From Antiquaquibacter soli (lineage in GTDB: Bacteria > Actinomycetota > Actinomycetes > Actinomycetales > Microbacteriaceae), in NCBI RefSeq assembly GCF_030580675.1, contig NZ_JAUQUB010000002.1, positions 124,001 to 188,000 of the forward strand: DNA of 64,000 nt, written 5' to 3'. The position numbers and the translations under genes were made by a program. How positions within the stretch are numbered: position 1 is the stretch's first letter; each line of letters opens with the position of its first letter. The notes beneath the pieces are model-generated. The model ran no database searches and was not told the origin of the DNA. It worked only from the letters and a program-made list of their open reading frames with translations. Positions 1 to 64,000 of the stretch are shown piece after piece.

Positions 1-579
1 CAGATCCTGGAGGAGGGACGTCTGACGGATGGCCAGGGCCGCGTCGTCGACTTCAAGAACACCGTGATCATCATGACCACGAACCTCGGTACGAAGGACA
101 TCACCGGCGGTCCCGTCGGCTTCCAGATCGAGGGCGACACGCAGACGAGCTACGACCGGATGCGGGGCAAGGTGCAGGAGGAGCTCAAGAAGCACTTCAA
201 GCCCGAGTTCCTCAACCGCGTCGACGAGACGATCGTGTTCCCGCAGCTCACCCAGAGCGAGCTGCTGCAGATCGTGGACCTGTTCATCAAGCGGCTCAAG
301 TTCCGCCTCATGGACCGCGACCTCACGATCGAGCTCACGCAGGCCGCCAAGGAGCAGCTCATCAAGGTCGGCTGGGACCCGGCGCTCGGCGCCCGTCCGC
401 TGCGTCGTGCGGTTCAGCACGAGGTCGAGGATGCTCTGAGCGAGAAGATCCTCCACGGCGAGCTCAACGCCGGCGACCACGTCCACGTGGACTTCGCCGA
501 CGGGCAGTTCGTGTTCACCACCTCCCGCCAGCCGGGAGCGGTGGAGCCGGAGGCCGAGCCGGCCGCGCTCGAGGCGTAG
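1..579 (+). CDS. clpC: ATP-dependent Clp protease ATP-binding subunit ClpC, C-terminal part
   Basis: This is the last 192 residues of an HSP100/Clp AAA+ unfoldase; the 5' end lies left of the window and the frame is open from base 1. It shows the end of the second ATPase domain (sensor region VIIMTTNLG) and the ClpB/C D2-small domain, including the GWDPALGARPLRR motif that carries the sensor-2 arginine. ClpC feeds unfolded proteins into ClpP in the cytoplasm. The tail after the D2-small domain is short and acidic, as in actinobacterial ClpC. A strong terminator hairpin follows. ClpC is preferred to ClpB or ClpE because the second-domain tail and its length fit, but the N-domain that would settle it is not visible. 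Confidence 0.93.
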   Translation, partial: QILEEGRLTDGQGRVVDFKNTVIIMTTNLGTKDITGGPVGFQIEGDTQTSYDRMRGKVQEELKKHFKPEFLNRVDETIVFPQLTQSELLQIVDLFIKRLKFRLMDRDLTIELTQAAKEQLIKVGWDPALGARPLRRAVQHEVEDALSEKILHGELNAGDHVHVDFADGQFVFTTSRQPGAVEPEAEPAALEA

Positions 580-601
580 GTTGCACTGAGATTGCGCGGG
601 C

Positions 602-637
602 GAGCCCGCCGACCCTGACGAAGGGGTCGGCGGGCTC
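602..637 (+). terminator. Rho-independent type terminator after clpC
   Basis: A perfect 14-bp GC-rich stem (602-615 paired with 624-637) with an 8-nt loop is followed by a short T-containing stretch (gttctcgtt). It sits 22 nt after the clpC stop codon and before the next gene. Weak U tracts are normal in high-GC actinobacteria. Confidence 0.8.
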
Positions 638-658
638 GTTCTCGTTAAGCTGTCGGTC

Positions 659-1474
659 GTGCGCCGCCCCGACCGGATCATCGTCCCCCAGTACCTGCCG
701 CCGCCCGGCCTGAGTCTCGTCGCGGCCGCCGAGCTGCTCGGCGACGGCAAGCGGGCGATGGCCGCGCAGATCGTGGACTTCGCGGTGCGCAAGGTCATCA
801 CGATCTCGCGGACGGAGAAGGGCTTCCGCTTCGGGCTCGTGAACGCAGACGGCGAGGGCGCCGACGAGCGATCGGTGCTCGCGGCGCTGTTCGGGGGCCC
901 GCGGCCCGGTGCGGAGCTCGTCATCTCCCGCGGCCGCAATTCCGGACTCGGGGCGCTGCTCCGCGAGCCGCACCGCGCGATCACCGCCGCCCTCGTCCGC
1001 GACGGGCTCGCGACGGAGCGCGGCTTCTGGGCGAAGTTCTTCACGCCGCTCAAGCGCGAGCCCGTCATCGCCACGCCGAAGGCGTACCCGGTGGTCGACC
1101 ACCTGTGGGGCATCCACGACTACGTCCGCCTGGCGGAGAAGGAGCGCTTCGCGCTTCTGCAGTCGCCGGATGGCACGGCCACTCGAGTCGTCGACGGCCG
1201 CGAGATGCTCCTGCTCAACGAGCGCCTCCTCCCGTACGCCGTGCTGTTCGGGCTCGAGCGCGAGTGGGCGAAGGCGATCGACACGCAGCACCAGAACCTC
1301 ACGGAGGGTCTCGACGCCATCGACGCGCTCGAGCTCCTCGAGCTCGCCGTCTACGGAGCGGATGCCGTCATCGCGATCGCGGATCTCGCGAGCACCGTCG
1401 ATGCCGCTGACACGCTCGACGGTGTCGGTGCCTTCTTCGGAGGTCTCGGCGACTTCCTGTCCGGACTAAATTAG
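659..1474 (+). CDS. DUF2207 C-terminal-like cytoplasmic protein
   Basis: A 271-residue protein with no signal peptide or membrane segment. The sequence resembles the cytoplasmic C-terminal half of DUF2207 membrane proteins: IVPQYLPPPGLS at the start, then the conserved RLAEKERFALLQSP and ERLLPYAVLFGLEREWA blocks around residues 160-210. DUF2207 proteins normally have an N-terminal beta-rich ectodomain and membrane helices, absent here, so this is a stand-alone domain form or a shortened relative. The chosen start is the GTG at 659. The function of DUF2207 is unknown. The gene ends 4 nt before argA, so the two are probably cotranscribed. Confidence 0.7.
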   Translation: MRRPDRIIVPQYLPPPGLSLVAAAELLGDGKRAMAAQIVDFAVRKVITISRTEKGFRFGLVNADGEGADERSVLAALFGGPRPGAELVISRGRNSGLGALLREPHRAITAALVRDGLATERGFWAKFFTPLKREPVIATPKAYPVVDHLWGIHDYVRLAEKERFALLQSPDGTATRVVDGREMLLLNERLLPYAVLFGLEREWAKAIDTQHQNLTEGLDAIDALELLELAVYGADAVIAIADLASTVDAADTLDGVGAFFGGLGDFLSGLN

Positions 1475-1478
1475 CTCC

Positions 1479-1979
1479 GTGACCTCCCTCGAGGTGCGCC
1501 GCGCGCGCACGAGCGACATCCCCGCGATCCAGGCCCTCGTGGAACCGCTCGCGGCACGTCGCATCCTGCTCGGCAAGGACCGGGTCACGCTCTACGAGGC
1601 CGTCCAGGAGTTCCGAATCGCGGAGGTCGACGGCGTCGCGGTGGGATGCGGCGCCCTGCACGTCATGTGGGAGGACCTCGGCGAGGTGCGCACCCTTGCC
1701 GTGCGCGACGACCACCTGGGCACGGGCGTCGGCCACGCCATCCTGGACCGCATCGAGGCGGATGCCCGTGAGCTGGGCCTCTCGCGGCTGTTCTGCCTGA
1801 CCTTCGAGACCGAGTTCTTCGGCCGCCACGGCTTCGAGCCGATCGGCGAGAAGATCGTCGACCCCGAGGTGTTCGCCCAGCTCGCCCTCTCGCCCGACGA
1901 GGGTGTCGCCGAGTTCCTCGACCTGGCCCGCGTGAAGCAGAACACTCTCGGCAACACGCGGATGCTCAAGCACCTGTAG
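1479..1979 (+). CDS. argA: Amino-acid N-acetyltransferase (short ArgA-type, GNAT fold)
   Basis: A 166-residue GNAT protein matching the short actinobacterial N-acetylglutamate synthase type, which acetylates glutamate with acetyl-CoA as the first step of arginine synthesis. Visible features are the N-terminal VRRARTSDIPAIQALVEPLA, the acetyl-CoA loop after VRTLAV (DDHLGTGVGHAILDRIEADA) and the ArgA-like FETEFFGRHGFEPI segment. The C-terminal CVxK-like motif is replaced by DLARVKQNTLGNTRM, still typical of this group. The GTG start at 1479 lies 4 nt after the previous stop. An unrelated GNAT substrate is possible, but the similarity over the whole length makes ArgA likely. Confidence 0.8.
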   Translation: MTSLEVRRARTSDIPAIQALVEPLAARRILLGKDRVTLYEAVQEFRIAEVDGVAVGCGALHVMWEDLGEVRTLAVRDDHLGTGVGHAILDRIEADARELGLSRLFCLTFETEFFGRHGFEPIGEKIVDPEVFAQLALSPDEGVAEFLDLARVKQNTLGNTRMLKHL

Positions 1980-2006
1980 CCCCGCGGGCCCGCCTACCCT
2001 GGGGGC

Positions 2007-2615
2007 ATGTCGACATTCCGGAACCCTGTCGGCCCGCAGCCGGCGAAGGTGTACTGGCGCCGTCGACTCGTCGTGCTCCTCGTTCTGCTCGCGATCGTCG
2101 CCATCGTCGTGCTCATCGTCGTGCAGCCCCGCGGTGGTACACCCACCCCGACGGGCACGAGCCCGTCGCCGTCGGCGACCTCGACGAACGCCTCGGGCTC
2201 CGATGGCGACGCCGTCGAGTGCGACCCCGCCAAGATCACGATCGACCCGATCACCGATGCCGACAGCTACGACCCCGGCGTCAACCCGCAGCTCTCGTTC
2301 ACCCTCAAGAGCACGATGACCGAGCCGTGCCTGCTGGGTGCGGGCTCCGACCTGCAGGAGTTCCGCATCACGAGCGGCGAGGAGCTCATCTGGTCGTCGA
2401 AGGATTGCCAGAGCGACCCCGTCGCCGCCGAGATCATCCTTCAGCCGGGCGTGCCGAAGCAGAGCGCCGCCATCACGTGGGATCGCACGCGCTCGTCGGT
2501 CGACACCTGCGACGCCGCGCGCGAGCCGGTCGTCGCGGGCGGGGCGAGCTACCACCTCGAGGTCTCGATCGGCGAGATCGAGTCGGCGACCACCAAGCAG
2601 TTCCTCCTCAACTGA
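2007..2615 (+). CDS. Single-pass membrane-anchored extracytoplasmic protein, DUF4232-like
   Basis: A 202-residue protein: a short basic N-terminus, one transmembrane helix at about residues 17-37 (RRLVVLLVLL...), a Pro/Thr/Ser-rich linker (about 43-70), then a beta-rich domain with two cysteines that could form a disulfide. The domain order and motifs (VNPQLSFTLKSTMTEPCLL, SGEELIWSSKDC) resemble DUF4232-like actinobacterial surface domains. A TACCCT box at 1995-2000 lies 6 nt before the ATG, suggesting a leaderless transcript. The stop codon overlaps the pabC start. The role is unknown. Confidence 0.75.
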   Translation: MSTFRNPVGPQPAKVYWRRRLVVLLVLLAIVAIVVLIVVQPRGGTPTPTGTSPSPSATSTNASGSDGDAVECDPAKITIDPITDADSYDPGVNPQLSFTLKSTMTEPCLLGAGSDLQEFRITSGEELIWSSKDCQSDPVAAEIILQPGVPKQSAAITWDRTRSSVDTCDAAREPVVAGGASYHLEVSIGEIESATTKQFLLN

Positions 2616-3502
2616 TGGCCGAGCACGTTCTCGCGCTGCTGTCGCGCCCGTCGCGCGAGGCGCCCGGTGACCCGGGTGCGCCGGTCTACCGCTTCGTCGA
2701 TCCGGATGCCGCCCACCTCACCGTTCTCGACCTCGGGGTCACCCGCGGCGATGGCATCTTCGAGACGCTCAGCGTCAACCACGGTCGCGCCCAAGCGCTC
2801 GAGCACCACTTGAGCCGGTTTGCCCGGTCGGCCGCGATGCTCGAGCTGCCGGCACCGGACGCCGATGCCTGGCGCGAGACGATCCTCGCGGTCGTGGCAT
2901 CCCTCGACCCCGCCCGTGAAGCGTTCGTCAAGACGGTGCTCACCCGGGGGATCGAGTACGGCGACCGCCCGACGGGGTGGGCGTACGGGGCGTACTCGCC
3001 GTCCTTCGAGTCGGCGCGCACCGAGGGACTCGCCGTCGTCCTGCTCGATCGCGGCTACCGGCACGACGTGGAGCGCACGTCGCCGTGGCTCCTCGCGGGC
3101 GCGAAGACACTGAGCTACGCCATCAATCGGGCGGCGGTGCGCGAGGCGGTCCGTCGCGGCGCCGACGACGTCGTGTTCGTGTCATCCGACGGCATCGTGC
3201 TCGAGGGCCCGACCTCCACGGTCGTCTACCGACGCGGGGATGCCCTGCTCTCGCCCGGCACCGGGCTCGGCATTCTCGACGGAACCACCCAGGCCAACGT
3301 GTTCCGCTGGGCCGAGTCGCTCGGCATGTCGACCGCGTTCGAACTCACCACCCCGGACCTGCTGAGGTCGGCGGATGCTGCGTGGCTCGTGTCGAGCGTG
3401 CGGCTCGCGGCGCCCATCCGCGCCATCGACGGCGAACCGTTGCCGGTCGACGCCGCGTTCACCGCCCGCATGAACGGGTGGCTCGCCGCGCTCGACGACT
3501 AG
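2615..3502 (+). CDS. pabC: Aminodeoxychorismate lyase / class IV PLP aminotransferase
   Basis: A 295-residue fold-type IV PLP enzyme. It would release pyruvate from 4-amino-4-deoxychorismate to give p-aminobenzoate for folate, or act as a D-amino-acid/branched-chain aminotransferase relative. The Schiff-base lysine is K164 in LAGAKTLSY, and the family pattern VTRGDGIFET, DDVVFVSSDGIVLEGPTSTV and GTGLGILDGTTQ is intact. The ATG at 2615 overlaps the upstream stop (TGATG), so translation is coupled. PabC is favoured over a transaminase by length and motif pattern, but no pabA/pabB neighbour is present to confirm it. The gene converges with the response regulator gene. Confidence 0.8.
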   Translation: MAEHVLALLSRPSREAPGDPGAPVYRFVDPDAAHLTVLDLGVTRGDGIFETLSVNHGRAQALEHHLSRFARSAAMLELPAPDADAWRETILAVVASLDPAREAFVKTVLTRGIEYGDRPTGWAYGAYSPSFESARTEGLAVVLLDRGYRHDVERTSPWLLAGAKTLSYAINRAAVREAVRRGADDVVFVSSDGIVLEGPTSTVVYRRGDALLSPGTGLGILDGTTQANVFRWAESLGMSTAFELTTPDLLRSADAAWLVSSVRLAAPIRAIDGEPLPVDAAFTARMNGWLAALDD

Positions 3503-3517
3503 ATGGGTGCGGGCCGA

Positions 3518-4141
3518 CTAGTCGAGCTCGCGCGCGAGGTGCAGCGCGAGCGCTGTCCGATCGGGCTGACCGAGCTTGCGCAGCACAGCGGACACGGTGT
3601 TCTTGACCGTGCCGTACGCGAGGTGGAGTTCCTCGGCGATCTCGGCGTTGGCGAGCCCGCGCGACACGAGCCGCGCCACGGCAAGCTCGCCCGCGGTCAG
3701 GTCGAGTCGCGGTGCAGGCGGCGCGGCCGGCGCGAGGGCCGCGCGTGCCACGCGCGGGTCGAGGACGAGCCCGCCAGCGCGCACCTGCTCGAGAGCGTCG
3801 ACGAGGCTCTCAGTCGAGATGTCCTTGAGAAGGAACCCGCCCGCGCCGGCATCGAGGAGCTCGCGCACGAGTGGAGCATCGTCGAAGGTCGTGAGCACGA
3901 GGACGGGTAGCCCGGGATGGGCGGCGGCGCAGCGGATGACGAGTCCCAGGCCGTCCAGGACCGGCATCCGGGCGTCGGCGAGGACGACGTCGGGCGCGAG
4001 TTCGGGGATGAGCGCGAGCGCGTGTTCGCCGTTCTCTGCCTCGCCCACGACGGTGATGCCGCCGACCGTCTGAAGGATCATGCGAAGGCCGCGCCGGAGC
4101 AGCTCCTGGTCATCGACGACGAGGACGCGGATCCCGCTCAT
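3518..4141 (-). CDS. NarL/LuxR-family response regulator
   Basis: A 207-residue two-component regulator. The receiver domain (residues 1-120) has the acidic pair in VVDDQE, the phospho-acceptor Asp in LADARMP, a conserved Thr in LTTFDD and the Lys in LLKD. A LuxR-type helix-turn-helix follows at about 145-205 (LTAGELAVARLVSRGLANAEIAEE). It overlaps the upstream kinase gene by 4 bp (ATGA), so the pair is one operon and almost certainly a cognate pair. Targets are unknown. Confidence 0.9.
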   Translation of the reverse strand: MSGIRVLVVDDQELLRRGLRMILQTVGGITVVGEAENGEHALALIPELAPDVVLADARMPVLDGLGLVIRCAAAHPGLPVLVLTTFDDAPLVRELLDAGAGGFLLKDISTESLVDALEQVRAGGLVLDPRVARAALAPAAPPAPRLDLTAGELAVARLVSRGLANAEIAEELHLAYGTVKNTVSAVLRKLGQPDRTALALHLARELD

Positions 4142-5295
4142 GCAGCCTCCCGGGGCAGGCGCAGTGCGAGCCGGAAGCCGTCGGCGGTCGGGCTCGCATC
4201 GAGTCGCCCTCCGACGGATTCCACGCGCGAGCGCAGTGATCGCAAACCGAAGCCCTCGACGATCGACCGAGTCGACCGCCCGCCGCGGTCGATGAGGCAG
4301 GCGTGCACGCCTTCGCTCCCGACGACGAGGTCGAGGGTGGCGGAGGTGGCGTCCGAATGCCGCACAACATTGGTCAGGCCCTCCTGTACGAAGCGCAGCA
4401 GGAGGAGCGACTGCGCACGAGCGAGCGGCTCATCATCCCCCGTCACGTCGACCTGGACGTCGATGCCGGTGCCCCGGAACGCCTCGGCGACGGCGCGGAA
4501 CGCCTCCACTTCCCGCACGTCGCCCAGCTCGATGGGATGCATCGCGCGCACGAGCCGACGCATTGCATCGAGCGAGTCGCCCACGAGTTCGCGAGCCCGC
4601 GCGAGTTCCGCGTGCGATGCTGCCTCGTCGCCCACCCGGACCGCGTAATCGAGCGAGAGCCCGATCGCCGTGAGCCGGTGGCCGAGGTCGTCGTGAAGCC
4701 CGCGCGCGGTGCGCTCCCGCTCGTGGGCAAGCACGAGCTCGCGGTCGCTGTCGAGGCGCTCGCGCAGTTCGTCGTTCGCGGCATCTAACTGCACGAGCGC
4801 CTCGTGGAGTGCCGCGCTCGCGCGGATACTGTCCCGCAGCACCGCGCCCACAGCCGCGGCGAGGCCCGCGGCGAACAGCGTCGCGACCGCTTCGATGGCA
4901 GTTCTTTCGGCAGAGCTCCCCGAGAGCGTGTGGAGTACCACGACAAGGCCGACGAGACCCGCAGCGTACGACCAGAGCACGGCGGTGGCCGCGAAGGTGA
5001 GGCCGAGCATGAGGCACGCCGCCCAGATGATGCCGTTGAACAGCGGTCCGTTGCCCAACGCCATTGTGGCGACAGCGACGCCTGCGAACGCGATGGCGGC
5101 ACCGCGAGACCGCTGCCCCGAGCGACGCCAGACCACCCACAGCCCGACCGCGAGCGCGAGGAGCGCGACGACTGACACGATGATCCAGGGCGGTCTCGCA
5201 TCGAAGGAGTAGAGCACCATGACTGCGGGACCGGACAGACCGATGCCCGCCGCGAGGTCGAGCAGTCCTGCTCGGGGGGTCGGAAGCCGGGGCAT
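4138..5295 (-). CDS. NarL-type sensor histidine kinase (HisKA_3 / HATPase)
   Basis: A 385-residue membrane kinase. About five to six hydrophobic helices fill residues 15-150, with little room for an extracellular sensor, so it probably senses within the membrane. The HisKA_3 domain follows with the phospho-acceptor His in ARGLHDDLGHRL (about residue 200). The HATPase domain has the N-box FVQEGLTNVVRHS and the G-box FGLRSLRSRVESVGG. A TACCCT box (complement of 5302-5307) lies 6 nt before the ATG, so the mRNA may be leaderless. It is cotranscribed with the overlapping regulator gene. Confidence 0.9.
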   Translation of the reverse strand: MPRLPTPRAGLLDLAAGIGLSGPAVMVLYSFDARPPWIIVSVVALLALAVGLWVVWRRSGQRSRGAAIAFAGVAVATMALGNGPLFNGIIWAACLMLGLTFAATAVLWSYAAGLVGLVVVLHTLSGSSAERTAIEAVATLFAAGLAAAVGAVLRDSIRASAALHEALVQLDAANDELRERLDSDRELVLAHERERTARGLHDDLGHRLTAIGLSLDYAVRVGDEAASHAELARARELVGDSLDAMRRLVRAMHPIELGDVREVEAFRAVAEAFRGTGIDVQVDVTGDDEPLARAQSLLLLRFVQEGLTNVVRHSDATSATLDLVVGSEGVHACLIDRGGRSTRSIVEGFGLRSLRSRVESVGGRLDASPTADGFRLALRLPREAA

Positions 5296-5330
5296 CGTTC
5301 CAGGGTAGGCGCGTCGCCGCGGGGTGGGCA

Positions 5331-5344
5331 GTGACCGCGGTCAC
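5331..5344. promoter_or_regulatory. 14-bp perfect palindrome between the two-component operon and the CPBP gene
   Basis: GTGACCGCGGTCAC is a perfect palindrome in the 139-bp divergent spacer, 36 nt upstream of the kinase start and 24 nt upstream of the -10-like box of the pump-strand gene. It is a reasonable operator for the adjacent LuxR-type regulator or another dimeric protein. There is no second copy seen nearby. Confidence 0.45.
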
Positions 5345-5434
5345 GAACTCGGGGCCGCGCCCGGTGACTCCGAGTCCGGGCGATCCTGACTCAGGTGCGG
5401 TCCCCGGCTCGCGCGGCCTTCCTACGGTGGCGGT

Positions 5435-6319
5435 ATGACCACACCACCCCCTACCGCCGAGGCTCCCCGTCTCGGCCTCGGCGCCCTCGGAATCATCGTC
5501 CGCGTCCTCGTCGCCATCGGCACACTCGTCATTGGCAACCTGGTCGCGGGACTGCTGCCCGTGCTCGTGTCGCTCATCCCGGGCGCCGTCGACGTGTTCG
5601 GCGGCACGTCGCCGTGGGGCTTCGCCCTCGCCCTCGTCGTCCAGGCGGCGGTGCTCCTCGTCGTCGTGCTCGCCGTGCGCCTGTGGGCCCGCTGGTTCGA
5701 GCGCGCGCCGATCCGCGCCGTGGGCTGGCGATGGGCCAGGAGGGATGCCCTCGCGCTCTTCCTGGGCGTCACCGTCGCCGCCCTCACCCTCCTCGCCGTG
5801 CGCGCGCTTCTGCCGGCGACAGGGTCCGTCCCTGAGGGCGCGTCCGCCCTCGGCGACCAGTCCGCTGCTCCGGTGCCTCTGCTCATCGCGTTCTACCTGG
5901 GTCTCGCCTTCCTGCAGCAGAGCATCCCGGAGGAGCTCCTCTTCCGCGGCTGGCTGCTGTGGTCGCTGCGAGGGCGGCCCGTTCTCGCGGTGACCGTCGT
6001 GACACTGTCCTTCACCGCCATCCATCTCGTCTCGAACGGCGGCCAGCAGTCGGCCGTCGAGCATGTCCTGTACCTCGCACTTCCTCTCGGCTTCTCGCTG
6101 CTCGCGACGGGACTGCTGCTCTGGACCGGCTCGCTCTGGGCCGCAATCGGCGTGCACGGGGGCTTCCACGTCGGAAACTACCTGGCGACCGCCGCCCTCC
6201 CGCAGGTGGATGCGGTTCTGTCGTGGGTAGCGATCGGCGTCGTGCAGGCGACGCTCGGGGCGGTACTCGTGATCGTGGCCCTGGCTCGTGGACGGGGCAT
6301 CCCTGACGGCCGGGACTAG
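5435..6319 (+). CDS. CPBP-family intramembrane protease
   Basis: A 294-residue polytopic membrane protein with about eight hydrophobic segments and the full CPBP (Abi/Rce1) signature: motif 1 EELLFRGWLLWSL, motif 2 FTAIHLVSNGG and motif 3 GVHGGFHVGNY, with the Glu/Glu and His residues needed for a metal-dependent or glutamate protease. These enzymes cleave prenylated proteins or peptides in membranes; the substrate here is unknown. A TACGGT box at 5423-5428 is 6 nt before the ATG. Its TAG stop shares the tetranucleotide CTAG with the stop of the convergent gene. Confidence 0.85.
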   Translation: MTTPPPTAEAPRLGLGALGIIVRVLVAIGTLVIGNLVAGLLPVLVSLIPGAVDVFGGTSPWGFALALVVQAAVLLVVVLAVRLWARWFERAPIRAVGWRWARRDALALFLGVTVAALTLLAVRALLPATGSVPEGASALGDQSAAPVPLLIAFYLGLAFLQQSIPEELLFRGWLLWSLRGRPVLAVTVVTLSFTAIHLVSNGGQQSAVEHVLYLALPLGFSLLATGLLLWTGSLWAAIGVHGGFHVGNYLATAALPQVDAVLSWVAIGVVQATLGAVLVIVALARGRGIPDGRD

Positions 6320-7062
6320 CGCGGGGTGTGCTCGATGCGCTCGAGCTCGAAGCCGGCCGTGTACTTGCGCTTGGGGTCGAGCTCGTCGATGAGTGAGACG
6401 AGCGCCCGCTGGATGTCGATGAGCCGGCGGTTGTCGCCCGTCGAGACGAGTTCCATTCCCGCGTGCACCGGCTGGAACCACTCGCGGAACGACTCATCCG
6501 CCCGATACTGCTTCACGAACGCCGCGTATCCCTTCACCTTGGGGACGCGGGTCTTCGCGACGGTCTCCCACTCGAGCATGAGCTCCCCGATCGCGCGCTG
6601 CTCCGTGGTGAAGAAGAGGAAGCCCTCGGAGTCCTCGCTGCGGCGGAGGGTCTTGAGCACCGCGTCGATGTGGCGCTGCACCTCGAGGTCGCGCCCGCCC
6701 TCTCCGCTCGAGGCGAGCACGGCCTGGCGCCGCGCCTCGATCCAGCCGAAATAGTGGGCGAAGAGGAACGCGGTGGAGACGATCGCGTAATCGCCGTGGC
6801 TCTCGTACCTCTTCATGAGGGGCACCCAGCCGGTCTCGACGATATTGAAGATGCGCGACTGCAGCTCCGCGGCGGCCTGGGCGAGCGGCTCGTAGACCTG
6901 CTCCGCGGCCTTGAGGGCCGACTGCTGCTCGAGGCGCTCCTCCCGCTCGGCGGCGAGCGAGTGGCTCAAGCGCGCGGTGCGGATCGAGAACCAGCCGGAG
7001 AGCGCGACACTGACCACGCTCAGAATGATCGCGAGCGCGGTGAGGGCGGAGTCGATGGTCAT
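6316..7062 (-). CDS. Membrane-anchored coiled-coil protein of unknown function
   Basis: A 248-residue protein with an N-terminal transmembrane helix (about residues 5-27), then a charged helical stretch (SLAAEREERLEQQSALKAAEQVYE) and a helical cytoplasmic body without a motif I can name. It lacks cysteines and any nucleotide-binding signature. The general architecture resembles actinobacterial 'DUF4760-like' helical proteins, but that is only an impression. A TACGAT box is 7 nt upstream of the ATG. A strong hairpin lies just upstream of its promoter side. Confidence 0.65.
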   Translation of the reverse strand: MTIDSALTALAIILSVVSVALSGWFSIRTARLSHSLAAEREERLEQQSALKAAEQVYEPLAQAAAELQSRIFNIVETGWVPLMKRYESHGDYAIVSTAFLFAHYFGWIEARRQAVLASSGEGGRDLEVQRHIDAVLKTLRRSEDSEGFLFFTTEQRAIGELMLEWETVAKTRVPKVKGYAAFVKQYRADESFREWFQPVHAGMELVSTGDNRRLIDIQRALVSLIDELDPKRKYTAGFELERIEHTPR

Positions 7063-7093
7063 GGGCTCGATCGTAGTGACGGGGCTTAACGCG

Positions 7094-7132
7094 AAGAACC
7101 CCCGCGGCCCGTGAGGGCGAGCGGGGGTTCTT
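7094..7132. terminator. Strong 12-bp hairpin, terminator-like
   Basis: AAGAACCCCCGC (7094-7105) pairs perfectly with 7121-7132, with a 15-nt loop, and the right arm ends in TTCTTCT. It lies upstream of the minus-strand gene ending at 7062, so it is not that gene's own terminator. It would end a plus-strand transcript reading through from 6319, or form the 5' edge of the structured region that follows. Confidence 0.55.
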
Positions 7133-7603
7133 CTGTGTGCTCTCGAGTCTCCTCTCGAGCGAACCGCTCAGGTCTGGCCCTTGCGGGCCCGGCCGGCGCG
7201 GGTCTGCCGTCGGGGTCACCCCCTCCGGCGTACCGGCGGGCTTCCTCGCGGACCCCTGCCGGTACGTCCTCCGGGCGCCTCTCGGTTCCCCTCGGACTGC
7301 GCCCTCTGGTCTCCCTTCGGGCTCCCGGTGAGGCGTCCCCCTCCGGGTTACTTTGGCGGCGTCCCGCGGTTAGTGAAGACGAGTAAACACCCGCCCCGGG
7401 GTGCGCACAAGACGTGAACTCTCGCTAGATAGTTGAAAGTTGATCGCTCGGCGCACGGTGGGGATTGCGGGGCGATTCGGGGGCCGATTTTCGGAGCATC
7501 CCCCACCTTTGGGGACAAAATCTGGCGGATTCCCCTGAATTGGGCGTGTCAAGGGCGTAGAACGGGCTTTCTGCGCAAGAGCATTGCCGGTTACTCTTGG
7601 AGC
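7133..7603. other. About 470 bp with no gene; contains a dense run of hairpins
   Basis: No convincing coding frame is present. Nested short hairpins lie at 7141-7375: GGCCC-TTGC-GGGCC at 7176-7189, a perfect 9-bp stem 7229-7237/7258-7266 with further inner GGG/CCC pairing, and several CCTCCGG, CCCTTCGGG and CCCCTCGG tetraloop-like units. The second half (7380-7600) is less structured and richer in A/T, with TACTCT at 7592-7597 serving the next gene. It may be a structured RNA or a palindromic intergenic element; the family is not recognised. Confidence 0.4.
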
Positions 7604-8710
7604 GTGGATGACAACAGCTTCGGTGTGCCCGCGGGGTGGTACCCGGATCCGCTCGGACTCCCACAGCTTCGCTGGTGGGACTCTCAGGCGTGGACGGAGC
7701 ACACCTCCGAAGCGCGCGCGCCCATCATCATCCAGCCCTCGACGACCTCGACTCGACTCGGCTTCGCCGACGACGACCTCCCGTCTCGCCGGGAGCAGCG
7801 CGAGCGCGAGCGCCGCCAGAGCGGGTTCACCTTCGAGTCGCAGTACGCCGACCCCTTCGCCGACGAGTTCGAGTCGCCCCTCGACAGCGTCCTCGACACC
7901 GAGACCGAGCCGGAGCGCGAGGAGCTCAGCGCCCAGCCCCTGCTCGCGATGACGCTCAAGGAGCTCGAGCCGCCGCTCACCGACACCGTCGAGGATGTCA
8001 TGCCGGGGCCTCGCCGTGCGTCGTCGCACGCGAACGCCGCGCCCGCAGCATCCACGCTCAGCGCGCTCGCCGAGGAGGAGGCGCCGGAGCGCGTCGCCAA
8101 CAACATGCGCAGCTACACGGCGGCGGTCTGGGTGATCGCCCTCATGCCGGCCATCCAGCTCGTGCTCTCGACGATCCTCGTGCTCTCGGGGCTGGGATCG
8201 AACACCGCGCTGTTCGTGCTCCTCGCCCTCGGCCCGTACTTCCTTTCCATCTTCATCGCCGCGTTCGACCGGCTCGTGCTCCTCGTGTGGGGCCACAAGC
8301 GTCCCGCGAGCGCGTGGTGGGCGCTGCTGCCGTCGCCGGCCTATCTCCTCGTGCGCGCCATCCGCACCTACCGCGAGACGGGCAAGGGCTTCGCTCCGCT
8401 GGCCGCGTGGGCGGCCGCCGTCACGTCGGTGTTCGCCGGGTTCCTCGTGCTGCCGGGGCTCATCATCGCGATGCTGCCGGGGGTGTTCGCCGCCGAGGCC
8501 GCGAACTCGGTCGAAGCACAGGCGCTCGGGCTCTCGGGCGCGTCGATCGAGGTCACCTGCCCCACCCCGCCGATGGTGATCGGCGACCAGTTCACGTGCA
8601 CCCGCGTCGCCGCGGACGGCACCACCGACTCGGTGGTCGTCGAGCTCGCCCGCCGGAACGGGTGGATCGCGTGGGACGTCGTCGACTGGGGCAACACCGT
8701 CGTCAAGTAG
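7604..8710 (+). CDS. DUF2510 membrane protein with C-terminal DUF4333-like domain
   Basis: A 368-residue protein. The N-terminal DUF2510 motif is clear (GWYPDPLGLPQLRWWDSQAWTEHT, residues 8-31). A charged, acidic linker follows, then four hydrophobic helices around residues 170-290, and an extracytoplasmic tail with two cysteines (CPTPPMVIGDQFTCTR) as in DUF4333. Such proteins are common and uncharacterised in actinobacteria. The GTG at 7604 is chosen because TACTCT at 7592-7597 is 6 nt upstream and the DUF2510 motif begins immediately. Confidence 0.8.
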   Translation: MDDNSFGVPAGWYPDPLGLPQLRWWDSQAWTEHTSEARAPIIIQPSTTSTRLGFADDDLPSRREQRERERRQSGFTFESQYADPFADEFESPLDSVLDTETEPEREELSAQPLLAMTLKELEPPLTDTVEDVMPGPRRASSHANAAPAASTLSALAEEEAPERVANNMRSYTAAVWVIALMPAIQLVLSTILVLSGLGSNTALFVLLALGPYFLSIFIAAFDRLVLLVWGHKRPASAWWALLPSPAYLLVRAIRTYRETGKGFAPLAAWAAAVTSVFAGFLVLPGLIIAMLPGVFAAEAANSVEAQALGLSGASIEVTCPTPPMVIGDQFTCTRVAADGTTDSVVVELARRNGWIAWDVVDWGNTVVK

Positions 8711-8729
8711 GCGGCCCGCGGCGTCGGCC

Positions 8730-10070
8730 TCAGAAGTCGGGAACGTCGACCTTTTCGACGGTCGAGCCCGCGAACGCGAGCCGCAGGGCCTCGCGCAGGT
8801 GCACGGCCTGTGAGTCGATGAGCGTCGCGAAGCCCAGCCGTCGAGCCTCGGCGGCGCGCTGCTTCGCCGAGGCGACCGGGCGGATCTCGCCGGCGAGGCT
8901 GATCTCGCCGACCGCGGCCTGGGTGACGGGGAACGCCTTGTCGCGGTAGGCGCCTGCGACGGCCAGGGCGATCGCGAGGTCGGCGCCCGGCTCGAGGAGT
9001 CGGATGCCTCCCACCGTGGACACGTAGACGTCGAAGCCCGACAGCGGCAGCCCCGCCCGCCGCTCGAGAACCGCGAGGAGCATTGCCACGCGAGACCCCT
9101 CGACGCCGTTGACCACGCGGCGGGGTTGCGGGGCCTGCGTCTTCACGATGAGCGCCTGCACCTCGACGGGGAGAGCGCGGCGACCCTCGACGGCGATGGT
9201 GACGCACGTGCCGGAGGTGGGGGTGCGGGCGCGGGAGAGGAAGAGACCGGAGGGATCGGCCACTTCGGCGATGCCGTCACCAGTCATCTCGAAGCATCCC
9301 ACCTCGTCCGTCGGTCCGAAGCGGTTCTTGTGGGCGCGCACGAACCGCAGCGCCGTCTGACGGTCGCCCTCGAACTGGAGCACGACGTCGACGAGGTGCT
9401 CGAGCAGCCGGGGACCGGCGATCGTGCCATCCTTCGTGACGTGCCCGACGAGGAGAACGGGAAGGTTGCGGTCTTTGCTGACGCGGATGAGCGTCGAGGC
9501 GACCTCGCGTACTTGCGACGGGCCGCCCGCGAGCCCGTCGGTGAGTGACGACGACACGGTCTGCACGCTGTCGACGATCACGAGCTGTGGCTGCACCTGG
9601 TCGATCTGGCCCAGGATCGTCGCGAGGTCGGTCTCCGCGGCGAGATAGAGCTCCGGATGCAGGGCGCGGGTGCGCTCGGCCCGAAGCCGCACCTGGCTCA
9701 CCGACTCCTCCGCGCTCACATACAGCACGCGCTGTCCCTCGGACGCGGCGCGCGACGCGACCTCGAGGAGGAGAGTCGACTTGCCGACGCCCGGCTCGCC
9801 GGACAGCAGGATCGCGGCGCCCGGCACGATACCGCCGCCGAGCACCCGGTCGAACTCCGCGATCCCGCTCGGCCAGTGCGCGACGGCCTCCGCCCCGATC
9901 TCGGTGATCGAGCGCGCCTCGGTCGACGGACGCACCGCAGCGACCCGCACGGTCGGCTCGCTCGTGTCGACGACGGTGCCCCACTGCTGGCACTCGCCGC
10001 AGCGCCCCACCCACTTGATGCTCGACCAGCCGCACTCGGTGCAGCGGAAGCTCGTGGTGGGTCTGGCCAT
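8730..10070 (-). CDS. radA: DNA repair protein RadA
   Basis: A 446-residue RecA-like ATPase that drives branch migration in recombinational repair. In order: an N-terminal C4 zinc finger (CTECGWSS...CGEC), Walker A GEPGVGKST, Walker B region LVIVDSVQT, the RadA-specific KNRFG motif (HKNRFGPTDEVG) and a Lon-like C-terminal domain. The frame is open further upstream, but the ATG at 10070 starts directly before the zinc finger and has TACAGT 6 nt upstream, so longer starts are rejected. The neighbours are not functionally linked. Confidence 0.95.
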   Translation of the reverse strand: MARPTTSFRCTECGWSSIKWVGRCGECQQWGTVVDTSEPTVRVAAVRPSTEARSITEIGAEAVAHWPSGIAEFDRVLGGGIVPGAAILLSGEPGVGKSTLLLEVASRAASEGQRVLYVSAEESVSQVRLRAERTRALHPELYLAAETDLATILGQIDQVQPQLVIVDSVQTVSSSLTDGLAGGPSQVREVASTLIRVSKDRNLPVLLVGHVTKDGTIAGPRLLEHLVDVVLQFEGDRQTALRFVRAHKNRFGPTDEVGCFEMTGDGIAEVADPSGLFLSRARTPTSGTCVTIAVEGRRALPVEVQALIVKTQAPQPRRVVNGVEGSRVAMLLAVLERRAGLPLSGFDVYVSTVGGIRLLEPGADLAIALAVAGAYRDKAFPVTQAAVGEISLAGEIRPVASAKQRAAEARRLGFATLIDSQAVHLREALRLAFAGSTVEKVDVPDF

Positions 10071-10163
10071 GCAGCCACTGTAGGCGCGGCCGGCGACAAC
10101 GCGCGGCAGGAGCACGGGGTGTGGAGAGCGAGGTGCGGGAGTAGGGTCGGGGGAGGAGGCGAC

Positions 10164-10550
10164 GTGGCATCCAGCGACTTCGACGACCAGCTCGACGAGC
10201 GGTTCGACCCCGTGTTCCAGCGCGGTCACGAGGGCGACCCGATCGCGTTCGCGCCGCACCGGTCCCTCGCACGCGAGAGTCCCGCGGATGTCGCGCCGAC
10301 CGCGGCCACCGACCTGTCAGGCAATCCGTGGGTGGTGGTCCTTTGGCTCCTCGCCGTCCTCCTCTCCGCAGGCGGACTCTGGATGACGTGGTACGCGCAG
10401 GTGCTCTTCGCGAACCCCAACGTCGACAACGTCGTCACCTACTACGTGCTCCCGGCCGTACTGGAGTCGCTCGCTCCGATCGTGACCGGCGTCGGTCTCG
10501 CGACGCTCGCGGGCGTGGTGTTCCTGCACGCGGTGCGGTGGCGGCGGTGA
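10164..10550 (+). CDS. Small two-helix membrane protein
   Basis: A 128-residue protein with an acidic N-terminus (about 50 residues) and two transmembrane helices (about residues 54-76 and 98-120). The GTG start at 10164 is supported by a strong GGAGGAG ribosome site at 10152-10158. It overlaps the next gene by 4 bp and probably forms an operon with it. No family is recognised. Confidence 0.7.
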   Translation: MASSDFDDQLDERFDPVFQRGHEGDPIAFAPHRSLARESPADVAPTAATDLSGNPWVVVLWLLAVLLSAGGLWMTWYAQVLFANPNVDNVVTYYVLPAVLESLAPIVTGVGLATLAGVVFLHAVRWRR

Positions 10551-10816
10551 AGCCCGTCGCCCTGCTCGCGGCGGCGGGGGCGGGCATCCTGCTGGGCGGT
10601 GCCGCCGCGCTGGGGCTCCACGTCGCCGACTACCTCGAGGCCGCCCTGCCCATCGACAGCGACGCCGGGCTCGTGGTCTTCCGCGTCGGCGGCGGGTACT
10701 ACTCGTACCGACCGTTCGAGGTCGGGATCGAGCCGTGGCTTCTCGCCGCGGGGCTCGGGATGCTCGTGGCCGCCGCTTTCCTCGCTGCGGTGCTACGCCG
10801 CCCGAACATGGGCTAA
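10547..10816 (+). CDS. Small two-helix membrane protein
   Basis: An 89-residue protein with an N-terminal helix (residues 3-22), a loop with GGGYYSYRPFEVGIEPW, and a second helix (about 60-82). The GTG start overlaps the previous stop (GTGA), so translation is coupled. Its stop codon is part of the -10 box (TAAACT) of the tRNA gene that follows. Function unknown. Confidence 0.65.
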   Translation: MKPVALLAAAGAGILLGGAAALGLHVADYLEAALPIDSDAGLVVFRVGGGYYSYRPFEVGIEPWLLAAGLGMLVAAAFLAAVLRRPNMG

Positions 10817-10819
10817 ACT
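10814..10819 (+). promoter_or_regulatory. -10 box of the tRNA-Ser promoter
   Basis: TAAACT lies 7 nt before the mature tRNA 5' end and overlaps the stop codon of the preceding small membrane protein gene. The -35 region is inside that gene and is not obvious. Confidence 0.5.
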
Positions 10820-10826
10820 CGTCGGC

Positions 10827-10916
10827 GGTGACGTGTCCGAGCGGCCGAAGGTGCAACTCTCGAAAAGTTGTGTGGGCTAACACCCACCGTGGGTTCAAAT
10901 CCCACCGTCACCGCCA
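10827..10916 (+). tRNA. tRNA-Ser (anticodon CGA)
   Basis: A type II tRNA with acceptor arms GGTGACG/CGTCACC, anticodon stem CAACT/AGTTG around loop CTCGAAA (anticodon CGA, reads UCG), an extended variable arm, T-arm GTGGG-TTCAAAT-CCCAC and an encoded CCA (10914-10916). A terminator follows directly. The last 20 nt plus flank are duplicated 156 bp downstream. Confidence 0.95.
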
Positions 10917-11074
10917 CTTAAGAAGACCCCCGACGCTGTCGGGGGTTTTCTTCGTTCGCTGGGGCGGTAGGACGCGATCGCACTCGTGGGCCCCTGGACG
11001 CGAGGGGCCCCGGGCGCGGCGCAGCCGCGGTCGGGGGAGCGCCCAGGGAGTCAAATCCCACCGTCACCGCCACT
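10895..11074. repeat. Direct repeat of the tRNA-Ser 3' end (att-site-like)
   Basis: The 24 nt at 10895-10918, covering the tRNA T-loop to CCA and beyond, recur exactly at 11051-11074. Weaker similarity continues into a second terminator-like GAGCCCCCGCC hairpin (about 11076-11106). The second copy lacks the rest of the tRNA. A repeated tRNA 3' end next to an accessory gene block is the usual footprint of tyrosine-recombinase integration. No integrase gene is visible in the window. Confidence 0.7.
10926..10946 (+). terminator. Terminator of tRNA-Ser
   Basis: A 9-bp stem (10926-10934/10938-10946) with a 3-nt loop followed by TTTCTT, 10 nt after the tRNA CCA. Confidence 0.85.
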
Positions 11075-11186
11075 GAAGGAGCCCCCGCCTACGGTCGGAG
11101 GGCTTCCTCAGCCGTCCTTGCAGTCCGACGCGACCGAACGCGAGGGCTCTAATTGGCTCTAACGCCGGGGTTCCGCTAGTTTTTAC

Positions 11187-11198
11187 TTAACCGGTTTA
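11187..11198. promoter_or_regulatory. LacI-type operator copy 1 (TTAACCGGTTTA)
   Basis: A palindrome with core AACCGGTT abutting the AGGAG ribosome site of the SelA-like gene. It is one of five copies upstream of all transcription units of the 11.2-34.0 kb block. The central CG is typical of LacI-family operators. Confidence 0.8.
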
Positions 11199-11207
11199 GG
11201 AGCAACG

Positions 11208-12344
11208 ATGGACGACGTTCTGCAGCGGATCGGCGTACGCCGAGTGATCAACGCCGTGGGCCCCGCTACGCGCCTAGGGGGCATCGCTCCCGACATCGAG
11301 GTCGTGGAGGCGATGAGGAGTGCCGTGAGCTATCCCGTCCGAATCGACGAGCTGATGAGCGCCAGTGGTCACCACCTCGCCCGGCTTCTCGGAGTGCCGG
11401 CTGTCTACATCACCGCCGGAGCTGCCGCGGGACTCGCCCTCGGCACCGCGGTAGCTATCGCGCGAGGCGACTCAGGGCTGGCTGACTCCCTCCCCCGCAC
11501 CGAGGCCCCTCATGGGATCCTGATCCAGGCAGCCCATCGTGACCCCTACGACCGAGCAGTCGAGGTCGGGGGAGGTCGACTCGTCGCCGTCGGGTACCCG
11601 GAGGGCACTCATCTGGGCGAACTCGAGCGGAGTCTGACGGACGACGTCGTAGCGGTGCTCCACCGACCCGGGCGCCCGGGAAATGGGGCGTCGCTGCGCG
11701 AGGTGGCCAGAGTTGCTCACGAACGAGGAAAACTGGTGCTGGTCGATGCGGCGGTCCACGTCCCCCCGGCCGATCGACTCGCCGCGCTCCTCGATGACGG
11801 TGCGGACCTGGTAGCCATGAGCGGAGGCAAGGCGTTCGGTGGTCCGCAGGCGAGCGGGCTGCTCTGCGGTGCGCCAGAACTCGTATCGCTCGTCGGCCGG
11901 TTCCACCAGGACATGGACGAACGTGCTACCACGTGGCCTCTCCCGAGCGGAGACGCGACCCCGCCCCGCCACGGCGTGGGTCGGATTGCGAAAGTCGGTC
12001 GGGAGCAGGTAGCCGGCCTCGTGGTCGCGGTTGAGAGATATCTCGAGGGGCGATCCACGTGGCTCGATCGCGGCCGCGCCGAGCTGGACATCGCCGAGGA
12101 GACCCTCGTGCGCGCCGGTGTCCCCGTGAGACGCGAGCGACTGCATTCGCTCGACGTCGACATCCTCGAGGTCACAGCCCGGGGGGATCCCGATGTCTTC
12201 ATCCACCGACTGCGCGACCGCGCGGTGCCCGTGTTCGTCGGCGAGTCGGAGGTGTGGCGAGGCGTCTTGACGCTCAACCCGATGGGTCTCCTTGCCGGCG
12301 ACGGTCGGATGCTGGCCGAGGCGATCGTCGAGGTCCGTGGATGA
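11208..12344 (+). CDS. SelA-like PLP-dependent enzyme (DgaE/YhfS type)
   Basis: A 378-residue fold-type I PLP protein of the SelA-like group, which includes D-glucosaminate-6-phosphate ammonia lyase (DgaE) and E. coli YhfS. The N-terminus RIGVRRVINAVGPATRLGG is characteristic, and the likely Schiff-base lysine is in SGGKAFGGPQASG (about residue 205). It is not a selenium transferase: it is about 80 residues shorter than SelA and sits in a catabolic operon. A beta-elimination on an amino- or hydroxy-acid sugar derivative is plausible but inferred. It overlaps the phosphotriesterase-like gene by 4 bp. Regulated by operator copy 1. Confidence 0.75.
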   Translation: MDDVLQRIGVRRVINAVGPATRLGGIAPDIEVVEAMRSAVSYPVRIDELMSASGHHLARLLGVPAVYITAGAAAGLALGTAVAIARGDSGLADSLPRTEAPHGILIQAAHRDPYDRAVEVGGGRLVAVGYPEGTHLGELERSLTDDVVAVLHRPGRPGNGASLREVARVAHERGKLVLVDAAVHVPPADRLAALLDDGADLVAMSGGKAFGGPQASGLLCGAPELVSLVGRFHQDMDERATTWPLPSGDATPPRHGVGRIAKVGREQVAGLVVAVERYLEGRSTWLDRGRAELDIAEETLVRAGVPVRRERLHSLDVDILEVTARGDPDVFIHRLRDRAVPVFVGESEVWRGVLTLNPMGLLAGDGRMLAEAIVEVRG

Positions 12345-13285
12345 GCGACCTGAGCGGTCGGGCGATGACCGTGCTCGGCCCCGTGGACCCGGCCGAACTC
12401 GGTGTCACTCTCACCCACGACCACGTCTTGTTGGATGCCTGGGGCCTGCGGCAGTTGTACGAGGCGATCCTCGACGATGAGTCCCTCGCCATCGAGGAGG
12501 TCGCGCGCTTCAAGGCTGCGGGCGGCGGAACCATCTGCGACCCGACGAACGTCGGCCTCAAACGGGACCCGGCAGCGCTGGCCCGAATCAGCCGCGCCAC
12601 CGGCGTCCACATCCTGATGGGCGCGGGCTGGTATCGAGAGATCGTCTACCCCTCCTACATCGCGGAGGAGACCTCGCAATCCCTCGCCGACCGCCTCATC
12701 GCCGAAGTCGTCGACGGTGTCGACGGGACCGGGGTGAGACCGGGTTTCATCGGCGAGATCGGCACGGAGCGGGGAAGCATCAGCCCCGCGAATGAGCGGG
12801 TCTTTCGCGCGGCCGCTCGTGCACACCGTGCCACCGGCATCCCGATCCTGACTCACACGACCCACTTCGGCGAGCTCGCCCTGGAGCAACTCGACCTGCT
12901 GCAGGAGGAGGGAGTGGATGCCCGGCACGTGGTCATCTCGCACCTCGGGGACCGTCGCGATATCGACTCGATCCTGCCCATAGCGGAGCGCGGAGCCTGG
13001 ATCAACGTCGACAATCTCGCCTTCGTGACCGGCTACGCGCCGGTCTCCTTCCGCGCTGACAATGTCGCGAGGCTGTGCAGCCTGGGTCTTGCTGATCGGG
13101 TGATGCTCTCCAACGACATCTGCGAACTCGGACAGCTCGCGGCATACGGCGGCGTGGGCTACGGAAATGTCGTGGAGCGCTTCCTGCCGATGCTCCGAGA
13201 TCGAGGTGTGAGCGAGGAGGACATCCATCAGATGACTGTTCTCAACCCCGCGCGGGCCTTCGCGTTCGCCGAGGTCGGGTCATGA
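12341..13285 (+). CDS. Phosphotriesterase-family metallohydrolase
   Basis: A 314-residue TIM-barrel hydrolase of the amidohydrolase superfamily, phosphotriesterase/PHP-lactonase group. Metal ligands can be followed: HDH near residue 27, the bridging acidic position in FIGEIGTE, His in ILTHTTHF, His in VISHLGD and the catalytic Asp in LSNDI. The bridging residue is Glu, as in PHP and YhfV, rather than carboxylated Lys as in true phosphotriesterase. Relatives hydrolyse lactones or sugar phosphates. YhfV neighbours a SelA-like protein in E. coli too, so the pairing is meaningful. The ATG overlaps the previous stop. Confidence 0.8.
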   Translation: MSDLSGRAMTVLGPVDPAELGVTLTHDHVLLDAWGLRQLYEAILDDESLAIEEVARFKAAGGGTICDPTNVGLKRDPAALARISRATGVHILMGAGWYREIVYPSYIAEETSQSLADRLIAEVVDGVDGTGVRPGFIGEIGTERGSISPANERVFRAAARAHRATGIPILTHTTHFGELALEQLDLLQEEGVDARHVVISHLGDRRDIDSILPIAERGAWINVDNLAFVTGYAPVSFRADNVARLCSLGLADRVMLSNDICELGQLAAYGGVGYGNVVERFLPMLRDRGVSEEDIHQMTVLNPARAFAFAEVGS

Positions 13286-14289
13286 GGGCGCTCGTGCTGG
13301 TCGAGTACGGTCGACTGGAGGTACGGGAGGTGCCCGACCCCGAACCGCGCGACGGCTGGGCGATTCTCCGGGTGCTCGCGACGGGGATCTGCGGATCGGA
13401 CATCCACGGCTTCACGGGGGAGAACGGTCGGCGATTCCCCGGTCAGGTGATGGGGCACGAGAGCGTCGGCCGACTGACCGCCCCCGTTGGCGGGATGTCG
13501 GCCGGCGACCTGGTTACGTTCAACCCGGTGGTGGGCGGACCGCACGCGTCCCGCTACGCCGGCCGTGAACAGCACGATCCCGGTAAGTGGGTCATCGGCG
13601 TCGACCCGACGCATCACGCCGCGTTCGCCGAGTACGTCGCTGTCCCACGCGACAATCTCGTCCCGGTCGCCCCGGATCTGCCCCCCGCGCTCGGCACTCT
13701 CATCGAACCGCTCGCCGTCGCCGTGAATGGCGTCGGCCGCGCAGGGGATGTGCGGGGCCAGTGGGTGCTCGTTCTCGGAGGGGGCCCGATCGGTCAGGGC
13801 GTCGCCCTCGCTGCGATGCGAGCGGGAGCTTCGGTCATCGTCAGCGAGCCCGATGCGGCGCGCCGCGATCTCTGCGTCCGATTGGGTGCGCTCGTCATCG
13901 ATCCGAACGAAGGCGCTGTCGTGGATCAGCTCACCCGGCGCGGGCACGACGTCACCGTCGCCATCGATGCCGTGGGTTCCTCAGCAACTCTCGCGGATGC
14001 CCTCGCCGTCACGCCACCGGGTTCGACGATCGTGCTCGTCGGGATGGCGTCGCCGGAGATCCGGATGGACGCCTATCGGGTCAGTGTCGGCGAGCGGTCG
14101 GTGGTGGGCGCCTTCACGTACTCGGCAAGCTCGTTCCGGGACGCCGCCAGGTGGGTGTCGGAGGGCGATCGCGCCATTTTCGACGCGCTGATCACCGACG
14201 TCGTCCGACCTGAGGAGGCTCAGAGCGCGTTCGAAGCCCTGGCCGGGGGCACCGGATCGGCGGGCAAGACCGTGGTGGACTTCGACTAG
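13282..14289 (+). CDS. Zinc-type alcohol/polyol dehydrogenase (MDR family)
   Basis: A 335-residue medium-chain dehydrogenase resembling L-idonate/sorbitol dehydrogenases. The catalytic-zinc region is present (GICGSDIHG, GHESVGR) and the NAD(P)-binding motif reads LVLGGGPIGQG (about residues 163-173). The structural-zinc loop that usually has four cysteines (CxxCxxCxxxxxxxC) is replaced by a Cys-free stretch FNPVVGGPHASRYAG, as in some bacterial sugar-acid dehydrogenases. It overlaps the preceding gene by 4 bp and completes a three-gene operon. It probably oxidises a sugar acid or polyol; the substrate is not determined. Its stop shares CTAG with tatB. Confidence 0.8.
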   Translation: MRALVLVEYGRLEVREVPDPEPRDGWAILRVLATGICGSDIHGFTGENGRRFPGQVMGHESVGRLTAPVGGMSAGDLVTFNPVVGGPHASRYAGREQHDPGKWVIGVDPTHHAAFAEYVAVPRDNLVPVAPDLPPALGTLIEPLAVAVNGVGRAGDVRGQWVLVLGGGPIGQGVALAAMRAGASVIVSEPDAARRDLCVRLGALVIDPNEGAVVDQLTRRGHDVTVAIDAVGSSATLADALAVTPPGSTIVLVGMASPEIRMDAYRVSVGERSVVGAFTYSASSFRDAARWVSEGDRAIFDALITDVVRPEEAQSAFEALAGGTGSAGKTVVDFD

Positions 14290-14615
14290 CGCGACGGGGG
14301 AGCGATCTCCGTGGGAGGCTCCGACGAAGCCGCGGCCCGCTGAGCGGCGGGGGGCGCATCGCCGAGCGTCTTCCAGTCGTCGGACAAGGCATCGGCGATG
14401 ATCCGTCGCGGGTTGTACTGACGCGGGTCCACCTTCTTCCAGTCGATATCGGGGAACTCCTCCTCGATGCGCTCCTTGGAGCTGGCGAGCAGTACTCGGG
14501 CGCGTCGAACCGTGCGGCCGAGCAGAGCGGCGAAACCGGTGAGGCGCTCGGGCCCCAGGATGAACCCGGCAATGACCCCGATCACTATGAGCTTCTCGAT
14601 GGTGAGACCAAACAT
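14286..14615 (-). CDS. tatB: Twin-arginine translocase subunit TatB
   Basis: A 109-residue TatB: short periplasmic N-terminus MFGLT, one helix (EKLIVIGVIAGFILGPERL), the GPER hinge and an amphipathic helix, then the actinobacterial DPRQYNPRRII motif. The ATG at 14615 is preferred to a GTG at 14639, because a purine-rich GAAAGG site lies 8 nt upstream and TatB begins MFG. TatB helps TatC recognise twin-arginine signals. It is divergent from tatA with operator copy 2 between them, so both sides of the translocon appear to be under the same control. Confidence 0.85.
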   Translation of the reverse strand: MFGLTIEKLIVIGVIAGFILGPERLTGFAALLGRTVRRARVLLASSKERIEEEFPDIDWKKVDPRQYNPRRIIADALSDDWKTLGDAPPAAQRAAASSEPPTEIAPPSR

Positions 14616-14665
14616 CGCAGGCACCTTTCTCTTCCTCACGCTGAACTGCTATAACTCTATTAGAC

Positions 14666-14675
14666 AAACCGGTTT
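14666..14675. promoter_or_regulatory. LacI-type operator copy 2 (AAACCGGTTT)
   Basis: A perfect palindrome in the spacer between tatB and tatA, 16 nt before the tatA ATG. TATAAC at 14650-14655 is a possible -10 box for tatA. Same core as the other four operators of the block. Confidence 0.8.
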
Positions 14676-14691
14676 AGTAGAAGGAGTACAG

Positions 14692-14919
14692 ATGTTCGGA
14701 AACGCACTCACCGGGTGGCATTTGGTAATCGTGCTCGCGGTCGTCCTCTTGCTGTTCGGAGCGGCAAAGCTACCCGCACTCGCGAAGAGCGTGGGGCAGT
14801 CGGCGCGTGTCTTCCGCGGCGAGATGCGCTCGATGAAGTCGGACGATGCAGCAGGCACCGAGGCATCGCCCGGCACCGCGGCCGAGGAGTCGTCGCCGGC
14901 AGAAGCCGTGCGGGAGTGA
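14692..14919 (+). CDS. tatA: Twin-arginine translocase subunit TatA
   Basis: A 75-residue TatA: MFGNALTGWH, one helix, then the FGAAKLPALAKSVGQSARVFRGEM amphipathic region and a low-complexity acidic tail. TatA oligomers form the folded-protein translocation path. The frame is open upstream, but the ATG at 14692 with GAAGGAG 10 nt before it is the only start giving a normal TatA. The gene is followed after 1 nt by tatC. Confidence 0.9.
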   Translation: MFGNALTGWHLVIVLAVVLLLFGAAKLPALAKSVGQSARVFRGEMRSMKSDDAAGTEASPGTAAEESSPAEAVRE

Positions 14920-14920
14920 G

Positions 14921-15748
14921 ATGACGGCACGCCGTGCGCGCGCCGCCACGGGCATGCCGCTGCGCGAGCACCTGCGAGAGCTTCGGCGGCGGCTCGCGGT
15001 CTCCGCCGCCGCGCTCGTGGTGGCCGCTGTTGTCGTGGCCTTCTTCTCCACTACGGTGATCGAGCTCCTGGCCGCGCCGTTGCATGAGATCGAGGGTGCT
15101 GCCGAGTCCGCCATCAACTTCTCGAGCGTGACCGCAGCTTTTGACCTCCGCGTCCGAATCGCGATCACCGGCGGAATCGTGCTGTCCTCACCCGTCTGGC
15201 TGTACCAGGTGTGGGCATTCATCGTGCCCGCACTCAAGCGCACTGAGCGACGCTACGCCATCGGCTTCGGGGTGTCGGTTCCTCCGCTGTTCTTCGCTGG
15301 CGCAGCAGCGGGTGCCGCTGTCTCCCCTCACATCGTGCAGCTCATGGCGACCTTTGCTCCGTTCGGCTCCACCTTCCTGCTGCAATCGGACGTGTACTTC
15401 GACTTCGTCCTCAAACTCGTCATCGTGATAGGGGTGGCCTTCGTTCTCCCGGTGTTCCTGGTGGCCTTGAACTTCGCTAGCGTGATCTCGGGCAAGGACA
15501 TCCTCAAGGGATGGCGCGTGGCCATCCTCGTGATCACCCTCTTCACCGCTACCGCGACGCCCGCGGCCGATGTCCTATCGATGGTGATCCTCGCGGTTCC
15601 ACTCGTGGGGCTGTACTTCGGGGCGGTGCTCATTGCTGTCCTCCACGACCGTCGCGCGGCCAAGCGACTAGGCTTCTTGCTCACCGACACGGACGGTGCG
15701 GCCGACGCATCTGCGACCGGCGCCCAGCGGCACGGCGCTGCCGGGTGA
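14921..15748 (+). CDS. tatC: Twin-arginine translocase subunit TatC
   Basis: A 275-residue protein with six predicted membrane helices and TatC hallmarks: PLREHLRELRRRL at the N-terminus, LSSPVWLYQVWAFIVPALKRTERR in the second cytoplasmic region, and FVLPVFLVALNFASV late. TatC binds the RR motif of Tat signals. It lies in a tatA-tatC-lacI run. Core Tat genes of actinobacteria normally sit with housekeeping genes, so this set in a sugar block is probably a second copy, although the rest of the genome is not visible. Confidence 0.92.
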   Translation: MTARRARAATGMPLREHLRELRRRLAVSAAALVVAAVVVAFFSTTVIELLAAPLHEIEGAAESAINFSSVTAAFDLRVRIAITGGIVLSSPVWLYQVWAFIVPALKRTERRYAIGFGVSVPPLFFAGAAAGAAVSPHIVQLMATFAPFGSTFLLQSDVYFDFVLKLVIVIGVAFVLPVFLVALNFASVISGKDILKGWRVAILVITLFTATATPAADVLSMVILAVPLVGLYFGAVLIAVLHDRRAAKRLGFLLTDTDGAADASATGAQRHGAAG

Positions 15749-15803
15749 CGCCCGTCACCGGCAGCAGGGGCAGAGCGAGTCGGACGAAGCGGAAGGGTGA
15801 CCA

Positions 15804-16988
15804 ATGGCTCGAGTGACGGTCGCCGACGTCGCCGACGAAGCCGGCGTCTCCCGCGTCACCGCGAGCAAGGTCCTCCGCGGCGGAGAGGGGGTGTCGCCCT
15901 CGACGACCCAGCGCGTCCTCGACGCTGCCGCCGCGCTCGGCTACGGTCGCGAGCAGTCCGCCTCGGGAGAGGGCAAGCGAGTGACCATCGCCGACATCGC
16001 GAGCGCCGTCGGGCTCTCCAAGGGCTCAGTCTCGTTCGCCCTCAACGGCCAGGCGGGAATCTCCCCCGAGAATCGCGAGAAGATCCTCGAGACTGCACGT
16101 CAGCTGGGGTGGCGACCGCACAGCGCAGCGCGCGCACTCTCGAGCTCACAGTCGAAGGCAATAGGCCTCGTCCTCGCGCGAGACGTCGACACTCTCGGGT
16201 CGGAGCCGTACTTCATGAGGCTCATCGCGGGGATCGAGGCGGTGCTGTCGAAGGAGTCCATCGTCATGCTCTTCCAGACGGTGCCCTCGATCGAGGCGGA
16301 GATGGCGGTGTACGACGACTGGTGGAGCGAACGCCGCATCGATGGGCTGCTGCTCAACGACCTGCGCGTGGACGACCCGCGGCTCCCGTACCTTCAGGGG
16401 CTCGGCATCCCTTCTGTTTTCGCCGGGCTCCGGGAAGGCTCGGGGACGGTGTCCGCCGTGTTCCACGAGGAGGCCCCGGGAGTAGAGGAGACCGTGCTGC
16501 ACTTGCGCGACCTCGGTCACCGCTCCATCGGCCGGGTCGCGGGACCCGCGGAATTCGCACACATCGCCGAACGCGGGCAGGCATTCGCGCGATTGTGTTC
16601 CGAGTTGGGGATCGAGCACTACGAGAGCATCGAGACTGACTACTCGATGGAGCAGGGAGCCGAGGCGACCAGATACTTGCTCGCGCGCCCCGAGCGACCC
16701 ACCGCGCTCGTGTACGACAACGACATCATGGCGCTCGCCGGTCTGCGCGAGGCGCAAGCGACCGGTCTGTCGATCCCGCAGGACCTCTCCATAGTTGCGT
16801 GGGACGACTCGTTGTTTTGCCAAGCCTCGAGCCCGAGCCTGACGGCCGTGGCCCGCGACATCCGAGCGTTCGGGGAGCAAGCGGCCACGTCCCTCCTCGA
16901 CCTCATCCGCAGCGGTGCGCCGGATACCGTTCGCGAGCCTCCCGGTCGGATCGTGGCTCGGGACAGCACCGCGCCGCCCCCGTCCTGA
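15804..16988 (+). CDS. LacI-family regulator with two tandem N-terminal HTH domains
   Basis: A 394-residue LacI-type regulator, about 50-60 residues longer than usual. The extra length is a second DNA-binding domain: HTH 1 at residues 4-48 (VTVADVADEAGVSRVTASKVL) and HTH 2 at 60-105 (VTIADIASAVGLSKGSVSFAL). Only HTH 2 is followed by a hinge helix (RPHSAARALSSS). A periplasmic-binding-protein-like effector domain follows from about residue 118. It sits 55 nt after tatC in the same direction and is the obvious candidate to bind the five AACCGGTT operators, including its own. The effector is probably a sugar from the block's pathway. Confidence 0.88.
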   Translation: MARVTVADVADEAGVSRVTASKVLRGGEGVSPSTTQRVLDAAAALGYGREQSASGEGKRVTIADIASAVGLSKGSVSFALNGQAGISPENREKILETARQLGWRPHSAARALSSSQSKAIGLVLARDVDTLGSEPYFMRLIAGIEAVLSKESIVMLFQTVPSIEAEMAVYDDWWSERRIDGLLLNDLRVDDPRLPYLQGLGIPSVFAGLREGSGTVSAVFHEEAPGVEETVLHLRDLGHRSIGRVAGPAEFAHIAERGQAFARLCSELGIEHYESIETDYSMEQGAEATRYLLARPERPTALVYDNDIMALAGLREAQATGLSIPQDLSIVAWDDSLFCQASSPSLTAVARDIRAFGEQAATSLLDLIRSGAPDTVREPPGRIVARDSTAPPPS

Positions 16989-16997
16989 CCACAGTTA

Positions 16998-19451
16998 TCA
17001 CCTGTTGCGAGCGAGGTAGTCGAACAACGAGGTCACCGTCCGATCGCCGCGCGCGACCCGGTCCAGATCGTCGCGATCGACGCCCGCTCCAACGGTCAGC
17101 GGGACCACGCACTGCTCTCCCGGGAGGATGGTGAGCAGTCGTGACGACGCGGTCACTCCGGCCACCTCGAGCTCCGGACGCACGAGCACCTCGCGGGCGA
17201 TCGCCGACGTCGCCGTCACCACGAGGGAGGCCACCCCGTTTTCGACCACGACGCTGGACTCGAGTCCCGGATCCGGGATGCCCGCGCTCCCGTCCGCGTC
17301 GGCGAAGGCGAAGCGGCGCCTCCCGAGCAGCGTCACCTCGAGGGCCTCGGCGGCGCCGAGAGAGGCATCCACGAACGAGGACGCTCCGGCATCGAGGCGC
17401 AGCGAAGTGGCCGTCGTGAACTGGGTCGTGCCGGAGGACGACAACCCTCGCATGCCGAGGTCGGCCTCGAGCCGAGAGCGACCGCGATTGTGCACGAAGA
17501 CTCGTCGACCGCCCGCCTCGCCGATGAGGGAGACGTGGAGGTCGTCGAAGGAGTCGGCGATGGCGTGCAGGACGGGCTTGGGCGTACCCGCGACGTCGAG
17601 CGCGGACCAGGAGATGGCCGGCCAGATGTCGTTGAGCTGCCACACGATGGCGCCTCGGCACCGGGGCCACAGCGAGGCCCAGTGGTCGAGGGCGGCGGTA
17701 ACGGCGCGAGCCTGGATGACCGAAGTGATGTAGTGCCAATCGGCGAAGTCCTCGGTCACCGGGAAGTGCCGCGAGATCCCGAGCTGCAGCTTGGCCACGC
17801 CATCCGCCGCCTTCTGATGGAATACGAGGCCGGCCGCGTGCGGACCGTCGAGCGCGTCGGAGATGGATGCAGTGAGAACCGGTGTACTGGCGGGCCCCTG
17901 CCATCCGAACTCGGAGACAAATCGAGGCGCGTCGTCGCGGTAGTGGATGTAGTCGCGGTTGTTCCACATCTCCCAGGCGTGATGAGTCTGGTGGTCCGGG
18001 TCGTTCGGCTCGACATTCCAGCCTCCCGACCACGGGCTCCCGGGGTAGTAGGGCTGGTCCGGCGCGAGCGAAGCGATGACGCGCGGGATCACGTCGAAGT
18101 AATACCCGGCGCCCCAGGGTCGGTGGTCGAGCTCGTTCTCCCAGTTCAGCGCCTCGTGCAACCACAGATTCTCGTTGTTGCCGTTCCAGAGGACGAGGCT
18201 CGGATGACTGGCGAGGCGCGTGACATTCTGGCGGGCCTCGTTCGCGATGTCCTCGCGCATAGCCGCGGTCTCCGGATACGCGCCGCACGCGAAGGCGAAG
18301 TCCTGCCACACGAGGATGCCGAGTTCGTCGCAGGCGTCGTAGAAGTCGCGACTCTCGTACGTGCCCCCGCCCCAGACGCGCACGATGTTCGAGTTCGCCG
18401 CCACCGCGGCCTCGAGAAGGGTGCGGACCGCAGTGCGGTCGGCGAGGCCGGGCAGCAGGGTCGCGGGAATCCAGTTGAAGCCGCGCGCCAACACGGGCTC
18501 GTCGTTGATAACCAGGCCAAACGCGCCATCCGAACTCGTCGTGTCGAGCTCGATCGTTCGAAAACCGATGCGGCGCTCGTCGCGATCGAGCGGCACTCCG
18601 CTGCCGTCAAGGAGCTCGACCTCGAGATCGTAAAGGGCAGCGGCGCCCGCTCCGCGCGGCCACCAGCGCGCGGCTCCGGGGGCCTTGACCACGAGGATCA
18701 CCTCCTGCTCGTCGCTCGCCATGACCGCCGAACCCTCAACGTCCAGGCCCGTTCCGCGCACTCGCGCCCGCACAGAGAGCGACGCATCCACCCCGGGCTG
18801 GCGCGCAATACCGACCCGTACCTCCACCGACGGCTCTCCTGGTCGGTTCGTGCTCGCCACGACCGAGTCGAGCCGGGCGGTGCTCCATGTCCTCAGGTGC
18901 ACAGGTCGCCAGAGCCCGAGGTCGGCGACGCGCGGTCCCCAGTCCCACCCGAAGCTGCACGCCATCTTTCGGACGTACGTGTAGGGCGTCTCGTCGAAGG
19001 AACCGGGGTACGGCCCGACCTCGCGCTCGACGTCATCGGCATAGGCGAAGGGCGAGAGCAGTGCCACCTCGAGCGAGCAGGTCCCCCCGCGGTAGCCCGA
19101 GACGTCGATGCTGTGGCTGAGGTGCATGTTGCGCGACTCAAGGACTCGCGCCCCGTCGATCGAGACATCGGCGATCGTGTCGATGCCCTCGAACACGAGC
19201 TCGGTCACCTGCCCTGGCTCATCGGGGATCGCCAGCGAACGCGTGAGGGTCCAGTCGCTGCGGCCAACCCACTGGATCACCGTTTCGTTCTGCTCCACGA
19301 ATGGGTCCGGGATGATCCCCTGGTCTTGCAGAGTTCCGTGCACGCTTCGCCCGTCGGTCGCCAGCCTGGTGCCGGCCGTGACCGTGGCCCCTTCCGCGGG
19401 CTGGGTGAGTTCGAGAATCCACTCTCCGTCGAGTTCGGTCCTGCGCAGCAC
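16998..19451 (-). CDS. Beta-mannosidase, GH2 family
   Basis: An 817-residue cytoplasmic enzyme that would release terminal beta-linked mannose. Domain order fits GH2 beta-mannosidases: sugar-binding beta domain, immunoglobulin-like domain, TIM barrel, C-terminal beta domains. The acid/base Glu is in LWNGNNEN (about E427) and the nucleophile in RFVSEFGW (about E514). No signal peptide is present, so it acts on imported oligosaccharide. The GTG at 19451, 11 nt after AAGGAG, is preferred; an in-frame GTG at 19487 would add 12 residues. It is divergent from the importer operon, with TATAAT (complement of 19501-19506) and operator copy 3 upstream. Confidence 0.87.
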   Translation of the reverse strand: MLRRTELDGEWILELTQPAEGATVTAGTRLATDGRSVHGTLQDQGIIPDPFVEQNETVIQWVGRSDWTLTRSLAIPDEPGQVTELVFEGIDTIADVSIDGARVLESRNMHLSHSIDVSGYRGGTCSLEVALLSPFAYADDVEREVGPYPGSFDETPYTYVRKMACSFGWDWGPRVADLGLWRPVHLRTWSTARLDSVVASTNRPGEPSVEVRVGIARQPGVDASLSVRARVRGTGLDVEGSAVMASDEQEVILVVKAPGAARWWPRGAGAAALYDLEVELLDGSGVPLDRDERRIGFRTIELDTTSSDGAFGLVINDEPVLARGFNWIPATLLPGLADRTAVRTLLEAAVAANSNIVRVWGGGTYESRDFYDACDELGILVWQDFAFACGAYPETAAMREDIANEARQNVTRLASHPSLVLWNGNNENLWLHEALNWENELDHRPWGAGYYFDVIPRVIASLAPDQPYYPGSPWSGGWNVEPNDPDHQTHHAWEMWNNRDYIHYRDDAPRFVSEFGWQGPASTPVLTASISDALDGPHAAGLVFHQKAADGVAKLQLGISRHFPVTEDFADWHYITSVIQARAVTAALDHWASLWPRCRGAIVWQLNDIWPAISWSALDVAGTPKPVLHAIADSFDDLHVSLIGEAGGRRVFVHNRGRSRLEADLGMRGLSSSGTTQFTTATSLRLDAGASSFVDASLGAAEALEVTLLGRRRFAFADADGSAGIPDPGLESSVVVENGVASLVVTATSAIAREVLVRPELEVAGVTASSRLLTILPGEQCVVPLTVGAGVDRDDLDRVARGDRTVTSLFDYLARNR

Positions 19452-19500
19452 GTCGTGTCTTCTCCTTGGGTCGATGCGCCGGACCACCCGGCTGAGGAAA

Positions 19501-19544
19501 ATTATACAAACCGGTTTGACATATTCGATACCATGGCCCAGTAT
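19501..19544. promoter_or_regulatory. Divergent promoters with LacI-type operator copy 3
   Basis: The palindrome CAAACCGGTTTG occupies 19507-19518. On the plus strand TTGACA (19516-19521) overlaps the operator and CAGTAT follows after 17 nt. On the minus strand TATAAT (complement of 19501-19506) abuts the operator. One bound repressor could therefore block both the mannosidase and the importer. Confidence 0.7.
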
Positions 19545-19602
19545 CTGATTTCAGCGATCTCCGGCACCGGAGAGCCGCGGCCCCCAATACAAAGGAGTTG
19601 AG

Positions 19603-20922
19603 ATGGAAGTACCCCGCACGTTTCTTTCCGCCCAGGCTTCGCGGCGTGGCTTCCTTGCGGGCGGCCTTGCGGCCGCCGGCATGGGGCTGCTCGCCGCCTG
19701 CACGCCTGGCGGCTCGCAGTCGAAGAGCACCGAGATCCCGGTGATGATGAACTACTCGGCCGCATTCGAAAAAGAGTTCCTTCGTGTCACCCAGGGCTAC
19801 GAACGCGCAACCGGCAACACGGTCGATCTTCTGAACATCGCGGCCGCCGACCAGTACGCCACTAAGCTCAAGACGCTCGCGCTCGCCAAGCAGCTTCCCG
19901 CGTTGTACTACGTGGCGAGCTTCGACCTCGGCACCCACATCAAGAACGGCTGGGTCCAGGACCTCACCCCCTACATCGAGCGCAACGAGGACGTTGTGCA
20001 GTCCGCCGACTTCTTCCCGGCCGTCGTCTCGCAGACGTCCCGCGACGGCAAGATGTACGGACTCTCGGACGGTCTTTCGTCCTACGGCATGTACGTCAAC
20101 AAGACGATGTTCGACGAGCTCGGCATCCCGCTGCCCGACGACGACAACTGGACCTGGGACGACTACTTCGACCTGACCGAGGCGTTCAAGCTCACCGATG
20201 GTGGTCGACAGACCCGCTGGGGCGGGCTGGCGAACCATGGGAGCTGGGCCTTCCGCGGGATCTTCTCCGCCAACGGGGGGCAGGTATTCAGCGATGACCT
20301 CTCGGAGTGCATCATCGCCAACGATGAGAACATCGCCACCGTCGAGCAGCTCCGCGCCGCGGCGAAGCGCGGCTCGGTGCCCGACCCCGGGGGCCTGCCG
20401 AGCGGGGTCGACCCGTTCGCAAGCGGCATCCTCGCGATGGTGATGGATGGCTCCTGGTATGTTCAGGGGGCTCGCGACTCGATCGGCGACAAGTTCGAGT
20501 GGGACGTCCTCAAGCTCCCGAAGGGCTCGACGGGTCGCCGCGATGTCGCGGTCGCTACCGGAACCTACGTGATGAGCCGGGACACGGAGAACACCGAGAC
20601 TGCTTTCGACTTCCTGTCGTACTACACGTCGGCGACCATCCAGGACAGCATCCCCTTCCTGCAGCTCGGCACCGTGCAGCCGCGCGTCCAGCAGGAGAAG
20701 GACTACCAGGAGCGCTCGAAGCTCGAGGACCTGCCGCCGGCGAACCGGCTCAATGTGTTCCCGTGGCAGATCCAGAACGACGCCGGCGACCTGCCGTACC
20801 CGGACTACTGGACTGCCTTCGAGACGGTGTGGTTCAACCGACTGATCTCGCTCTTCACGGGACCGGACAGCGCCAAGACCGTTCTCGAGCAGATCCAGGA
20901 AGAGACGAACCGCCAGCGCTAA
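19603..20922 (+). CDS. ABC sugar importer, Tat-dependent lipoprotein solute-binding protein
   Basis: A 439-residue family 1 extracellular solute-binding protein. The N-terminus has a twin-arginine signal, SRRGFLAGG at residues 13-21, a hydrophobic stretch, and a lipobox LAAC with the acylated Cys at residue 33. It should therefore be folded before Tat export and then anchored by lipid. The body carries the usual features for sugar binding (YYVASFDLGTHIKNGWVQDL, LSDGLSSYGMYVNK). A GGAG-like site precedes the ATG. It is followed by two permease genes and controlled by operator copy 3. The likely ligand is a manno-oligosaccharide or related glycoside, by context. Confidence 0.88.
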   Translation: MEVPRTFLSAQASRRGFLAGGLAAAGMGLLAACTPGGSQSKSTEIPVMMNYSAAFEKEFLRVTQGYERATGNTVDLLNIAAADQYATKLKTLALAKQLPALYYVASFDLGTHIKNGWVQDLTPYIERNEDVVQSADFFPAVVSQTSRDGKMYGLSDGLSSYGMYVNKTMFDELGIPLPDDDNWTWDDYFDLTEAFKLTDGGRQTRWGGLANHGSWAFRGIFSANGGQVFSDDLSECIIANDENIATVEQLRAAAKRGSVPDPGGLPSGVDPFASGILAMVMDGSWYVQGARDSIGDKFEWDVLKLPKGSTGRRDVAVATGTYVMSRDTENTETAFDFLSYYTSATIQDSIPFLQLGTVQPRVQQEKDYQERSKLEDLPPANRLNVFPWQIQNDAGDLPYPDYWTAFETVWFNRLISLFTGPDSAKTVLEQIQEETNRQR

Positions 20923-20943
20923 GCGGCGGTCGAGAGGAACCCG

Positions 20944-21894
20944 ATGAGCACCACCCGGCTGGGTATGGAAACGATGGTGGGCGCCGCGAGGCGCCCCAGG
21001 AGGACCGCGGGCCCCCTGCAGCGGCGCGAAGCACGCGTCGGCTGGCTATGGATCCAGCCGTGGCTCATCGGGTTCCTCGCATTCACGGCAATCCCTTTCG
21101 GAGCGGCATTCGTGATGTCGCTGACGAACTGGTCCCCCGCGGGCGCCGAGTTCATCGGGTTCGACAATTACGTGAGGATGTTCACGGACGACCCGCTGTT
21201 CTGGCAGGCGATCAAGGTGACCTTCGTGTTCGTCCTCCTCTACCTGCCCCTCAGCATCGCTCTCGGCCTCGGCGCGGCAATGCTCATGAACCAGAAGTTC
21301 GTGGGCGTCGGGGTATTCCGCACGATCTACTACCTCCCCTCGGTTCTCTCCGGGGTCGCGGTCGTCGTGCTCTGGAGCTTCGTCTTCCACCGCGAGTTCG
21401 GCGTGGTCAACCTCGCGCTCGGCTACCTCGGCATCCCGCCGATTCCGTGGCTCCAGAGCTCGTTCTGGGTCATCCCCGTTATCGTGATCATGCAGCTCTG
21501 GGGCGTCGGCGCCTCGATCATCATCTACCTCGGAGGGCTGCAGGGCATCCCCACCGAGCTGTACGAGGCGGCCAGCCTCGATGGCGCCGGGTGGTGGCGC
21601 ACCTTCCGCAGCGTGACGCTCCCGATGATGTCGCCGATCATCCTTCTGCAAGCGGTGATCGGCCTGATCGGGACCTTCCAGATCTTCACCCAGTCGTTCG
21701 CGCTGACGCGCGGCGGACCCGACTACGGGTCGTACTTCCTGTCCCTCTACATCTACGACACGGCCTTCGGGCAGCTGAAGCTCGGATATGCGTGCGCTCT
21801 CTCGGTCGCGCTCTTCGCGATCATCCTCTCGCTCACCGGGTTGTTCTTCGCGGTCTCCCGATCGCGCGTCTACTACGCAGGAGCCAAGGACTGA
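20944..21894 (+). CDS. ABC sugar importer permease, MalF/UgpA type
   Basis: A 316-residue permease with six membrane helices. The EAA loop that docks the ATPase is clear (ELYEAASLDGAGWWRTFRSVTLPMM). The N-terminal REARVGWLWIQPWLIGFLAFTAIPFG is typical of the CUT1 sugar family. It follows the binding-protein gene by 21 nt and overlaps the next permease by 1 nt. No ATPase gene is present in the operon. Confidence 0.92.
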   Translation: MSTTRLGMETMVGAARRPRRTAGPLQRREARVGWLWIQPWLIGFLAFTAIPFGAAFVMSLTNWSPAGAEFIGFDNYVRMFTDDPLFWQAIKVTFVFVLLYLPLSIALGLGAAMLMNQKFVGVGVFRTIYYLPSVLSGVAVVVLWSFVFHREFGVVNLALGYLGIPPIPWLQSSFWVIPVIVIMQLWGVGASIIIYLGGLQGIPTELYEAASLDGAGWWRTFRSVTLPMMSPIILLQAVIGLIGTFQIFTQSFALTRGGPDYGSYFLSLYIYDTAFGQLKLGYACALSVALFAIILSLTGLFFAVSRSRVYYAGAKD

Positions 21895-22739
21895 TGCGCT
21901 CGCTCACCCGAACCAGCCGTCGTCGCATCGCCATCTTCGCGACGCTCGTCGTCCTCACCGCGGGTTCGATCCTCTATCTCGGCCCGCTCGGGTGGATGAT
22001 CAGCACGGCGCTCAAGACGCCCGACCAGATCTACGATCTTCCGATCCGCTGGATCCCGGATCCCGTCGACTGGGGTAACTTCGTCGAACTCTTCACGGAG
22101 GTGCCGTTCGCCCAGTACATCGGGAACACCGTCGTGCTCACTGCGCTCGGCGTGCTCGGAAGCATTACCGGCAGCTCCTTGGCCGCCTACGGGTTCGCGC
22201 GCTTCCGGTTCCGTGGTCGCAACGCCCTCTTCGTCGTCATGCTCAGCACGATGATGATCCCGGTGTGGGTGACCATCGTGCCGTCGTACGTCTTCTTCGG
22301 CGAGATCGGGTGGCTCGATACCTACCTGCCGATCCTCGTGCCCGCCTTCTTCGCCACCCCCTTCAACACGTTCCTGCTCCGGCAGTTCTTCTTGTCGATC
22401 CCCCAGGAGCTCGACGAGGCGGCGCGCATCGACGGGGCCGGGTCGGTGCGGATCTTCTTCCAGATCATCCTCCCGCTGTCGGTGCCGGCACTCATGATGG
22501 TCGGCCTGTTCTCGTTCCTCTTCTTCTGGAACGACTACCTCGGCCCCCTCATCTACCTTCAGTCGCAGGAGCTGTACCCGCTCTCGCTCGGAGTCGCCAA
22601 CTTCGTCGGTACCTACAACCAGAACTATCCGCTCATGATGATGGCGGCGATGGTCTCCATGCTGCCCTGCATCGCTCTGTTCGCGATCGCCCAGAAGTGG
22701 TTCATGCAAGGGATCGTGATCTCGGGTGTGAAGGGGTGA
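21894..22739 (+). CDS. ABC sugar importer permease, MalG/UgpE type
   Basis: A 281-residue six-helix permease, with the CUT1 second-permease features GPLGWMISTALKTPDQIY near the N-terminus and EAA loop ELDEAARIDGAGSVRIFFQIILPL. The frame is open far upstream, but the ATG at 21894 overlaps the previous stop (TGATG) and gives the normal length. It pairs with the preceding permease, probably using a shared MsmK-type ATPase from elsewhere. Confidence 0.92.
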   Translation: MRSLTRTSRRRIAIFATLVVLTAGSILYLGPLGWMISTALKTPDQIYDLPIRWIPDPVDWGNFVELFTEVPFAQYIGNTVVLTALGVLGSITGSSLAAYGFARFRFRGRNALFVVMLSTMMIPVWVTIVPSYVFFGEIGWLDTYLPILVPAFFATPFNTFLLRQFFLSIPQELDEAARIDGAGSVRIFFQIILPLSVPALMMVGLFSFLFFWNDYLGPLIYLQSQELYPLSLGVANFVGTYNQNYPLMMMAAMVSMLPCIALFAIAQKWFMQGIVISGVKG

Positions 22740-23782
22740 CCGCGCCCCGGGCCGTCGTGCTGAGCGCCGGGGCGTGGTCGCAATCGACGCACATCCCGGC
22801 ATTGCGGGAGGCGGGCGCCGAGGTAGTTGCGGTCACGAGCCTCTCACTTGAGCGGGCTGCCGCGATCGCCGACCAGTTCGGGATCCCGTCGGCCTTCGAC
22901 GACCCTCGCCTTGCGCTCGACGCCGAGCCCGACATCGCGGTGATCGCGGGACCGCCCGTCTCGCACCTCGATCAGGCGCTCGCCGCCATCGAGCGGGGCA
23001 TCGCCGTCCTCGTGGAAAAGCCGATGGCCCTGACCGGCGAGGAGGCCCAGCGCATCGCCGTCGCCGGCGAGAGCGCCGGGGTGCCCGTCCTGGTCGGGTT
23101 CACCTGGTCCAGTGCCGAGCTCTTCGCGCGTGCCCGCGACCTCATCCGATCAGGGGCGCTCGGTCGGGTGGAGCACGCGTCTTGGTCCATCCACGCGAAC
23201 ACTCGGCAACTTCTCCTCGGCAGCCCGGTCGCAGCCTGGGACCCGGATGCCCGCTCCGAGTCGTCGACCTACACCGACCGCTCGCGCTCCGGCGGCGGTG
23301 TCGGTGCGGTGACGATGTGCCACCTTCTGAGCGTCGCGCACTGGGTGCTCGGAAGCAGTGTCGCCTCGGTCGCCTGCGAGACCTACGACGGTGCCGCGGG
23401 GCTGGACCTGCACATGTCGGCACTCGCGTCCTGGGCATCCGGGGCGTCCGGGGTGCTCGTCGCGACATCCACGCAGGTGCACGGCGCGCCCACCCGGTGG
23501 TTCGCCGAGATCCGGGGCAGCGCCGGGGACCTGTCGATCGACACCCTCACCGGCGAGTTCTCGTTCGTCCCCGCGGAGGGCGCCGGTGGCTCCTCGGTCG
23601 ACCCCGAAGCGGGCCGGCCCGACGTGCGATCACCCACGCGTGCGCTCGTCGCCTCCTGGTCTGGTGAACGGGTGCCCAGCGCGATGTCCGCCCGTCTCGG
23701 GGTCGCCGTGACGCGGACGACCGATGCGCTATATGCGAGCGCCCGCTCGGGTGGGGCTCCGACGCGAGTGGCCACCGGATGA
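22736..23782 (+). CDS. Gfo/Idh/MocA-family NAD(P)-dependent oxidoreductase
   Basis: A 348-residue two-domain dehydrogenase. The N-terminal Rossmann fold has an unusual glycine loop (LSAGAWSQSTHIPAL) and the C-terminal domain follows the family EKP motif (VLVEKPMAL, about residue 97), whose Lys binds cofactor and substrate. These enzymes oxidise sugars or sugar acids, often at C3. The GTG start overlaps the permease stop. It is probably an early step on the imported sugar; the substrate is not known. Confidence 0.82.
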   Translation: MTAPRAVVLSAGAWSQSTHIPALREAGAEVVAVTSLSLERAAAIADQFGIPSAFDDPRLALDAEPDIAVIAGPPVSHLDQALAAIERGIAVLVEKPMALTGEEAQRIAVAGESAGVPVLVGFTWSSAELFARARDLIRSGALGRVEHASWSIHANTRQLLLGSPVAAWDPDARSESSTYTDRSRSGGGVGAVTMCHLLSVAHWVLGSSVASVACETYDGAAGLDLHMSALASWASGASGVLVATSTQVHGAPTRWFAEIRGSAGDLSIDTLTGEFSFVPAEGAGGSSVDPEAGRPDVRSPTRALVASWSGERVPSAMSARLGVAVTRTTDALYASARSGGAPTRVATG

Positions 23783-24549
23783 CGGCGACGATCACCGGCG
23801 TCCGAGTCGCCTCCCTGTCGGTCCCCCGCCACTTCGCCCTCATGGGGGAGCTGGACGGGGCAGGTTCCGTCGAGCTCGACTTTGTCGTGTGGTCGATCCG
23901 CACCGACGACGGCGTCTGCCTCGTCGACACAGGACTGCCGCGCGGTGAAGACTTCGCCCACCTCGACGACATGAACTCCGGTGGCGAGGACCGCTGGCGG
24001 TTCCGGGACGTGCGCAGCGTCGGGGAGGCGCTCGACGACCTCGGAGTCGCGCCCGCCGAGGTGGATGCCGTGCTCCTCACCCAGCTCGTCACCTACTGTT
24101 CCGGCGGGCTCGAGGAAGGCCTTTTCCCGCACGCGCGGATCGTTCTCGCCCGCGCGGGCCTCGAGGAGTACCTCGCGGGCGGAGTGGGGCATCCGCCGAC
24201 GTCGTTGTACGTCACGCCGGGAGGCTGGCGAGCGATCGGTGAGGCGGCCGCTCAGGGGCGGCTGGATGTGGTCGACCGACGGCACCGGGTTGTGCCGGGC
24301 GTCGAGTTCGTCGTGACGGGAGGCCACCACCCCGCCTCTGCGTCGGTGCGCGTGAGCACGGACGACGGCAGGGGGATCGCGCTCATGGAGACCGCGTTCC
24401 TGCAGGAGAACGTCGAGACGTCGCGGCCCATCGGCATTGCAGAGTCGGCGGCGGATGCGCGTCGCGCCGTGGTCGAGGCCCGCTCGGAGGGCTTCGAGGT
24501 CGTCGCGATGCACGACCCGCAGCACCGGCAGCGGTTCGCCCCGCGCTAG
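23779..24549 (+). CDS. Metallo-beta-lactamase-fold protein with a degenerate metal site
   Basis: A 256-residue MBL-fold protein similar in outline to N-acyl-homoserine-lactonase-like enzymes. The N-terminal strand pattern and VCLVDTGL are intact, but the metal motif HxHxDH after the second strand block is replaced by TQLVTYCSGGL, losing nearly all expected ligands. The later GGHHPAS and METAF segments keep only part of the second half-site. It may be non-catalytic, use another metal arrangement, or act on a lactone by a different mechanism. It overlaps the oxidoreductase gene by 4 bp, so it serves the same pathway. Its stop shares CTAG with the convergent gene. Confidence 0.7.
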   Translation: MTATITGVRVASLSVPRHFALMGELDGAGSVELDFVVWSIRTDDGVCLVDTGLPRGEDFAHLDDMNSGGEDRWRFRDVRSVGEALDDLGVAPAEVDAVLLTQLVTYCSGGLEEGLFPHARIVLARAGLEEYLAGGVGHPPTSLYVTPGGWRAIGEAAAQGRLDVVDRRHRVVPGVEFVVTGGHHPASASVRVSTDDGRGIALMETAFLQENVETSRPIGIAESAADARRAVVEARSEGFEVVAMHDPQHRQRFAPR

Positions 24550-25571
24550 CGCCGCACGAGCACCGCGTCGCGAACGCAGTGCTCGACGGTCAGCGCGCTA
24601 CCGGCGATGCGCGCGACGACGACGTCGCACGGGGAGTCGAAGGACAGGATGCCCGCACCGTCGAGTCCGACGGCGAGAGCGGGAGTGCGCGTCGCCGCCT
24701 GCAGGGCGTCGGCCCACGGCATCCCGGCCGCTACGATCCGCCCGATGACGGTGGGCAGATCGACCGCGGCGTGGGTCGAATAGGCGTGCAAGTCCGTGCT
24801 GATGGTGTCGGGCGGGAAGCCCTGATCGATCGCTGCGCGGGCGATCGCCGGGTCGAACCCCGATACCCCGTGCCCCACGTCGAACAGCACGCCGCGCTCT
24901 CGGGCGCGGCGCACCGAGGGGCGGATGCGACCGTTCTCGATGAGGGAGTTGCCCGCGAAACCTGTGAAGCAGTGGGTGACGATGTCGCCGGCGCCGAGAG
25001 TCCGCACGATCGTGTCGATGGACGCCGGCTTCGGCCCGAGGTGCACCATGAGTGGCGCGGCGGCTCGATCCGCCGCACGCCGGGCCGCCGCGAGCGCGCG
25101 AGTGGTGAAGCGGCCTCCGACGTTCGCGGAGGCGCGCACCTTGACCCCGACCGCGAGCCCGGGATGCTCCGCGATCGTGCGCACCACGAGTTCCTCGTCG
25201 AGGTACTCGGGCGAGCGCAACTCGCCGCGGCGCTGGATGCTCGTCGTGCCAATGCTCGAGATGTTGACGAACGCCCGAAGCCGCGTCCGGCTGCGCAGCG
25301 CGATGGCTGCGAACGCCCCGAACAGGTCGCCGCCGGCGCTACCTGCATCGACCATTGCCGTCACCCCGCTCCGCTCGGCGGCCTCGTCTGCGGATACACC
25401 CAGATCCTGACCTGAGAAGACGTGGGTATGGAGGTCGACGAGCCCGGGGAGGAGCACGGCGTCATCGAGTGTCCCGGCCCCTGAGGCGGTGCCCAGAGCG
25501 ACGTCGTTGTCGACTCGCTCGAGGCGTGACCCGCTGACGACCAGCGGGCGCCGGAGCAGAAGCTCAGGCAC
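24546..25571 (-). CDS. Amidohydrolase/deacetylase-family metallohydrolase
   Basis: A 341-residue member of the amidohydrolase superfamily, close to the EF_0837/Atu3266 group (annotated as deacetylases of N-acetylated hydroxy acids). It has the HxH metal motif in GLVDLHTHVF, a likely bridging Lys in VGVKVRAS, His in MVHLGP and THCFTG, and the final Asp in ISTDLHAYS. The group often travels with SelA-like proteins, matching this block. The GTG at 25571 overlaps the upstream stop by 8 bp and is preferred to longer starts whose translation looks random. The last gene of a three-gene minus-strand operon. Confidence 0.75.
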   Translation of the reverse strand: MPELLLRRPLVVSGSRLERVDNDVALGTASGAGTLDDAVLLPGLVDLHTHVFSGQDLGVSADEAAERSGVTAMVDAGSAGGDLFGAFAAIALRSRTRLRAFVNISSIGTTSIQRRGELRSPEYLDEELVVRTIAEHPGLAVGVKVRASANVGGRFTTRALAAARRAADRAAAPLMVHLGPKPASIDTIVRTLGAGDIVTHCFTGFAGNSLIENGRIRPSVRRARERGVLFDVGHGVSGFDPAIARAAIDQGFPPDTISTDLHAYSTHAAVDLPTVIGRIVAAGMPWADALQAATRTPALAVGLDGAGILSFDSPCDVVVARIAGSALTVEHCVRDAVLVRR

Positions 25572-27000
25572 TCCGCGGGGAGGCGTCGCCGACGCGGCGC
25601 AGGAGCACCAGCCGCCCGGGTTCCACGTCGAAGCGGCTCGAGCGGTGCCCGGTTGCGAGGTCCTCGAGCATCCAGGTCGACGTGATCGAGCAGGTCGTCG
25701 CACCGTAGTTGGCGAGGGCCGCGTACACCTCGGTGTTGGCGAACAGGCTCACCACCGACTCTGCCGGCGCTCCCGTGCGGTGGAACACGTCGGACTGCAC
25801 ATCGATCGACGCACGCGTGCCGGGGACGACCATCCGGCGGTACTGGTCGAGCCAGAACCGGTGCCGCTCGGCGCGGTCAGGGCTCGCGGCGCCCACATCC
25901 CACGGCCCGTAAGAATGCGGGCCATCCGGGTTTGCGGACACGAACTCCTGATGGTCGCGCCACTGCCGGACGACGCGGTCTACCTCCGGTGAGTCGTAGT
26001 CCACGCCCGGGATGGAGGCGCGCTCGCCCGTGAAGGGGCGACCCGCGAGGATCTGCGGGAACTGCAGGTAGGGGATCGTCTGCGCGTACTGCTCGTCCTC
26101 GGAGGGCAGCTCGCCGACCGAGTAGTCGAACTGTGGCACGACGTAAGGCGGGTGGTCGCGAGTCTCCAGGCGCATGCGGTTGATGTCGCCGATGTTCTCG
26201 CCGACCCACAGGTAGTCGTAGAGCCGCATCGCGGACTTCGGGATGTCGTTGAAGTCGGCGTGGAGCTTGTACGTGCCGCCGCGAGACTTCACCTCCGCGT
26301 AAATCCACGCCAGGAGGTCCTCTTTCGCGGCATCGTGCTCGGATGTCTCGGGCCACGCGAGCACCTCGTCGGGGGTCGGGGGCATGGTCTGGGCCGCGAG
26401 CGAGCGGTAGCCCCAGTCATTGAAGAGTCCGTCGATGTCGTACTCGTCGAGGAGTCGGCGGGTCTTCTCCAGCACGTAGGCCCGCCAGCCGGCGCTCGCC
26501 GGGGAGCAGCGGACGAGCCGCCAGTGGGCGACGCGCACGAGCTGCATGTCCGGGCTTGGGTCGTCGTAAGACTCTCGCGTCCACTCGGGGCGCAGGTCGG
26601 GGTCGCCCCACTGCATGTATCCGGACGAGGCGTAGAGCAGTACCCGGATGCCCTCCGCGTGCGCCATGTCGATGAAGCGGCGCAAGCCCGGCTCGTTGGG
26701 GGAGGAGAACCGGCTGGCGCCGTGCAGGCGGAGGAGGTCGTTCCAGTCCTCCATGAGCTGGATCTGGCGGATGCCGTTCGCTGCGAGGTTGGCGAGCGCC
26801 TTCTCATCGAAGCCGTCCGGGTCGTACGGCGCGCGCGATGGGTACTCGCCCAGGTTGTAGCTGGCCTGCCCGGGTACGTAATCGCCGATGAAGTGCTGCG
26901 CCCGGCGGGACCGCACCACCGACTCGACCAGGCGGATGTTCTCGAGCCGCGTGCGATGCCCGTGGTTGTCGAGGTCGGGGATGAGGGTGGAGTCGTGCAT
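25564..27000 (-). CDS. Putative TIM-barrel glycosidase-like protein
   Basis: A 478-residue cytoplasmic protein that reads as a TIM barrel followed by a beta-rich C-terminal domain. Barrel features are GIRQIQLMEDWND, a strand with VLLYASSGYMQWG, GLFNDWGY (an Asp in the position of a nucleophile in related barrels) and YLWVGENIGD. This looks like the GH13/GH36-like superfamily, but I cannot assign a family. The ATG at 27000, 5 nt after AAGGA, is chosen over open frame upstream. It lies between a six-hairpin glycosidase and an amidohydrolase, so a role in glycoside breakdown is likely. Confidence 0.6.
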   Translation of the reverse strand: MHDSTLIPDLDNHGHRTRLENIRLVESVVRSRRAQHFIGDYVPGQASYNLGEYPSRAPYDPDGFDEKALANLAANGIRQIQLMEDWNDLLRLHGASRFSSPNEPGLRRFIDMAHAEGIRVLLYASSGYMQWGDPDLRPEWTRESYDDPSPDMQLVRVAHWRLVRCSPASAGWRAYVLEKTRRLLDEYDIDGLFNDWGYRSLAAQTMPPTPDEVLAWPETSEHDAAKEDLLAWIYAEVKSRGGTYKLHADFNDIPKSAMRLYDYLWVGENIGDINRMRLETRDHPPYVVPQFDYSVGELPSEDEQYAQTIPYLQFPQILAGRPFTGERASIPGVDYDSPEVDRVVRQWRDHQEFVSANPDGPHSYGPWDVGAASPDRAERHRFWLDQYRRMVVPGTRASIDVQSDVFHRTGAPAESVVSLFANTEVYAALANYGATTCSITSTWMLEDLATGHRSSRFDVEPGRLVLLRRVGDASPRSA

Positions 27001-27019
27001 GGGCATCCTTCGCAATGGA

Positions 27020-28552
27020 TCAGGGGTGGTCGTGGTCTGCGGTCGCCCAGACGAACCAGGAGGCGTGCTCCTGGTTGCCGAGGTCGTTGGTCCCGGTTCG
27101 GTTGTACTGCTCGGCGAATTGGCTGCCCGGCGAGCGGTCCACGAGAAAGCGCGCAATCCGTTCGAGGCGCTCGTGGTCGCCGGTGGTGCGGAGGTAGGCG
27201 ATCTCCCACGCCAGCCCCTTGCCGATCACGCTGTCGTCGTCGTCCTGCACGTTGAGCATCTCGAGCCCGTCCCAGTCGGACGAGGCGACCCGGCGGTAGC
27301 GCTCGACGGTGCGGCGGAGGATGCCGTCGTCGGTCGCGAACCATCCCGCCGCGACGGGGGCGAGGCTCACCCACGAGAACCCGTCGATGCGGCGCCGGCC
27401 CAGAGGCAGCCACAGGAGCTCGACATAAGTCGAACCGAATCCCGCGTCGACGACGAGGTGCTCGTGGATGGCCGCGGCCAGCGCGTCGGCCTGCTCGCGA
27501 GCGGCCCGGCGCAGGTCGGGCCTCGAGGCGAGCGCGCTCAGCTCGTGGAAGGCCTGCGAGGCGAAGACGTTCGTCACGAGGTCGATCGTGGTGAGGTAGT
27601 GGCTGCGACGACTGTGCTCGAGATTCGGGTTGATGATGAGGCCCGTCGCGTCGTCGCGGTCATCGACGGCGGCGAGGAGGCGGCGGATCACCCCGTCGAT
27701 TTCTCGGCCGTCGAGCGCGGCGGTGCGTGCGTGGGCGAGGGCGTTCATGGCATCGGCATCGGGTTGGACCGTGCGCACCGCCCCGGTCGTCGAGAGCGCG
27801 GACAGCGCGGTACCGGGCGCGAGGGCGGCGGGCTCCTCGTCGAGCGTGAGGCTCGCGTGCACGCCGGTAGTGACCCAGCCGCCGAGATTCAGCCGCAGCT
27901 GCTCTGCCGGCCGGTCGGTGGCCCCCGGGGTGCGGCTCGCCCCCCATCGCACTTCTCCCAGGGCCCCTTCGGTGCGCAGCTCGAGCCGGTACTCCGCCTC
28001 CGGCTCGAGGATCAACGATTCGGGGAGCTCGAGGGCGAGCCATCCGGTCGTGGAGGCCGCGGTCAGCGGCGCCGCCAGGGGGATGCTCGCGCCGTCGCGG
28101 TGCAGCCGAGCGATCGCCATGCCAGCGCGCAGGTTGCCGGACAGGGCAACGAGGATCCGGCGGGGACTCGGCCCCGCTCCGGTCCGGAACGACTGGGCGG
28201 CGACGGCCTTGACTCCCGCGACTTCGAGGAAGGTGCTCGGATCGACCCAGGGCTGGATGTCGCCCGGGCGTGCGCTGACCACTCGTGGCGGCGGGCACAC
28301 GTGGGCGACGCGATCGTCGGCGAACAGGTCGGTGTAGTCCAGGATGCGGCGGGCGAGGTCCGTCCGGCCGATCGCGAGCATCGCGATCGCCTGGATCGAG
28401 GCGTCTCGGGTGAACATGCCCGAGTAAGCCCCGCTGAGCGAAGTGGGCGCGTAGCCCCACTCGTCGACCCGCGACTCGAGAGAGGCCGCCGTCGAGCGGA
28501 TGAGAGAGCGGAGAGGCGACTTCCCGCCGTGCCTGGCGTATGACTGCTCCAC
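27020..28552 (-). CDS. Six-hairpin glycosidase-like protein
   Basis: A 510-residue cytoplasmic protein. The N- and C-terminal parts form an alpha/alpha barrel-like pattern (GMFTRDASIQAIAMLAIGR; LTTIDLVTNVFASQAFHEL; GLAWEIAYLRTTGDHERLERIARFL), with a beta-sandwich-like insertion around residues 110-250. The FTRDASIQ motif recalls GH63/GH125-like catalytic Asp regions, but the family cannot be fixed by eye. It may be an exo-glycosidase or phosphorylase. The GTG at 28552 follows GAGGGA. It is the first gene of the minus-strand operon, with TATAAA (complement of 28622-28627) and operator copy 4 upstream. Confidence 0.6.
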   Translation of the reverse strand: MEQSYARHGGKSPLRSLIRSTAASLESRVDEWGYAPTSLSGAYSGMFTRDASIQAIAMLAIGRTDLARRILDYTDLFADDRVAHVCPPPRVVSARPGDIQPWVDPSTFLEVAGVKAVAAQSFRTGAGPSPRRILVALSGNLRAGMAIARLHRDGASIPLAAPLTAASTTGWLALELPESLILEPEAEYRLELRTEGALGEVRWGASRTPGATDRPAEQLRLNLGGWVTTGVHASLTLDEEPAALAPGTALSALSTTGAVRTVQPDADAMNALAHARTAALDGREIDGVIRRLLAAVDDRDDATGLIINPNLEHSRRSHYLTTIDLVTNVFASQAFHELSALASRPDLRRAAREQADALAAAIHEHLVVDAGFGSTYVELLWLPLGRRRIDGFSWVSLAPVAAGWFATDDGILRRTVERYRRVASSDWDGLEMLNVQDDDDSVIGKGLAWEIAYLRTTGDHERLERIARFLVDRSPGSQFAEQYNRTGTNDLGNQEHASWFVWATADHDHP

Positions 28553-28621
28553 CGATTCCCTCTGAGTCTCCCGTTACTTCATGGTCGCGGGCATCCACAT
28601 CCGCGGCAAGAAGGCTACTAC

Positions 28622-28645
28622 TTTATAAACCGGTTTGTCTATCAT
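28622..28645. promoter_or_regulatory. Divergent promoter with LacI-type operator copy 4
   Basis: AAACCGGTTT lies at 28627-28636. TATAAA on the minus strand (28622-28627) and TATCAT on the plus strand (28640-28645) flank it, so the operator lies between the -10 boxes of the glycosidase and RidA operons. Confidence 0.7.
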
Positions 28646-28660
28646 GTCCCTGGAGGAGAA

Positions 28661-29041
28661 ATGACCATACCTATCATCGTCGGCCGAACCGCCGAGGCCC
28701 CGGCACCCGCCGGCCCGTACTCGCAAAGCGTCCGAATCGGATCACTCATCATGTGCTCGGGGCAAGCCGGATTCCTGCCCGACGGCACGCTGGCCAACGG
28801 GATCGAGGAGCAAACCCGTCAGACCTTCCGCAACCTGCTCGTGACGCTTGCCGCGGCGGGCGGCGTGCCGGAACGCGTCGGACACGTGCGGGTCTACCTC
28901 ACCGATACCGCCCACTTCGGCATCCTCAACGACGTATACCGCGAGTTCTTCAGCGAGCCCTATCCCGCGCGCACCACGGTCTACGTGGGTCTGCCCGCGG
29001 GGCTCCTCGTCGAGGCCGACCTTCTCGCCGAAGCCTCATGA
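28661..29041 (+). CDS. RidA/YjgF-family protein
   Basis: A 126-residue RidA-family protein (enamine/imine deaminase or related hydrolase). The family core is visible: GPYSQSVRIGSLIMCSGQ, then PARTTVYVGLPAG with the substrate-binding Arg, and a C-terminal Glu. A strong GGAGGAG site precedes the ATG. In catabolic operons RidA relatives often clear reactive enamines made by PLP enzymes, which fits the SelA-like protein of the same regulon; this link is inferred. Confidence 0.85.
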   Translation: MTIPIIVGRTAEAPAPAGPYSQSVRIGSLIMCSGQAGFLPDGTLANGIEEQTRQTFRNLLVTLAAAGGVPERVGHVRVYLTDTAHFGILNDVYREFFSEPYPARTTVYVGLPAGLLVEADLLAEAS

Positions 29042-29889
29042 GCGCCCCGTATCCCGCATCGGTCCTCGTCATCGGGCTCGGGACCATGGGTCGCGGAATC
29101 GTCCGCGCACTCCGGGGCACCGTGACCGATCTGAGGTCGTTCGACGAGGCTCCCGTCACCGATGAACCCGGCGCCCGTCGCTACAACGACTTGGCGGACG
29201 CCGCACGCGGAGTGGACATCATCATCGAGGCGATCGTCGAGGACCTGTCGGCCAAGCGGACGCTCCTCCGCTACCTCGAGGGCATTGTGCCCGAAGCGAT
29301 CATCGCCTCCACCACATCGACCTTCCTGCCCTCCGGTCTCGCAACCTCGCCCGCCCAACGCCGTCGACTGCTCCTCGCCCACTTCTTCAACCCCGCCGAC
29401 GTCGTCCCCCTTGTCGAGGTCGTCCCGGCCGAGTCGACCGATCGCGACGCCGTGGAGACGGTAATCAGGATGCTGCGCGCCACGGGCAAGTCGGTAGTGC
29501 GGCTCCAGCGAGAGGTGGACGGTCTCGTCGCCAACCGGTTGCAGGCCGCCCTCATCCGCGAGGCGATGCACCTCCGGGCGCGCGGAGTCGCATCAGCGGA
29601 GGACATCGACCGGGTGCTCACTACGGGTCTCGGTCCACGCTGGTCCGCGGCGGGGTGCTTCGAAGTGATGGATCAGGGCGGGCTCGATGTGTGGGCCCGA
29701 GTGCTGCGCAGGCTCGTGCCCGACCTTGCGAGCGGCCACGAGTGCGCCGACGAGGTCGACGAACTCGTTCTCCGCGGACAGCTCGGGGTCAAGTCCGGAA
29801 GGGGCTTCGCCTCGCACGACTCCGACGCTGCCGAGCGGTACCGCCACGCCGTCGAGGGAGCGTTCGGAGCCCGGCGGGATGACTCGTGA
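29038..29889 (+). CDS. 3-hydroxyacyl-CoA-dehydrogenase-like / L-gulonate-type dehydrogenase
   Basis: A 283-residue NAD-dependent dehydrogenase. The Rossmann motif is GLGTMGRGI (residues 13-21); catalytic His is in LAHFFNPAD with a Ser upstream (STTSTFLPS) and an NR motif in GLVANRL. This is the 3-hydroxyacyl-CoA dehydrogenase fold, which also includes L-gulonate 3-dehydrogenase and carnitine dehydrogenase. It lacks a fused crotonase domain, so a beta-hydroxy sugar acid is as likely as a CoA ester. The ATG overlaps the ridA-like stop; the frame upstream of it is rejected. Confidence 0.78.
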   Translation: MSAPYPASVLVIGLGTMGRGIVRALRGTVTDLRSFDEAPVTDEPGARRYNDLADAARGVDIIIEAIVEDLSAKRTLLRYLEGIVPEAIIASTTSTFLPSGLATSPAQRRRLLLAHFFNPADVVPLVEVVPAESTDRDAVETVIRMLRATGKSVVRLQREVDGLVANRLQAALIREAMHLRARGVASAEDIDRVLTTGLGPRWSAAGCFEVMDQGGLDVWARVLRRLVPDLASGHECADEVDELVLRGQLGVKSGRGFASHDSDAAERYRHAVEGAFGARRDDS

Positions 29890-30728
29890 GGCTGGCTCGG
29901 CTGGGAGCCGTTGGCGAGGAGATCCCGGTAGCGCTCGTTGACGGCATTGCGTTCGACCTTCGGCCCGTCACTTCCGACATCGATGCGGCCTTCTGGCGGG
30001 AGCGGGGCGCCCGGCGGGTGCGGGATGCGCTCGACCGGGGCATCCTCGCTCCACTGCCCGGTGCCGCAGGATTGCGCATCGGCGCCCCCCTCGCTCGGCC
30101 GGGCGTCGTCGTGTGCATCGGGATGAATTACGCCGCCCACGCGGCCGAGTCGGGATCACCGCCCCCTGAGCTGCCCGTCATGTTCCTCAAACCGCCGAAC
30201 ACGATCGGTGGCCCCTTCGACGACGTCCCCCTCCCGCGCCGAGCGACCCGGACGGACTGGGAGGTGGAACTCGGCGTCGTCATCGGCGCGAGCGCCCACT
30301 CGCTCGACACCGACGAGGACGCTCTCTCGTGCGTCGCCGGGTACGTGCTGGCCAATGACGTATCCGAGCGGCGCTTCCAGCTCGAGGAGTCCGGCGGTCA
30401 GTGGTCCAAGGGGAAAGCGGCCCCCGGATTCACCCCGCTGGGCCCCTGGGTCACCACGTCCGACGAGTTCGATCCGAGCGAAGTCGGGCTGCGCAGCTGG
30501 GTCAACGGCTCGCCTCGGCAGGACAGCCGGTCGAGCGACATGGTCTTCGGAATCGCGGCCCTCGTTCGACACCTCAGCCAGTACATGAGGCTCGATCCGG
30601 GCGACGTGGTGCTCACCGGAACCCCCGAGGGAGTCGCCCTGTCCGGGCGGTTCCCCTATCTGACCGCGGGGGATGTCTGCGCCGTCGAGATCGACGGACT
30701 GGGGCGCCAGGAGCACCGGTTCGTGTAA
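29886..30728 (+). CDS. Fumarylacetoacetate hydrolase-family protein
   Basis: A 280-residue FAH-family enzyme. The metal-binding acidic triad is visible in DWEVELGVVIG (about residue 120), and CIGMNYAAHAAESG and GTPEGVALSG are family blocks. Members cleave diketo acids or hydrolyse 2,4-diketo-3-deoxy sugar acids to pyruvate and an aldehyde or acid, which would make it the carbon-carbon cleavage step of this pathway. GTG start at 29886 overlaps the preceding stop. A perfect hairpin after the stop separates it from the convergent glycosidase gene. Confidence 0.85.
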   Translation: MRLARLGAVGEEIPVALVDGIAFDLRPVTSDIDAAFWRERGARRVRDALDRGILAPLPGAAGLRIGAPLARPGVVVCIGMNYAAHAAESGSPPPELPVMFLKPPNTIGGPFDDVPLPRRATRTDWEVELGVVIGASAHSLDTDEDALSCVAGYVLANDVSERRFQLEESGGQWSKGKAAPGFTPLGPWVTTSDEFDPSEVGLRSWVNGSPRQDSRSSDMVFGIAALVRHLSQYMRLDPGDVVLTGTPEGVALSGRFPYLTAGDVCAVEIDGLGRQEHRFV

Positions 30729-30737
30729 CCGGCGATG

Positions 30738-30770
30738 CCGGTGGAGGGATGCGTCCGCTCCCTCCACCGG
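30738..30770. terminator. Bidirectional terminator hairpin
   Basis: A perfect 12-bp stem (30738-30749/30759-30770) with a 9-nt loop lies between the convergent FAH and secreted-glycosidase genes, which leave only 48 nt between them. No clear U tract on either side. Confidence 0.7.
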
Positions 30771-30776
30771 CCCGTG

Positions 30777-32486
30777 CTACGGGATCGGGGTGACCCCCGT
30801 CACCTTGAAGAGCGCCACGCCCTGAGGCGGCATGGTCACCGTGATCTTCGCCGTCGTCGACGTGAAGGTCACGTTGCTCGACGCCGACAGCTCATTCAGA
30901 GCCGACAGTGACGCGTAGGTGCTCTTCTGGCTGTTCCAGTAGCTCGCCGCCGCCGGGGTGGTGAGCACATCCGGCAGCAGCCAGTTGTACAACGAGGCGC
31001 CCACTCGATAGTCCGAAGCCCCGTAGCCCTGGGCGGCGCGGTTGGCGGCCCAGGTGGGGAAGAAGTTCGAGTGGGTGTCGTCGATGAGGAACTTCGTCGC
31101 CACCGGCGAGGAGTTCGCGATATTGGTGAGGTTGACCTCGACGGTTTCGGAGCTCGTCGACGTCGGGCTGTTGTTCCGGTTGAACACCATGACGTAGAGC
31201 GTGTCCGTTGACGCGTCGTAGCCTGAGTAGGAGCCGACCTGGTTGGTGTTGTCGGACGGTGTTCCCGCATAGCTCACAGCGAGCTGCTGGGAACCGGACA
31301 TCCGCTTGACGAGCTTGCCGAGGTTCGTGACGGTGGGGTTGACGATGACGGGCTCGGAGTACGAGTACACGCCATCAGTGCTGAGTCCCCAACGGCCCCA
31401 CCACGACAGGTCGTAGTCCGTGGCCAACTGGTACCGCCAAGCGTGCAACGCGGACTGGAAGCTCGTCGACAGGTCGCCGTTGGGGTCGCCGTCAGGCGCG
31501 AACATGCTGCCCTCGTCGATACCGATCTCGAGGCCGTTCAAGCCCACCGCATCGATCTTCGCTCGCAGGGTGGCCAGCGTGTTCGCGAAGTTGGTGAGGC
31601 TCGTGGGCGAATTGTCGTAGAACGAGATGCTCATGTAGTCCATCGGGGACCCGGTGCCGCCCGTGGCGTAGTTCGTGCCTGTCGTCACGTGGTCGAGCAG
31701 TTCGCGGTAATCCCAGAACCCGCCGATGTTGCCCTGGGCGTGCGCGCCGATCTTGACGTTGCCCGCGCCGAGCTCATCCTCGAGAGCCTTGGCGGACCAG
31801 TCGTACAGCTTGAAGTAGGCGACCTTCGTGCTCGCTGCAGTCCCATCCGGGTGCTCGAACTGGTCGCGGTTGTCGTACTCGGTGAGCACCCCCCAGCGCC
31901 AGCTGCGCACCTCGGTCGCGCCGAACTCGGTCACGGCCCGACTCACGAGCGCGCGCAGGTAGTTGTAGTACGTGGTGTAGTTGGCTGGCGGCGCGGTGTT
32001 CGTTCCGAACACGCCGATCTTCGGCGAGGACGAGTACTTGATCGGCTGGCTGCCGATCTTCAGGTACGGTGTCAGGCCGCTCCGGACGATGTTGTCGAGG
32101 CCCGTCATGATGCTGTCGAAGTCGTAGTCCGTCATCGTCGACGTATCGGTGGGGTCCACGAACGGGTCGCGCGCGGGACCGCACGTGATGGGATTCGTGT
32201 AGCCCGTGTAGCACCCGCCCGTGATGAAGAGGAGCTGCACCTCCTCGAGCTCCGGGTAGTAGGTCGAGTAGTAGCTCGAGGAGATGCTCGAGGCGCCGGT
32301 AGACCACCAGTGGTCGTTGCTCCACGCCAGGAGGTTGGAGAACGTGTTCTCGTACGTCTTGCCCGAGGTCCGCAGGTCCACCGTGAATGTGGGCCCAGGG
32401 AGGGCTTGGGATGCGATCGGCGTGAGCGCCAGCGTCCCTGTCAGTAGTAGCGCGCCGGCGACCATGCCGGCCCTCTTCAGCTTCAT
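30777..32486 (-). CDS. Secreted glycoside hydrolase, GH39-like (clan GH-A)
   Basis: A 569-residue protein with a Sec-type signal peptide (MKLKRAGMVAGALLL..., cleavage near residue 30) and no lipobox or anchor. The body reads as a GH-A TIM barrel: the likely acid/base Glu is in WRWGVLTEYDN and the nucleophile in LEIGIDEGS, followed by a beta domain. It is closest in feel to GH39 beta-xylosidases/mannosidase-like enzymes, without certainty. It is rich in Ser/Thr/Tyr and has few charged residues, as for a secreted enzyme. It would cut polysaccharide outside the cell before uptake. Controlled by operator copy 5. Confidence 0.72.
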   Translation of the reverse strand: MKLKRAGMVAGALLLTGTLALTPIASQALPGPTFTVDLRTSGKTYENTFSNLLAWSNDHWWSTGASSISSSYYSTYYPELEEVQLLFITGGCYTGYTNPITCGPARDPFVDPTDTSTMTDYDFDSIMTGLDNIVRSGLTPYLKIGSQPIKYSSSPKIGVFGTNTAPPANYTTYYNYLRALVSRAVTEFGATEVRSWRWGVLTEYDNRDQFEHPDGTAASTKVAYFKLYDWSAKALEDELGAGNVKIGAHAQGNIGGFWDYRELLDHVTTGTNYATGGTGSPMDYMSISFYDNSPTSLTNFANTLATLRAKIDAVGLNGLEIGIDEGSMFAPDGDPNGDLSTSFQSALHAWRYQLATDYDLSWWGRWGLSTDGVYSYSEPVIVNPTVTNLGKLVKRMSGSQQLAVSYAGTPSDNTNQVGSYSGYDASTDTLYVMVFNRNNSPTSTSSETVEVNLTNIANSSPVATKFLIDDTHSNFFPTWAANRAAQGYGASDYRVGASLYNWLLPDVLTTPAAASYWNSQKSTYASLSALNELSASSNVTFTSTTAKITVTMPPQGVALFKVTGVTPIP

Positions 32487-32537
32487 CCACTTGCCCCTTC
32501 ATGTCTCGGGCCCGCTCGTCGAGCCCGTCGCGGGGAA

Positions 32538-32565
32538 TTTATCGAACCGGTTAAGTTAAAGTCAA
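32538..32565. promoter_or_regulatory. Promoter with LacI-type operator copy 5
   Basis: AACCGGTT lies at 32545-32552. On the minus strand TTGACT (complement of 32560-32565) and GATAAA (complement of 32538-32543) are 16 nt apart, with the operator inside the spacer. This would control the secreted glycosidase, and by position the divergent CoA transferase operon. Confidence 0.7.
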
Positions 32566-32592
32566 TGCACTGAGACGAAAGGGAGTGCGCAG

Positions 32593-33324
32593 ATGACCTC
32601 GAGGGTGAGGGCGATCCGCCACGCGGGTTCCGGCAAGATCAGCGACGACGCAGACACCGCCCTCGCCGGCGTACTCAAGGACGGGATCACTATCGCCGTC
32701 GGCGGATTCGGGCTCAGCGGCATCCCTCAAGACCTCATCGACGCCGTCCGCCGGTCCGGCGTCCGGGAGCTGACGATCGTCTCCAACAACATGGGCATCG
32801 ACGGCGTGGGGCTCGGCGTGCTTCTCGATAGCGGCCAGGTGCGCCGAGTCGTCGCGTCGTACGTCGGGGAGAACCGCAGATTCGCGCAGTCCTACCTCGA
32901 CGGCAGTCTCGAGGTTGAATTCTCGCCGCAGGGCACGCTCGCCGAGCGATTACGAGCGGGCGGGGCGGGAATCGCAGGCTTCTACACCCGCGCGGGCGTC
33001 GGCACCTCCTGGGCGGCTGGAAAGCCGACGATGGAGTTCGACGGGCGTGCCCACGTTCTCGAGCGAGGCATCGTCGCTGACCTCGCCCTCGTGCACGCAC
33101 ATCGCGGAGACCGAGAGGGCAACCTGGCCTACCGCGCGACCGCCCGCAACTTCAATCCGCTCGTCGCCACGGCGGGCCGAGTCACCGTGGCCGAAGTCGA
33201 AGTGCTCGAGGGTGCGTTCCTCGACCCCGATTCCGTCGTCACCCCGGGCGTCTTCGTCCAGCGGGTGATCCGCACCAGTCGCCACAAGCACATCGAGAAG
33301 ACGACTACTCGGAGCAGGAGCTGA
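32593..33324 (+). CDS. 3-oxoacid CoA-transferase, subunit A
   Basis: A 243-residue alpha subunit of a class I CoA transferase (SCOT-like), which moves CoA from succinyl-CoA or acetyl-CoA to a 3-keto acid. The family glycine motif is present ([14 protein letters not shown], residues 38-51), as are SNNMGIDG and [10 protein letters not shown]. The gene lies 2 nt before the subunit B gene. It would activate the final keto acid of the block's pathway. Start ATG at 32593 follows AAAGGGAG. Confidence 0.88.
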
Positions 33325-33326
33325 CG

Positions 33327-33965
33327 ATGGGGTGGTCTCGGGATGAGATGGCGGCCATCGCGGCACGGGAGCTGAGGGACGGTGACTACGTCAACCTGGG
33401 GATCGGCATCCCGACGCTCGTCGCCAACCACGTGCCCTCGGGCATCCGGGTCACCCTGCACAGCGAGAACGGGCTCCTCGGGATGGGCCCGTTCCCGTGG
33501 GAGGGCGAGGAAGACCCAGACCTCATCAACGCGGGCAAGCAGACGGTTACCACTCTCCCGGGAGCGAGCTTCTTCGACTCGGCCACTTCCTTCGCCATGA
33601 TCCGCGGCGGTCACATCGACCAGGCAATTCTCGGGGCGTTGCAGGTCTCGGGCGGCGGGGATCTCGCCAACTGGACCGTACCGGGTGCCATGGTCAAGGG
33701 CATGGGCGGTGCCATGGACCTGGTGGTGGGCGCCGGTCGCGTCATCGTCCTCACGGAGCACGTGGCCAAGGACGGCAGTCCCAAGGTCGTCGCCGAGTGC
33801 ACGCTCCCGCTCACCGGGGTTGCCTGCGTCGACCGCATCATCACTGATCTCGCCGTATTCGATGTCACCGAGTCCGGTCTGCGCCTGTGCGCGCTGGGCC
33901 CCGGCGTTACGGTGGATGCTGTGCGGAGCGTGACGGGTGCCCCGTTCGTGACCGACCTTGCTTGA
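33327..33965 (+). CDS. 3-oxoacid CoA-transferase, subunit B
   Basis: A 212-residue beta subunit. The catalytic Glu that forms the CoA thioester is in SENGLLGMG (about residue 51), and the [20 protein letters not shown] and [10 protein letters not shown] blocks are intact. It pairs with the gene before it to make the full enzyme. It is the last gene of the operator-defined block. Confidence 0.9.
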
Positions 33966-34000
33966 GACCGCCGTCGGCCGCAGCCCGTGCTCTCGGGCGC

Positions 34001-34105
34001 ATGGCCGCCACGCTCGCCGACATCCGCGCGCTCGTCGCGAGGGAGGCGTGGCGGGTCCAGGCTCCGAAGTACCTCCGGCGCGAGTGGGAGGCCGCCGCTA
34101 GGTGA
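34001..34105 (+). CDS. Small ORF, possibly a gene remnant
   Basis: A 34-residue frame (MAATLADIRALVAREAWRVQ...) with plausible amino-acid composition and no ribosome site. It could be a tiny gene or the remains of one interrupted when the catabolic block was acquired, as it sits exactly between that block and ordinary genes. I recognise no family. Confidence 0.25.
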   Translation: MAATLADIRALVAREAWRVQAPKYLRREWEAAAR

Positions 34106-34123
34106 CGGCGGCCCCGCACTCGG

Positions 34124-34540
34124 CTACCAGCTCGCCTCGAGGTCGAGCACCCACGTGACGCCGAAGCGGTCTCGGAGCATCCCGTACAGCGGCGACCACG
34201 CCGCGGGCGCGATCGGCACGACGACCTCGCCTCCCTCGGCGAGGCCCTCGAAGTAGCGCGTGAGCTCCGTGGCGTCGGTGCCGCGAACGGACACGAATAC
34301 CGGGATGACGCCGGCCTCGTAAGCCGTGTGGGAGGGCACGTCGTAGGCCATGACCCGGAAGCCCTCCTCGGAGGCGACCTGACCCCACATGATCCAGTCG
34401 GCCTCGGTCGGTTCGGAGACGTTGTGGGCGTCCGCGTAGGTGAGCGCTGCGAGCTCTCCGCCGAAGACGCTCCGGTAGAAGTCGAGCGCCGCGCGGGCGT
34501 CGCCGCGGAAGTTCAGATGGGTGGTCGTGGTGATGGTCAT
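34124..34540 (-). CDS. VOC-family (PhnB/glyoxalase-like) protein
   Basis: A 138-residue vicinal-oxygen-chelate protein of the PhnB type: HLNFRGDARAALDFYRSVFGGEL at the N-terminus, GFRVMAYDVPSH mid-protein and DRFGVTWVLDL at the end, forming paired beta-alpha-beta3 units. The substrate is unknown. The ATG at 34540 with AGGAG before it is chosen; the frame stays open upstream without a real start. It is divergent from a WYL-type regulator gene. Confidence 0.85.
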   Translation of the reverse strand: MTITTTTHLNFRGDARAALDFYRSVFGGELAALTYADAHNVSEPTEADWIMWGQVASEEGFRVMAYDVPSHTAYEAGVIPVFVSVRGTDATELTRYFEGLAEGGEVVVPIAPAAWSPLYGMLRDRFGVTWVLDLEASW

Positions 34541-34637
34541 GACTGCTCCTTGTCGGGCCGCGCCTCGTGCGCGTCGAGCACCACTGTTCCGCCAGTAGCG
34601 GTCAGATCGTGTCCTCCACTTCGCGTAGCCTCGGGCC

Positions 34638-35594
34638 ATGACCACACCGACCTCACGACTGCTCCGGATGCTCTCGCTCCTGCAGACTCGGCGGGACTGG
34701 TCCGGTGCCGCCCTCGCCGAGCGGCTCGGCACGAGCGCCCGCACCGTGAGGCGCGACGTCGACCGGCTCCGAGACCTCGGCTACTCGATCCGGGCGGTGA
34801 AGGGGCCCGACGGCGGCTACCGCCTCGAGCCCGGGTCGACCGTTCCCCCGTTGCTGTTCGACGACGAGCAGGTCGTCGCGATCGCGGTGGCCCTGCGCGC
34901 CGCGTCCGTCGCCGGGGCGGGCGTCGAGGAGCCCGCGCTCCGAGCGCTCGGCGCGCTGCGGCAGGTGCTGCCCGAGCGGGTACGGCATCGGCTGGATTCA
35001 CTGGAGGTCACGACGATGGGGCCGGCCGGGGCATCCGTTGATGCGACCGTGCTCGTTGCTGTCTCCGAGGCGATCCGCGCGAGCGAGGTGCTGCGCTTCG
35101 ACTACGGCGAAGTTAGGGATGCTCGTGCCCCGCGCCGCGCCGAACCGTACTCCCTTGTCACAACGGGCGGCCGCTGGTACCTCGTCGCGTGGGACCTGGA
35201 GCACGACGAGTGGCGCATCTTCCGGGCCGACCGCATCACGCCGAAGTCCGCCCGCGGCGCGCGGTTCGCCCGGCGCGACCTGCCCGGCGGGGATGTCCGT
35301 GCCTTCGTGACGGCGCGGTTCCGGGGCTCGACGACGCCCGAGTGGCCGTGCCGCGGCAGCGTCGTGCTCGACCTGCCCGCGCGCGAGGTCGCCCCGTTCG
35401 TCAGCGGCGGCGACGGCGTCGTGGAGGCGATCGGCGAGCGGAGGTGCCGCGTCGAACTCGCGTCATGGTCGTGGGCGGGACTCGCGGCGTCCTTCGCCCG
35501 CTTCGACGCACCCCTCAGCGACCCTCGACCGGTCGCGCTCGCCGAGGCGTTCGCCACCCTGGCCGAGCGGGCCGCGCGCGCCGCTCTAGGCTGA
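34638..35594 (+). CDS. HTH/WYL-domain transcriptional regulator
   Basis: A 318-residue regulator: N-terminal DeoR/HTH_11-type winged helix (RLLRMLSLLQTRRDWSGAALAERLGTSARTVRRDVDRL, residues 6-45), a middle helical part, a WYL domain at about 135-210 (RFDYGEVRDARAPRRAEPYSLVTTGGRWYLVAWD) and a C-terminal extension. The WYL domain senses a ligand. It probably controls itself and the divergent VOC gene. TAGCCT at 34626-34631 is 6 nt before the ATG. Confidence 0.9.
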   Translation: MTTPTSRLLRMLSLLQTRRDWSGAALAERLGTSARTVRRDVDRLRDLGYSIRAVKGPDGGYRLEPGSTVPPLLFDDEQVVAIAVALRAASVAGAGVEEPALRALGALRQVLPERVRHRLDSLEVTTMGPAGASVDATVLVAVSEAIRASEVLRFDYGEVRDARAPRRAEPYSLVTTGGRWYLVAWDLEHDEWRIFRADRITPKSARGARFARRDLPGGDVRAFVTARFRGSTTPEWPCRGSVVLDLPAREVAPFVSGGDGVVEAIGERRCRVELASWSWAGLAASFARFDAPLSDPRPVALAEAFATLAERAARAALG

Positions 35595-35599
35595 ACACC

Positions 35600-36397
35600 A
35601 TGCTCCTCGACGTCACTGGCGCACCGCTCGCGGTCATCGTGTTCGATCCGGCCGCCACCACCGAGCACCGCGGCGACGCCCTCCTCGTGCACGGGTTCAC
35701 CGGCAGCAAGGATGACTTCGCGCCCCTCGGACCGCTGCTCGCGCAGCGCGGGTACCGCGTCGTGACCTTCGACAACCGAGGCCAGCACGAGTCGTCGCAC
35801 TCCGCCGACGAGGCCGCCTACCGCGTGCCCGCGCTCGCCGCGGACACCGCAGCGCTCGCCGACGCGCTCGGCATCGAGCGACCGCACCTGCTCGGCCACT
35901 CCTTCGGCGGGCTCATCGCCCAGCGTGCCGTGGTCGACGACCCCGGGCGCTGGGCGTCGCTCACGCTGCTGTGCAGCGGCCCGGGCGCGAACCCCCGCCG
36001 TGGCAACTACGAGGCGATCATCGCCGAGGTGGGATCGAAGACGATGGCGGAGAGCTGGATCGGCGACCGGGAGGCCTGGGCCCGCGGCGAAGCCGACCCC
36101 GAGATGCTCAAGCGGCGCTGGCTCGCAACCGACCCGCGCTCCCTCGAGGTCCACGCGCGCGAGCTCATGACCGCCCCGTCGCTCGTCGCCGAGGCGGCGG
36201 CGACCGGCATCCCCGCCCACGTCGCCTTCGGTGTGACGGACGACGCGTGGCCGCAGGAGCTCCAGCGCGAGATGGCCGCGGACCTGGATGCCCGGCTCAC
36301 GGTCATCCCGGATGCCGGCCACTGCCCGAACACGGAGAACCCGGCACTGACGGCCGACGTGCTCGCCGACTTCTGGGACTCGGTCAGTCCTCGCTGA
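35600..36397 (+). CDS. Alpha/beta-fold hydrolase
   Basis: A 265-residue alpha/beta hydrolase. The oxyanion region is in LLVHGFTGS, the nucleophile Ser in LLGHSFGGLIAQ (about residue 97), the acidic residue near GVTDDAWP and the His in PDAGHCPNTENP. Esterase, lactonase or peptidase activity is possible. The ATG at 35600 starts 5 nt after the regulator stop and has TAGGCT at 35587-35592. It runs 14 nt into the end of the convergent gene. Confidence 0.87.
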   Translation: MLLDVTGAPLAVIVFDPAATTEHRGDALLVHGFTGSKDDFAPLGPLLAQRGYRVVTFDNRGQHESSHSADEAAYRVPALAADTAALADALGIERPHLLGHSFGGLIAQRAVVDDPGRWASLTLLCSGPGANPRRGNYEAIIAEVGSKTMAESWIGDREAWARGEADPEMLKRRWLATDPRSLEVHARELMTAPSLVAEAAATGIPAHVAFGVTDDAWPQELQREMAADLDARLTVIPDAGHCPNTENPALTADVLADFWDSVSPR

Positions 36398-36833
36398 TCG
36401 GGTCGACCGAGAGGTCGTCGACGGCGAAGTCCTCGTCGAGCTGGACGCGGATCGCCGAGTCGGGGAACTGGCGCGGCGCCGAGAACGACAGGAGCGTCGC
36501 ATCCGGGAACACAGCGATGGTCGAGATGGCCAGGTCGGCCCGGAGGTCCACCGGCTCGGCGACCTCGTCGTCGCCGACCGCGTCTTCGATCTCGGCGGCG
36601 ACCTCGTCGATGATCGCGGTCCACTCGCTCTCGGTGATGTCGAGGATGCGCGAGACCGCGGCCACGAGGGCCGCCGGGTGGGCCGGCTCGTCGTCCGGAT
36701 CGACGACGACGTCGACATCCGCGACCGCTGCAGCGAGGTGGGCGCGACCGGTCACCGCACCATCGCGCGCCTCGGGCGATTCGAGAAGTCCGCTCTCTCG
36801 GATCGCAGCGAGCAGGTGGCCGGAGTCGCTCAT
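36384..36833 (-). CDS. Acidic conserved hypothetical protein
   Basis: A 149-residue, strongly acidic protein with a helical N-terminal half and a beta-rich C-terminal half (VFPDATLLSFSAPRQFPDSAIRVQLDEDF). No motif or membrane segment is seen. TAGGCT (complement of 36840-36845) is 6 nt upstream of the ATG. Its 3' end overlaps the convergent hydrolase gene by 14 bp. Confidence 0.65.
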   Translation of the reverse strand: MSDSGHLLAAIRESGLLESPEARDGAVTGRAHLAAAVADVDVVVDPDDEPAHPAALVAAVSRILDITESEWTAIIDEVAAEIEDAVGDDEVAEPVDLRADLAISTIAVFPDATLLSFSAPRQFPDSAIRVQLDEDFAVDDLSVDPISED

Positions 36834-36922
36834 GCTCCGAGCCTACCCGCGCCGCCTGTCAACCCCTCGTTCCTCCGCGGAGCCCGACGTAGCGTCGAGC
36901 ACACCACGAAGGAGGAAGACAC

Positions 36923-37216
36923 ATGATGAAGTCACGAGGGCTGCTGCTTCTCGGAGCGCTCGCAGGGATCGTGTTCGCGATGACGCCCCAGGGGCGCAAG
37001 GTGATCGACGATGTGAAGGACAAGGCGCTCGACGCGTGGGGGCGGCCGGACGTTCAGCGGCGCGTGAGCGACGTGCAGTCGACGGTCCGCAAGAACGTGC
37101 CCGTCGTCGGCGAGACGCTCGCCGACGCGGTCGACCGGGTCAAGCCGTCGAGCGCCGGCAGCTCAGGTGGCTCGGGCGGCTCGGGCGACGAGGGACTCGC
37201 GGGCGCGACGTCCTAG
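36923..37216 (+). CDS. YtxH-like small membrane-associated protein
   Basis: A 97-residue protein: an N-terminal helix (LLLLGALAGIVFAMTPQGRK) followed by an amphipathic, Lys/Val-rich region and a Ser/Gly tail. This resembles YtxH-like general-stress proteins, a weak match. A strong GAAGGAGG site precedes the ATG. A TGTCAACCCCT motif at 36857-36867 upstream is shared with two other genes in the window. Its stop shares CTAG with the next gene. Confidence 0.65.
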   Translation: MMKSRGLLLLGALAGIVFAMTPQGRKVIDDVKDKALDAWGRPDVQRRVSDVQSTVRKNVPVVGETLADAVDRVKPSSAGSSGGSGGSGDEGLAGATS

Positions 37217-37401
37217 CGCTCGAGCTCACCCGTCCGGGCGTTCTCCGCGACGGTGCCGATCGCGACCGCGAGGGTGAGCCCCCAGCTGACCCACATCGCG
37301 ATGAGGCGCCAGTCCCGGGGACCCCGGCGGGTGGCCTGGATGACTCCGACCGCTCCGAACAGCGAGCCGAGCACGTTCGAGGAGAAGATGTACTTGCGCA
37401 T
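37213..37401 (-). CDS. Small two-helix membrane protein
   Basis: A 62-residue protein with two short hydrophobic helices (about residues 7-22 and 31-49). The function is unknown. It converges on the YtxH-like gene, the two stops overlapping in CTAG. Confidence 0.55.
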   Translation of the reverse strand: MRKYIFSSNVLGSLFGAVGVIQATRRGPRDWRLIAMWVSWGLTLAVAIGTVAENARTGELER

Positions 37402-37478
37402 GCCTCGACCCTAGGGCCGGGGCATCCGTACGCGCAGGGGGTTGCCAGTCGGGCGCGCAGCGCGTAGCGCTCATGGGG

Positions 37479-37503
37479 TTACAACGTTGCTAGTCTGACC
37501 ACC
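37479..37503 (+). promoter_or_regulatory. LacI autoregulatory operator and -10 box
   Basis: TTACAACGTTGC at 37479-37490 contains the palindrome CAACGTTG and is immediately followed by TAGTCT (37491-37496), 7 nt before the regulator ATG. The same element, perfect, precedes the binding-protein gene at 38561. Confidence 0.8.
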
Positions 37504-38517
37504 ATGACGGTCACCCTCCGCGATGTCGCCGACCTGGCGGGCGTCTCGTTCAAGACGGTCTCCAACGTCATCAACAATCATCCGCACGTCGCCGCCGACA
37601 CCCGCGCCAAGGTGGAGAGCGCGATCGAGCGGCTGGGCTATCGGCCCAACCGCTCGGCGCGAAGCCTCCGATCGGGCCGGACGGGCGCGATCGGCCTCGC
37701 CGTGCCGGAGCTCAGCCTCGCCTACTTCGCCGAACTCGCCGACGCGGTGATCACCGTCGCCGAGGAGCGGGAGACCGTGGTGCTCATCGAGCAGACCGGG
37801 GGAGACCCTCGCCGCGAACTCGAGGCCCTGCACGGTGCGCGACGGCAGATGACCGACGGCTTGCTCTTCAGCCCTCTTGGCCTCGGAAACGAGGATGCGG
37901 GCGTCCTGGCCGTCGACTTCCCGCTTGTCCTGCTCGGCGAGCGGATCTTCGACGGCCCCGTCGACCACGTGACGATGGAGAACGTGGATGCCGCGCGGGC
38001 CGCGACGGAGCACCTCCTGGCCGGGGGCCGTCGTCGTATCGCGGTGATCGGCGCCCACGAGGGCGAGGTCATCGGCTCGGCCGGGCTGCGCTTGAGCGGG
38101 TACCGGTCGGCGATCGAGGCGGCGGGCATCCCGTACGACGATGCGCTCGTCGTGGATGCCGGCCCGTGGCACCGACGCAACGGGGCGGAGGCGATGCGCC
38201 GACTGCTCGACCGCGGGGTGAGCTTCGACGCCGTTTTCGCGCTCAACGACGAGCTCGCCCTCGGCGCGTTGCGCGTGCTGCGGGAGCGGGAGTTCCGAGT
38301 GCCGGAGCAGGTGGCTATCATCGGCTTCGACGACGTGGACGAGGCGCAGTACTCGCTGCCGAGCCTGACGACCGTCGACCCCGGTCGGCGCGAGATCGCT
38401 CGCCTTGCGGTGGATCTGCTGCTCGAGCGCATCCAGGGCGCCGACACGCGGCCGCCGCAGCAGATCCGCTCGCACTTCGGCATCGTCGCGCGCGAGTCCA
38501 CCGACCCGCTGGCGTGA
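37504..38517 (+). CDS. LacI-family transcriptional regulator
   Basis: A 337-residue LacI regulator of normal length: HTH at residues 3-48 (VTLRDVADLAGVSFKTVSNVI), hinge RPNRSARSLRSG at 51-62, then the sugar-sensing domain. Adjacent operators at 37479 and 38561 show autoregulation and control of the glycan operon that follows. The ligand is probably arabinose- or glucose-containing, judged by the enzymes encoded. Confidence 0.93.
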   Translation: MTVTLRDVADLAGVSFKTVSNVINNHPHVAADTRAKVESAIERLGYRPNRSARSLRSGRTGAIGLAVPELSLAYFAELADAVITVAEERETVVLIEQTGGDPRRELEALHGARRQMTDGLLFSPLGLGNEDAGVLAVDFPLVLLGERIFDGPVDHVTMENVDAARAATEHLLAGGRRRIAVIGAHEGEVIGSAGLRLSGYRSAIEAAGIPYDDALVVDAGPWHRRNGAEAMRRLLDRGVSFDAVFALNDELALGALRVLREREFRVPEQVAIIGFDDVDEAQYSLPSLTTVDPGRREIARLAVDLLLERIQGADTRPPQQIRSHFGIVARESTDPLA

Positions 38518-38524
38518 CCGCGAC

Positions 38525-38574
38525 TTGACAACCGCGCACACAGCGCGTTTACTGTCGGTGTTACAACGTTGTAA
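38525..38574 (+). promoter_or_regulatory. Promoter and perfect LacI operator of the GH1/GH51 operon
   Basis: TTGACA (38525-38530), a 17-nt spacer and TTTACT (38548-38553) are followed by the perfect 14-bp palindrome TTACAACGTTGTAA (38561-38574), which would cover the transcription start. Confidence 0.85.
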
Positions 38575-38645
38575 ATCGGGCCGACGCAGCGCGCGCAGAC
38601 GCCCATGCAGACACCGAAGTCCCGCATGAACAAAGGACCCACACC

Positions 38646-39902
38646 ATGACACGCACTCCCCTCGCGGCCGTCGCGGCTCTCGCCGTCGCCGGCCTCGCGC
38701 TCGCTGGCTGCTCGGCCGGCGACACCCCGAGCGACGGCCCCGTCGAGCTCACGTTCTGGCACGGCTACACCGAGGCCGACGGCGACGTGCTGCAGGGCAT
38801 CGTCGACGACTTCAACGCGAGCCAGGACGACGTCGTCGTCACCACGGAGATCAACACCTGGGATGTCATCGACGACACCCTGCTCCCCGCGCTCTCCTCG
38901 AAGACCGGTCCCGACCTCGTCGCGATGCCGGCCGAGCGCTTCCCGGCGTACGCCTCGAAGAAGGCCTTCGTCGACCTCACCGACTTCTACGCGGACCCCG
39001 CCAACAACGCGGAGGACGTCGTCGAGGGCGCCAAGGAGATGACGGTCGTCGATGGCACGAGCTACGGCATCCCGATCGGATTCGTCCCGCTCGCCATCTA
39101 CTTCGACAAGGCGGCCTTCGAGGCCGCGGGCATCGCTGAGGCGCCGACCGACTGGGCTGGCTGGGTCGAGGCCGCGAAGAAGCTCACCGTGGACGAGAAC
39201 GGCGACGGCACTCCCGAGCGCTACGGCGTCGTGATCCCTGACCACGCGACGGTCGGCAACGGCGTGTGGCCCTCGCTGCTGTGGGGCGGGGGCGGCGACA
39301 TCGTCTCCGACGGCTCAGCGGTCATCGATTCGCCGGAGAACGCCGACACGCTCGCCTTCTGGCACCAGGCGATCGCCGTCGACAAGATCTCGCCGACCGG
39401 TGTCGACGGCATCGAGGCCGACAGCGTGTTCAGCTCGGGCAAGGCCGCGATGACCTTCGGCGGACCCTGGATGACATTCATCGCCGCAGATGCAGGCATC
39501 GACTACGGAATCGCGCCGATCCCGGCGGGCCCGGAGGCCCAGGCGGCGTCCGCGATCGGACTCACCCTGTCGGTGACCGACCAGGGCGACCAGGCGAAGA
39601 TCGACGCGGCGGAGAAGTTCCTGGCGTACTTCCTCGATGATGACAACTCCGTGGCGTGGTCGCTCGGCTCGGGCTGGCCTCCGCTGCGCTCGAGCATCCC
39701 GGCCGACGCGGTCGCCGAGAACCCGACCGTCGCCACGCTCTCGCAGTACACGTCGTTCACGCGGCCGCTGCTCGCCGGTGTCGTCAACAGCACCGATGTG
39801 CTGGCGGCCCTCGACGAGCTCACCCAGCGGGCGATGGCGGGCGACGACATCGCGTCGCTGCTGCAGGATGCCCAGGCCAAGGTCGAGTCCGCGCTCGAGT
39901 AG
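38646..39902 (+). CDS. ABC sugar importer solute-binding lipoprotein
   Basis: A 418-residue family 1 solute-binding protein with a Sec lipoprotein signal (lipobox LAGC, Cys at about 23). The body has the usual fold (VELTFWHGYTEADGDVL; VPLAIYFDKAAFEAAGI; KAAMTFGGPWM). It has no RR motif, unlike the binding protein of the other operon. AAAGGA precedes the ATG. A strong hairpin follows and separates it from the permease genes. Confidence 0.92.
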   Translation: MTRTPLAAVAALAVAGLALAGCSAGDTPSDGPVELTFWHGYTEADGDVLQGIVDDFNASQDDVVVTTEINTWDVIDDTLLPALSSKTGPDLVAMPAERFPAYASKKAFVDLTDFYADPANNAEDVVEGAKEMTVVDGTSYGIPIGFVPLAIYFDKAAFEAAGIAEAPTDWAGWVEAAKKLTVDENGDGTPERYGVVIPDHATVGNGVWPSLLWGGGGDIVSDGSAVIDSPENADTLAFWHQAIAVDKISPTGVDGIEADSVFSSGKAAMTFGGPWMTFIAADAGIDYGIAPIPAGPEAQAASAIGLTLSVTDQGDQAKIDAAEKFLAYFLDDDNSVAWSLGSGWPPLRSSIPADAVAENPTVATLSQYTSFTRPLLAGVVNSTDVLAALDELTQRAMAGDDIASLLQDAQAKVESALE

Positions 39903-39914
39903 CACGATCCCACC

Positions 39915-39949
39915 GGCCGGGGGCGGCTGTCCATGAGCCGCCCCCGGCC
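39915..39949 (+). terminator. Intercistronic hairpin after the binding-protein gene
   Basis: A perfect 14-bp stem (39915-39928/39936-39949) with a 7-nt loop lies inside the operon, 13 nt after the binding-protein stop. It probably stabilises upstream mRNA or attenuates transcription into the permease genes. TACCTT at 39951-39956 could be a secondary promoter. Confidence 0.75.
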
Positions 39950-39964
39950 CTACCTTCAGGAACC

Positions 39965-40906
39965 ATGACTGCAACCCCAGCGCGGGCCTACCGCCCGCCC
40001 GCTCCCCTCGGCGGTCGACGAGGGTCAGCCGCCGGGCGACGCCGGAGCCTCACCGCTCTCGCGTTCCTCGCGCCGGCGCTCGTCATCCTCGGCGCGTTCG
40101 TCGCATGGCCGATGATCTCGGCCTTCCGTCTCTCCTTCACCGATGCGAGCGGGTTCGGCGCCGAGGAGTTCGTCGGACTCGACAACTACGTCCGGGTGTT
40201 CACCGACCCGGATATCCGCGACGCCGTGCTCAACACGCTCTGGTACACCGTGCTCTTCACGCCGACCGCCGTGATCAGCGCGCTCCTGCTCGCGCTCGTG
40301 CTCAACAGCCCCAATCTGCCGTTCCGCGGGTTCTTCCGCACGGCCCTCTTCCTGCCCTTCATCGTCTCGCTCGCGGTCGGCGCGTTCGCCTGGTCGTATC
40401 TGCTCGACCCTCGACTGGGGCTCCTCAACTACTGGCTGCAGGGTCTCGGCGTGCAGCTCGGCGACGTGCTGGAGGACCCGTCGCTCGCCATGCCGGCCGT
40501 CGCCCTCGTCGCGGTCTGGAAGAACTTCGGGTTCTACATGGTCATCTTCCTCGCGGGGCTTCAGGACATCCCCGCCTCGCTCTACGAGGCAGCCAAAGTC
40601 GACGGGGCCGGTCCCCTCCGCCGCTTCGCCAACATCACGGTGCCCCTCCTCTCCAACACGTTCGCCTTCGTGCTGACCTTCGCGCTCATCGCCTCGTTCC
40701 AGGCTTTCGACCAGATCTACGTCATGACCGGGGGAGGCCCCTACGGTCACACCCAGACGATTGTCATGGAGATCTACGAGTCCGGCTTCCGCAAGCTCGA
40801 GCTCGGGTTCGCCTCAGCGCTCTCCTACGTGCTCCTGATCGGCACGCTGCTGCTGAGCCTCGTGCAGTTCGTGTTCTTCGGGCGGCGAGAGGAGGATCTC
40901 ACGTGA
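39965..40906 (+). CDS. ABC sugar importer permease, MalF type
   Basis: A 313-residue permease with a basic N-terminus, six helices (first ALAFLAPALVILGAFVAWPM) and EAA loop SLYEAAKVDGAGPLRRFANITVPL. It is paired with the next gene, overlapping it by 4 bp. The ATG at 39965 is chosen because upstream reading enters the hairpin and binding-protein gene. Confidence 0.92.
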   Translation: MTATPARAYRPPAPLGGRRGSAAGRRRSLTALAFLAPALVILGAFVAWPMISAFRLSFTDASGFGAEEFVGLDNYVRVFTDPDIRDAVLNTLWYTVLFTPTAVISALLLALVLNSPNLPFRGFFRTALFLPFIVSLAVGAFAWSYLLDPRLGLLNYWLQGLGVQLGDVLEDPSLAMPAVALVAVWKNFGFYMVIFLAGLQDIPASLYEAAKVDGAGPLRRFANITVPLLSNTFAFVLTFALIASFQAFDQIYVMTGGGPYGHTQTIVMEIYESGFRKLELGFASALSYVLLIGTLLLSLVQFVFFGRREEDLT

Positions 40907-41748
40907 GCGGCACGCTCGCCGCGCGCCGGCGCATCCGTCCCGGCTCGATCGCCGCCCTGCTCGGGATGCTCGTCGTCACCGCGCTCGTGCTGCTGCCCAT
41001 CGCGATCATCGTGCTCACCGCGTTCAAGCCGAACGCCGAGGTCAACGCCTACCCGCCGACGCTCGCGCCGACGAACTGGACGCTCGACAACCTCGGGCGA
41101 ATCGTGACCGAGCTGCCCTTCGGTCGACTGGCGATCAACAGCGTGATCTTCGCCGGCGGGGTCACGCTATTCGCGCTCGTCTTCGACTCGCTCGCCGCAT
41201 ATGCTCTGGCGCGCATAGACTTCCGCGGCCGCAAGGTGCTGCTCATCGCCATCATCGCGAGTCTCATGATCCCCTTCCAGGCCACGCTCATCCCCGTCTA
41301 TCAGCTCGTTGCGGAGCTCGGGTGGATCAACACGTTTGCGGGTCTCATAGCCCCCCGCGCGGCCGACGCGTTCGGCATATTCCTCCTGCGGCAATTCTTC
41401 CTCGCGCTTCCCCTCGACCTCGACAACGCGGCGCGCATCGACGGCGCGAGCGAGTTCCGCATCTTCCGCAGCATCGTTCTGCCGAACGCGGTCCCCGCAC
41501 TGATGACGCTCGGCGTCTTCACGTTCGTCAACAACTGGAACGATCTGCTCTGGCCGCTCGTGTTCACGAATCAGGCGGAGATGGGCACCATCACCTCGGG
41601 CCTGACCCTCCTCACCGGGCCGGGCGGGATCATCCCTTACGGCGTCATGATGGCGGGCTCCCTCATAGCGGTGCTCCCGCTCGTGGTGGGCTTCCTCTTC
41701 GTACAGCGCCGCTTCATCGACAACATCGCGACGACGGGACTCAAATGA
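40903..41748 (+). CDS. ABC sugar importer permease, MalG type
   Basis: A 281-residue six-helix permease, EAA loop DLDNAARIDGASEFRIFRSIVLPN. GTG start at 40903 overlaps the previous stop. As in the first importer, no ATPase gene accompanies it. Confidence 0.92.
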   Translation: MSGTLAARRRIRPGSIAALLGMLVVTALVLLPIAIIVLTAFKPNAEVNAYPPTLAPTNWTLDNLGRIVTELPFGRLAINSVIFAGGVTLFALVFDSLAAYALARIDFRGRKVLLIAIIASLMIPFQATLIPVYQLVAELGWINTFAGLIAPRAADAFGIFLLRQFFLALPLDLDNAARIDGASEFRIFRSIVLPNAVPALMTLGVFTFVNNWNDLLWPLVFTNQAEMGTITSGLTLLTGPGGIIPYGVMMAGSLIAVLPLVVGFLFVQRRFIDNIATTGLK

Positions 41749-43010
41749 CCGGCGACAAATGGTTCCGAGACGGTGCCCTGCATTTCGCCCTGGGCATCGA
41801 GGACACCTTCGTGCCGCAGGGAGGCCCCGGCGAGCGGCCGATCGACGAGTACGAGCTGACCGAGCACTACCGGTTCTTCAGCGACGACCTCCGCCTCGCG
41901 GCCGAGTCGGGTGCCGGGATGCTCCGCTGGGGCATCCCGTGGCACCGGGTCAACCCGGAACCGGGCTGCTTCGACTGGTCGTGGCTCGATGCCGTGTTCG
42001 CGCGCTTCGCCGAGCTCGAGCTGCGGCCCGTCGTCGACCTGCTCCACTACGGCACGCCTGTGTGGCTCGATCGCCAGTTCGCGAACCCGGACTACCCGCA
42101 GCGCGTCGCCGAATACGGGGTCGCGGTCGCGGAGCGCTACGCCGACACGGTGACCGACTACACCCCGGTGAACGAGCCGATGATCCATGCCTTGTTCAGC
42201 GGTCAGTACGCGTACTGGCCGCCCTACCTCTCGGGGGCCCCGGGGCTCGTGACGATGAGTACGCAGCTCGCGCGCGGGTTCCAGCTCACGCAGCGCGGCA
42301 TCGCCGAGGTGCTCGGCGACCGGGCGACCTTCGTGCACGTCGATGCGGGGATGCGTTACGACGGGCACGAGTCTCGCGCTGCCGAGATCGAGCACTTGCG
42401 CGAGCAGGTGTGGCTCGTCGAGGATCTCGCGACGGGGCGCGGCGGGCCGGAGCATCCGCTCGCCCGCTTCCTCGCCGAGAACGGCGCGACCGACGATGTG
42501 CTCGAGCAGCTGCGGCGGGGCGCTGTGCAGCCCGACGTCGTCGGCGTGAACTACTACCCGCGCCACTCCACCGAGCTGCTGCTGGAGGGGCAGCGGCACG
42601 GGGGCGGGTTCGCCGACCCCCGACCCGTGCGGGACGACGGCACCGCAGGGCTGGAGGAGCTGCTGCGCGCGGCGGCCGCCCGGTACGGAGCTCCCGTCGC
42701 GCTCACCGAGACGTGCGTCACGGGCTCCGTTGAGGAGCGGGCGGAGTGGCTGGATGACTCCGTCGCGTGCATCGACCGCCTGCGCGCCGAGGGTGTCGAC
42801 GTCGTCGCCTACACGTGGTGGCCGTTGTTCGACATGTACGAGTGGACGTGGCGCCACTCGGAGAACCCCCGGGCCGACCACCAGCTCACCATGGGCCTCT
42901 ACTCGCTCGAGGAGACGTCGGACGGGCTCACCCGGGTCCCCACTCCCCTCGTCGATCGCTTCCGCCGCCACGCCCGCGGCATCCACCCCACCTTCGAAGG
43001 ACACGCATGA
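41745..43010 (+). CDS. GH1-like beta-glycosidase
   Basis: A 421-residue cytoplasmic enzyme similar to family 1 beta-glucosidases/galactosidases. Acid/base Glu144 is in PVNEPM, nucleophile Glu322 in LTETCV, and RWGIPWHRVNPEPG marks the barrel. The GH1 nucleophile is normally in I/VTENG; here it is TETC, and the length is about 30-50 residues short, so this is a divergent branch. It overlaps permease and arabinofuranosidase genes by 4 bp each. It probably hydrolyses imported oligosaccharides. Confidence 0.78.
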   Translation: MTGDKWFRDGALHFALGIEDTFVPQGGPGERPIDEYELTEHYRFFSDDLRLAAESGAGMLRWGIPWHRVNPEPGCFDWSWLDAVFARFAELELRPVVDLLHYGTPVWLDRQFANPDYPQRVAEYGVAVAERYADTVTDYTPVNEPMIHALFSGQYAYWPPYLSGAPGLVTMSTQLARGFQLTQRGIAEVLGDRATFVHVDAGMRYDGHESRAAEIEHLREQVWLVEDLATGRGGPEHPLARFLAENGATDDVLEQLRRGAVQPDVVGVNYYPRHSTELLLEGQRHGGGFADPRPVRDDGTAGLEELLRAAAARYGAPVALTETCVTGSVEERAEWLDDSVACIDRLRAEGVDVVAYTWWPLFDMYEWTWRHSENPRADHQLTMGLYSLEETSDGLTRVPTPLVDRFRRHARGIHPTFEGHA

Positions 43011-44521
43011 GCACCGCGAGACTGACCGTCGACCCGGCGTCGACGATCGGCGCTATCCGCCGCCGCCTCTTCGGCGGCTTCGTCGAGCACCTGGGCCGCC
43101 ACATCTACGACGGCATCTTCGAGCCCGGTCATCCGACGGCAGGGGAGGACGGCTTCCGCCGGGATGTGGTCGAGCTCGTGCGCGAGCTCGGGGTGAGCAC
43201 CATTCGCTACCCGGGGGGCAACTTCGTGTCCGCGTTCAAGTGGGAGGACTCGGTGGGTCCGCGCGAGCAGCGCCCTCGGCGCCTCGACCCGGCGTGGCAC
43301 TCGACCGAGACGAACCAGGTGGGCCTCCACGAGTTCGCCGACTGGCTCGACCTCGTCGGAAGCGACCTGATGCTCGCGGTCAACCTCGGCACTCGGGGGA
43401 TCGCCGAGGCGATCGAGCTCCTCGAGTACACGAACATCCCCGGTGGTACCGAGCTCTCGGAGCGTCGGCGCGCGAACGGTCGCGACGAGCCTTTCGCCGT
43501 CGACATGTGGTGCCTCGGCAACGAGATGGACGGACCCTGGCAGGTCGGCCACCGCTCGGCCGACGACTACGGAAAGCTCGCCGCGCAGACGGCGCGCGCG
43601 ATGAGCCTCATCGACGACAGTCTGAAGTTCGTCGTGTGCGGGTCGTCGAGCGCCTCGATGCCGACCTTCGGCGAGTGGGAGCGCGTGGTTCTCACGCACG
43701 CCTACGACGAGGTCGACTACATCTCCTGCCACGCCTACTACGAGGAGAAGGACGGCGACGTCGCGAGCTTCCTCGCCTCGGGCGTCGACATGGACCGGTT
43801 CATCGAGGTCGTTGTCGCGACGGCCGACCACGTGGGGGCGGTGCGCGGCAGTGACAAGAAGATCGACATCTCGTTCGACGAGTGGAACGTCTGGTACCAG
43901 TCGCGGTTCGAGAACGTCGAGAAGATCCAGGGCATCGACAACTGGCCGGTCGCGCCGCGACTGCTCGAGGACCGCTACTCGGTGACCGACGCCGTCGTCT
44001 TCGGGGGACTCCTCATCTCGCTGCTCAAGCACGCCGACCGCGTCTCCAGCGCCTCGCTCGCCCAGCTCGTGAACGCGATCGCACCGATCATGACGGAGCC
44101 CGGCGGCATCGCGTGGCGGCAGACCACGTTCTTCCCGTTCTCCCTCGCGTCCCGCCTCGCCCGCGGTGAGGCGGTTCGAGTGGCCGTCGCGAGCGAGCCG
44201 GTCGAGACCGCCCGGTACGGCTCGGTGCCGTCGATCGACGCGGTCGCGACGCGGGATGGCTCGGCCGCCGCCCTCTTCGTGCAGCACCGCGGCACCGCCG
44301 AGCCCGTCGAGCTCGAGGTCGACCTGAGCGCGTGGGGCGAGGTCGCCGTCACCGAGGCCTCCGTCCTGTGGGACGAGGACCGACACGCTGCCAACGACCT
44401 GGAGACCCCCGAGCGGGTAGGCATGCGCCCGCTCGGGACGAGCGTCGTCGACGGGATGCTGCGTGTCACCCTTCCCCCGCTCTCGTGGGCGGCGATCGGC
44501 CTGTCGACGACCTCGGGCTAG
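43007..44521 (+). CDS. Alpha-L-arabinofuranosidase, GH51
   Basis: A 504-residue GH51 enzyme that removes arabinofuranose from arabinan or arabinoxylan oligosaccharides. Acid/base Glu173 is in CLGNEMDG and nucleophile Glu292 in SFDEWNVWY. The N-terminal FGGFVEHLGRHIYDGI and C-terminal beta domain are canonical. There is no signal peptide, so it acts in the cytoplasm on imported oligosaccharide. It is the last gene of the operon. Confidence 0.95.
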   Translation: MSTARLTVDPASTIGAIRRRLFGGFVEHLGRHIYDGIFEPGHPTAGEDGFRRDVVELVRELGVSTIRYPGGNFVSAFKWEDSVGPREQRPRRLDPAWHSTETNQVGLHEFADWLDLVGSDLMLAVNLGTRGIAEAIELLEYTNIPGGTELSERRRANGRDEPFAVDMWCLGNEMDGPWQVGHRSADDYGKLAAQTARAMSLIDDSLKFVVCGSSSASMPTFGEWERVVLTHAYDEVDYISCHAYYEEKDGDVASFLASGVDMDRFIEVVVATADHVGAVRGSDKKIDISFDEWNVWYQSRFENVEKIQGIDNWPVAPRLLEDRYSVTDAVVFGGLLISLLKHADRVSSASLAQLVNAIAPIMTEPGGIAWRQTTFFPFSLASRLARGEAVRVAVASEPVETARYGSVPSIDAVATRDGSAAALFVQHRGTAEPVELEVDLSAWGEVAVTEASVLWDEDRHAANDLETPERVGMRPLGTSVVDGMLRVTLPPLSWAAIGLSTTSG

Positions 44522-44584
44522 CCCGGCCCGACGGGGCTGTCAACCACCTCCCCGCTCGCGGTTCGCCGGGTTAGCGTCGGCCGT

Positions 44585-45625
44585 ATGACGATGATCGCCG
44601 ATGCCCCGCCCGCCGCCGACCTTCGACCGCAGGCGCGAGGCCCCGTGTCGGAGCGGCTCATCCAGGTGCTCACCGGCTCGCCCGACGACGGTGCTGCATG
44701 GGCCGATCTCGCTCGCGCCGCGGCGCGCATCTCACCCGATGCGCTGCGCGACGACGATCTCCAACTGTCGCTGTTCCTCCTCTACGGACTCCACTACGGC
44801 CCGGCGGAGTGGGTGCGGGGGGAGTGGGAGTGGCACCCCGAGCTGCTCTCCGGCCGCGCGGCGCTCGAGGAGCGGTTCGAGGGGGACCTCCGCGCCCAGG
44901 TGCCGGTGCCCGACGAGCAGCAGGGGGCGGCGGGCATCCCGGATCTGCTGTTCCGCATGACGGGTGTGCAGTCGGGGCCGAGCCTGTCGCGCCACCTCGC
45001 GAAGAAGGCGACGCGCGAGCAGGCCGTGGAGTCGCTCATCCAGCGCTCGATCTACACGCTCAAGGAGGCGGACCCGCACTCGTGGGCGATTCCGCGCCTC
45101 TCCGGGCGGGCGAAGGTCGCGCTCGTCGAGATCCAGTCGGACGAGTACGGCGCGGGCAGGCCGGCGCGGATGCACCAGTCGATCTTCGCGAGGGCGATGG
45201 ATGCCGCGGGGCTCGACTCCCGGTACGGCGCCTACGTCGACGTGGTGCCCGCCCTCACCCTCGCGTCGCTCAACCTCATGTCGTTGCTCGGCCTGCACCG
45301 CCGCCTGCGCGGGGCGATCGTCGGCCACCTCGCCGCCTACGAGATGACCTCGTCGATCCCGTGCCGCAAGTACGCGGACGGCTTCCGTCGGCTCGGGTTC
45401 GCCGAGGAGGTCGTGGACTACTTCGAGGAGCACGTCGAGGCCGACGCGGTGCACGAGCAGATCGCGGGCCGCGACCTGGCCGGCGGGCTCGCCGAGGACG
45501 ACCCGGAGACCATCCCCGACATCGTGTTCGGTGCGGCGGCGTGCCTCCACGTCGACGGGCTCGTGGGGGAGCACATGCTCGCCGCGTGGGAGCGCGGCGA
45601 GTCGTCCCTGCGGACGCCGGCGTGA
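44585..45625 (+). CDS. Heme-oxygenase-like iron-containing redox enzyme
   Basis: A 346-residue protein of the iron-containing redox enzyme group (heme-oxygenase-like diiron fold). Candidate metal ligands lie in helices with EIQSDEYGAG, MHQSIFARAM, HLAAYEMTSS and YFEEHVEADAVHE. Relatives carry out diiron oxidation or fragmentation reactions; the substrate here is unknown. TAGCGT at 44572-44577 is 7 nt before the ATG, and a TGTCAA motif lies at 44538. The stop overlaps the CDGSH gene by 4 bp, and the pairing may supply an electron carrier. Confidence 0.82.
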   Translation: MTMIADAPPAADLRPQARGPVSERLIQVLTGSPDDGAAWADLARAAARISPDALRDDDLQLSLFLLYGLHYGPAEWVRGEWEWHPELLSGRAALEERFEGDLRAQVPVPDEQQGAAGIPDLLFRMTGVQSGPSLSRHLAKKATREQAVESLIQRSIYTLKEADPHSWAIPRLSGRAKVALVEIQSDEYGAGRPARMHQSIFARAMDAAGLDSRYGAYVDVVPALTLASLNLMSLLGLHRRLRGAIVGHLAAYEMTSSIPCRKYADGFRRLGFAEEVVDYFEEHVEADAVHEQIAGRDLAGGLAEDDPETIPDIVFGAAACLHVDGLVGEHMLAAWERGESSLRTPA

Positions 45626-45828
45626 CGGGCGCGGCGTCGGGGGTGCCGGTGACGATCACGCCGTGCCCGAACGGACCGCTCCTGGTGCGCGGGGACTTCC
45701 GACTCGACGACGGCTCGGAGCCGCACCGGCGCACCGTCGCGCTGTGCCGGTGCGGGGTCTCGACGATCAAGCCGTACTGCGACGGCACGCACAAGCTCGT
45801 CGGGTTCCGCACCGAGGACGAGGGCTAG
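45622..45828 (+). CDS. CDGSH-type iron-sulfur protein
   Basis: A 68-residue protein with one CDGSH zinc-finger-like motif, CRCGVSTIKPYCDGTHK, whose three Cys and one His bind a redox-active 2Fe-2S cluster. The GTG start at 45622 overlaps the stop of the heme-oxygenase-like gene, suggesting coupled expression and a shared job. Soluble; no membrane helix. Confidence 0.93.
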   Translation: MTGAASGVPVTITPCPNGPLLVRGDFRLDDGSEPHRRTVALCRCGVSTIKPYCDGTHKLVGFRTEDEG

Positions 45829-45895
45829 CGGCCACCCGTCGTCGGACTCCTGCCAATCTGCGCCGCGCGTCGGCGGGCGGGTCCAGAATGATCGG

Positions 45896-46861
45896 ATGAC
45901 TCGCCGTGGCCTCATCCTGTTCCTCGCCCTCGGCGTCGCGTGGGGCATCCCGTACCTGTTCATCAAGGTCGCGGTGAGCGAGCTCGAGCCCGCGATGGTC
46001 GTGCTCGGCCGCTCGGCGCTCGCCGCGATCCTTCTCCTGCCGCTCGCGCTGTACCGCAAGCAGGTGCTGCCGGTGCTGAGGCGCTGGCGACCGGTGCTCA
46101 TCTACACCGTCGTCGAGATCATCGTGCCGTGGTACTTCTTGAGCTCGGCGGAGCAGCGGCTCCCGAGCTCGACGGCGGGCCTCCTCATCGCGGCGGTGCC
46201 GCTCGCGGGGGTCGGCATCGCGTTCCTCATGGGCCGTCCCGCGAAGCTCACGGGAGGCAACTGGCTCGGCATCGTCGTCGGGATGCTCGGCGTCGCCGCC
46301 CTCGTGGGGCTCGACGTCGCGGGCTCCGACCTGATCGCGGTCGCCGAGATCGCGGTGGTCGTCGTCGGCTACGCGCTCGGGCCGGCGATCCTGTCGCGCT
46401 GGATGCCGGACCTCCCCGGTGTCGGCATCACCGCGGTGTCCCTCGCCCTCGCCGCCGTGGTCTACGTTCCCGTCGTGCTGCTCTCCGGCGGCTGGCCGAC
46501 CGCGATGCCGTCGACGGAGGTCGTGGTCGCGGTCGTCGTGCTGGCGGTGGTCTGCAGTGCCCTGGCCTTCGTGCTGCTCGTGGCGCTCGTCTCCGAGATC
46601 GGTCCGGTGCGCGCGACCGCGATCACGTACGTGAACCCTGCGGTGGCGATCCTGGCCGGCGTGCTGTTTCTCGGCGAGCGGGTTACCGTGTGGACGATCG
46701 TGGGCTTCGCGCTCGTGCTCGCCGGTTCGTACCTCGTGACCCGGCGGAGGCCGGATCCGATCGCGACGGCGGTGCCGACGCACCCCGAGGCCGCGCCGGT
46801 CGATGTCGCCCACGGAGTACAGGGTGACGATGGCGAGGGTGCGACACGTCCCGCGAAGTGA
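45896..46861 (+). CDS. EamA/DMT-family transporter
   Basis: A 321-residue protein with ten membrane helices in two EamA repeats (LFLALGVAWGIPYLFIKVAV; VAEIAVVVVGYALGPAIL). It probably exports a metabolite. CAGAAT, 6 nt before the ATG, is a -10-like box. A 40-residue hydrophilic tail closes it. Confidence 0.9.
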   Translation: MTRRGLILFLALGVAWGIPYLFIKVAVSELEPAMVVLGRSALAAILLLPLALYRKQVLPVLRRWRPVLIYTVVEIIVPWYFLSSAEQRLPSSTAGLLIAAVPLAGVGIAFLMGRPAKLTGGNWLGIVVGMLGVAALVGLDVAGSDLIAVAEIAVVVVGYALGPAILSRWMPDLPGVGITAVSLALAAVVYVPVVLLSGGWPTAMPSTEVVVAVVVLAVVCSALAFVLLVALVSEIGPVRATAITYVNPAVAILAGVLFLGERVTVWTIVGFALVLAGSYLVTRRRPDPIATAVPTHPEAAPVDVAHGVQGDDGEGATRPAK

Positions 46862-47064
46862 GGCGGATTTTTATAGCGCACTCGGACGCGCCGTGTCTAG
46901 GGGTACCGATTGCGCGATCCCGCGGTTTAGCGTGAGGGCAGGTTGAGGATCCGTATGCCTGAGTCACCGAGGCCCGACCAGCCTCCGGGGGGAAGTTAGG
47001 GCCCCCCGAGCCCGACTCGGTCAGTCAGCCAAATAACCGCTGTTCGTTATTTGGGGGATTCGCA
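46862..47064 (+). promoter_or_regulatory. 203-bp leader with a hairpin next to the ribosome site
   Basis: This spacer upstream of the IPT-repeat surface protein contains a perfect 9-bp inverted repeat, CCAAATAAC (47029-47037) and GTTATTTGG (47046-47054), whose right arm touches the GGGGGA ribosome site (47053-47058). Additional GC-rich pairing is possible at 46975-47020 (CCGGGGGG...CCCCCCGAG). No known riboswitch is recognised. Confidence 0.45.
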
Positions 47065-50000
47065 ATGTCGCGTTCACGATCTGTTCGACCTGCCCGTTTC
47101 GGGCTCCGGGCCCTCGCCGCTCTCGCGGCAGGACTCCTCGCCTCGTTCACCACGGGGGTGATCGCCGTTCAGGCGGCCCCCGGTGACGAGTCCCACGCCA
47201 CCGGCACCTACCTCTCGGGCTCGCTCCTGAACTCGCTCACTCCGACTCAGCTCGCGGAGATCGGGTCGGCCGCCGCCGACAACGACGGAACCCAGGCGAC
47301 GCAGACTGAGAACAACGCTCTCAATGCGACGGTTCTGCAGTCGCTCGCGATCGACATCGGCGGCGGTCTGCAGATCCCGCTGAACGTCGCCGACGCGGGG
47401 GCGCTGACGTCCTTCGCCCAGGCAGAGGCCGACGGCTCGTCCGTCGGAGCATCCGGACTCGTCGCGAGCGACGGCGCCATCGGAGTCGGCGAAGTCGACC
47501 CCGGGGATGTTCCCAGCCCCATGACCCTCGACCTGTCCGACGTCCTCGGCGCGACCTTCGCCGCGGAGCTCGCGAACCTCACCCTCGCGCTCGAAGCGAC
47601 GAGCGCGAGCGCCACGGCCGACAACGGCGGCACCCCCGTCGGCGACTACGAGATCGCGGGTTCGACGCTCACCATCAACTCGAACACGGTCGCAGGACTC
47701 TCCGACGAGATCGGGCTCCTCCTCGACGCGGTCGAGTCCGACGTGAACGACCTCACCGGGCCCGACGGCTCCCTCGTCGACGGCGTTTTCGACGTCGCGG
47801 ACAGCGTCTTCGGCCTCCTCGGACTGGGCACGGCGGATGCCTCGATCACCGTCGACCTCGACACCGTGGTCGCCCCGTACCTCGGCACCCTCGACGCGGG
47901 CAGCGGCATCAGCCTCGACCTCACCACGGGCGACATCATCGTCGACCTCGAGGTGCTCAACGGCGGCACGCTCAACGACCTCGACCCGAACACGAACATC
48001 CTCACGAGCACACAGCTGTCGGCGATCACGACCGCGATCTCGACGCGACTCGGGCTGCTGGCGGATGACATCGAGACGGCCGTCGAGACCGCGCTCGGGG
48101 CGGCGACGGTCGACGTCGACGTCGACCTCACGATCGACCTCGGTGTCGGGTTCGTCCCGCTCGCCAACGTCAGCGTCGGCGGCACCATCGACGAGATCCT
48201 CGCCGGCGACGGGACGTACACGGTCACCGCACTCGGAGCGGTGCCGGTCGGCGGCCTCACCGAAGCGCTCCTCGAGCCCGCCGTGCAGGACCTGCTCGAC
48301 CCGCTGCTCGACGACACGACCGGCACGATCGCTACTCTCGTCGCCGACCTTCAGACGGAGGTCGTCGACCCCGTGCTCGAGGGCGTCAACCCGCTGCTGC
48401 TGCTCCTCGACGACGTGCTGCTCCTCACGGTCAACAACCAGGACCCGGAGCCCCCGGTCGCGGAGCAGTTGTTCACCGAGACGGCGTTCCGACTGCAGCT
48501 GCTGCCTGAGGCATCCGGCCCGCTGGGCGAGGCGCTCGAGCTCACTGTCGCCTCGGCGAGCGTCGGTCCCAACGTCGTCGCGGCCGCGGTGCCCTCGATC
48601 TCGGGAATCGACCCCGACAACGGTCCGGAGTCCGGCGGCACGGTCGTGACCGTCACCGGCACCGGATTCACGGGAGCGACCGGGGTCACGTTCGACGGCA
48701 CGCCCGGCACCGTGTTCTCGGTCGACAGCGACACGCAGATCACGGTCACGAGCCCGCCGCACGCGCCCGCGACCGTGGATGTCGTGGTCGTGCATCCCGA
48801 CGGCAATTCGGAGCCGGCCGACTTCACGTACACGCCGCTCGTGTCGGTGACCGACATCGACCCGAACTTCGGGCCCACCGAGGGCGGCACACCTGTCACG
48901 ATCACCGGCACGTGCTTCACCGGGGCGACCGGGGTCACCTTCGACGGAGTCGCGGGCACGAGCTTCGTGGTCGTCAACGACACGACGATCACCGTGGTGA
49001 GCCCGCCCCACGCGGAGGGCGCGGTCGACGTCGTGGTCCAGGGCAGCCTCGCGTGCGGTGGCGACGAGACGGTGCCCGACGGCTTCACCTACGTCGCCGA
49101 CGACGCTCCCGTCATCACCGGGCTGACGCCCGACAACGGCCCGGAGTCGGGCGGCACCGTGGTGACGATCACCGGCACCGGCTTCACCGGTGCCACCGGG
49201 GTCACCTTCGACGGCATCGCCGGCACCGTGTTCTCCGTCGACAGCGACACCCAGATCACGGTCACGAGCCCGCCGCACGCCCCCGGCCTGGTCGGCGTGA
49301 TCGTGCTCCACCCGGACGGGAACTCCGGCCCGGAGGACTTCACGTACACGCCGCTCGTCTCGGTCACCGAGATCGACCCCGACTTCGGTCCGGAGGCCGG
49401 CGGCACGGACGTGACGATCACCGGGACGTGCTTCACCGGTGCGACGGGAGTGCTGTTCGACGGGGTCCCGGGCACGAGCTTCGTGGTGGTGAACGACACG
49501 ACGATCACCGTCGTCACCCCGCCCGGAACCCCCGGGTTCGTGGATGTCACGATCCTCGGCTCCGTCTCGTGCGGCGGCAACGAGGTCGTGCCGGACGGCT
49601 TCGAGTACATCGCGGACGACGCCCCGGTCATCCTGAGCCTCGTCCCTGACTCGGGACCGCACACGGGCGGGACCGCGGTGCTCGTCTCGGGCAGCGGGTT
49701 CACCGGTGCGACGGGAGTGACGTTCGACGGGGTGGCCGCGCTCAACGTCGTTGTCGTCGACGACGAGACGATCACGCTCATCACGCCGCCGGGAGAGGTC
49801 GGACCCGCCGAGGTGCGAGTGCTGCACCCCAACGGCAACTCGGCGCCGCTCACCTTCACCTATCTGCCGGCGACGAGCATCGACGACGTCGACCCGGACC
49901 ACGGTCCCGAGTCGGGCAACACGATCGTCACGATCACCGGCTCGTGCTTCACGGGCGCGACGGGAGTGTTCTTCGGCACGACCCCGGCGCTCGAGTTCGA

Positions 50001-50238
50001 GGTGATCGACGACTCCACCATCGTCGCCGTCGCGCCGCCGGGGACGGGCATCGTCGACGTGACGGTGGTGGGGACCGAGGAGTGCGGTGACGACACCCTC
50101 GATGACGGTTACCGCTACATCCCCGCGGGCCTCGCGCTCACGGGCCTGATGACGACGCTCCCGGCGCTCGGGGGAGCCCTCGGCCTCGTCATCCTCGGCC
50201 TCGTGCTCGCCCTGACCCGCAGGAGCCGGGAGGCCTAA
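47065..50238 (+). CDS. Cell-wall-anchored protein with choice-of-anchor G region and six IPT/TIG repeats
   Basis: A 1057-residue surface protein. Residues 1-37 are a signal peptide. A long beta-rich, acidic region (about 40-510) resembles choice-of-anchor G proteins. Six IPT/TIG immunoglobulin-like repeats of about 85 residues follow (about 512-1020), alternating a cysteine-free type and a type with two cysteines. The end is a sorting signal: LALTG (1023-1027), hydrophobic helix and basic tail, matching the LAXTG recognised by class E sortases. It probably mediates adhesion or surface structure. Start supported by GGGGGA at 47053. Confidence 0.88.
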   Translation: MSRSRSVRPARFGLRALAALAAGLLASFTTGVIAVQAAPGDESHATGTYLSGSLLNSLTPTQLAEIGSAAADNDGTQATQTENNALNATVLQSLAIDIGGGLQIPLNVADAGALTSFAQAEADGSSVGASGLVASDGAIGVGEVDPGDVPSPMTLDLSDVLGATFAAELANLTLALEATSASATADNGGTPVGDYEIAGSTLTINSNTVAGLSDEIGLLLDAVESDVNDLTGPDGSLVDGVFDVADSVFGLLGLGTADASITVDLDTVVAPYLGTLDAGSGISLDLTTGDIIVDLEVLNGGTLNDLDPNTNILTSTQLSAITTAISTRLGLLADDIETAVETALGAATVDVDVDLTIDLGVGFVPLANVSVGGTIDEILAGDGTYTVTALGAVPVGGLTEALLEPAVQDLLDPLLDDTTGTIATLVADLQTEVVDPVLEGVNPLLLLLDDVLLLTVNNQDPEPPVAEQLFTETAFRLQLLPEASGPLGEALELTVASASVGPNVVAAAVPSISGIDPDNGPESGGTVVTVTGTGFTGATGVTFDGTPGTVFSVDSDTQITVTSPPHAPATVDVVVVHPDGNSEPADFTYTPLVSVTDIDPNFGPTEGGTPVTITGTCFTGATGVTFDGVAGTSFVVVNDTTITVVSPPHAEGAVDVVVQGSLACGGDETVPDGFTYVADDAPVITGLTPDNGPESGGTVVTITGTGFTGATGVTFDGIAGTVFSVDSDTQITVTSPPHAPGLVGVIVLHPDGNSGPEDFTYTPLVSVTEIDPDFGPEAGGTDVTITGTCFTGATGVLFDGVPGTSFVVVNDTTITVVTPPGTPGFVDVTILGSVSCGGNEVVPDGFEYIADDAPVILSLVPDSGPHTGGTAVLVSGSGFTGATGVTFDGVAALNVVVVDDETITLITPPGEVGPAEVRVLHPNGNSAPLTFTYLPATSIDDVDPDHGPESGNTIVTITGSCFTGATGVFFGTTPALEFEVIDDSTIVAVAPPGTGIVDVTVVGTEECGDDTLDDGYRYIPAGLALTGLMTTLPALGGALGLVILGLVLALTRRSREA

Positions 50239-50252
50239 TCCCGGCGTCCCCC

Positions 50253-50283
50253 GGTGGGGAGCCTCCGCGACGGGCTCCCCACC
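50253..50283 (+). terminator. Terminator after the IPT-repeat gene
   Basis: An 11-bp perfect stem (50253-50263/50273-50283) with a 9-nt loop lies 14 nt after the stop; the tail (gccttcgttg) has few Ts. Confidence 0.75.
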
Positions 50284-50304
50284 GCCTTCGTTGCCGACCC
50301 GTCT

Positions 50305-50378
50305 CACCCTGTTTCTCAGGAATACGCCCCTGCGGAGTGGATTATCCCGCCCGCGGCATATTCCTGAGAAACAGGGTG
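50305..50378. repeat. Perfect 20-bp inverted repeat between convergent genes
   Basis: The 20 nt at 50305-50324 are an exact reverse complement of 50359-50378, separated by 34 nt. It is AT-richer than its surroundings and follows a separate terminator. It could be a second bidirectional terminator or a palindromic mobile repeat. Confidence 0.75.
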
Positions 50379-50399
50379 GGGCGCGGCGTCAGGGCGCCG

Positions 50400-51302
50400 T
50401 CAGGCAGTGGGGGCCCGCAGGCGCACCCGCACCGCGATCCCGGCGCACAGGATGACCGCCGCCCCGCCGAGCAGGGTGGACAGCGTCACCGGCTCGCCGA
50501 GCAGCAGTGCAGCCCACATGATGCTCAGCACGGGCTGCACGAGCTGCACCTGGCTGACCTGCGCGATCGGTCCGATCGCGAGACCCCGGTACCAGGCGAA
50601 GAACCCGAGGAACATGCTCACCGCGGCGAGGTACGCAAACGCCGCCCACTCGACCGGGGTGGCGCTCGGCGGGCGCACGGCGGCCGAGACCGCCGTGAGC
50701 ACGGCCATGACGGGGGAGGCGAGCACGAGCGCCCACGAGACCGTCTGCCACGAGCCGAGCTCGCGGGAGAGCATCCCGCCCTCGGCGTAGCCGACCGCGG
50801 CCGCGACGACCGCACCGAACAGGAGCAGGTCGGCGAGGTGCAGTCCGCCGAAGCCGCCGCCCTGGATCGAGGCGAACACCACCGCCGCGACAGCGCCCAC
50901 CCCGGCGAGCACCCAGAACGCGGGCGGCGGATGCTCCCGCCCGCGGATCACGGCGACGATCGCCGTCGTCGCCGGGAGGAGGGCGATGACGACGGCGCCG
51001 TGACTCGCCGGAACGCTCACGAGCGCGAACGAGGTCAGCAGCGGGAAGCCCGCGACGACGCCGCCCGCGATGACGGCCAGCCGCAGCCACTGGCGACCGC
51101 GCGGCAGCGGCTGCCGGGTGATGACGAGGGCGAGCGCGGCGAGCACGGCGGCGACCACAGCGCGGCCGGCGCCGATGAACAGCGGGTCGAGTCCTGCGAC
51201 GGCGATGCGCGTCAGCGGCACGGTGAAGGAGAACGCGAGCACCCCGAGGAAGCCCCAGAGGAGCCCGGAGCGCGCGGGCGTTCCGGGAAGGGTGGAGGGC
51301 AT
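50400..51302 (-). CDS. EamA/DMT-family transporter
   Basis: A 300-residue ten-helix protein with two EamA repeats (LLWGFLGVLAFSFTVPLTRIAV; WAAFAYLAAVSMFLGFFAWYRGLA). Distinct from the EamA protein at 45.9 kb. TAGATT (complement of 51309-51314) is 6 nt before the ATG. Confidence 0.9.
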   Translation of the reverse strand: MPSTLPGTPARSGLLWGFLGVLAFSFTVPLTRIAVAGLDPLFIGAGRAVVAAVLAALALVITRQPLPRGRQWLRLAVIAGGVVAGFPLLTSFALVSVPASHGAVVIALLPATTAIVAVIRGREHPPPAFWVLAGVGAVAAVVFASIQGGGFGGLHLADLLLFGAVVAAAVGYAEGGMLSRELGSWQTVSWALVLASPVMAVLTAVSAAVRPPSATPVEWAAFAYLAAVSMFLGFFAWYRGLAIGPIAQVSQVQLVQPVLSIMWAALLLGEPVTLSTLLGGAAVILCAGIAVRVRLRAPTA

Positions 51303-51361
51303 CCCCCGAATCTAGGCAGCCGGCGCGAGACGGGTCGACGGCCACTTCGCGCCGGGTGGCC

Positions 51362-52792
51362 TCAACCTCCGACGACCCGCGCGTAGGTCTGCGCGAGCAT
51401 CCCGCGCTCCACCTTGCCCATGCGGTTGCGCGGGATCTCCGACACCGCCCAGTAGGCGGTCGGATGCCCGACCGGCAGCAGCTCGCGGAGCCTGCGGTCC
51501 AGGGCGCGCAGGTCGACTCCCGGGCGCCCGACGACGGCGAGGCCGAGCTCGGCGCGGCCCGACGCCCGCTCGACGGGGAAGGCCGCCGCATCCGTCACTC
51601 CGGGGAAGGACCGCGCGAGTTCGTCGACCCGGTCGGGGTCGACCTTGAGCCCGCCGATGTTGACGATCTCGGATGCGCGCCCGCTGAGCCGCACGGACCC
51701 GTCCGCGTCGATCGACGCGAGGTCGCCCGGGACGAACCAGCCGCCAGGGAACTCCGCCACGGTGCCGTTCTCGAGGTAGCCCGACACCATTCCGGGCCCC
51801 CGGTAGCGCAGGGTCCCCTCGACGCCCGGGGCGACGGGCATGCCCGACTCGTCGACGACCTGCAGCTCGAACCCCGGCAGCACCGAGCCGACGTTCGCCG
51901 AGTCCTCGTCGTCGAGCATCCTCGACGTCATTCCGCCGCCCTCGGTCGAGCCGTAGACGATGCGGATCGGCACGGCCAGGAGCTCGCGGATGCGGCGCAG
52001 CAGCGCGGGGCCGGGAGCGGCGCCGGCCATCCGGACCTCCTCGAGCGCCGGCAGCTGGATGCCGGATTCCTCCACCACGTCGAGCGCGGTCGCGAGCTGC
52101 TGGGGCGAGCCGGCGAGAACCCGGATGCCGTCGTCGGCGGCGAAGCGCAGCACCTCGGCGTCGATGCGGTCCACGGCGCGGAACGCCTCCCCGTGCCGCA
52201 GTGCGGCGACGGCGGTGTGGAATCCGCCGGTCGTGGAGAGCGGCATGAAGTCGAGCTCGGGGCGGGCATCCGTCCAGTAGGCGTCGAGGCCGAGGCGGCG
52301 GTGCTCGAACGCGTTCGCGGCGTAGGCGGCCGCTCGCGGGGTGCCCGTGGTGCCGCTCGTCATCATCAGGCGGACGATCGAGTCCGGGCGCGGGTAGTCG
52401 ACGAGCGTGTCGGCACCGGATGCGGCTGCCGTCGCCCCGGCGAGCCACAGGTCGTCCACCGCGAGCATGATCGGCGCGAGGCCGCGCGAGGCGCCCGGAG
52501 ACGAGATGAGCGCGTCCGGCTGCAGCGTGCCGAGACCCGGCACGCCGCGCACGGACACCGATCGCGTGGCGATGCGGAGGAGGGCGAGGTCGACGATCCA
52601 CTCGAGGGCGGCGGGAAGGTCGAGGGCGACGACGTGGCGGGGCGTCACCCCCTCGCCGCGAAGGCGCTCGGCGACGGCGAGAGTGAGGTCGCGCAGCTCC
52701 CCGAACGAGTAGCGACCGCGCGGCGTGGAGATCGCGGTCACCGCGGGGCGTTCGGCGGCGTGCCGGTCGAGGTCGGCGAGGGGCGAGATCAC
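51362..52792 (-). CDS. AMP-binding (acyl-CoA synthetase-like) enzyme
   Basis: A 476-residue ANL-superfamily adenylating enzyme. The P-loop MMTSGTTGTPRAA, the VYGSTEGGG motif, the hinge region PGDLASIDADGSVRLSGR and the catalytic Lys in NRMGKVERG are present. It is slightly short for an acyl-CoA synthetase and close in size to MenE-type ligases, but there are no menaquinone genes nearby. The acid substrate is unknown. GTG start with TAGGGT 7 nt upstream. Confidence 0.85.
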   Translation of the reverse strand: MISPLADLDRHAAERPAVTAISTPRGRYSFGELRDLTLAVAERLRGEGVTPRHVVALDLPAALEWIVDLALLRIATRSVSVRGVPGLGTLQPDALISSPGASRGLAPIMLAVDDLWLAGATAAASGADTLVDYPRPDSIVRLMMTSGTTGTPRAAAYAANAFEHRRLGLDAYWTDARPELDFMPLSTTGGFHTAVAALRHGEAFRAVDRIDAEVLRFAADDGIRVLAGSPQQLATALDVVEESGIQLPALEEVRMAGAAPGPALLRRIRELLAVPIRIVYGSTEGGGMTSRMLDDEDSANVGSVLPGFELQVVDESGMPVAPGVEGTLRYRGPGMVSGYLENGTVAEFPGGWFVPGDLASIDADGSVRLSGRASEIVNIGGLKVDPDRVDELARSFPGVTDAAAFPVERASGRAELGLAVVGRPGVDLRALDRRLRELLPVGHPTAYWAVSEIPRNRMGKVERGMLAQTYARVVGG

Positions 52793-52912
52793 GACACCGA
52801 CCCTAGGACATTAATAGTGAGCAGCAGTCGCGCTGAGGGTAGACGAGGCCGTAGACTGTGCCCACATTCCGCAACGCCATCGCCCGGGACACCGGGCTTT
52901 CAGGAGCCACTC

Positions 52913-54253
52913 GTGACCACCGCCACCTCGACCCCTGGTCAGTCCTTCCTCCGCCGCCGCAGCACGCGCGTCGCCCTCGGCCTCGCGTCGGTCGCCGGCT
53001 TCACGCTCCTCGGCACCGCCCCGGCCCTCGCGGCCGAGGCGAGCGACTGCACGGCCGGCAACACCGTGGATGCGGGTGCCGGGGGCACGCGCGCGGACAT
53101 CCAGACCCTCCTCGACGCGGACACGGCGGTCATCTGCCTCAGCGGCACCTTCGACGTGGACACGACCCTGACCGCCGATTACGGCGTCACGCTCTTCGGC
53201 CTCTCGGGCGCGGTGCTCGACGGCGGCGGGGACACGCAGATCTTCTCCAACTCGACGACCGACACGACGACCGTGCAGAACATCACGTTCCAGAACGGCT
53301 ACGTCGACGGCGACGGCGGGGCGATCAACGCCTACGCGGTCGTCGCGCTCGACTCGAGCTTCATCGACAACGAGGCGGAGGGCGATGGCGGGGCGATCTA
53401 CTCGTACGCCACGATCGCGGAACGCTCGACCTTCGACGGCAACCTCGGCGACTTCGGTGGCGCGGTGTTCGGCCAGTACTCGGTCGAGGCGACGGACTCC
53501 ACGTTCACCGCGAACGAGGCGCAGTACGGCGGCGCGATCTTCACGTACGGCGTCGCGACCGCGACCGCCTCGACCTTCGCCGACAACGGCGCGGAGTCGG
53601 GCGGCGCGATCCTCGCCGACGAGGAGGTGCAGATCGAGAACTCCACGTTCGTGAGCAACTCGGCCGGTCTCGGCGGTGCCGTGCTCGGCGGCTCCGGCCA
53701 GGTCATCCAGTCGACGTTCCTGGAGAACGGCGCAGCCGACGCCGAGTCCGTCTACGCCTGGGACGGCAACATCGACGTGCGCGGCAACATCTTCGCCGGC
53801 TCGGCGGGCGGCGTGGCTCAGGTCGGCGCCGACGACGAGGACACCGTCACCGACCTCGGCGGCAACATCTTCACGACCTCCGAGGCGACCGAGTCCGAGC
53901 TCACCGACGTGCAGGCCAGCACGCTCTTCGAGATCTCCACGGCCCTCATCTTCGACGGCGCCGAGCTCGCCGACAACGGCGGACCGACGCAGACGGTCGC
54001 GCTCTACGCGCAGAGCCCCGCGGTGGATGCCGTGCCCGCCGGTTCGCCCTCGGTCGACGTCGACCAGCGCGGGGTGGCCCGCGGCGCCGTGTCCGACGCC
54101 GGCGCCTACGAGTTCGTCGCGGCGATCGCGCCCGACAAGCCCGCGCTCGCCGCGACCGGTTCCTCGGTCTCCGGGTGGGTCGCCGGTGCCGCGGGCGCGC
54201 TGCTCGCCGCCGGTGCCGTGGCGATCGCCGCGGTGCGTCGCCGCCGCGCGTAG
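52913..54253 (+). CDS. LAXTG-anchored beta-helix surface protein
   Basis: A 446-residue surface protein. Residues 1-40 are a signal peptide ending ALAAE. The middle is a right-handed parallel beta-helix with repeating DGGAIN, DGGAIYS, FGGAVFG, YGGAIFT and SGGAIL units, as in polymorphic outer-membrane-like repeats. A choice-of-anchor Q-like region follows (DNGGPTQTVAL, AVDAVP, DAGAYEF). The end is LAATG (412-416), helix and RRRR tail, a class E sortase signal. The GTG at 52913 with CAGGAG 6 nt upstream is chosen over upstream open frame that overlaps the minus-strand gene. Confidence 0.85.
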   Translation: MTTATSTPGQSFLRRRSTRVALGLASVAGFTLLGTAPALAAEASDCTAGNTVDAGAGGTRADIQTLLDADTAVICLSGTFDVDTTLTADYGVTLFGLSGAVLDGGGDTQIFSNSTTDTTTVQNITFQNGYVDGDGGAINAYAVVALDSSFIDNEAEGDGGAIYSYATIAERSTFDGNLGDFGGAVFGQYSVEATDSTFTANEAQYGGAIFTYGVATATASTFADNGAESGGAILADEEVQIENSTFVSNSAGLGGAVLGGSGQVIQSTFLENGAADAESVYAWDGNIDVRGNIFAGSAGGVAQVGADDEDTVTDLGGNIFTTSEATESELTDVQASTLFEISTALIFDGAELADNGGPTQTVALYAQSPAVDAVPAGSPSVDVDQRGVARGAVSDAGAYEFVAAIAPDKPALAATGSSVSGWVAGAAGALLAAGAVAIAAVRRRRA

Positions 54254-54322
54254 CTCGGTCGCCATTTCGGCGGGCGGCGGGTGCCGCGGCGCCCGCCGTG
54301 TGCCGGAAAGCGTGCCAGATCG

Positions 54323-54739
54323 TCAGTCGCGGGCGGGCAGGAGCACGTGCATCCCGGTCGCGCCCTCCGTCGTGAACCCCAGGCTCTCGTAGACGCCCTC
54401 TGCGTCGGAGCTCGCGAACAGGCCGACGAACGCGGGCCGCGTCGCCGTCGCCGCCACCCAGGTCACGAGCCGGGCGGTCAGCTCCGACGCGATGCCGTCC
54501 CCTTCGTGGTCGGGATGCACGACGACGTCCTGCACGTAGTAGTAGTGCACTCCGTCGCCGACGAGCCGGGCCATCCCCACCACCTCGCCGTCCCGGACGG
54601 CGACCGCGCCGCGCACCGAGGCGCGCAACGACGCCTCGAGCACCGACTCGTCGATGTGGTCGCTCCACCCCACCGAGTCGCGAAGGGCGCGGTGCTCCTC
54701 GGCGGTCGCCACCCGGTCGATGATCTCGAACGTCGCCAT
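54323..54739 (-). CDS. GNAT-family N-acetyltransferase
   Basis: A 138-residue GNAT enzyme. The acetyl-CoA binding loop is VVVHPDHEGDGIASELTARL (about residues 70-90), and FASSDAEGVYESLGF is the following conserved helix. The substrate is unknown. GGAGG precedes the ATG. Confidence 0.88.
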   Translation of the reverse strand: MATFEIIDRVATAEEHRALRDSVGWSDHIDESVLEASLRASVRGAVAVRDGEVVGMARLVGDGVHYYYVQDVVVHPDHEGDGIASELTARLVTWVAATATRPAFVGLFASSDAEGVYESLGFTTEGATGMHVLLPARD

Positions 54740-54882
54740 ACCTCCAGGGCACCAGACGCGGCGCGTGCCGCCAAGTGCTTGACACGGGCTCCGGGGCGCC
54801 TGTCAAGCCCTCGGCTCGCTCGTCGCACCCGGCCTACAGTCGACCTGGGCGGTCAGTGTCGACCGCGGCAAGGGGATCGATC

Positions 54883-55137
54883 ATGCAGGGATTGGACAAG
54901 CACGCCGAGGATCGGCGAACCGGATTGCACTGGATGCCCGTGAGCGGAGTACAACCCGTCGCCTACGTCGCGCGGCTCGACGACCGGCCGCTCGCGATTC
55001 TCGAGTTCGTGCCGGGGGCGGGGTTCCGGATGACCGCGTGCTCGGGCGAGGCGCTCGGGGTGTTCGAGACCGCGGAGGAGGCTTCGCGCGTGCTGCGGTC
55101 GTGGGCGTCGCGGGCCCGGGAGCGCGCGACGGCGTAG
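54883..55137 (+). CDS. Small hypothetical protein
   Basis: An 84-residue, possibly mixed alpha/beta protein (YVARLDDRPLAILEFVPGAGFRMTACSGEALGVFETAEEASRVLRSW) with no recognised family. Start ATG at 54883 follows AAGGGGA. An upstream TGTCAAGCCCT motif (54801) matches that of two other genes here. Confidence 0.65.
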   Translation: MQGLDKHAEDRRTGLHWMPVSGVQPVAYVARLDDRPLAILEFVPGAGFRMTACSGEALGVFETAEEASRVLRSWASRARERATA

Positions 55138-55216
55138 CCGGGATGCCCGCCCCGGTCGCTACACTGACGGCAGTCAGCATCACCCCAGGAGCCGTCATGA
55201 CCAGAGTGAGCACGCC

Positions 55217-56029
55217 GTGACCGACGATCGCCCGGTCTGGGTGCTGGGCGGCGGCGGCGTCGCCGGGATCGCCTGGGAGACGGGCATCCTGGCCGGCCTC
55301 GCCGACGAGGGCGTCGTCATCGCGCCGGATTCCGTCGTGATCGGCACGAGCGCGGGCGCCGTCGTCGGCGCGCAGGTGACGAGCGGGACATCCCTTGAGG
55401 AGCTGTACGCCGTGCAGGTCGCGAACGACCCGCGAGAGGTGTCGCCGAACCTGTCGGCCGGCTCGCTGCTTAAGCTCGCGACCGCGGGCAAGCGGATCGG
55501 TCGGCTCGCCCTCGACGCGAAGATCGACGACCCCGGTCGCCACCTCCGCATCATCGCCGACCGGCTTCCGGTGCACGACTGGCCGGCGATCGATCTGCGG
55601 CTGACCGCGTTCGACGCGGAGTCGGGCGAGTTCCGAGTGTTCACCCGCGATGACGGGGTGGCGCTCGTCGACGCGGTCGCGGCGAGTTCGGCCATCCCGC
55701 TGTCGATGGCGCCCGTGCAGATCCAGGGCAGGCACTACATCGATGGGGGAATGCGCTCGGCGATCAACGCCGATCTCGCTCCGGGGGCCGGGCCGGTCGT
55801 GGTGCTCGCCCCGTCGACGGCATCGTTCGGCTCGGGGGTGTCCTTCGAGAAGCAGCGGGCGGCGCTCGGGGGCCGCCGCGTGACGGTGATCGAGCGGGAT
55901 GCCCCATCCAAGGCCGCGCAGGGCCGCAAGCTCATGGACCGCAGCGTCGTCCCCGCTGTCGTGGCCGCGGGGCGGGCGCAGGGCCGTGCCGAAGCCGCCC
56001 GCGTGCGAGTTGCACTAGCGGGTCAATAG
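55217..56029 (+). CDS. Patatin-like phospholipase family protein
   Basis: A 270-residue patatin-like hydrolase. The oxyanion loop VLGGGGVAGIAWETG, the nucleophile Ser in IGTSAGAVVG (about residue 44) and the Asp of the dyad in YIDGGMRS are present, so it should be an active lipid acyl hydrolase. It is cytoplasmic. It ends just before the TetR operator, so repressor binding would lie within its 3' end. Confidence 0.88.
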   Translation: MTDDRPVWVLGGGGVAGIAWETGILAGLADEGVVIAPDSVVIGTSAGAVVGAQVTSGTSLEELYAVQVANDPREVSPNLSAGSLLKLATAGKRIGRLALDAKIDDPGRHLRIIADRLPVHDWPAIDLRLTAFDAESGEFRVFTRDDGVALVDAVAASSAIPLSMAPVQIQGRHYIDGGMRSAINADLAPGAGPVVVLAPSTASFGSGVSFEKQRAALGGRRVTVIERDAPSKAAQGRKLMDRSVVPAVVAAGRAQGRAEAARVRVALAGQ

Positions 56030-56045
56030 TGCAAAACTGCACTAT

Positions 56046-56060
<15 letters not shown>
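56011..56060. promoter_or_regulatory. TetR-type operator cluster
   Basis: A perfect inverted repeat ATAGTGCA-AAAC-TGCACTAT (56026-56045) is flanked by half-sites TGCACTA (56011-56017) and ATAGTGCA (56053-56060), spanning the regulator start region. This should be the autoregulatory site of the TetR/MFS pair. Confidence 0.8.
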
Positions 56061-58306
<2,246 letters not shown>

Positions 58307-58315
58307 CAGCGCGGG

Positions 58316-58672
58316 CTACGCGATGTACAGCTTGCGGAGCGTCTCCGTGATGTGCCACGTGGTGTGCATCCCCGCCGTCAAGCGCACGACGGAGCCCGGG
58401 CGCAGCGTGATCGGCTCGAGCAGAGGCATGTCGAAGCGCACCGTGCCGTGACCCGCGAGCACGACGAACACCTCGTCGACCTCCACGTCGGAGGCCGTGC
58501 CGGGGGTCATCTCCCACACCCCGATCTCGGGCGGACCGTCGACGAGCACGGCGTAGCCCGTCGTCGGCGAACCCGCCACGACCTGCTCGGCGGCGACCGG
58601 TTCGTGCTCCAGGGGTAGCGCGAGCGCGTCGAGGAGGAGTCCGGGATGCAGCGGGCCGAGGTCGACGGTCAT
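58316..58672 (-). CDS. Cupin-domain protein
   Basis: A 118-residue single cupin (DUF861/ureidoglycine-aminohydrolase-like type): IGVWEMTPGTASDVEVDEVFVVLAGHGTVRF and LRPGSVVRLTAGMHTTWHITETLRKLY. The conserved Glu and His positions that bind metal are partly kept. It overlaps the FAD oxidoreductase gene by 4 bp; the two probably act on the same amine or amino acid. Confidence 0.85.
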   Translation of the reverse strand: MTVDLGPLHPGLLLDALALPLEHEPVAAEQVVAGSPTTGYAVLVDGPPEIGVWEMTPGTASDVEVDEVFVVLAGHGTVRFDMPLLEPITLRPGSVVRLTAGMHTTWHITETLRKLYIA

Positions 58673-60069
58673 GAGTCGAAGCCTAGGCCCAGGGCATCCA
58701 GGGTCCTCAGCAGCGCGTTGCGGCGGCCCTGGTTGTGGTCGGCGCGGTCGAGGGAGAGCCGCGTGAGCTGGATGCCGATGGATGCCGCGGGCTCGGGCGG
58801 GAAGGGCAGCGGCCGCTCGCGCACCATCCTCAGCCGCGTGCGCTCCGTCGTGAGCCCCTCGAGCTGGTCGAGCATGACCTCGGCGGCGAAGCGGGTGGCC
58901 GCGACGCCGAGGCCGGTGAAGCCGGCGGCGTAGGCGACCGAGCCTCCGCGCGCGGTGCCGAAGAACGCGCAAAACCGCGTGCTCGTGTCGATGACACCGG
59001 CCCAACGGTGGCTGAACCGCACTCCCGCGAGCTGGGGGAACGTCGTGAAGAAGTGCGACGCGAGGCGCTGGAAGCTCGCGGGTCGATCCTCGTAGGCGGG
59101 CCGGATGCGCCCTCCCGCGTGGTACACCGCGTCGTAGCCGCCGAACAGGATGCGGTTGTCGGCGGACAGCCGGTAGTAGTGGAACTGGTTGGCCTGGTCG
59201 GCGAGGCCCTGGCGGTGGCGCCAGCCGATCGAGTCGAGCTGGGCATCCGTCAACGGCTCGGTCATGAGCACGTAGTCGTAGACGGGCACCGTCATGAGCC
59301 GGTTGCGCTTGAGGAGCGACGGGAACGCGTTCGTCGCGAGCGCGATGCGCGCCGCTCGTACGCTGCCGCGGTCGGTGCGCACGACGCCGGCGTCGATCGA
59401 GCGCACGAGGGAGCGCTCGAAGAGCTCGACGCCGAGCTCGGCGGCGACGCGCGCGAGCTCCCCGGCGAGCTTGCCCGGGTGCACGAGGGCCGTCGACCGC
59501 GTGTCCCAGCGCCCCGCGAGATAGGTGGGGGAGGCGAGTTCCGACTGCACCGCGGCGTGGTCGAGGTAGATGCTGTCGGCCGTGCTCGGCCCCGCGATCC
59601 ACTCGAGCTCGTGGGGCTCGAGGGCGACGGTGAGAGTTCCGGTGCGCTCGAAGTCGCAATCGAGGCCGTAGCGCTCGACCGCCTCCTCGATCGCGTCGAG
59701 GTTCTCGGCGCCGAGTTCATCGAGCCGGTCGAGCTCCTCCGGCCAGCGGCGCTGCCCGTTGGCCTCGCCGTGCGTGAGGCTCGCCTCCACGAAGCCGCCG
59801 TTGCGGCCCGAGGCGGCCCAGCCGATCGTGCGCGCCTCGAGCACGACGACACGCCGCCCCGGGTCGCGCTCCTTGGCCCGGATCGCCGTCCACAGCCCCG
59901 TGTAGCCGCCGCCGACGACGACGAGGTCGGCGGCGAGGTCGCCGGAGAGGTGGGGATGACGCGCGCCCGGGGCATCCTCGAGCCAGAAGACCGCGTGCCT
60001 GCTGCCCGCGAGCGACTCGGCGACGAGGACAGGGTCAGGGGCGAGGCGCTCGAATACCGTCTCGTGCAT
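58669..60069 (-). CDS. FAD-dependent amine/amino-acid oxidoreductase (DAO family)
   Basis: A 466-residue flavoprotein similar to gamma-glutamylputrescine oxidase (PuuB). The FAD-binding motif VVVGGGYTGLWTAIRAKE (about residues 50-67) and the GGFVEASLTHGEANGQ and AYAAGFTGLGVAATRFAAEVM blocks are family traits. It would oxidise an amine with O2. TAGCAT lies 6 nt before the ATG. The following cupin gene is translationally coupled. Confidence 0.85.
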   Translation of the reverse strand: MHETVFERLAPDPVLVAESLAGSRHAVFWLEDAPGARHPHLSGDLAADLVVVGGGYTGLWTAIRAKERDPGRRVVVLEARTIGWAASGRNGGFVEASLTHGEANGQRRWPEELDRLDELGAENLDAIEEAVERYGLDCDFERTGTLTVALEPHELEWIAGPSTADSIYLDHAAVQSELASPTYLAGRWDTRSTALVHPGKLAGELARVAAELGVELFERSLVRSIDAGVVRTDRGSVRAARIALATNAFPSLLKRNRLMTVPVYDYVLMTEPLTDAQLDSIGWRHRQGLADQANQFHYYRLSADNRILFGGYDAVYHAGGRIRPAYEDRPASFQRLASHFFTTFPQLAGVRFSHRWAGVIDTSTRFCAFFGTARGGSVAYAAGFTGLGVAATRFAAEVMLDQLEGLTTERTRLRMVRERPLPFPPEPAASIGIQLTRLSLDRADHNQGRRNALLRTLDALGLGFDS

Positions 60070-60101
60070 GGCTCGATGCTAGGGGCGGCCCGGCCGTCGC
60101 G

Positions 60102-60374
60102 TCACGAGGGGGAGTCGAAGTCGATCCAGTCGAGGTCGAAGTCGATCGTCCCGGTCCGCCGCGCATCGCGGGGCTCGATGGGCTCGACGGGCTCGATGAG
60201 CACCGGTGTGGCGGGGGTGACGAGCACGTCGAGCCCCTGCCCGTCGAGCGGGACGTGCACGAAGTCCCCGCCCGAGCGCACCGCTTCGACGATGGAGGCG
60301 GCGAGGGCGTCCTTAGTCTCAGCGTCCTTCAGCACGTACGGGTTGTTGCTGATGACCAGTCGGTGGTAGCCCAT
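60102..60374 (-). CDS. Small hypothetical protein
   Basis: A 90-residue soluble protein, beginning MGYHRLVISNNPYVLKDAET and ending in an acidic stretch (DFDLDWIDFDSPS). No family recognised. It may encode a conserved actinobacterial small protein; the good N-terminal half composition and position between operons support a real gene. Confidence 0.55.
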   Translation of the reverse strand: MGYHRLVISNNPYVLKDAETKDALAASIVEAVRSGGDFVHVPLDGQGLDVLVTPATPVLIEPVEPIEPRDARRTGTIDFDLDWIDFDSPS

Positions 60375-60491
60375 GAGGCCTCCAATCGGGCGGTAGACCA
60401 GCAGCTTAATCCGCGTATGGCTGCCGAATCACGGGGTTGATTCGTTACGTGAGAAGAGGCAATATGCCGACCGGGACACCTGCGGGACCGA

Positions 60492-62231
60492 CTATGCCTC
60501 GGTCGACATGATCACGGCCGCCCGTTCGGGCAGGTCGACGGCGCCCGCGACGATGCGCGCATCCTCGACCGTCGCGATCAGAGCTGTCGCGCCTTGGGGC
60601 ACCGGTACGCGGCGCGGCGCCCGCGCGAGGTTGAGGGCGATCGAGACGCCCGGCCGGTCGACGCGGATCCAGCGCTCGCTCTCGTCGAACTCGACGTCGA
60701 TCGACGCGAACGACGGGTCCGTGAGCCCGGGATGCTCCCGCCGCAGCCGAACGAGCTGCCGGTACAGCTCGAGGAGGTGCTCGTGCCCCGGCATCCCGAG
60801 CTCGCTCCAGTCGAGCCGCGACCGCTCGAACGTCGCCGGGTCCTGGGGGTCGGGCACCACGTCGGGATCCCAGCCCATCCTCTCGAACTCCGCGATGCGC
60901 CCCTCGGCGGTCGCCTCTCCGAGCTCGGGCTCGGGGTGCGAGGTGAAGAACTGCCAGGGTGTGCCCGCGCCCCACTCCTCGCCCATGAAGATCATGGGCG
61001 TGTAGGGCGACAGCACGGTGAGGACCGCGGCGAGGGCGAGATCGCGGCCGTCCAGGGTCGCCGTCAGCCGGTCGCCGACGGCGCGGTTGCCGATCTGGTC
61101 GTGATCCTGCGTGAAGGTCACGAGCGCCCACGTGGGGGTCGACTCCCGGTCGATCGGGCGGCCGTGCTCGCGCTCCCGGAACGAGGACCACGTGCCGTCG
61201 TGGAAGAAGCCCGACCGCACCGTCTTCGCGAGGGCGGCGAGCGGCTCGAAGTCTGCGTAGTAGCCCGTCGTCTCGCCGGTGAGGGCGACGTGCGCGGCGT
61301 GATGGTAGTCGTCGCACCACTGCGCGGTCATCCCGAGGCCGCCGTCGGCGACGGGCGTGATCATCGCGGGGTCGTTGAGGTCGGACTCGGCGATGAGCGT
61401 CAACGGTCGGCCGAGCTCCTCGGCGAGCGCATCGACCGCCTCGCTGAGCTCCGCGAGGAGGTGCCGCTCGCTCGAGTCGCGCAGCGCGTGCACCGCGTCC
61501 AGCCGCAGGCCGTCGGCGCCGAAGTCGCGCAGCCACATCAGGGCGTTGTCGAGGATGAACCGGCGCACGGTCTCGGAGCCCTCGCCGTCGAGGTTCACCG
61601 ACTGCCCCCACGTGTTGGCGCTGCCGTCGTCGAGGTACGGCCCGAACCGCGGCAGGTAGTTGCCGCTCGGCCCGAGGTGGTTGTAGACGACGTCCTGGAT
61701 GACGCCGAGACCGCGCTCGTGGCACGCGTCGACGAAGCGCTGGTAGGCCTCCGGTCCGCCGTAGGTGTGCTGAACGGCGAACCAGCCGACTCCGTCGTAG
61801 CCCCAGTTGTGCGTGCCGTTGAAGGAGTTGACCGGCAGCGGCTCCACGAAGTCGACCCCGAGGTCGACGAGGTGGTCGAGCCGCTCGATCGCCGAATCGA
61901 GGGTGCCGCCGGGCGTGAACGTGCCGACGTGCAGCTCGTACAGCACCGCGCCCTGAATCGAGCGGCCGTCCCACGGCGCGGGCGGTCGCGGAGCCCACGT
62001 CCGGGAGAGGCCGTGGACGCCGGTCGGCTGCTCGAGGGAGCGCGGGTCGGGCACGGGGGTCTCCTCGTCGTCGAGCAGGAAGCCGTACTCGAGGCCGGGC
62101 ATCCACTCGACGGGCTCGGCGGGATGCCACCAGCCGGCGCTCTCCCGCTGCATGTCGACCACCCGCCCGCCGACCTGCAGCCGCACCCGCTGCGGCCGCG
62201 GCGCCCACACCTCGAACGGGCCGCGGGCCAT
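60492..62231 (-). CDS. treZ: Malto-oligosyltrehalose trehalohydrolase
   Basis: A 579-residue GH13 enzyme that releases trehalose from the maltooligosyl-trehalose made by TreY. An N-terminal CBM48-like domain ([17 protein letters not shown]) is followed by the barrel, with nucleophile Asp in LRLDAVHAL, acid/base Glu in LIAESDLND, and the [12 protein letters not shown] motif that marks TreZ. The ATG at 62231 overlaps the treY stop (ATGA); longer starts are rejected. TreY-TreZ gives trehalose from glycogen. Confidence 0.95.
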
Positions 62232-64000
62232 CACAGCGCCTCCAGCAGCGCGACCGGGTAGCGGTGGAAGACCTCGGAGAGCAGCAGCTCGCCGCCCTCG
62301 AACTCTCGCTCCGAGATCGCATCGCGGAACGCGCGGCCCGGCACGAGCACGCTCGTGTCGCCCCACCCCCCGGCCCGATCGAGGCCGATCGGCAGCCTCG
62401 TCGCGAGGGTGATGGCGTCGCCGCGGTCGAACGCGACGAGGTGGTCTCGGCGCTCGCCGATGCCGTAGACCGGCTCGTAGCGCGAGAACAGCCCGGGCCT
62501 CGCGCGGCGCAGCCGCAGCGCCCGGGTCGTGACGAGCAGCTTCGCCGCACCCGACTCGTCGACCGGCGGATGCGCCCCCGCGTCGATCGCGGCGAGCAGC
62601 AGCCGCCGCTGATCGAAGTCGACCGGGCGGCGGTTGTCGGGGTCGACGAGCGAGTTGTCCCACAGCTCGCTGCCCTGGTAGACGTCCGGCACCCCCGGGG
62701 CGGTGAGCTGGATGAGCTTCGCCGTGAGCGAGTTCGACCACCCGGCAACCCGCACGAGGTCGGCGGCGGCGTCGAGCACGGCGGCGACCGCGGGGTCGTC
62801 GTAGGCGAGGTCGAGGGCGGCGTGCATCCTCGACTCGAACTCGTCGTCGGGGCGGGTCCAGTTCGTCGACGACGACGCCTCGCGCGCGGCCTTCTCGGCG
62901 TAGGCGTGCAGTCGCTCGCGCTCGATCGGCCACGCGCCGACGGCCGTCTCCCACAGCAGGTCCTCGAGCACCGGGTCGCCCATCGGCGCGAGCTCGCGCA
63001 GCCGGGCGAGTGCCGCCGCCCACTCCCGCGGCACCTCCGAGAGCGCCGTCACGCGGGCGCGCACGTCCTCCCCGCGCTTCGTGTCATGCGTGGAGAGGGT
63101 CGTCATCGAGGTCGGCGACTGCGCGTGCCGGCGCAACTGCCGCTCGTGGAACGTCGGCAGCCCGATCGAGAACTCGTCGGGGTCCCCGCCGACCTCCGTG
63201 AGCGACACGAGCCGCGGGAACCGGTAGAACGCGGTGTCCTCGACGCCCTTCGCCATGATCGGCCCGGTGGTCTGCTGGAAGCGCTGGGCTGCGGGATGCT
63301 CGGGGTCGGACAGCACCGGCCAGAGCGCGTCGAGCACGGGGCCAAGCTCTGGGCGACGGCGCCGCGCATCCGCCATCGCCGCCTCGAGGTGCTCGAGGCC
63401 GTAGGGCAGGTAGGTGCGGTACACGGGGAAGCACGCGGCGACCTCGGCGAGGGCATCCTGAGCGTTCTCCACGCCCGGGATCTGACGGGCGACGCGGGCG
63501 ACCTCGGAGGCGAGGATGCCGTCGGCGACCCCGCGGCGAGTGTCGTGGATGAGGTCCGCCCACCGCGGCGCCGGGGCGAGCGCCTCCAGCCGCGGAAGTC
63601 CTGCCGGGTCGACGAGCAGGCGGTCGATGTCGCCGAGCGCGTCGTAGCCGGTCGTGCCCGCCGCCTGCCAGTGCGGCGGGAGGGTCTCGTCGCCCTCGAG
63701 GATCTTCTCGACGAGCACGTACGCGCCGTCCGTCGCGCGCGCCAGGTCGTCGAGGTAGCCGCCGGGGTCGAGGAGGCCATCGGGATGATCGACCCGGAGG
63801 CCGCTCACGAGGCCCTCGTCGATCCAGCGCAGGATCTCCGCGTGCGACTCCTCGAACACGCGGGGGACCTCGACCCGGATGCCCGCGAGCGAGTTCACCG
63901 CGAAGAACCGCCGGTAGTTGAGCTCGGCATCCGCCCGCGTCCAGTGCACGAGCTCGTAGTGCTGGCGGTCGTGGACCTCCTCGGGGGAGCCGTGGCCCGT
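62231..64000 (-). CDS. treY: Malto-oligosyltrehalose synthase, partial
   Basis: The C-terminal 589 residues or so of a GH13 TreY, whose 5' end runs past the right edge; the frame is open to base 64000. It carries [45 protein letters not shown], the catalytic-region VEKILEGDE, and [19 protein letters not shown], all TreY-specific. It isomerises the reducing end of maltodextrins to a trehalose linkage. treZ follows with a 1-nt overlap of stop and start. Upstream glgX is expected but not visible. Confidence 0.95.

Follow-up and report, generated by a model that had tools for sequence, protein, structure and literature searches.

Gene content of the locus

The 64-kb stretch of Antiquaquibacter soli DNA analyzed here (henceforth the window) contains a complete second set of Tat genes, comprising tatB (14286-14615, minus strand), tatA (14692-14919, plus strand) and tatC (14921-15748, plus strand), lodged within a sugar gene cluster. 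The Tat machine exports folded proteins and is usually regarded as a single general door per cell. The 275-residue product of the accessory tatC (TatC2) matches PF00902 with 180 bits (cut-off 25.1) and TIGR00945 with 160.8 bits (cut-off 132.7), as well as the solved TatC chains 4hts, 4b4a and 9dzz, and the 75-residue product of tatA matches PF02416 with 52.5 bits (cut-off 21) and TIGR01411 with 55.6 bits (cut-off 53.9), which places the two proteins in the TatC and TatA families respectively. The tatB gene is divergent from tatA, starts from an ATG at 14615 to encode 109 residues, and overlaps at its 3' end with the end of a convergent dehydrogenase gene. Its product retrieved no Pfam match at an E-value of 0.001, and its NCBIfam scores lie below the cut-offs (NF002377, 53.3 bits against 96; TIGR01410, 25.1 against 56.5); tblastn nonetheless recovered homologous ORFs with 38-58% identity from relatives, at 38 of 50 accessory tatC loci as against 1 of 50 housekeeping loci.

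The dehydrogenase, of the zinc type (13282-14289), is the third gene of a plus-strand run spanning 11208..14289, preceded by a PLP enzyme (11208-12344), which matches aminotransferase class V weakly and under the Pfam cut-off, and a phosphotriesterase-family protein (12341-13285). On the other side of the tat genes lie a LacI-family regulator (15804..16988, plus strand) and a glycoside hydrolase of family 2 (16998..19487, minus strand; PF22666 and PF00703), which appears beta-mannosidase-like by eye and is divergent from an ABC importer. The importer is encoded on the plus strand by genes for a solute-binding protein (19603..20922; PF13416, 99.8 bits; PF01547, 95.5 bits) and two permeases (20944..21894 and 21894..22739; both PF00528), followed by a Gfo/Idh/MocA oxidoreductase (22736..23782; PF01408).

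The first-pass annotation had taken these tat genes for a second translocon, and the remainder of the genome bears this out: a full housekeeping set resides on another contig, with tatA-tatC adjoining genes for a helicase and a WYL-like protein and with tatB separate, so the genes in the window are not the only tat genes of this genome. TatC2 shares 51% identity with the housekeeping TatC of the same genome and retains 51 of the 54 residues that are invariant in the housekeeping TatCs of the family. The accessory set has the same three components as the housekeeping TatABC of this genome and family and shares most of the invariant TatC residues, differing in its placement among sugar genes and in having an operator-like site of its own. 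The conserved motif DWKKxDPRQYxPRRI in TatB was considered as a mark of accessory sets and discarded, as the housekeeping TatB of the genome carries it too.

Operator-like sites and the LacI-family regulator

A LacI-type operator-like palindrome, ACAAACCGGTTT, occurs between tatB and tatA (14664..14675), and again between the glycoside hydrolase and binding-protein genes (19506..19517). This corroborates the earlier description of tat genes in a sugar cluster with an operator-like site between tatB and tatA-tatC; the accompanying claim that the binding protein lies under the same operator is correct as to the sequence, although that gene is preceded by a separate copy 4.8 kb away. A third exact copy of the 12-mer, on the minus strand (28625..28640), precedes a RidA-like gene at 28661 and a divergent ORF starting at 28552, and a weaker site, TAACCGGTTT (11188..11197), lies before the gene at 11208. 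These three are the only exact copies of ACAAACCGGTTT in the 3.22 Mb genome, where about 0.08 would be expected by chance assuming 68% G+C, and all of them fall within the cluster; allowing one mismatch adds a single further place (C12:22261), and a reversed control pattern has no occurrence in the genome. A search of the 64-kb window with ACAAACCGGTTTNNTA, allowing up to three mismatches, returned 6 matches, where shuffled sequence gave 0.26 on average, these 6 corresponding to four sites, two of which were matched on both strands. A scan for a sigma-70-like promoter beside two of the operator-like sites found none.

The regulator at 15804 displays two tandem LacI helix-turn-helix domains, with two stretches matching PF00356 in addition to PF13377, and LacI-family NCBIfam models align to it from approximately residue 58 onward. 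In a search of other genomes for a LacI protein with two such domains, the two early-starting alignments that we inspected proved to be single-HTH proteins, a few others starting at residues 20-29 being set aside. With a regulator gene in the cluster and central-CG palindromic operator-like sites before cluster genes, the locus has the appearance of a LacI-family regulon, and the protein at 15804 probably binds these sites.

The binding protein as the predicted cargo

The solute-binding protein at 19603 carries the signal MEVPRTFLSAQASRRGFLAGGLAAAGMGLLAAC, and its signal stretch SRRGFLAGGLAAAGMGLLAAC combines a twin-arginine motif, a hydrophobic stretch and a lipobox cysteine. The Tat-lipoprotein signal (SRRGFL plus lipobox) initially noted there is genuine, and the binding protein of the other importer in the window (gene called from 38646) indeed has no RR motif. 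Inspection by eye of the called cluster genes revealed no other export-type RR signal, and among the 36 PF01547 binding proteins of the genome only the one at 19603 has the pattern [STN]RRxF, with signals judged from our own gene calls and regular expressions in place of SignalP. A second binding protein of the same genome (L265, at C1:986557) has a good Tat signal, SRRHLL, with both tatC genes elsewhere, suggesting that the housekeeping Tat may export the protein at 19603 too.

Among 398 genomes of the family, with at most four candidates scored per genome, no other genome yielded a match to this cargo candidate at an E-value of 1e-40, and a search of genome contigs recovered only three distant relatives with 23-41% identity in the best segment.

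Accessory tat loci in the Microbacteriaceae

The same 398 genomes include 53 with multiple TatCs, accounting for 115 TatC places, of which we fetched 100 loci; the remaining 15 consisted mainly of fragments or weak matches, along with one identical-scoring second match (G009) and one full-length match (G072, contig C203). The fetched loci comprise 50 housekeeping and 50 accessory ones, accessory being defined by the lack of a helicase (HelY) neighbor of over 50% identity in the fetched stretch, a definition under which loci at contig ends (e.g. L086) may be misfiled. None of the nine sampled congeners gave a second TatC match. In a tree that omits the accessory TatC of L067, accessory and housekeeping TatCs are interleaved, forcing at least ten changes of label and thereby ruling out a single ancient accessory clade. 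TatC2 sits on a long branch (1.46), which could reflect relaxed selection.

A gene with a Tat signal occurs within 9.5 kb of tatC in 27 of the 50 accessory loci as against 1 of the 50 housekeeping loci, and the contrast persists once the two most frequent cargo families are removed with their loci (16/24 versus 1/50). Eight accessory sets, which do not form one clade, lie in sugar gene clusters, and six of these eight clusters include an importer with an RR-bearing binding protein; at L093 and L112, one uninterrupted same-strand run contains the tat genes together with genes for the RR binding protein, the permeases and sugar enzymes. Sugar importers as such are not in excess near accessory sets: 9 of the 50 loci have a binding protein, close to the prediction from a density of about 0.2 per 19 kb (36 in 3.22 Mb), and the housekeeping loci have none (0/50).

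With the studied window left out, Tat-like signals are found in 6 of 10 binding proteins near accessory sets versus 8 of 109 in the background (p = 1.4e-4), or in 4 of 8 when near-duplicates are merged (p = 0.004), all p-values given here being rough because the binding proteins are related to one another. The motif classes were fixed after examples had been seen. One of the ten, from L104, was added by hand, as it falls below the profile threshold and shows only DUF3502 in Pfam; without it the counts become 5/9 versus 8/109 (p = 7e-4), 3/7 after merging (p = 0.018), and 2/7 after merging under a stricter motif (p = 0.04). The binding protein of L069 has no Pfam match but matched the profile used here. 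The strictest motif, [STN]RRxF, does not discriminate significantly (1/10 near accessory sets, 1/109 in the background).

Proposed function and alternatives

Taken together, these observations lead us to favor, as the probable though not secure explanation, an accessory, complete TatABC built into a LacI-controlled sugar cluster, made together with the binding lipoprotein of the importer and exporting it. When the inducer sugar is present, a repressor, for which the LacI-family protein at 15804 is the simplest candidate, would leave the common operators, and tatB, tatA-tatC and the importer genes would be made together; the system is likely to be sugar-induced. The extra Tat complexes would then export the newly made, folded lipoprotein (SRRGFL...LLAAC), which, lipid-anchored outside, would feed the importer. 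In this scheme the accessory rather than the housekeeping set presumably carries most of the binding protein, and its benefit would lie in either specificity or capacity. The matching of translocon to cargo proposed in the first-pass annotation gains from the family-wide pattern of Tat signals near accessory sets, which makes dedication of this set to the binding protein plausible; L265 counts against strict dedication, and Tat-like signals away from tat sets, on 8 of 109 background binding proteins in all, indicate that such proteins are probably exported by the housekeeping Tat. The long TatC2 branch, the ordinary density of binding proteins near accessory sets, the result with [STN]RRxF and the failure to find a promoter beside two operator-like sites also weigh against the favored explanation.

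It is possible, if somewhat doubtful, that the second set merely raises total Tat capacity for a strongly induced cargo, the two sets being interchangeable. The near-complete retention of invariant residues in TatC2, the interleaving of accessory and housekeeping TatCs in the tree, the ordinary RR signal of the cargo and the existence of L265 are all compatible with this. The pairing with cargo at accessory rather than housekeeping loci is frequent enough that some link between cargo and machine seems to have been selected, but it does not separate capacity from specificity. An improbable explanation is that the tat genes are dispensable passengers of a horizontally gained cluster, the work being done by the housekeeping Tat. 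The lack of a match to the binding protein in the other family genomes at an E-value of 1e-40, that of a second TatC match in the nine congeners, the long TatC2 branch and the lower G+C in parts of the cluster (0.665-0.674 in four 4-kb bins, 0.703 in one) point in this direction, whereas the intact reading frames, the conserved TatC2 residues, the operator-like site retained between tatB and tatA and the separate recruitments of accessory sets elsewhere argue against it. We give very little credence to the notion that the set serves another cargo encoded outside the window and that the RR signal of the binding protein is coincidental: the Tat-signal search covered the called genes of the window, and such signals do occur in background binding proteins, but the exact operator-like copies tie these tat genes to this importer and to nothing beyond the cluster.

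Relationship to known Tat systems

The initial suggestion of novelty for an inducible second translocon paired with a single cargo is contradicted by Bacillus subtilis, in which phoD lies upstream of tatAd-tatCd, all three genes are induced by phosphate starvation, and PhoD secretion is strictly TatAdCd-dependent (PMC3068169); this bacterium also has a constitutive set, TatAyCy (PMC3068169, PMC3827258). In both cases a second Tat set shares a regulon with the gene for a Tat cargo, regulon and cargo being predicted ones in A. soli. The Bacillus version is a minimal TatAC under phosphate control with a phosphodiesterase cargo, whereas here we find a full TatABC, LacI-type operator-like sites and an ABC-importer lipoprotein. 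Strict cargo dependence is a feature of TatAdCd, while here the association is known from sequence. The accessory set may work like the TatAdCd type, but its tatB-like gene divergent from tatA places it outside that two-component class.

Extra tatC genes like that of A. soli have been noted in other Actinobacteria, namely Xylanimonas, Nakamurella and S. hygroscopicus, and specialized secretion has been suggested for species with several tatC genes; the gene neighborhoods treated in the available part of that study are those of Bacilli (PMC3827258). Our literature search, within the portions of the sources available, found no description of an accessory tat set lying among sugar importer genes. 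The new elements would be the LacI regulon, the sugar-binding lipoprotein cargo, the full TatABC and the repeated recruitment. We advance only tentatively the broader idea that in Actinobacteria tatABC duplicates have repeatedly become inducible export modules linked to a cargo, of which this one would be sugar-gated and specific for the binding protein of its importer, the matching translocon being assembled only in the presence of the sugar.

Naturally duplicated, cargo-linked tat sets would provide many separate tests of whether TatABC can evolve cargo preference or whether cells simply gain capacity. The published cases we encountered that bear on this question are TatAdCd and TatAyCy of Bacillus. 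A naturally occurring Tat system switched by sugar might also serve folded-protein export. If the proposal is true, it offers a rule by which the cargo of an accessory Tat could be predicted from its gene neighborhood; the types of RR cargo beside accessory sets are dioxygenase-like lipoproteins, ferritin-like proteins, binding proteins and glycoside hydrolases.

A second Tat set within a sugar gene cluster

Two sets of Tat genes are encoded by the Antiquaquibacter soli genome (3.22 Mb in 14 contigs, completeness rating 100%; the window belongs to contig C7). In the window tatA (14692-14919, +) and tatC (14921-15748, +) pass the curated Pfam and NCBIfam cut-offs; the TatB encoded at 14286-14615 (-) does not, yet ORFs of this type recur among the relatives, at 38 of their 50 accessory tatC loci. 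A search for further tat genes, suggested in the first-pass annotation, recovered a tatA-tatC pair adjoining a helicase gene at C1:1,321 kb and a tatB at C1:757 kb that scores higher than its counterpart in the window (97.3 versus 53.2 bits); the window set is therefore the accessory one. A tatB-like gene lying divergently just upstream of tatA-tatC, as in the window, also occurs in a housekeeping locus of another genome (L064 of G023).

The operator that had been proposed between tatB and tatA, and as also controlling the gene for the ABC importer binding protein (19603..20922, +), is borne out by a palindrome, ACAAACCGGTTT, with exactly three copies genome-wide and none of the reversed pattern. 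The exact matches lie at 14664 between tatB and tatA, at 19506 between the GH2 and binding-protein genes, and at 28625-28640 before a RidA-like gene, and a weaker copy is found upstream of the gene at 11208. The LacI-family protein encoded 3' of tatC (15804-16988) is the obvious regulator and presumably binds these palindromes. It contains two LacI helix-turn-helix domains in tandem; in most of the homologues listed the alignment starts no earlier than about residues 42-59, and of the few with an earlier start the two examined (L263 and L264) have one domain each. On its left-hand side the similarity among the exact operators extends further (ATTAGAC, ATTATAC and GATAGAC preceding AAACCGGTTT at 14664, 19506 and 28625, respectively); the site thus looks longer on this side, and the extra DNA-binding domain perhaps reads the extension.

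Further genes of the cluster code for two permeases, for a Gfo/Idh oxidoreductase and for hydrolases that are hard to classify, and the GH2 gene hints at beta-mannosides as substrate. Two long ORFs at 25564-28552, neither over the Pfam cut-off and one without any match, are perhaps uncharacterised glycoside hydrolases. Some bins of the cluster, 12001-24000 and 28001-32000, have a lower G+C content (0.665-0.674) than the other bins of the window (0.680-0.725); this and the lack of close relatives of the binding protein, an orphan, point to horizontal acquisition.

The genome encodes 36 binding proteins of PF01547, and we inspected the N-terminus of each. The one in the window, which begins MEVPRTFLSAQASRRGFLAGGLAAAGMGLLAAC, alone displays [STN]RRxF, and a looser Tat-like motif is seen in 4 of the other 35. 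One of these four, at C1:986557, has a quite convincing Tat-like signal (SRRHLL), and both tatC genes of the genome are located elsewhere, so that a housekeeping Tat route for binding proteins seems to exist.

Accessory sets and their neighboring Tat substrates

TatC matches were recovered in 392 of 398 Microbacteriaceae genomes, with at least two in 54, including A. soli. From the other 53 multi-TatC genomes 100 of 115 TatC places were taken, of which 50 have a helicase neighbor (housekeeping) and 50, from 42 genomes by hand count, do not (accessory). With one regular expression applied to both classes, a Tat-signal gene lies within 9.5 kb of 27/50 accessory versus 1/50 housekeeping loci. Two cargo families dominate, typed by a Pfam run on one member each: a dioxygenase-like lipoprotein (PF00775) adjoining 16 accessory sets, with [ST]RR in all 16 (L080, L106, L107, L110, L114, L116, L117, L119, L121, L124, L127, L129, L133, L134, L135, L137), and a ferritin-like protein (PF13668) in 10 loci (L042, L052, L054, L061, L067, L071, L077, L095, L099, L105), whose 11 genes all encode DRR, at the end of a long n-region. 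Inclusion of both raises the accessory count to 42/50, a figure that has no like-for-like housekeeping control; outside both families the neighbor is present in 16/24 accessory versus 1/50 housekeeping loci.

Eight accessory loci, with neighbors read by eye, lie in sugar gene clusters (L069, L074, L076, L093, L104, L112, L113, L118), and in all of these except L074 and L113 an importer occurs whose binding protein bears an RR lipoprotein signal. L112 has on a single strand a binding protein, two permeases, GH32, a PfkB kinase, tatC, tatA, tatB and a second GH32 with FHRRALFQG in its N-terminus; L113 is its near-twin, interrupted by a contig end. L093 has the order binding protein, two permeases, GH127, tatB, tatA, tatC, and L074 combines permeases with an RR-bearing glycoside hydrolase. 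Regulator genes, again by eye, are LacI-like in L093, L104, L112 and L118 and IclR-like in L069 and L076. A counter-example is L130, where the binding proteins of sugar importers near the accessory set show no Tat-like signal.

Against a background of 109 binding proteins (35 from A. soli and 74 from eight family genomes), Tat-like signals are enriched in the binding proteins of accessory loci, with the window left out (6/10 versus 8/109, p = 1.4e-4; 4/8 with near-duplicates merged, p = 0.004). The enrichment persists with a stricter motif (4/10 versus 4/109, p = 0.0016) and after dropping the hand-added L104 (5/9, p = 7e-4; merged 3/7, p = 0.018); with the strictest motif (1/10 versus 1/109) there is no significant difference. 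Regardless of signal, binding proteins show no enrichment near accessory sets (9/50 loci).

The best reading of the window tat genes from these sequence patterns is a co-induced export module: release of the repressor would lead to joint production of importer and translocon, and the folded lipoprotein would exit via the extra TatABC. Specificity and added capacity would look alike in sequence. Of the dedicated, sugar-controlled Tat set originally proposed, the arrangement is real and well formed, and dedication to the binding protein is plausible. The accompanying view that an inducible second translocon with matched cargo would be new does not hold in its strong form, as PMC3068169 describes a Bacillus subtilis precedent. 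PMC3827258 puts the share of species with at least two tatC genes at about 5% of those surveyed and proposes specialised sets; a paper cited in PMC3305326 refers in its title to the E. coli tat genes as constitutively expressed. Among the titles and abstract openings listed for open-licence papers on accessory or sugar-linked tat sets and on tatC in Microbacteriaceae, none deals with accessory tat sets in sugar clusters.

Origins and wider distribution of accessory sets

A tree built from 101 TatC rows does not separate accessory from housekeeping copies but interleaves them: the best tree has 18 changes between the two classes, and well-supported branches force at least 10. For the nine sugar-linked rows, including the window, a quicker tree needs 7 changes, at least 4 forced. 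The TatCs of L112 and L113 are sisters of the housekeeping copies from their own two genomes, that of L074 falls inside the housekeeping clade of its genus, that of L093 pairs with the housekeeping TatC of A. soli, and the window TatC, on a long branch, has its nearest grouping (support 95/85) with TatCs from a single other genus. From these placements, tat sets seem to have been recruited into sugar clusters several times. The TatCs of the 16 dioxygenase-like loci form one supported group of 18 with two other accessory TatCs.

In a class-wide sample at least two TatC matches occur in 11 of 282 non-family genomes, and 18 places were taken from nine of these. A Tat-signal ORF lies near 6/9 places without housekeeping context (L246, L248, L250, L252, L254, L256, L258, L260, L262) versus 0/9 with one, L247 and L249, cut by contig ends, being classed with the latter by a WYL neighbor only. 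In tblastn searches of the former nine with the window permeases and binding protein no match exceeded about a third of the query. The ORFs of L252 and L256 were assigned to the ferritin-like type by signal similarity only.
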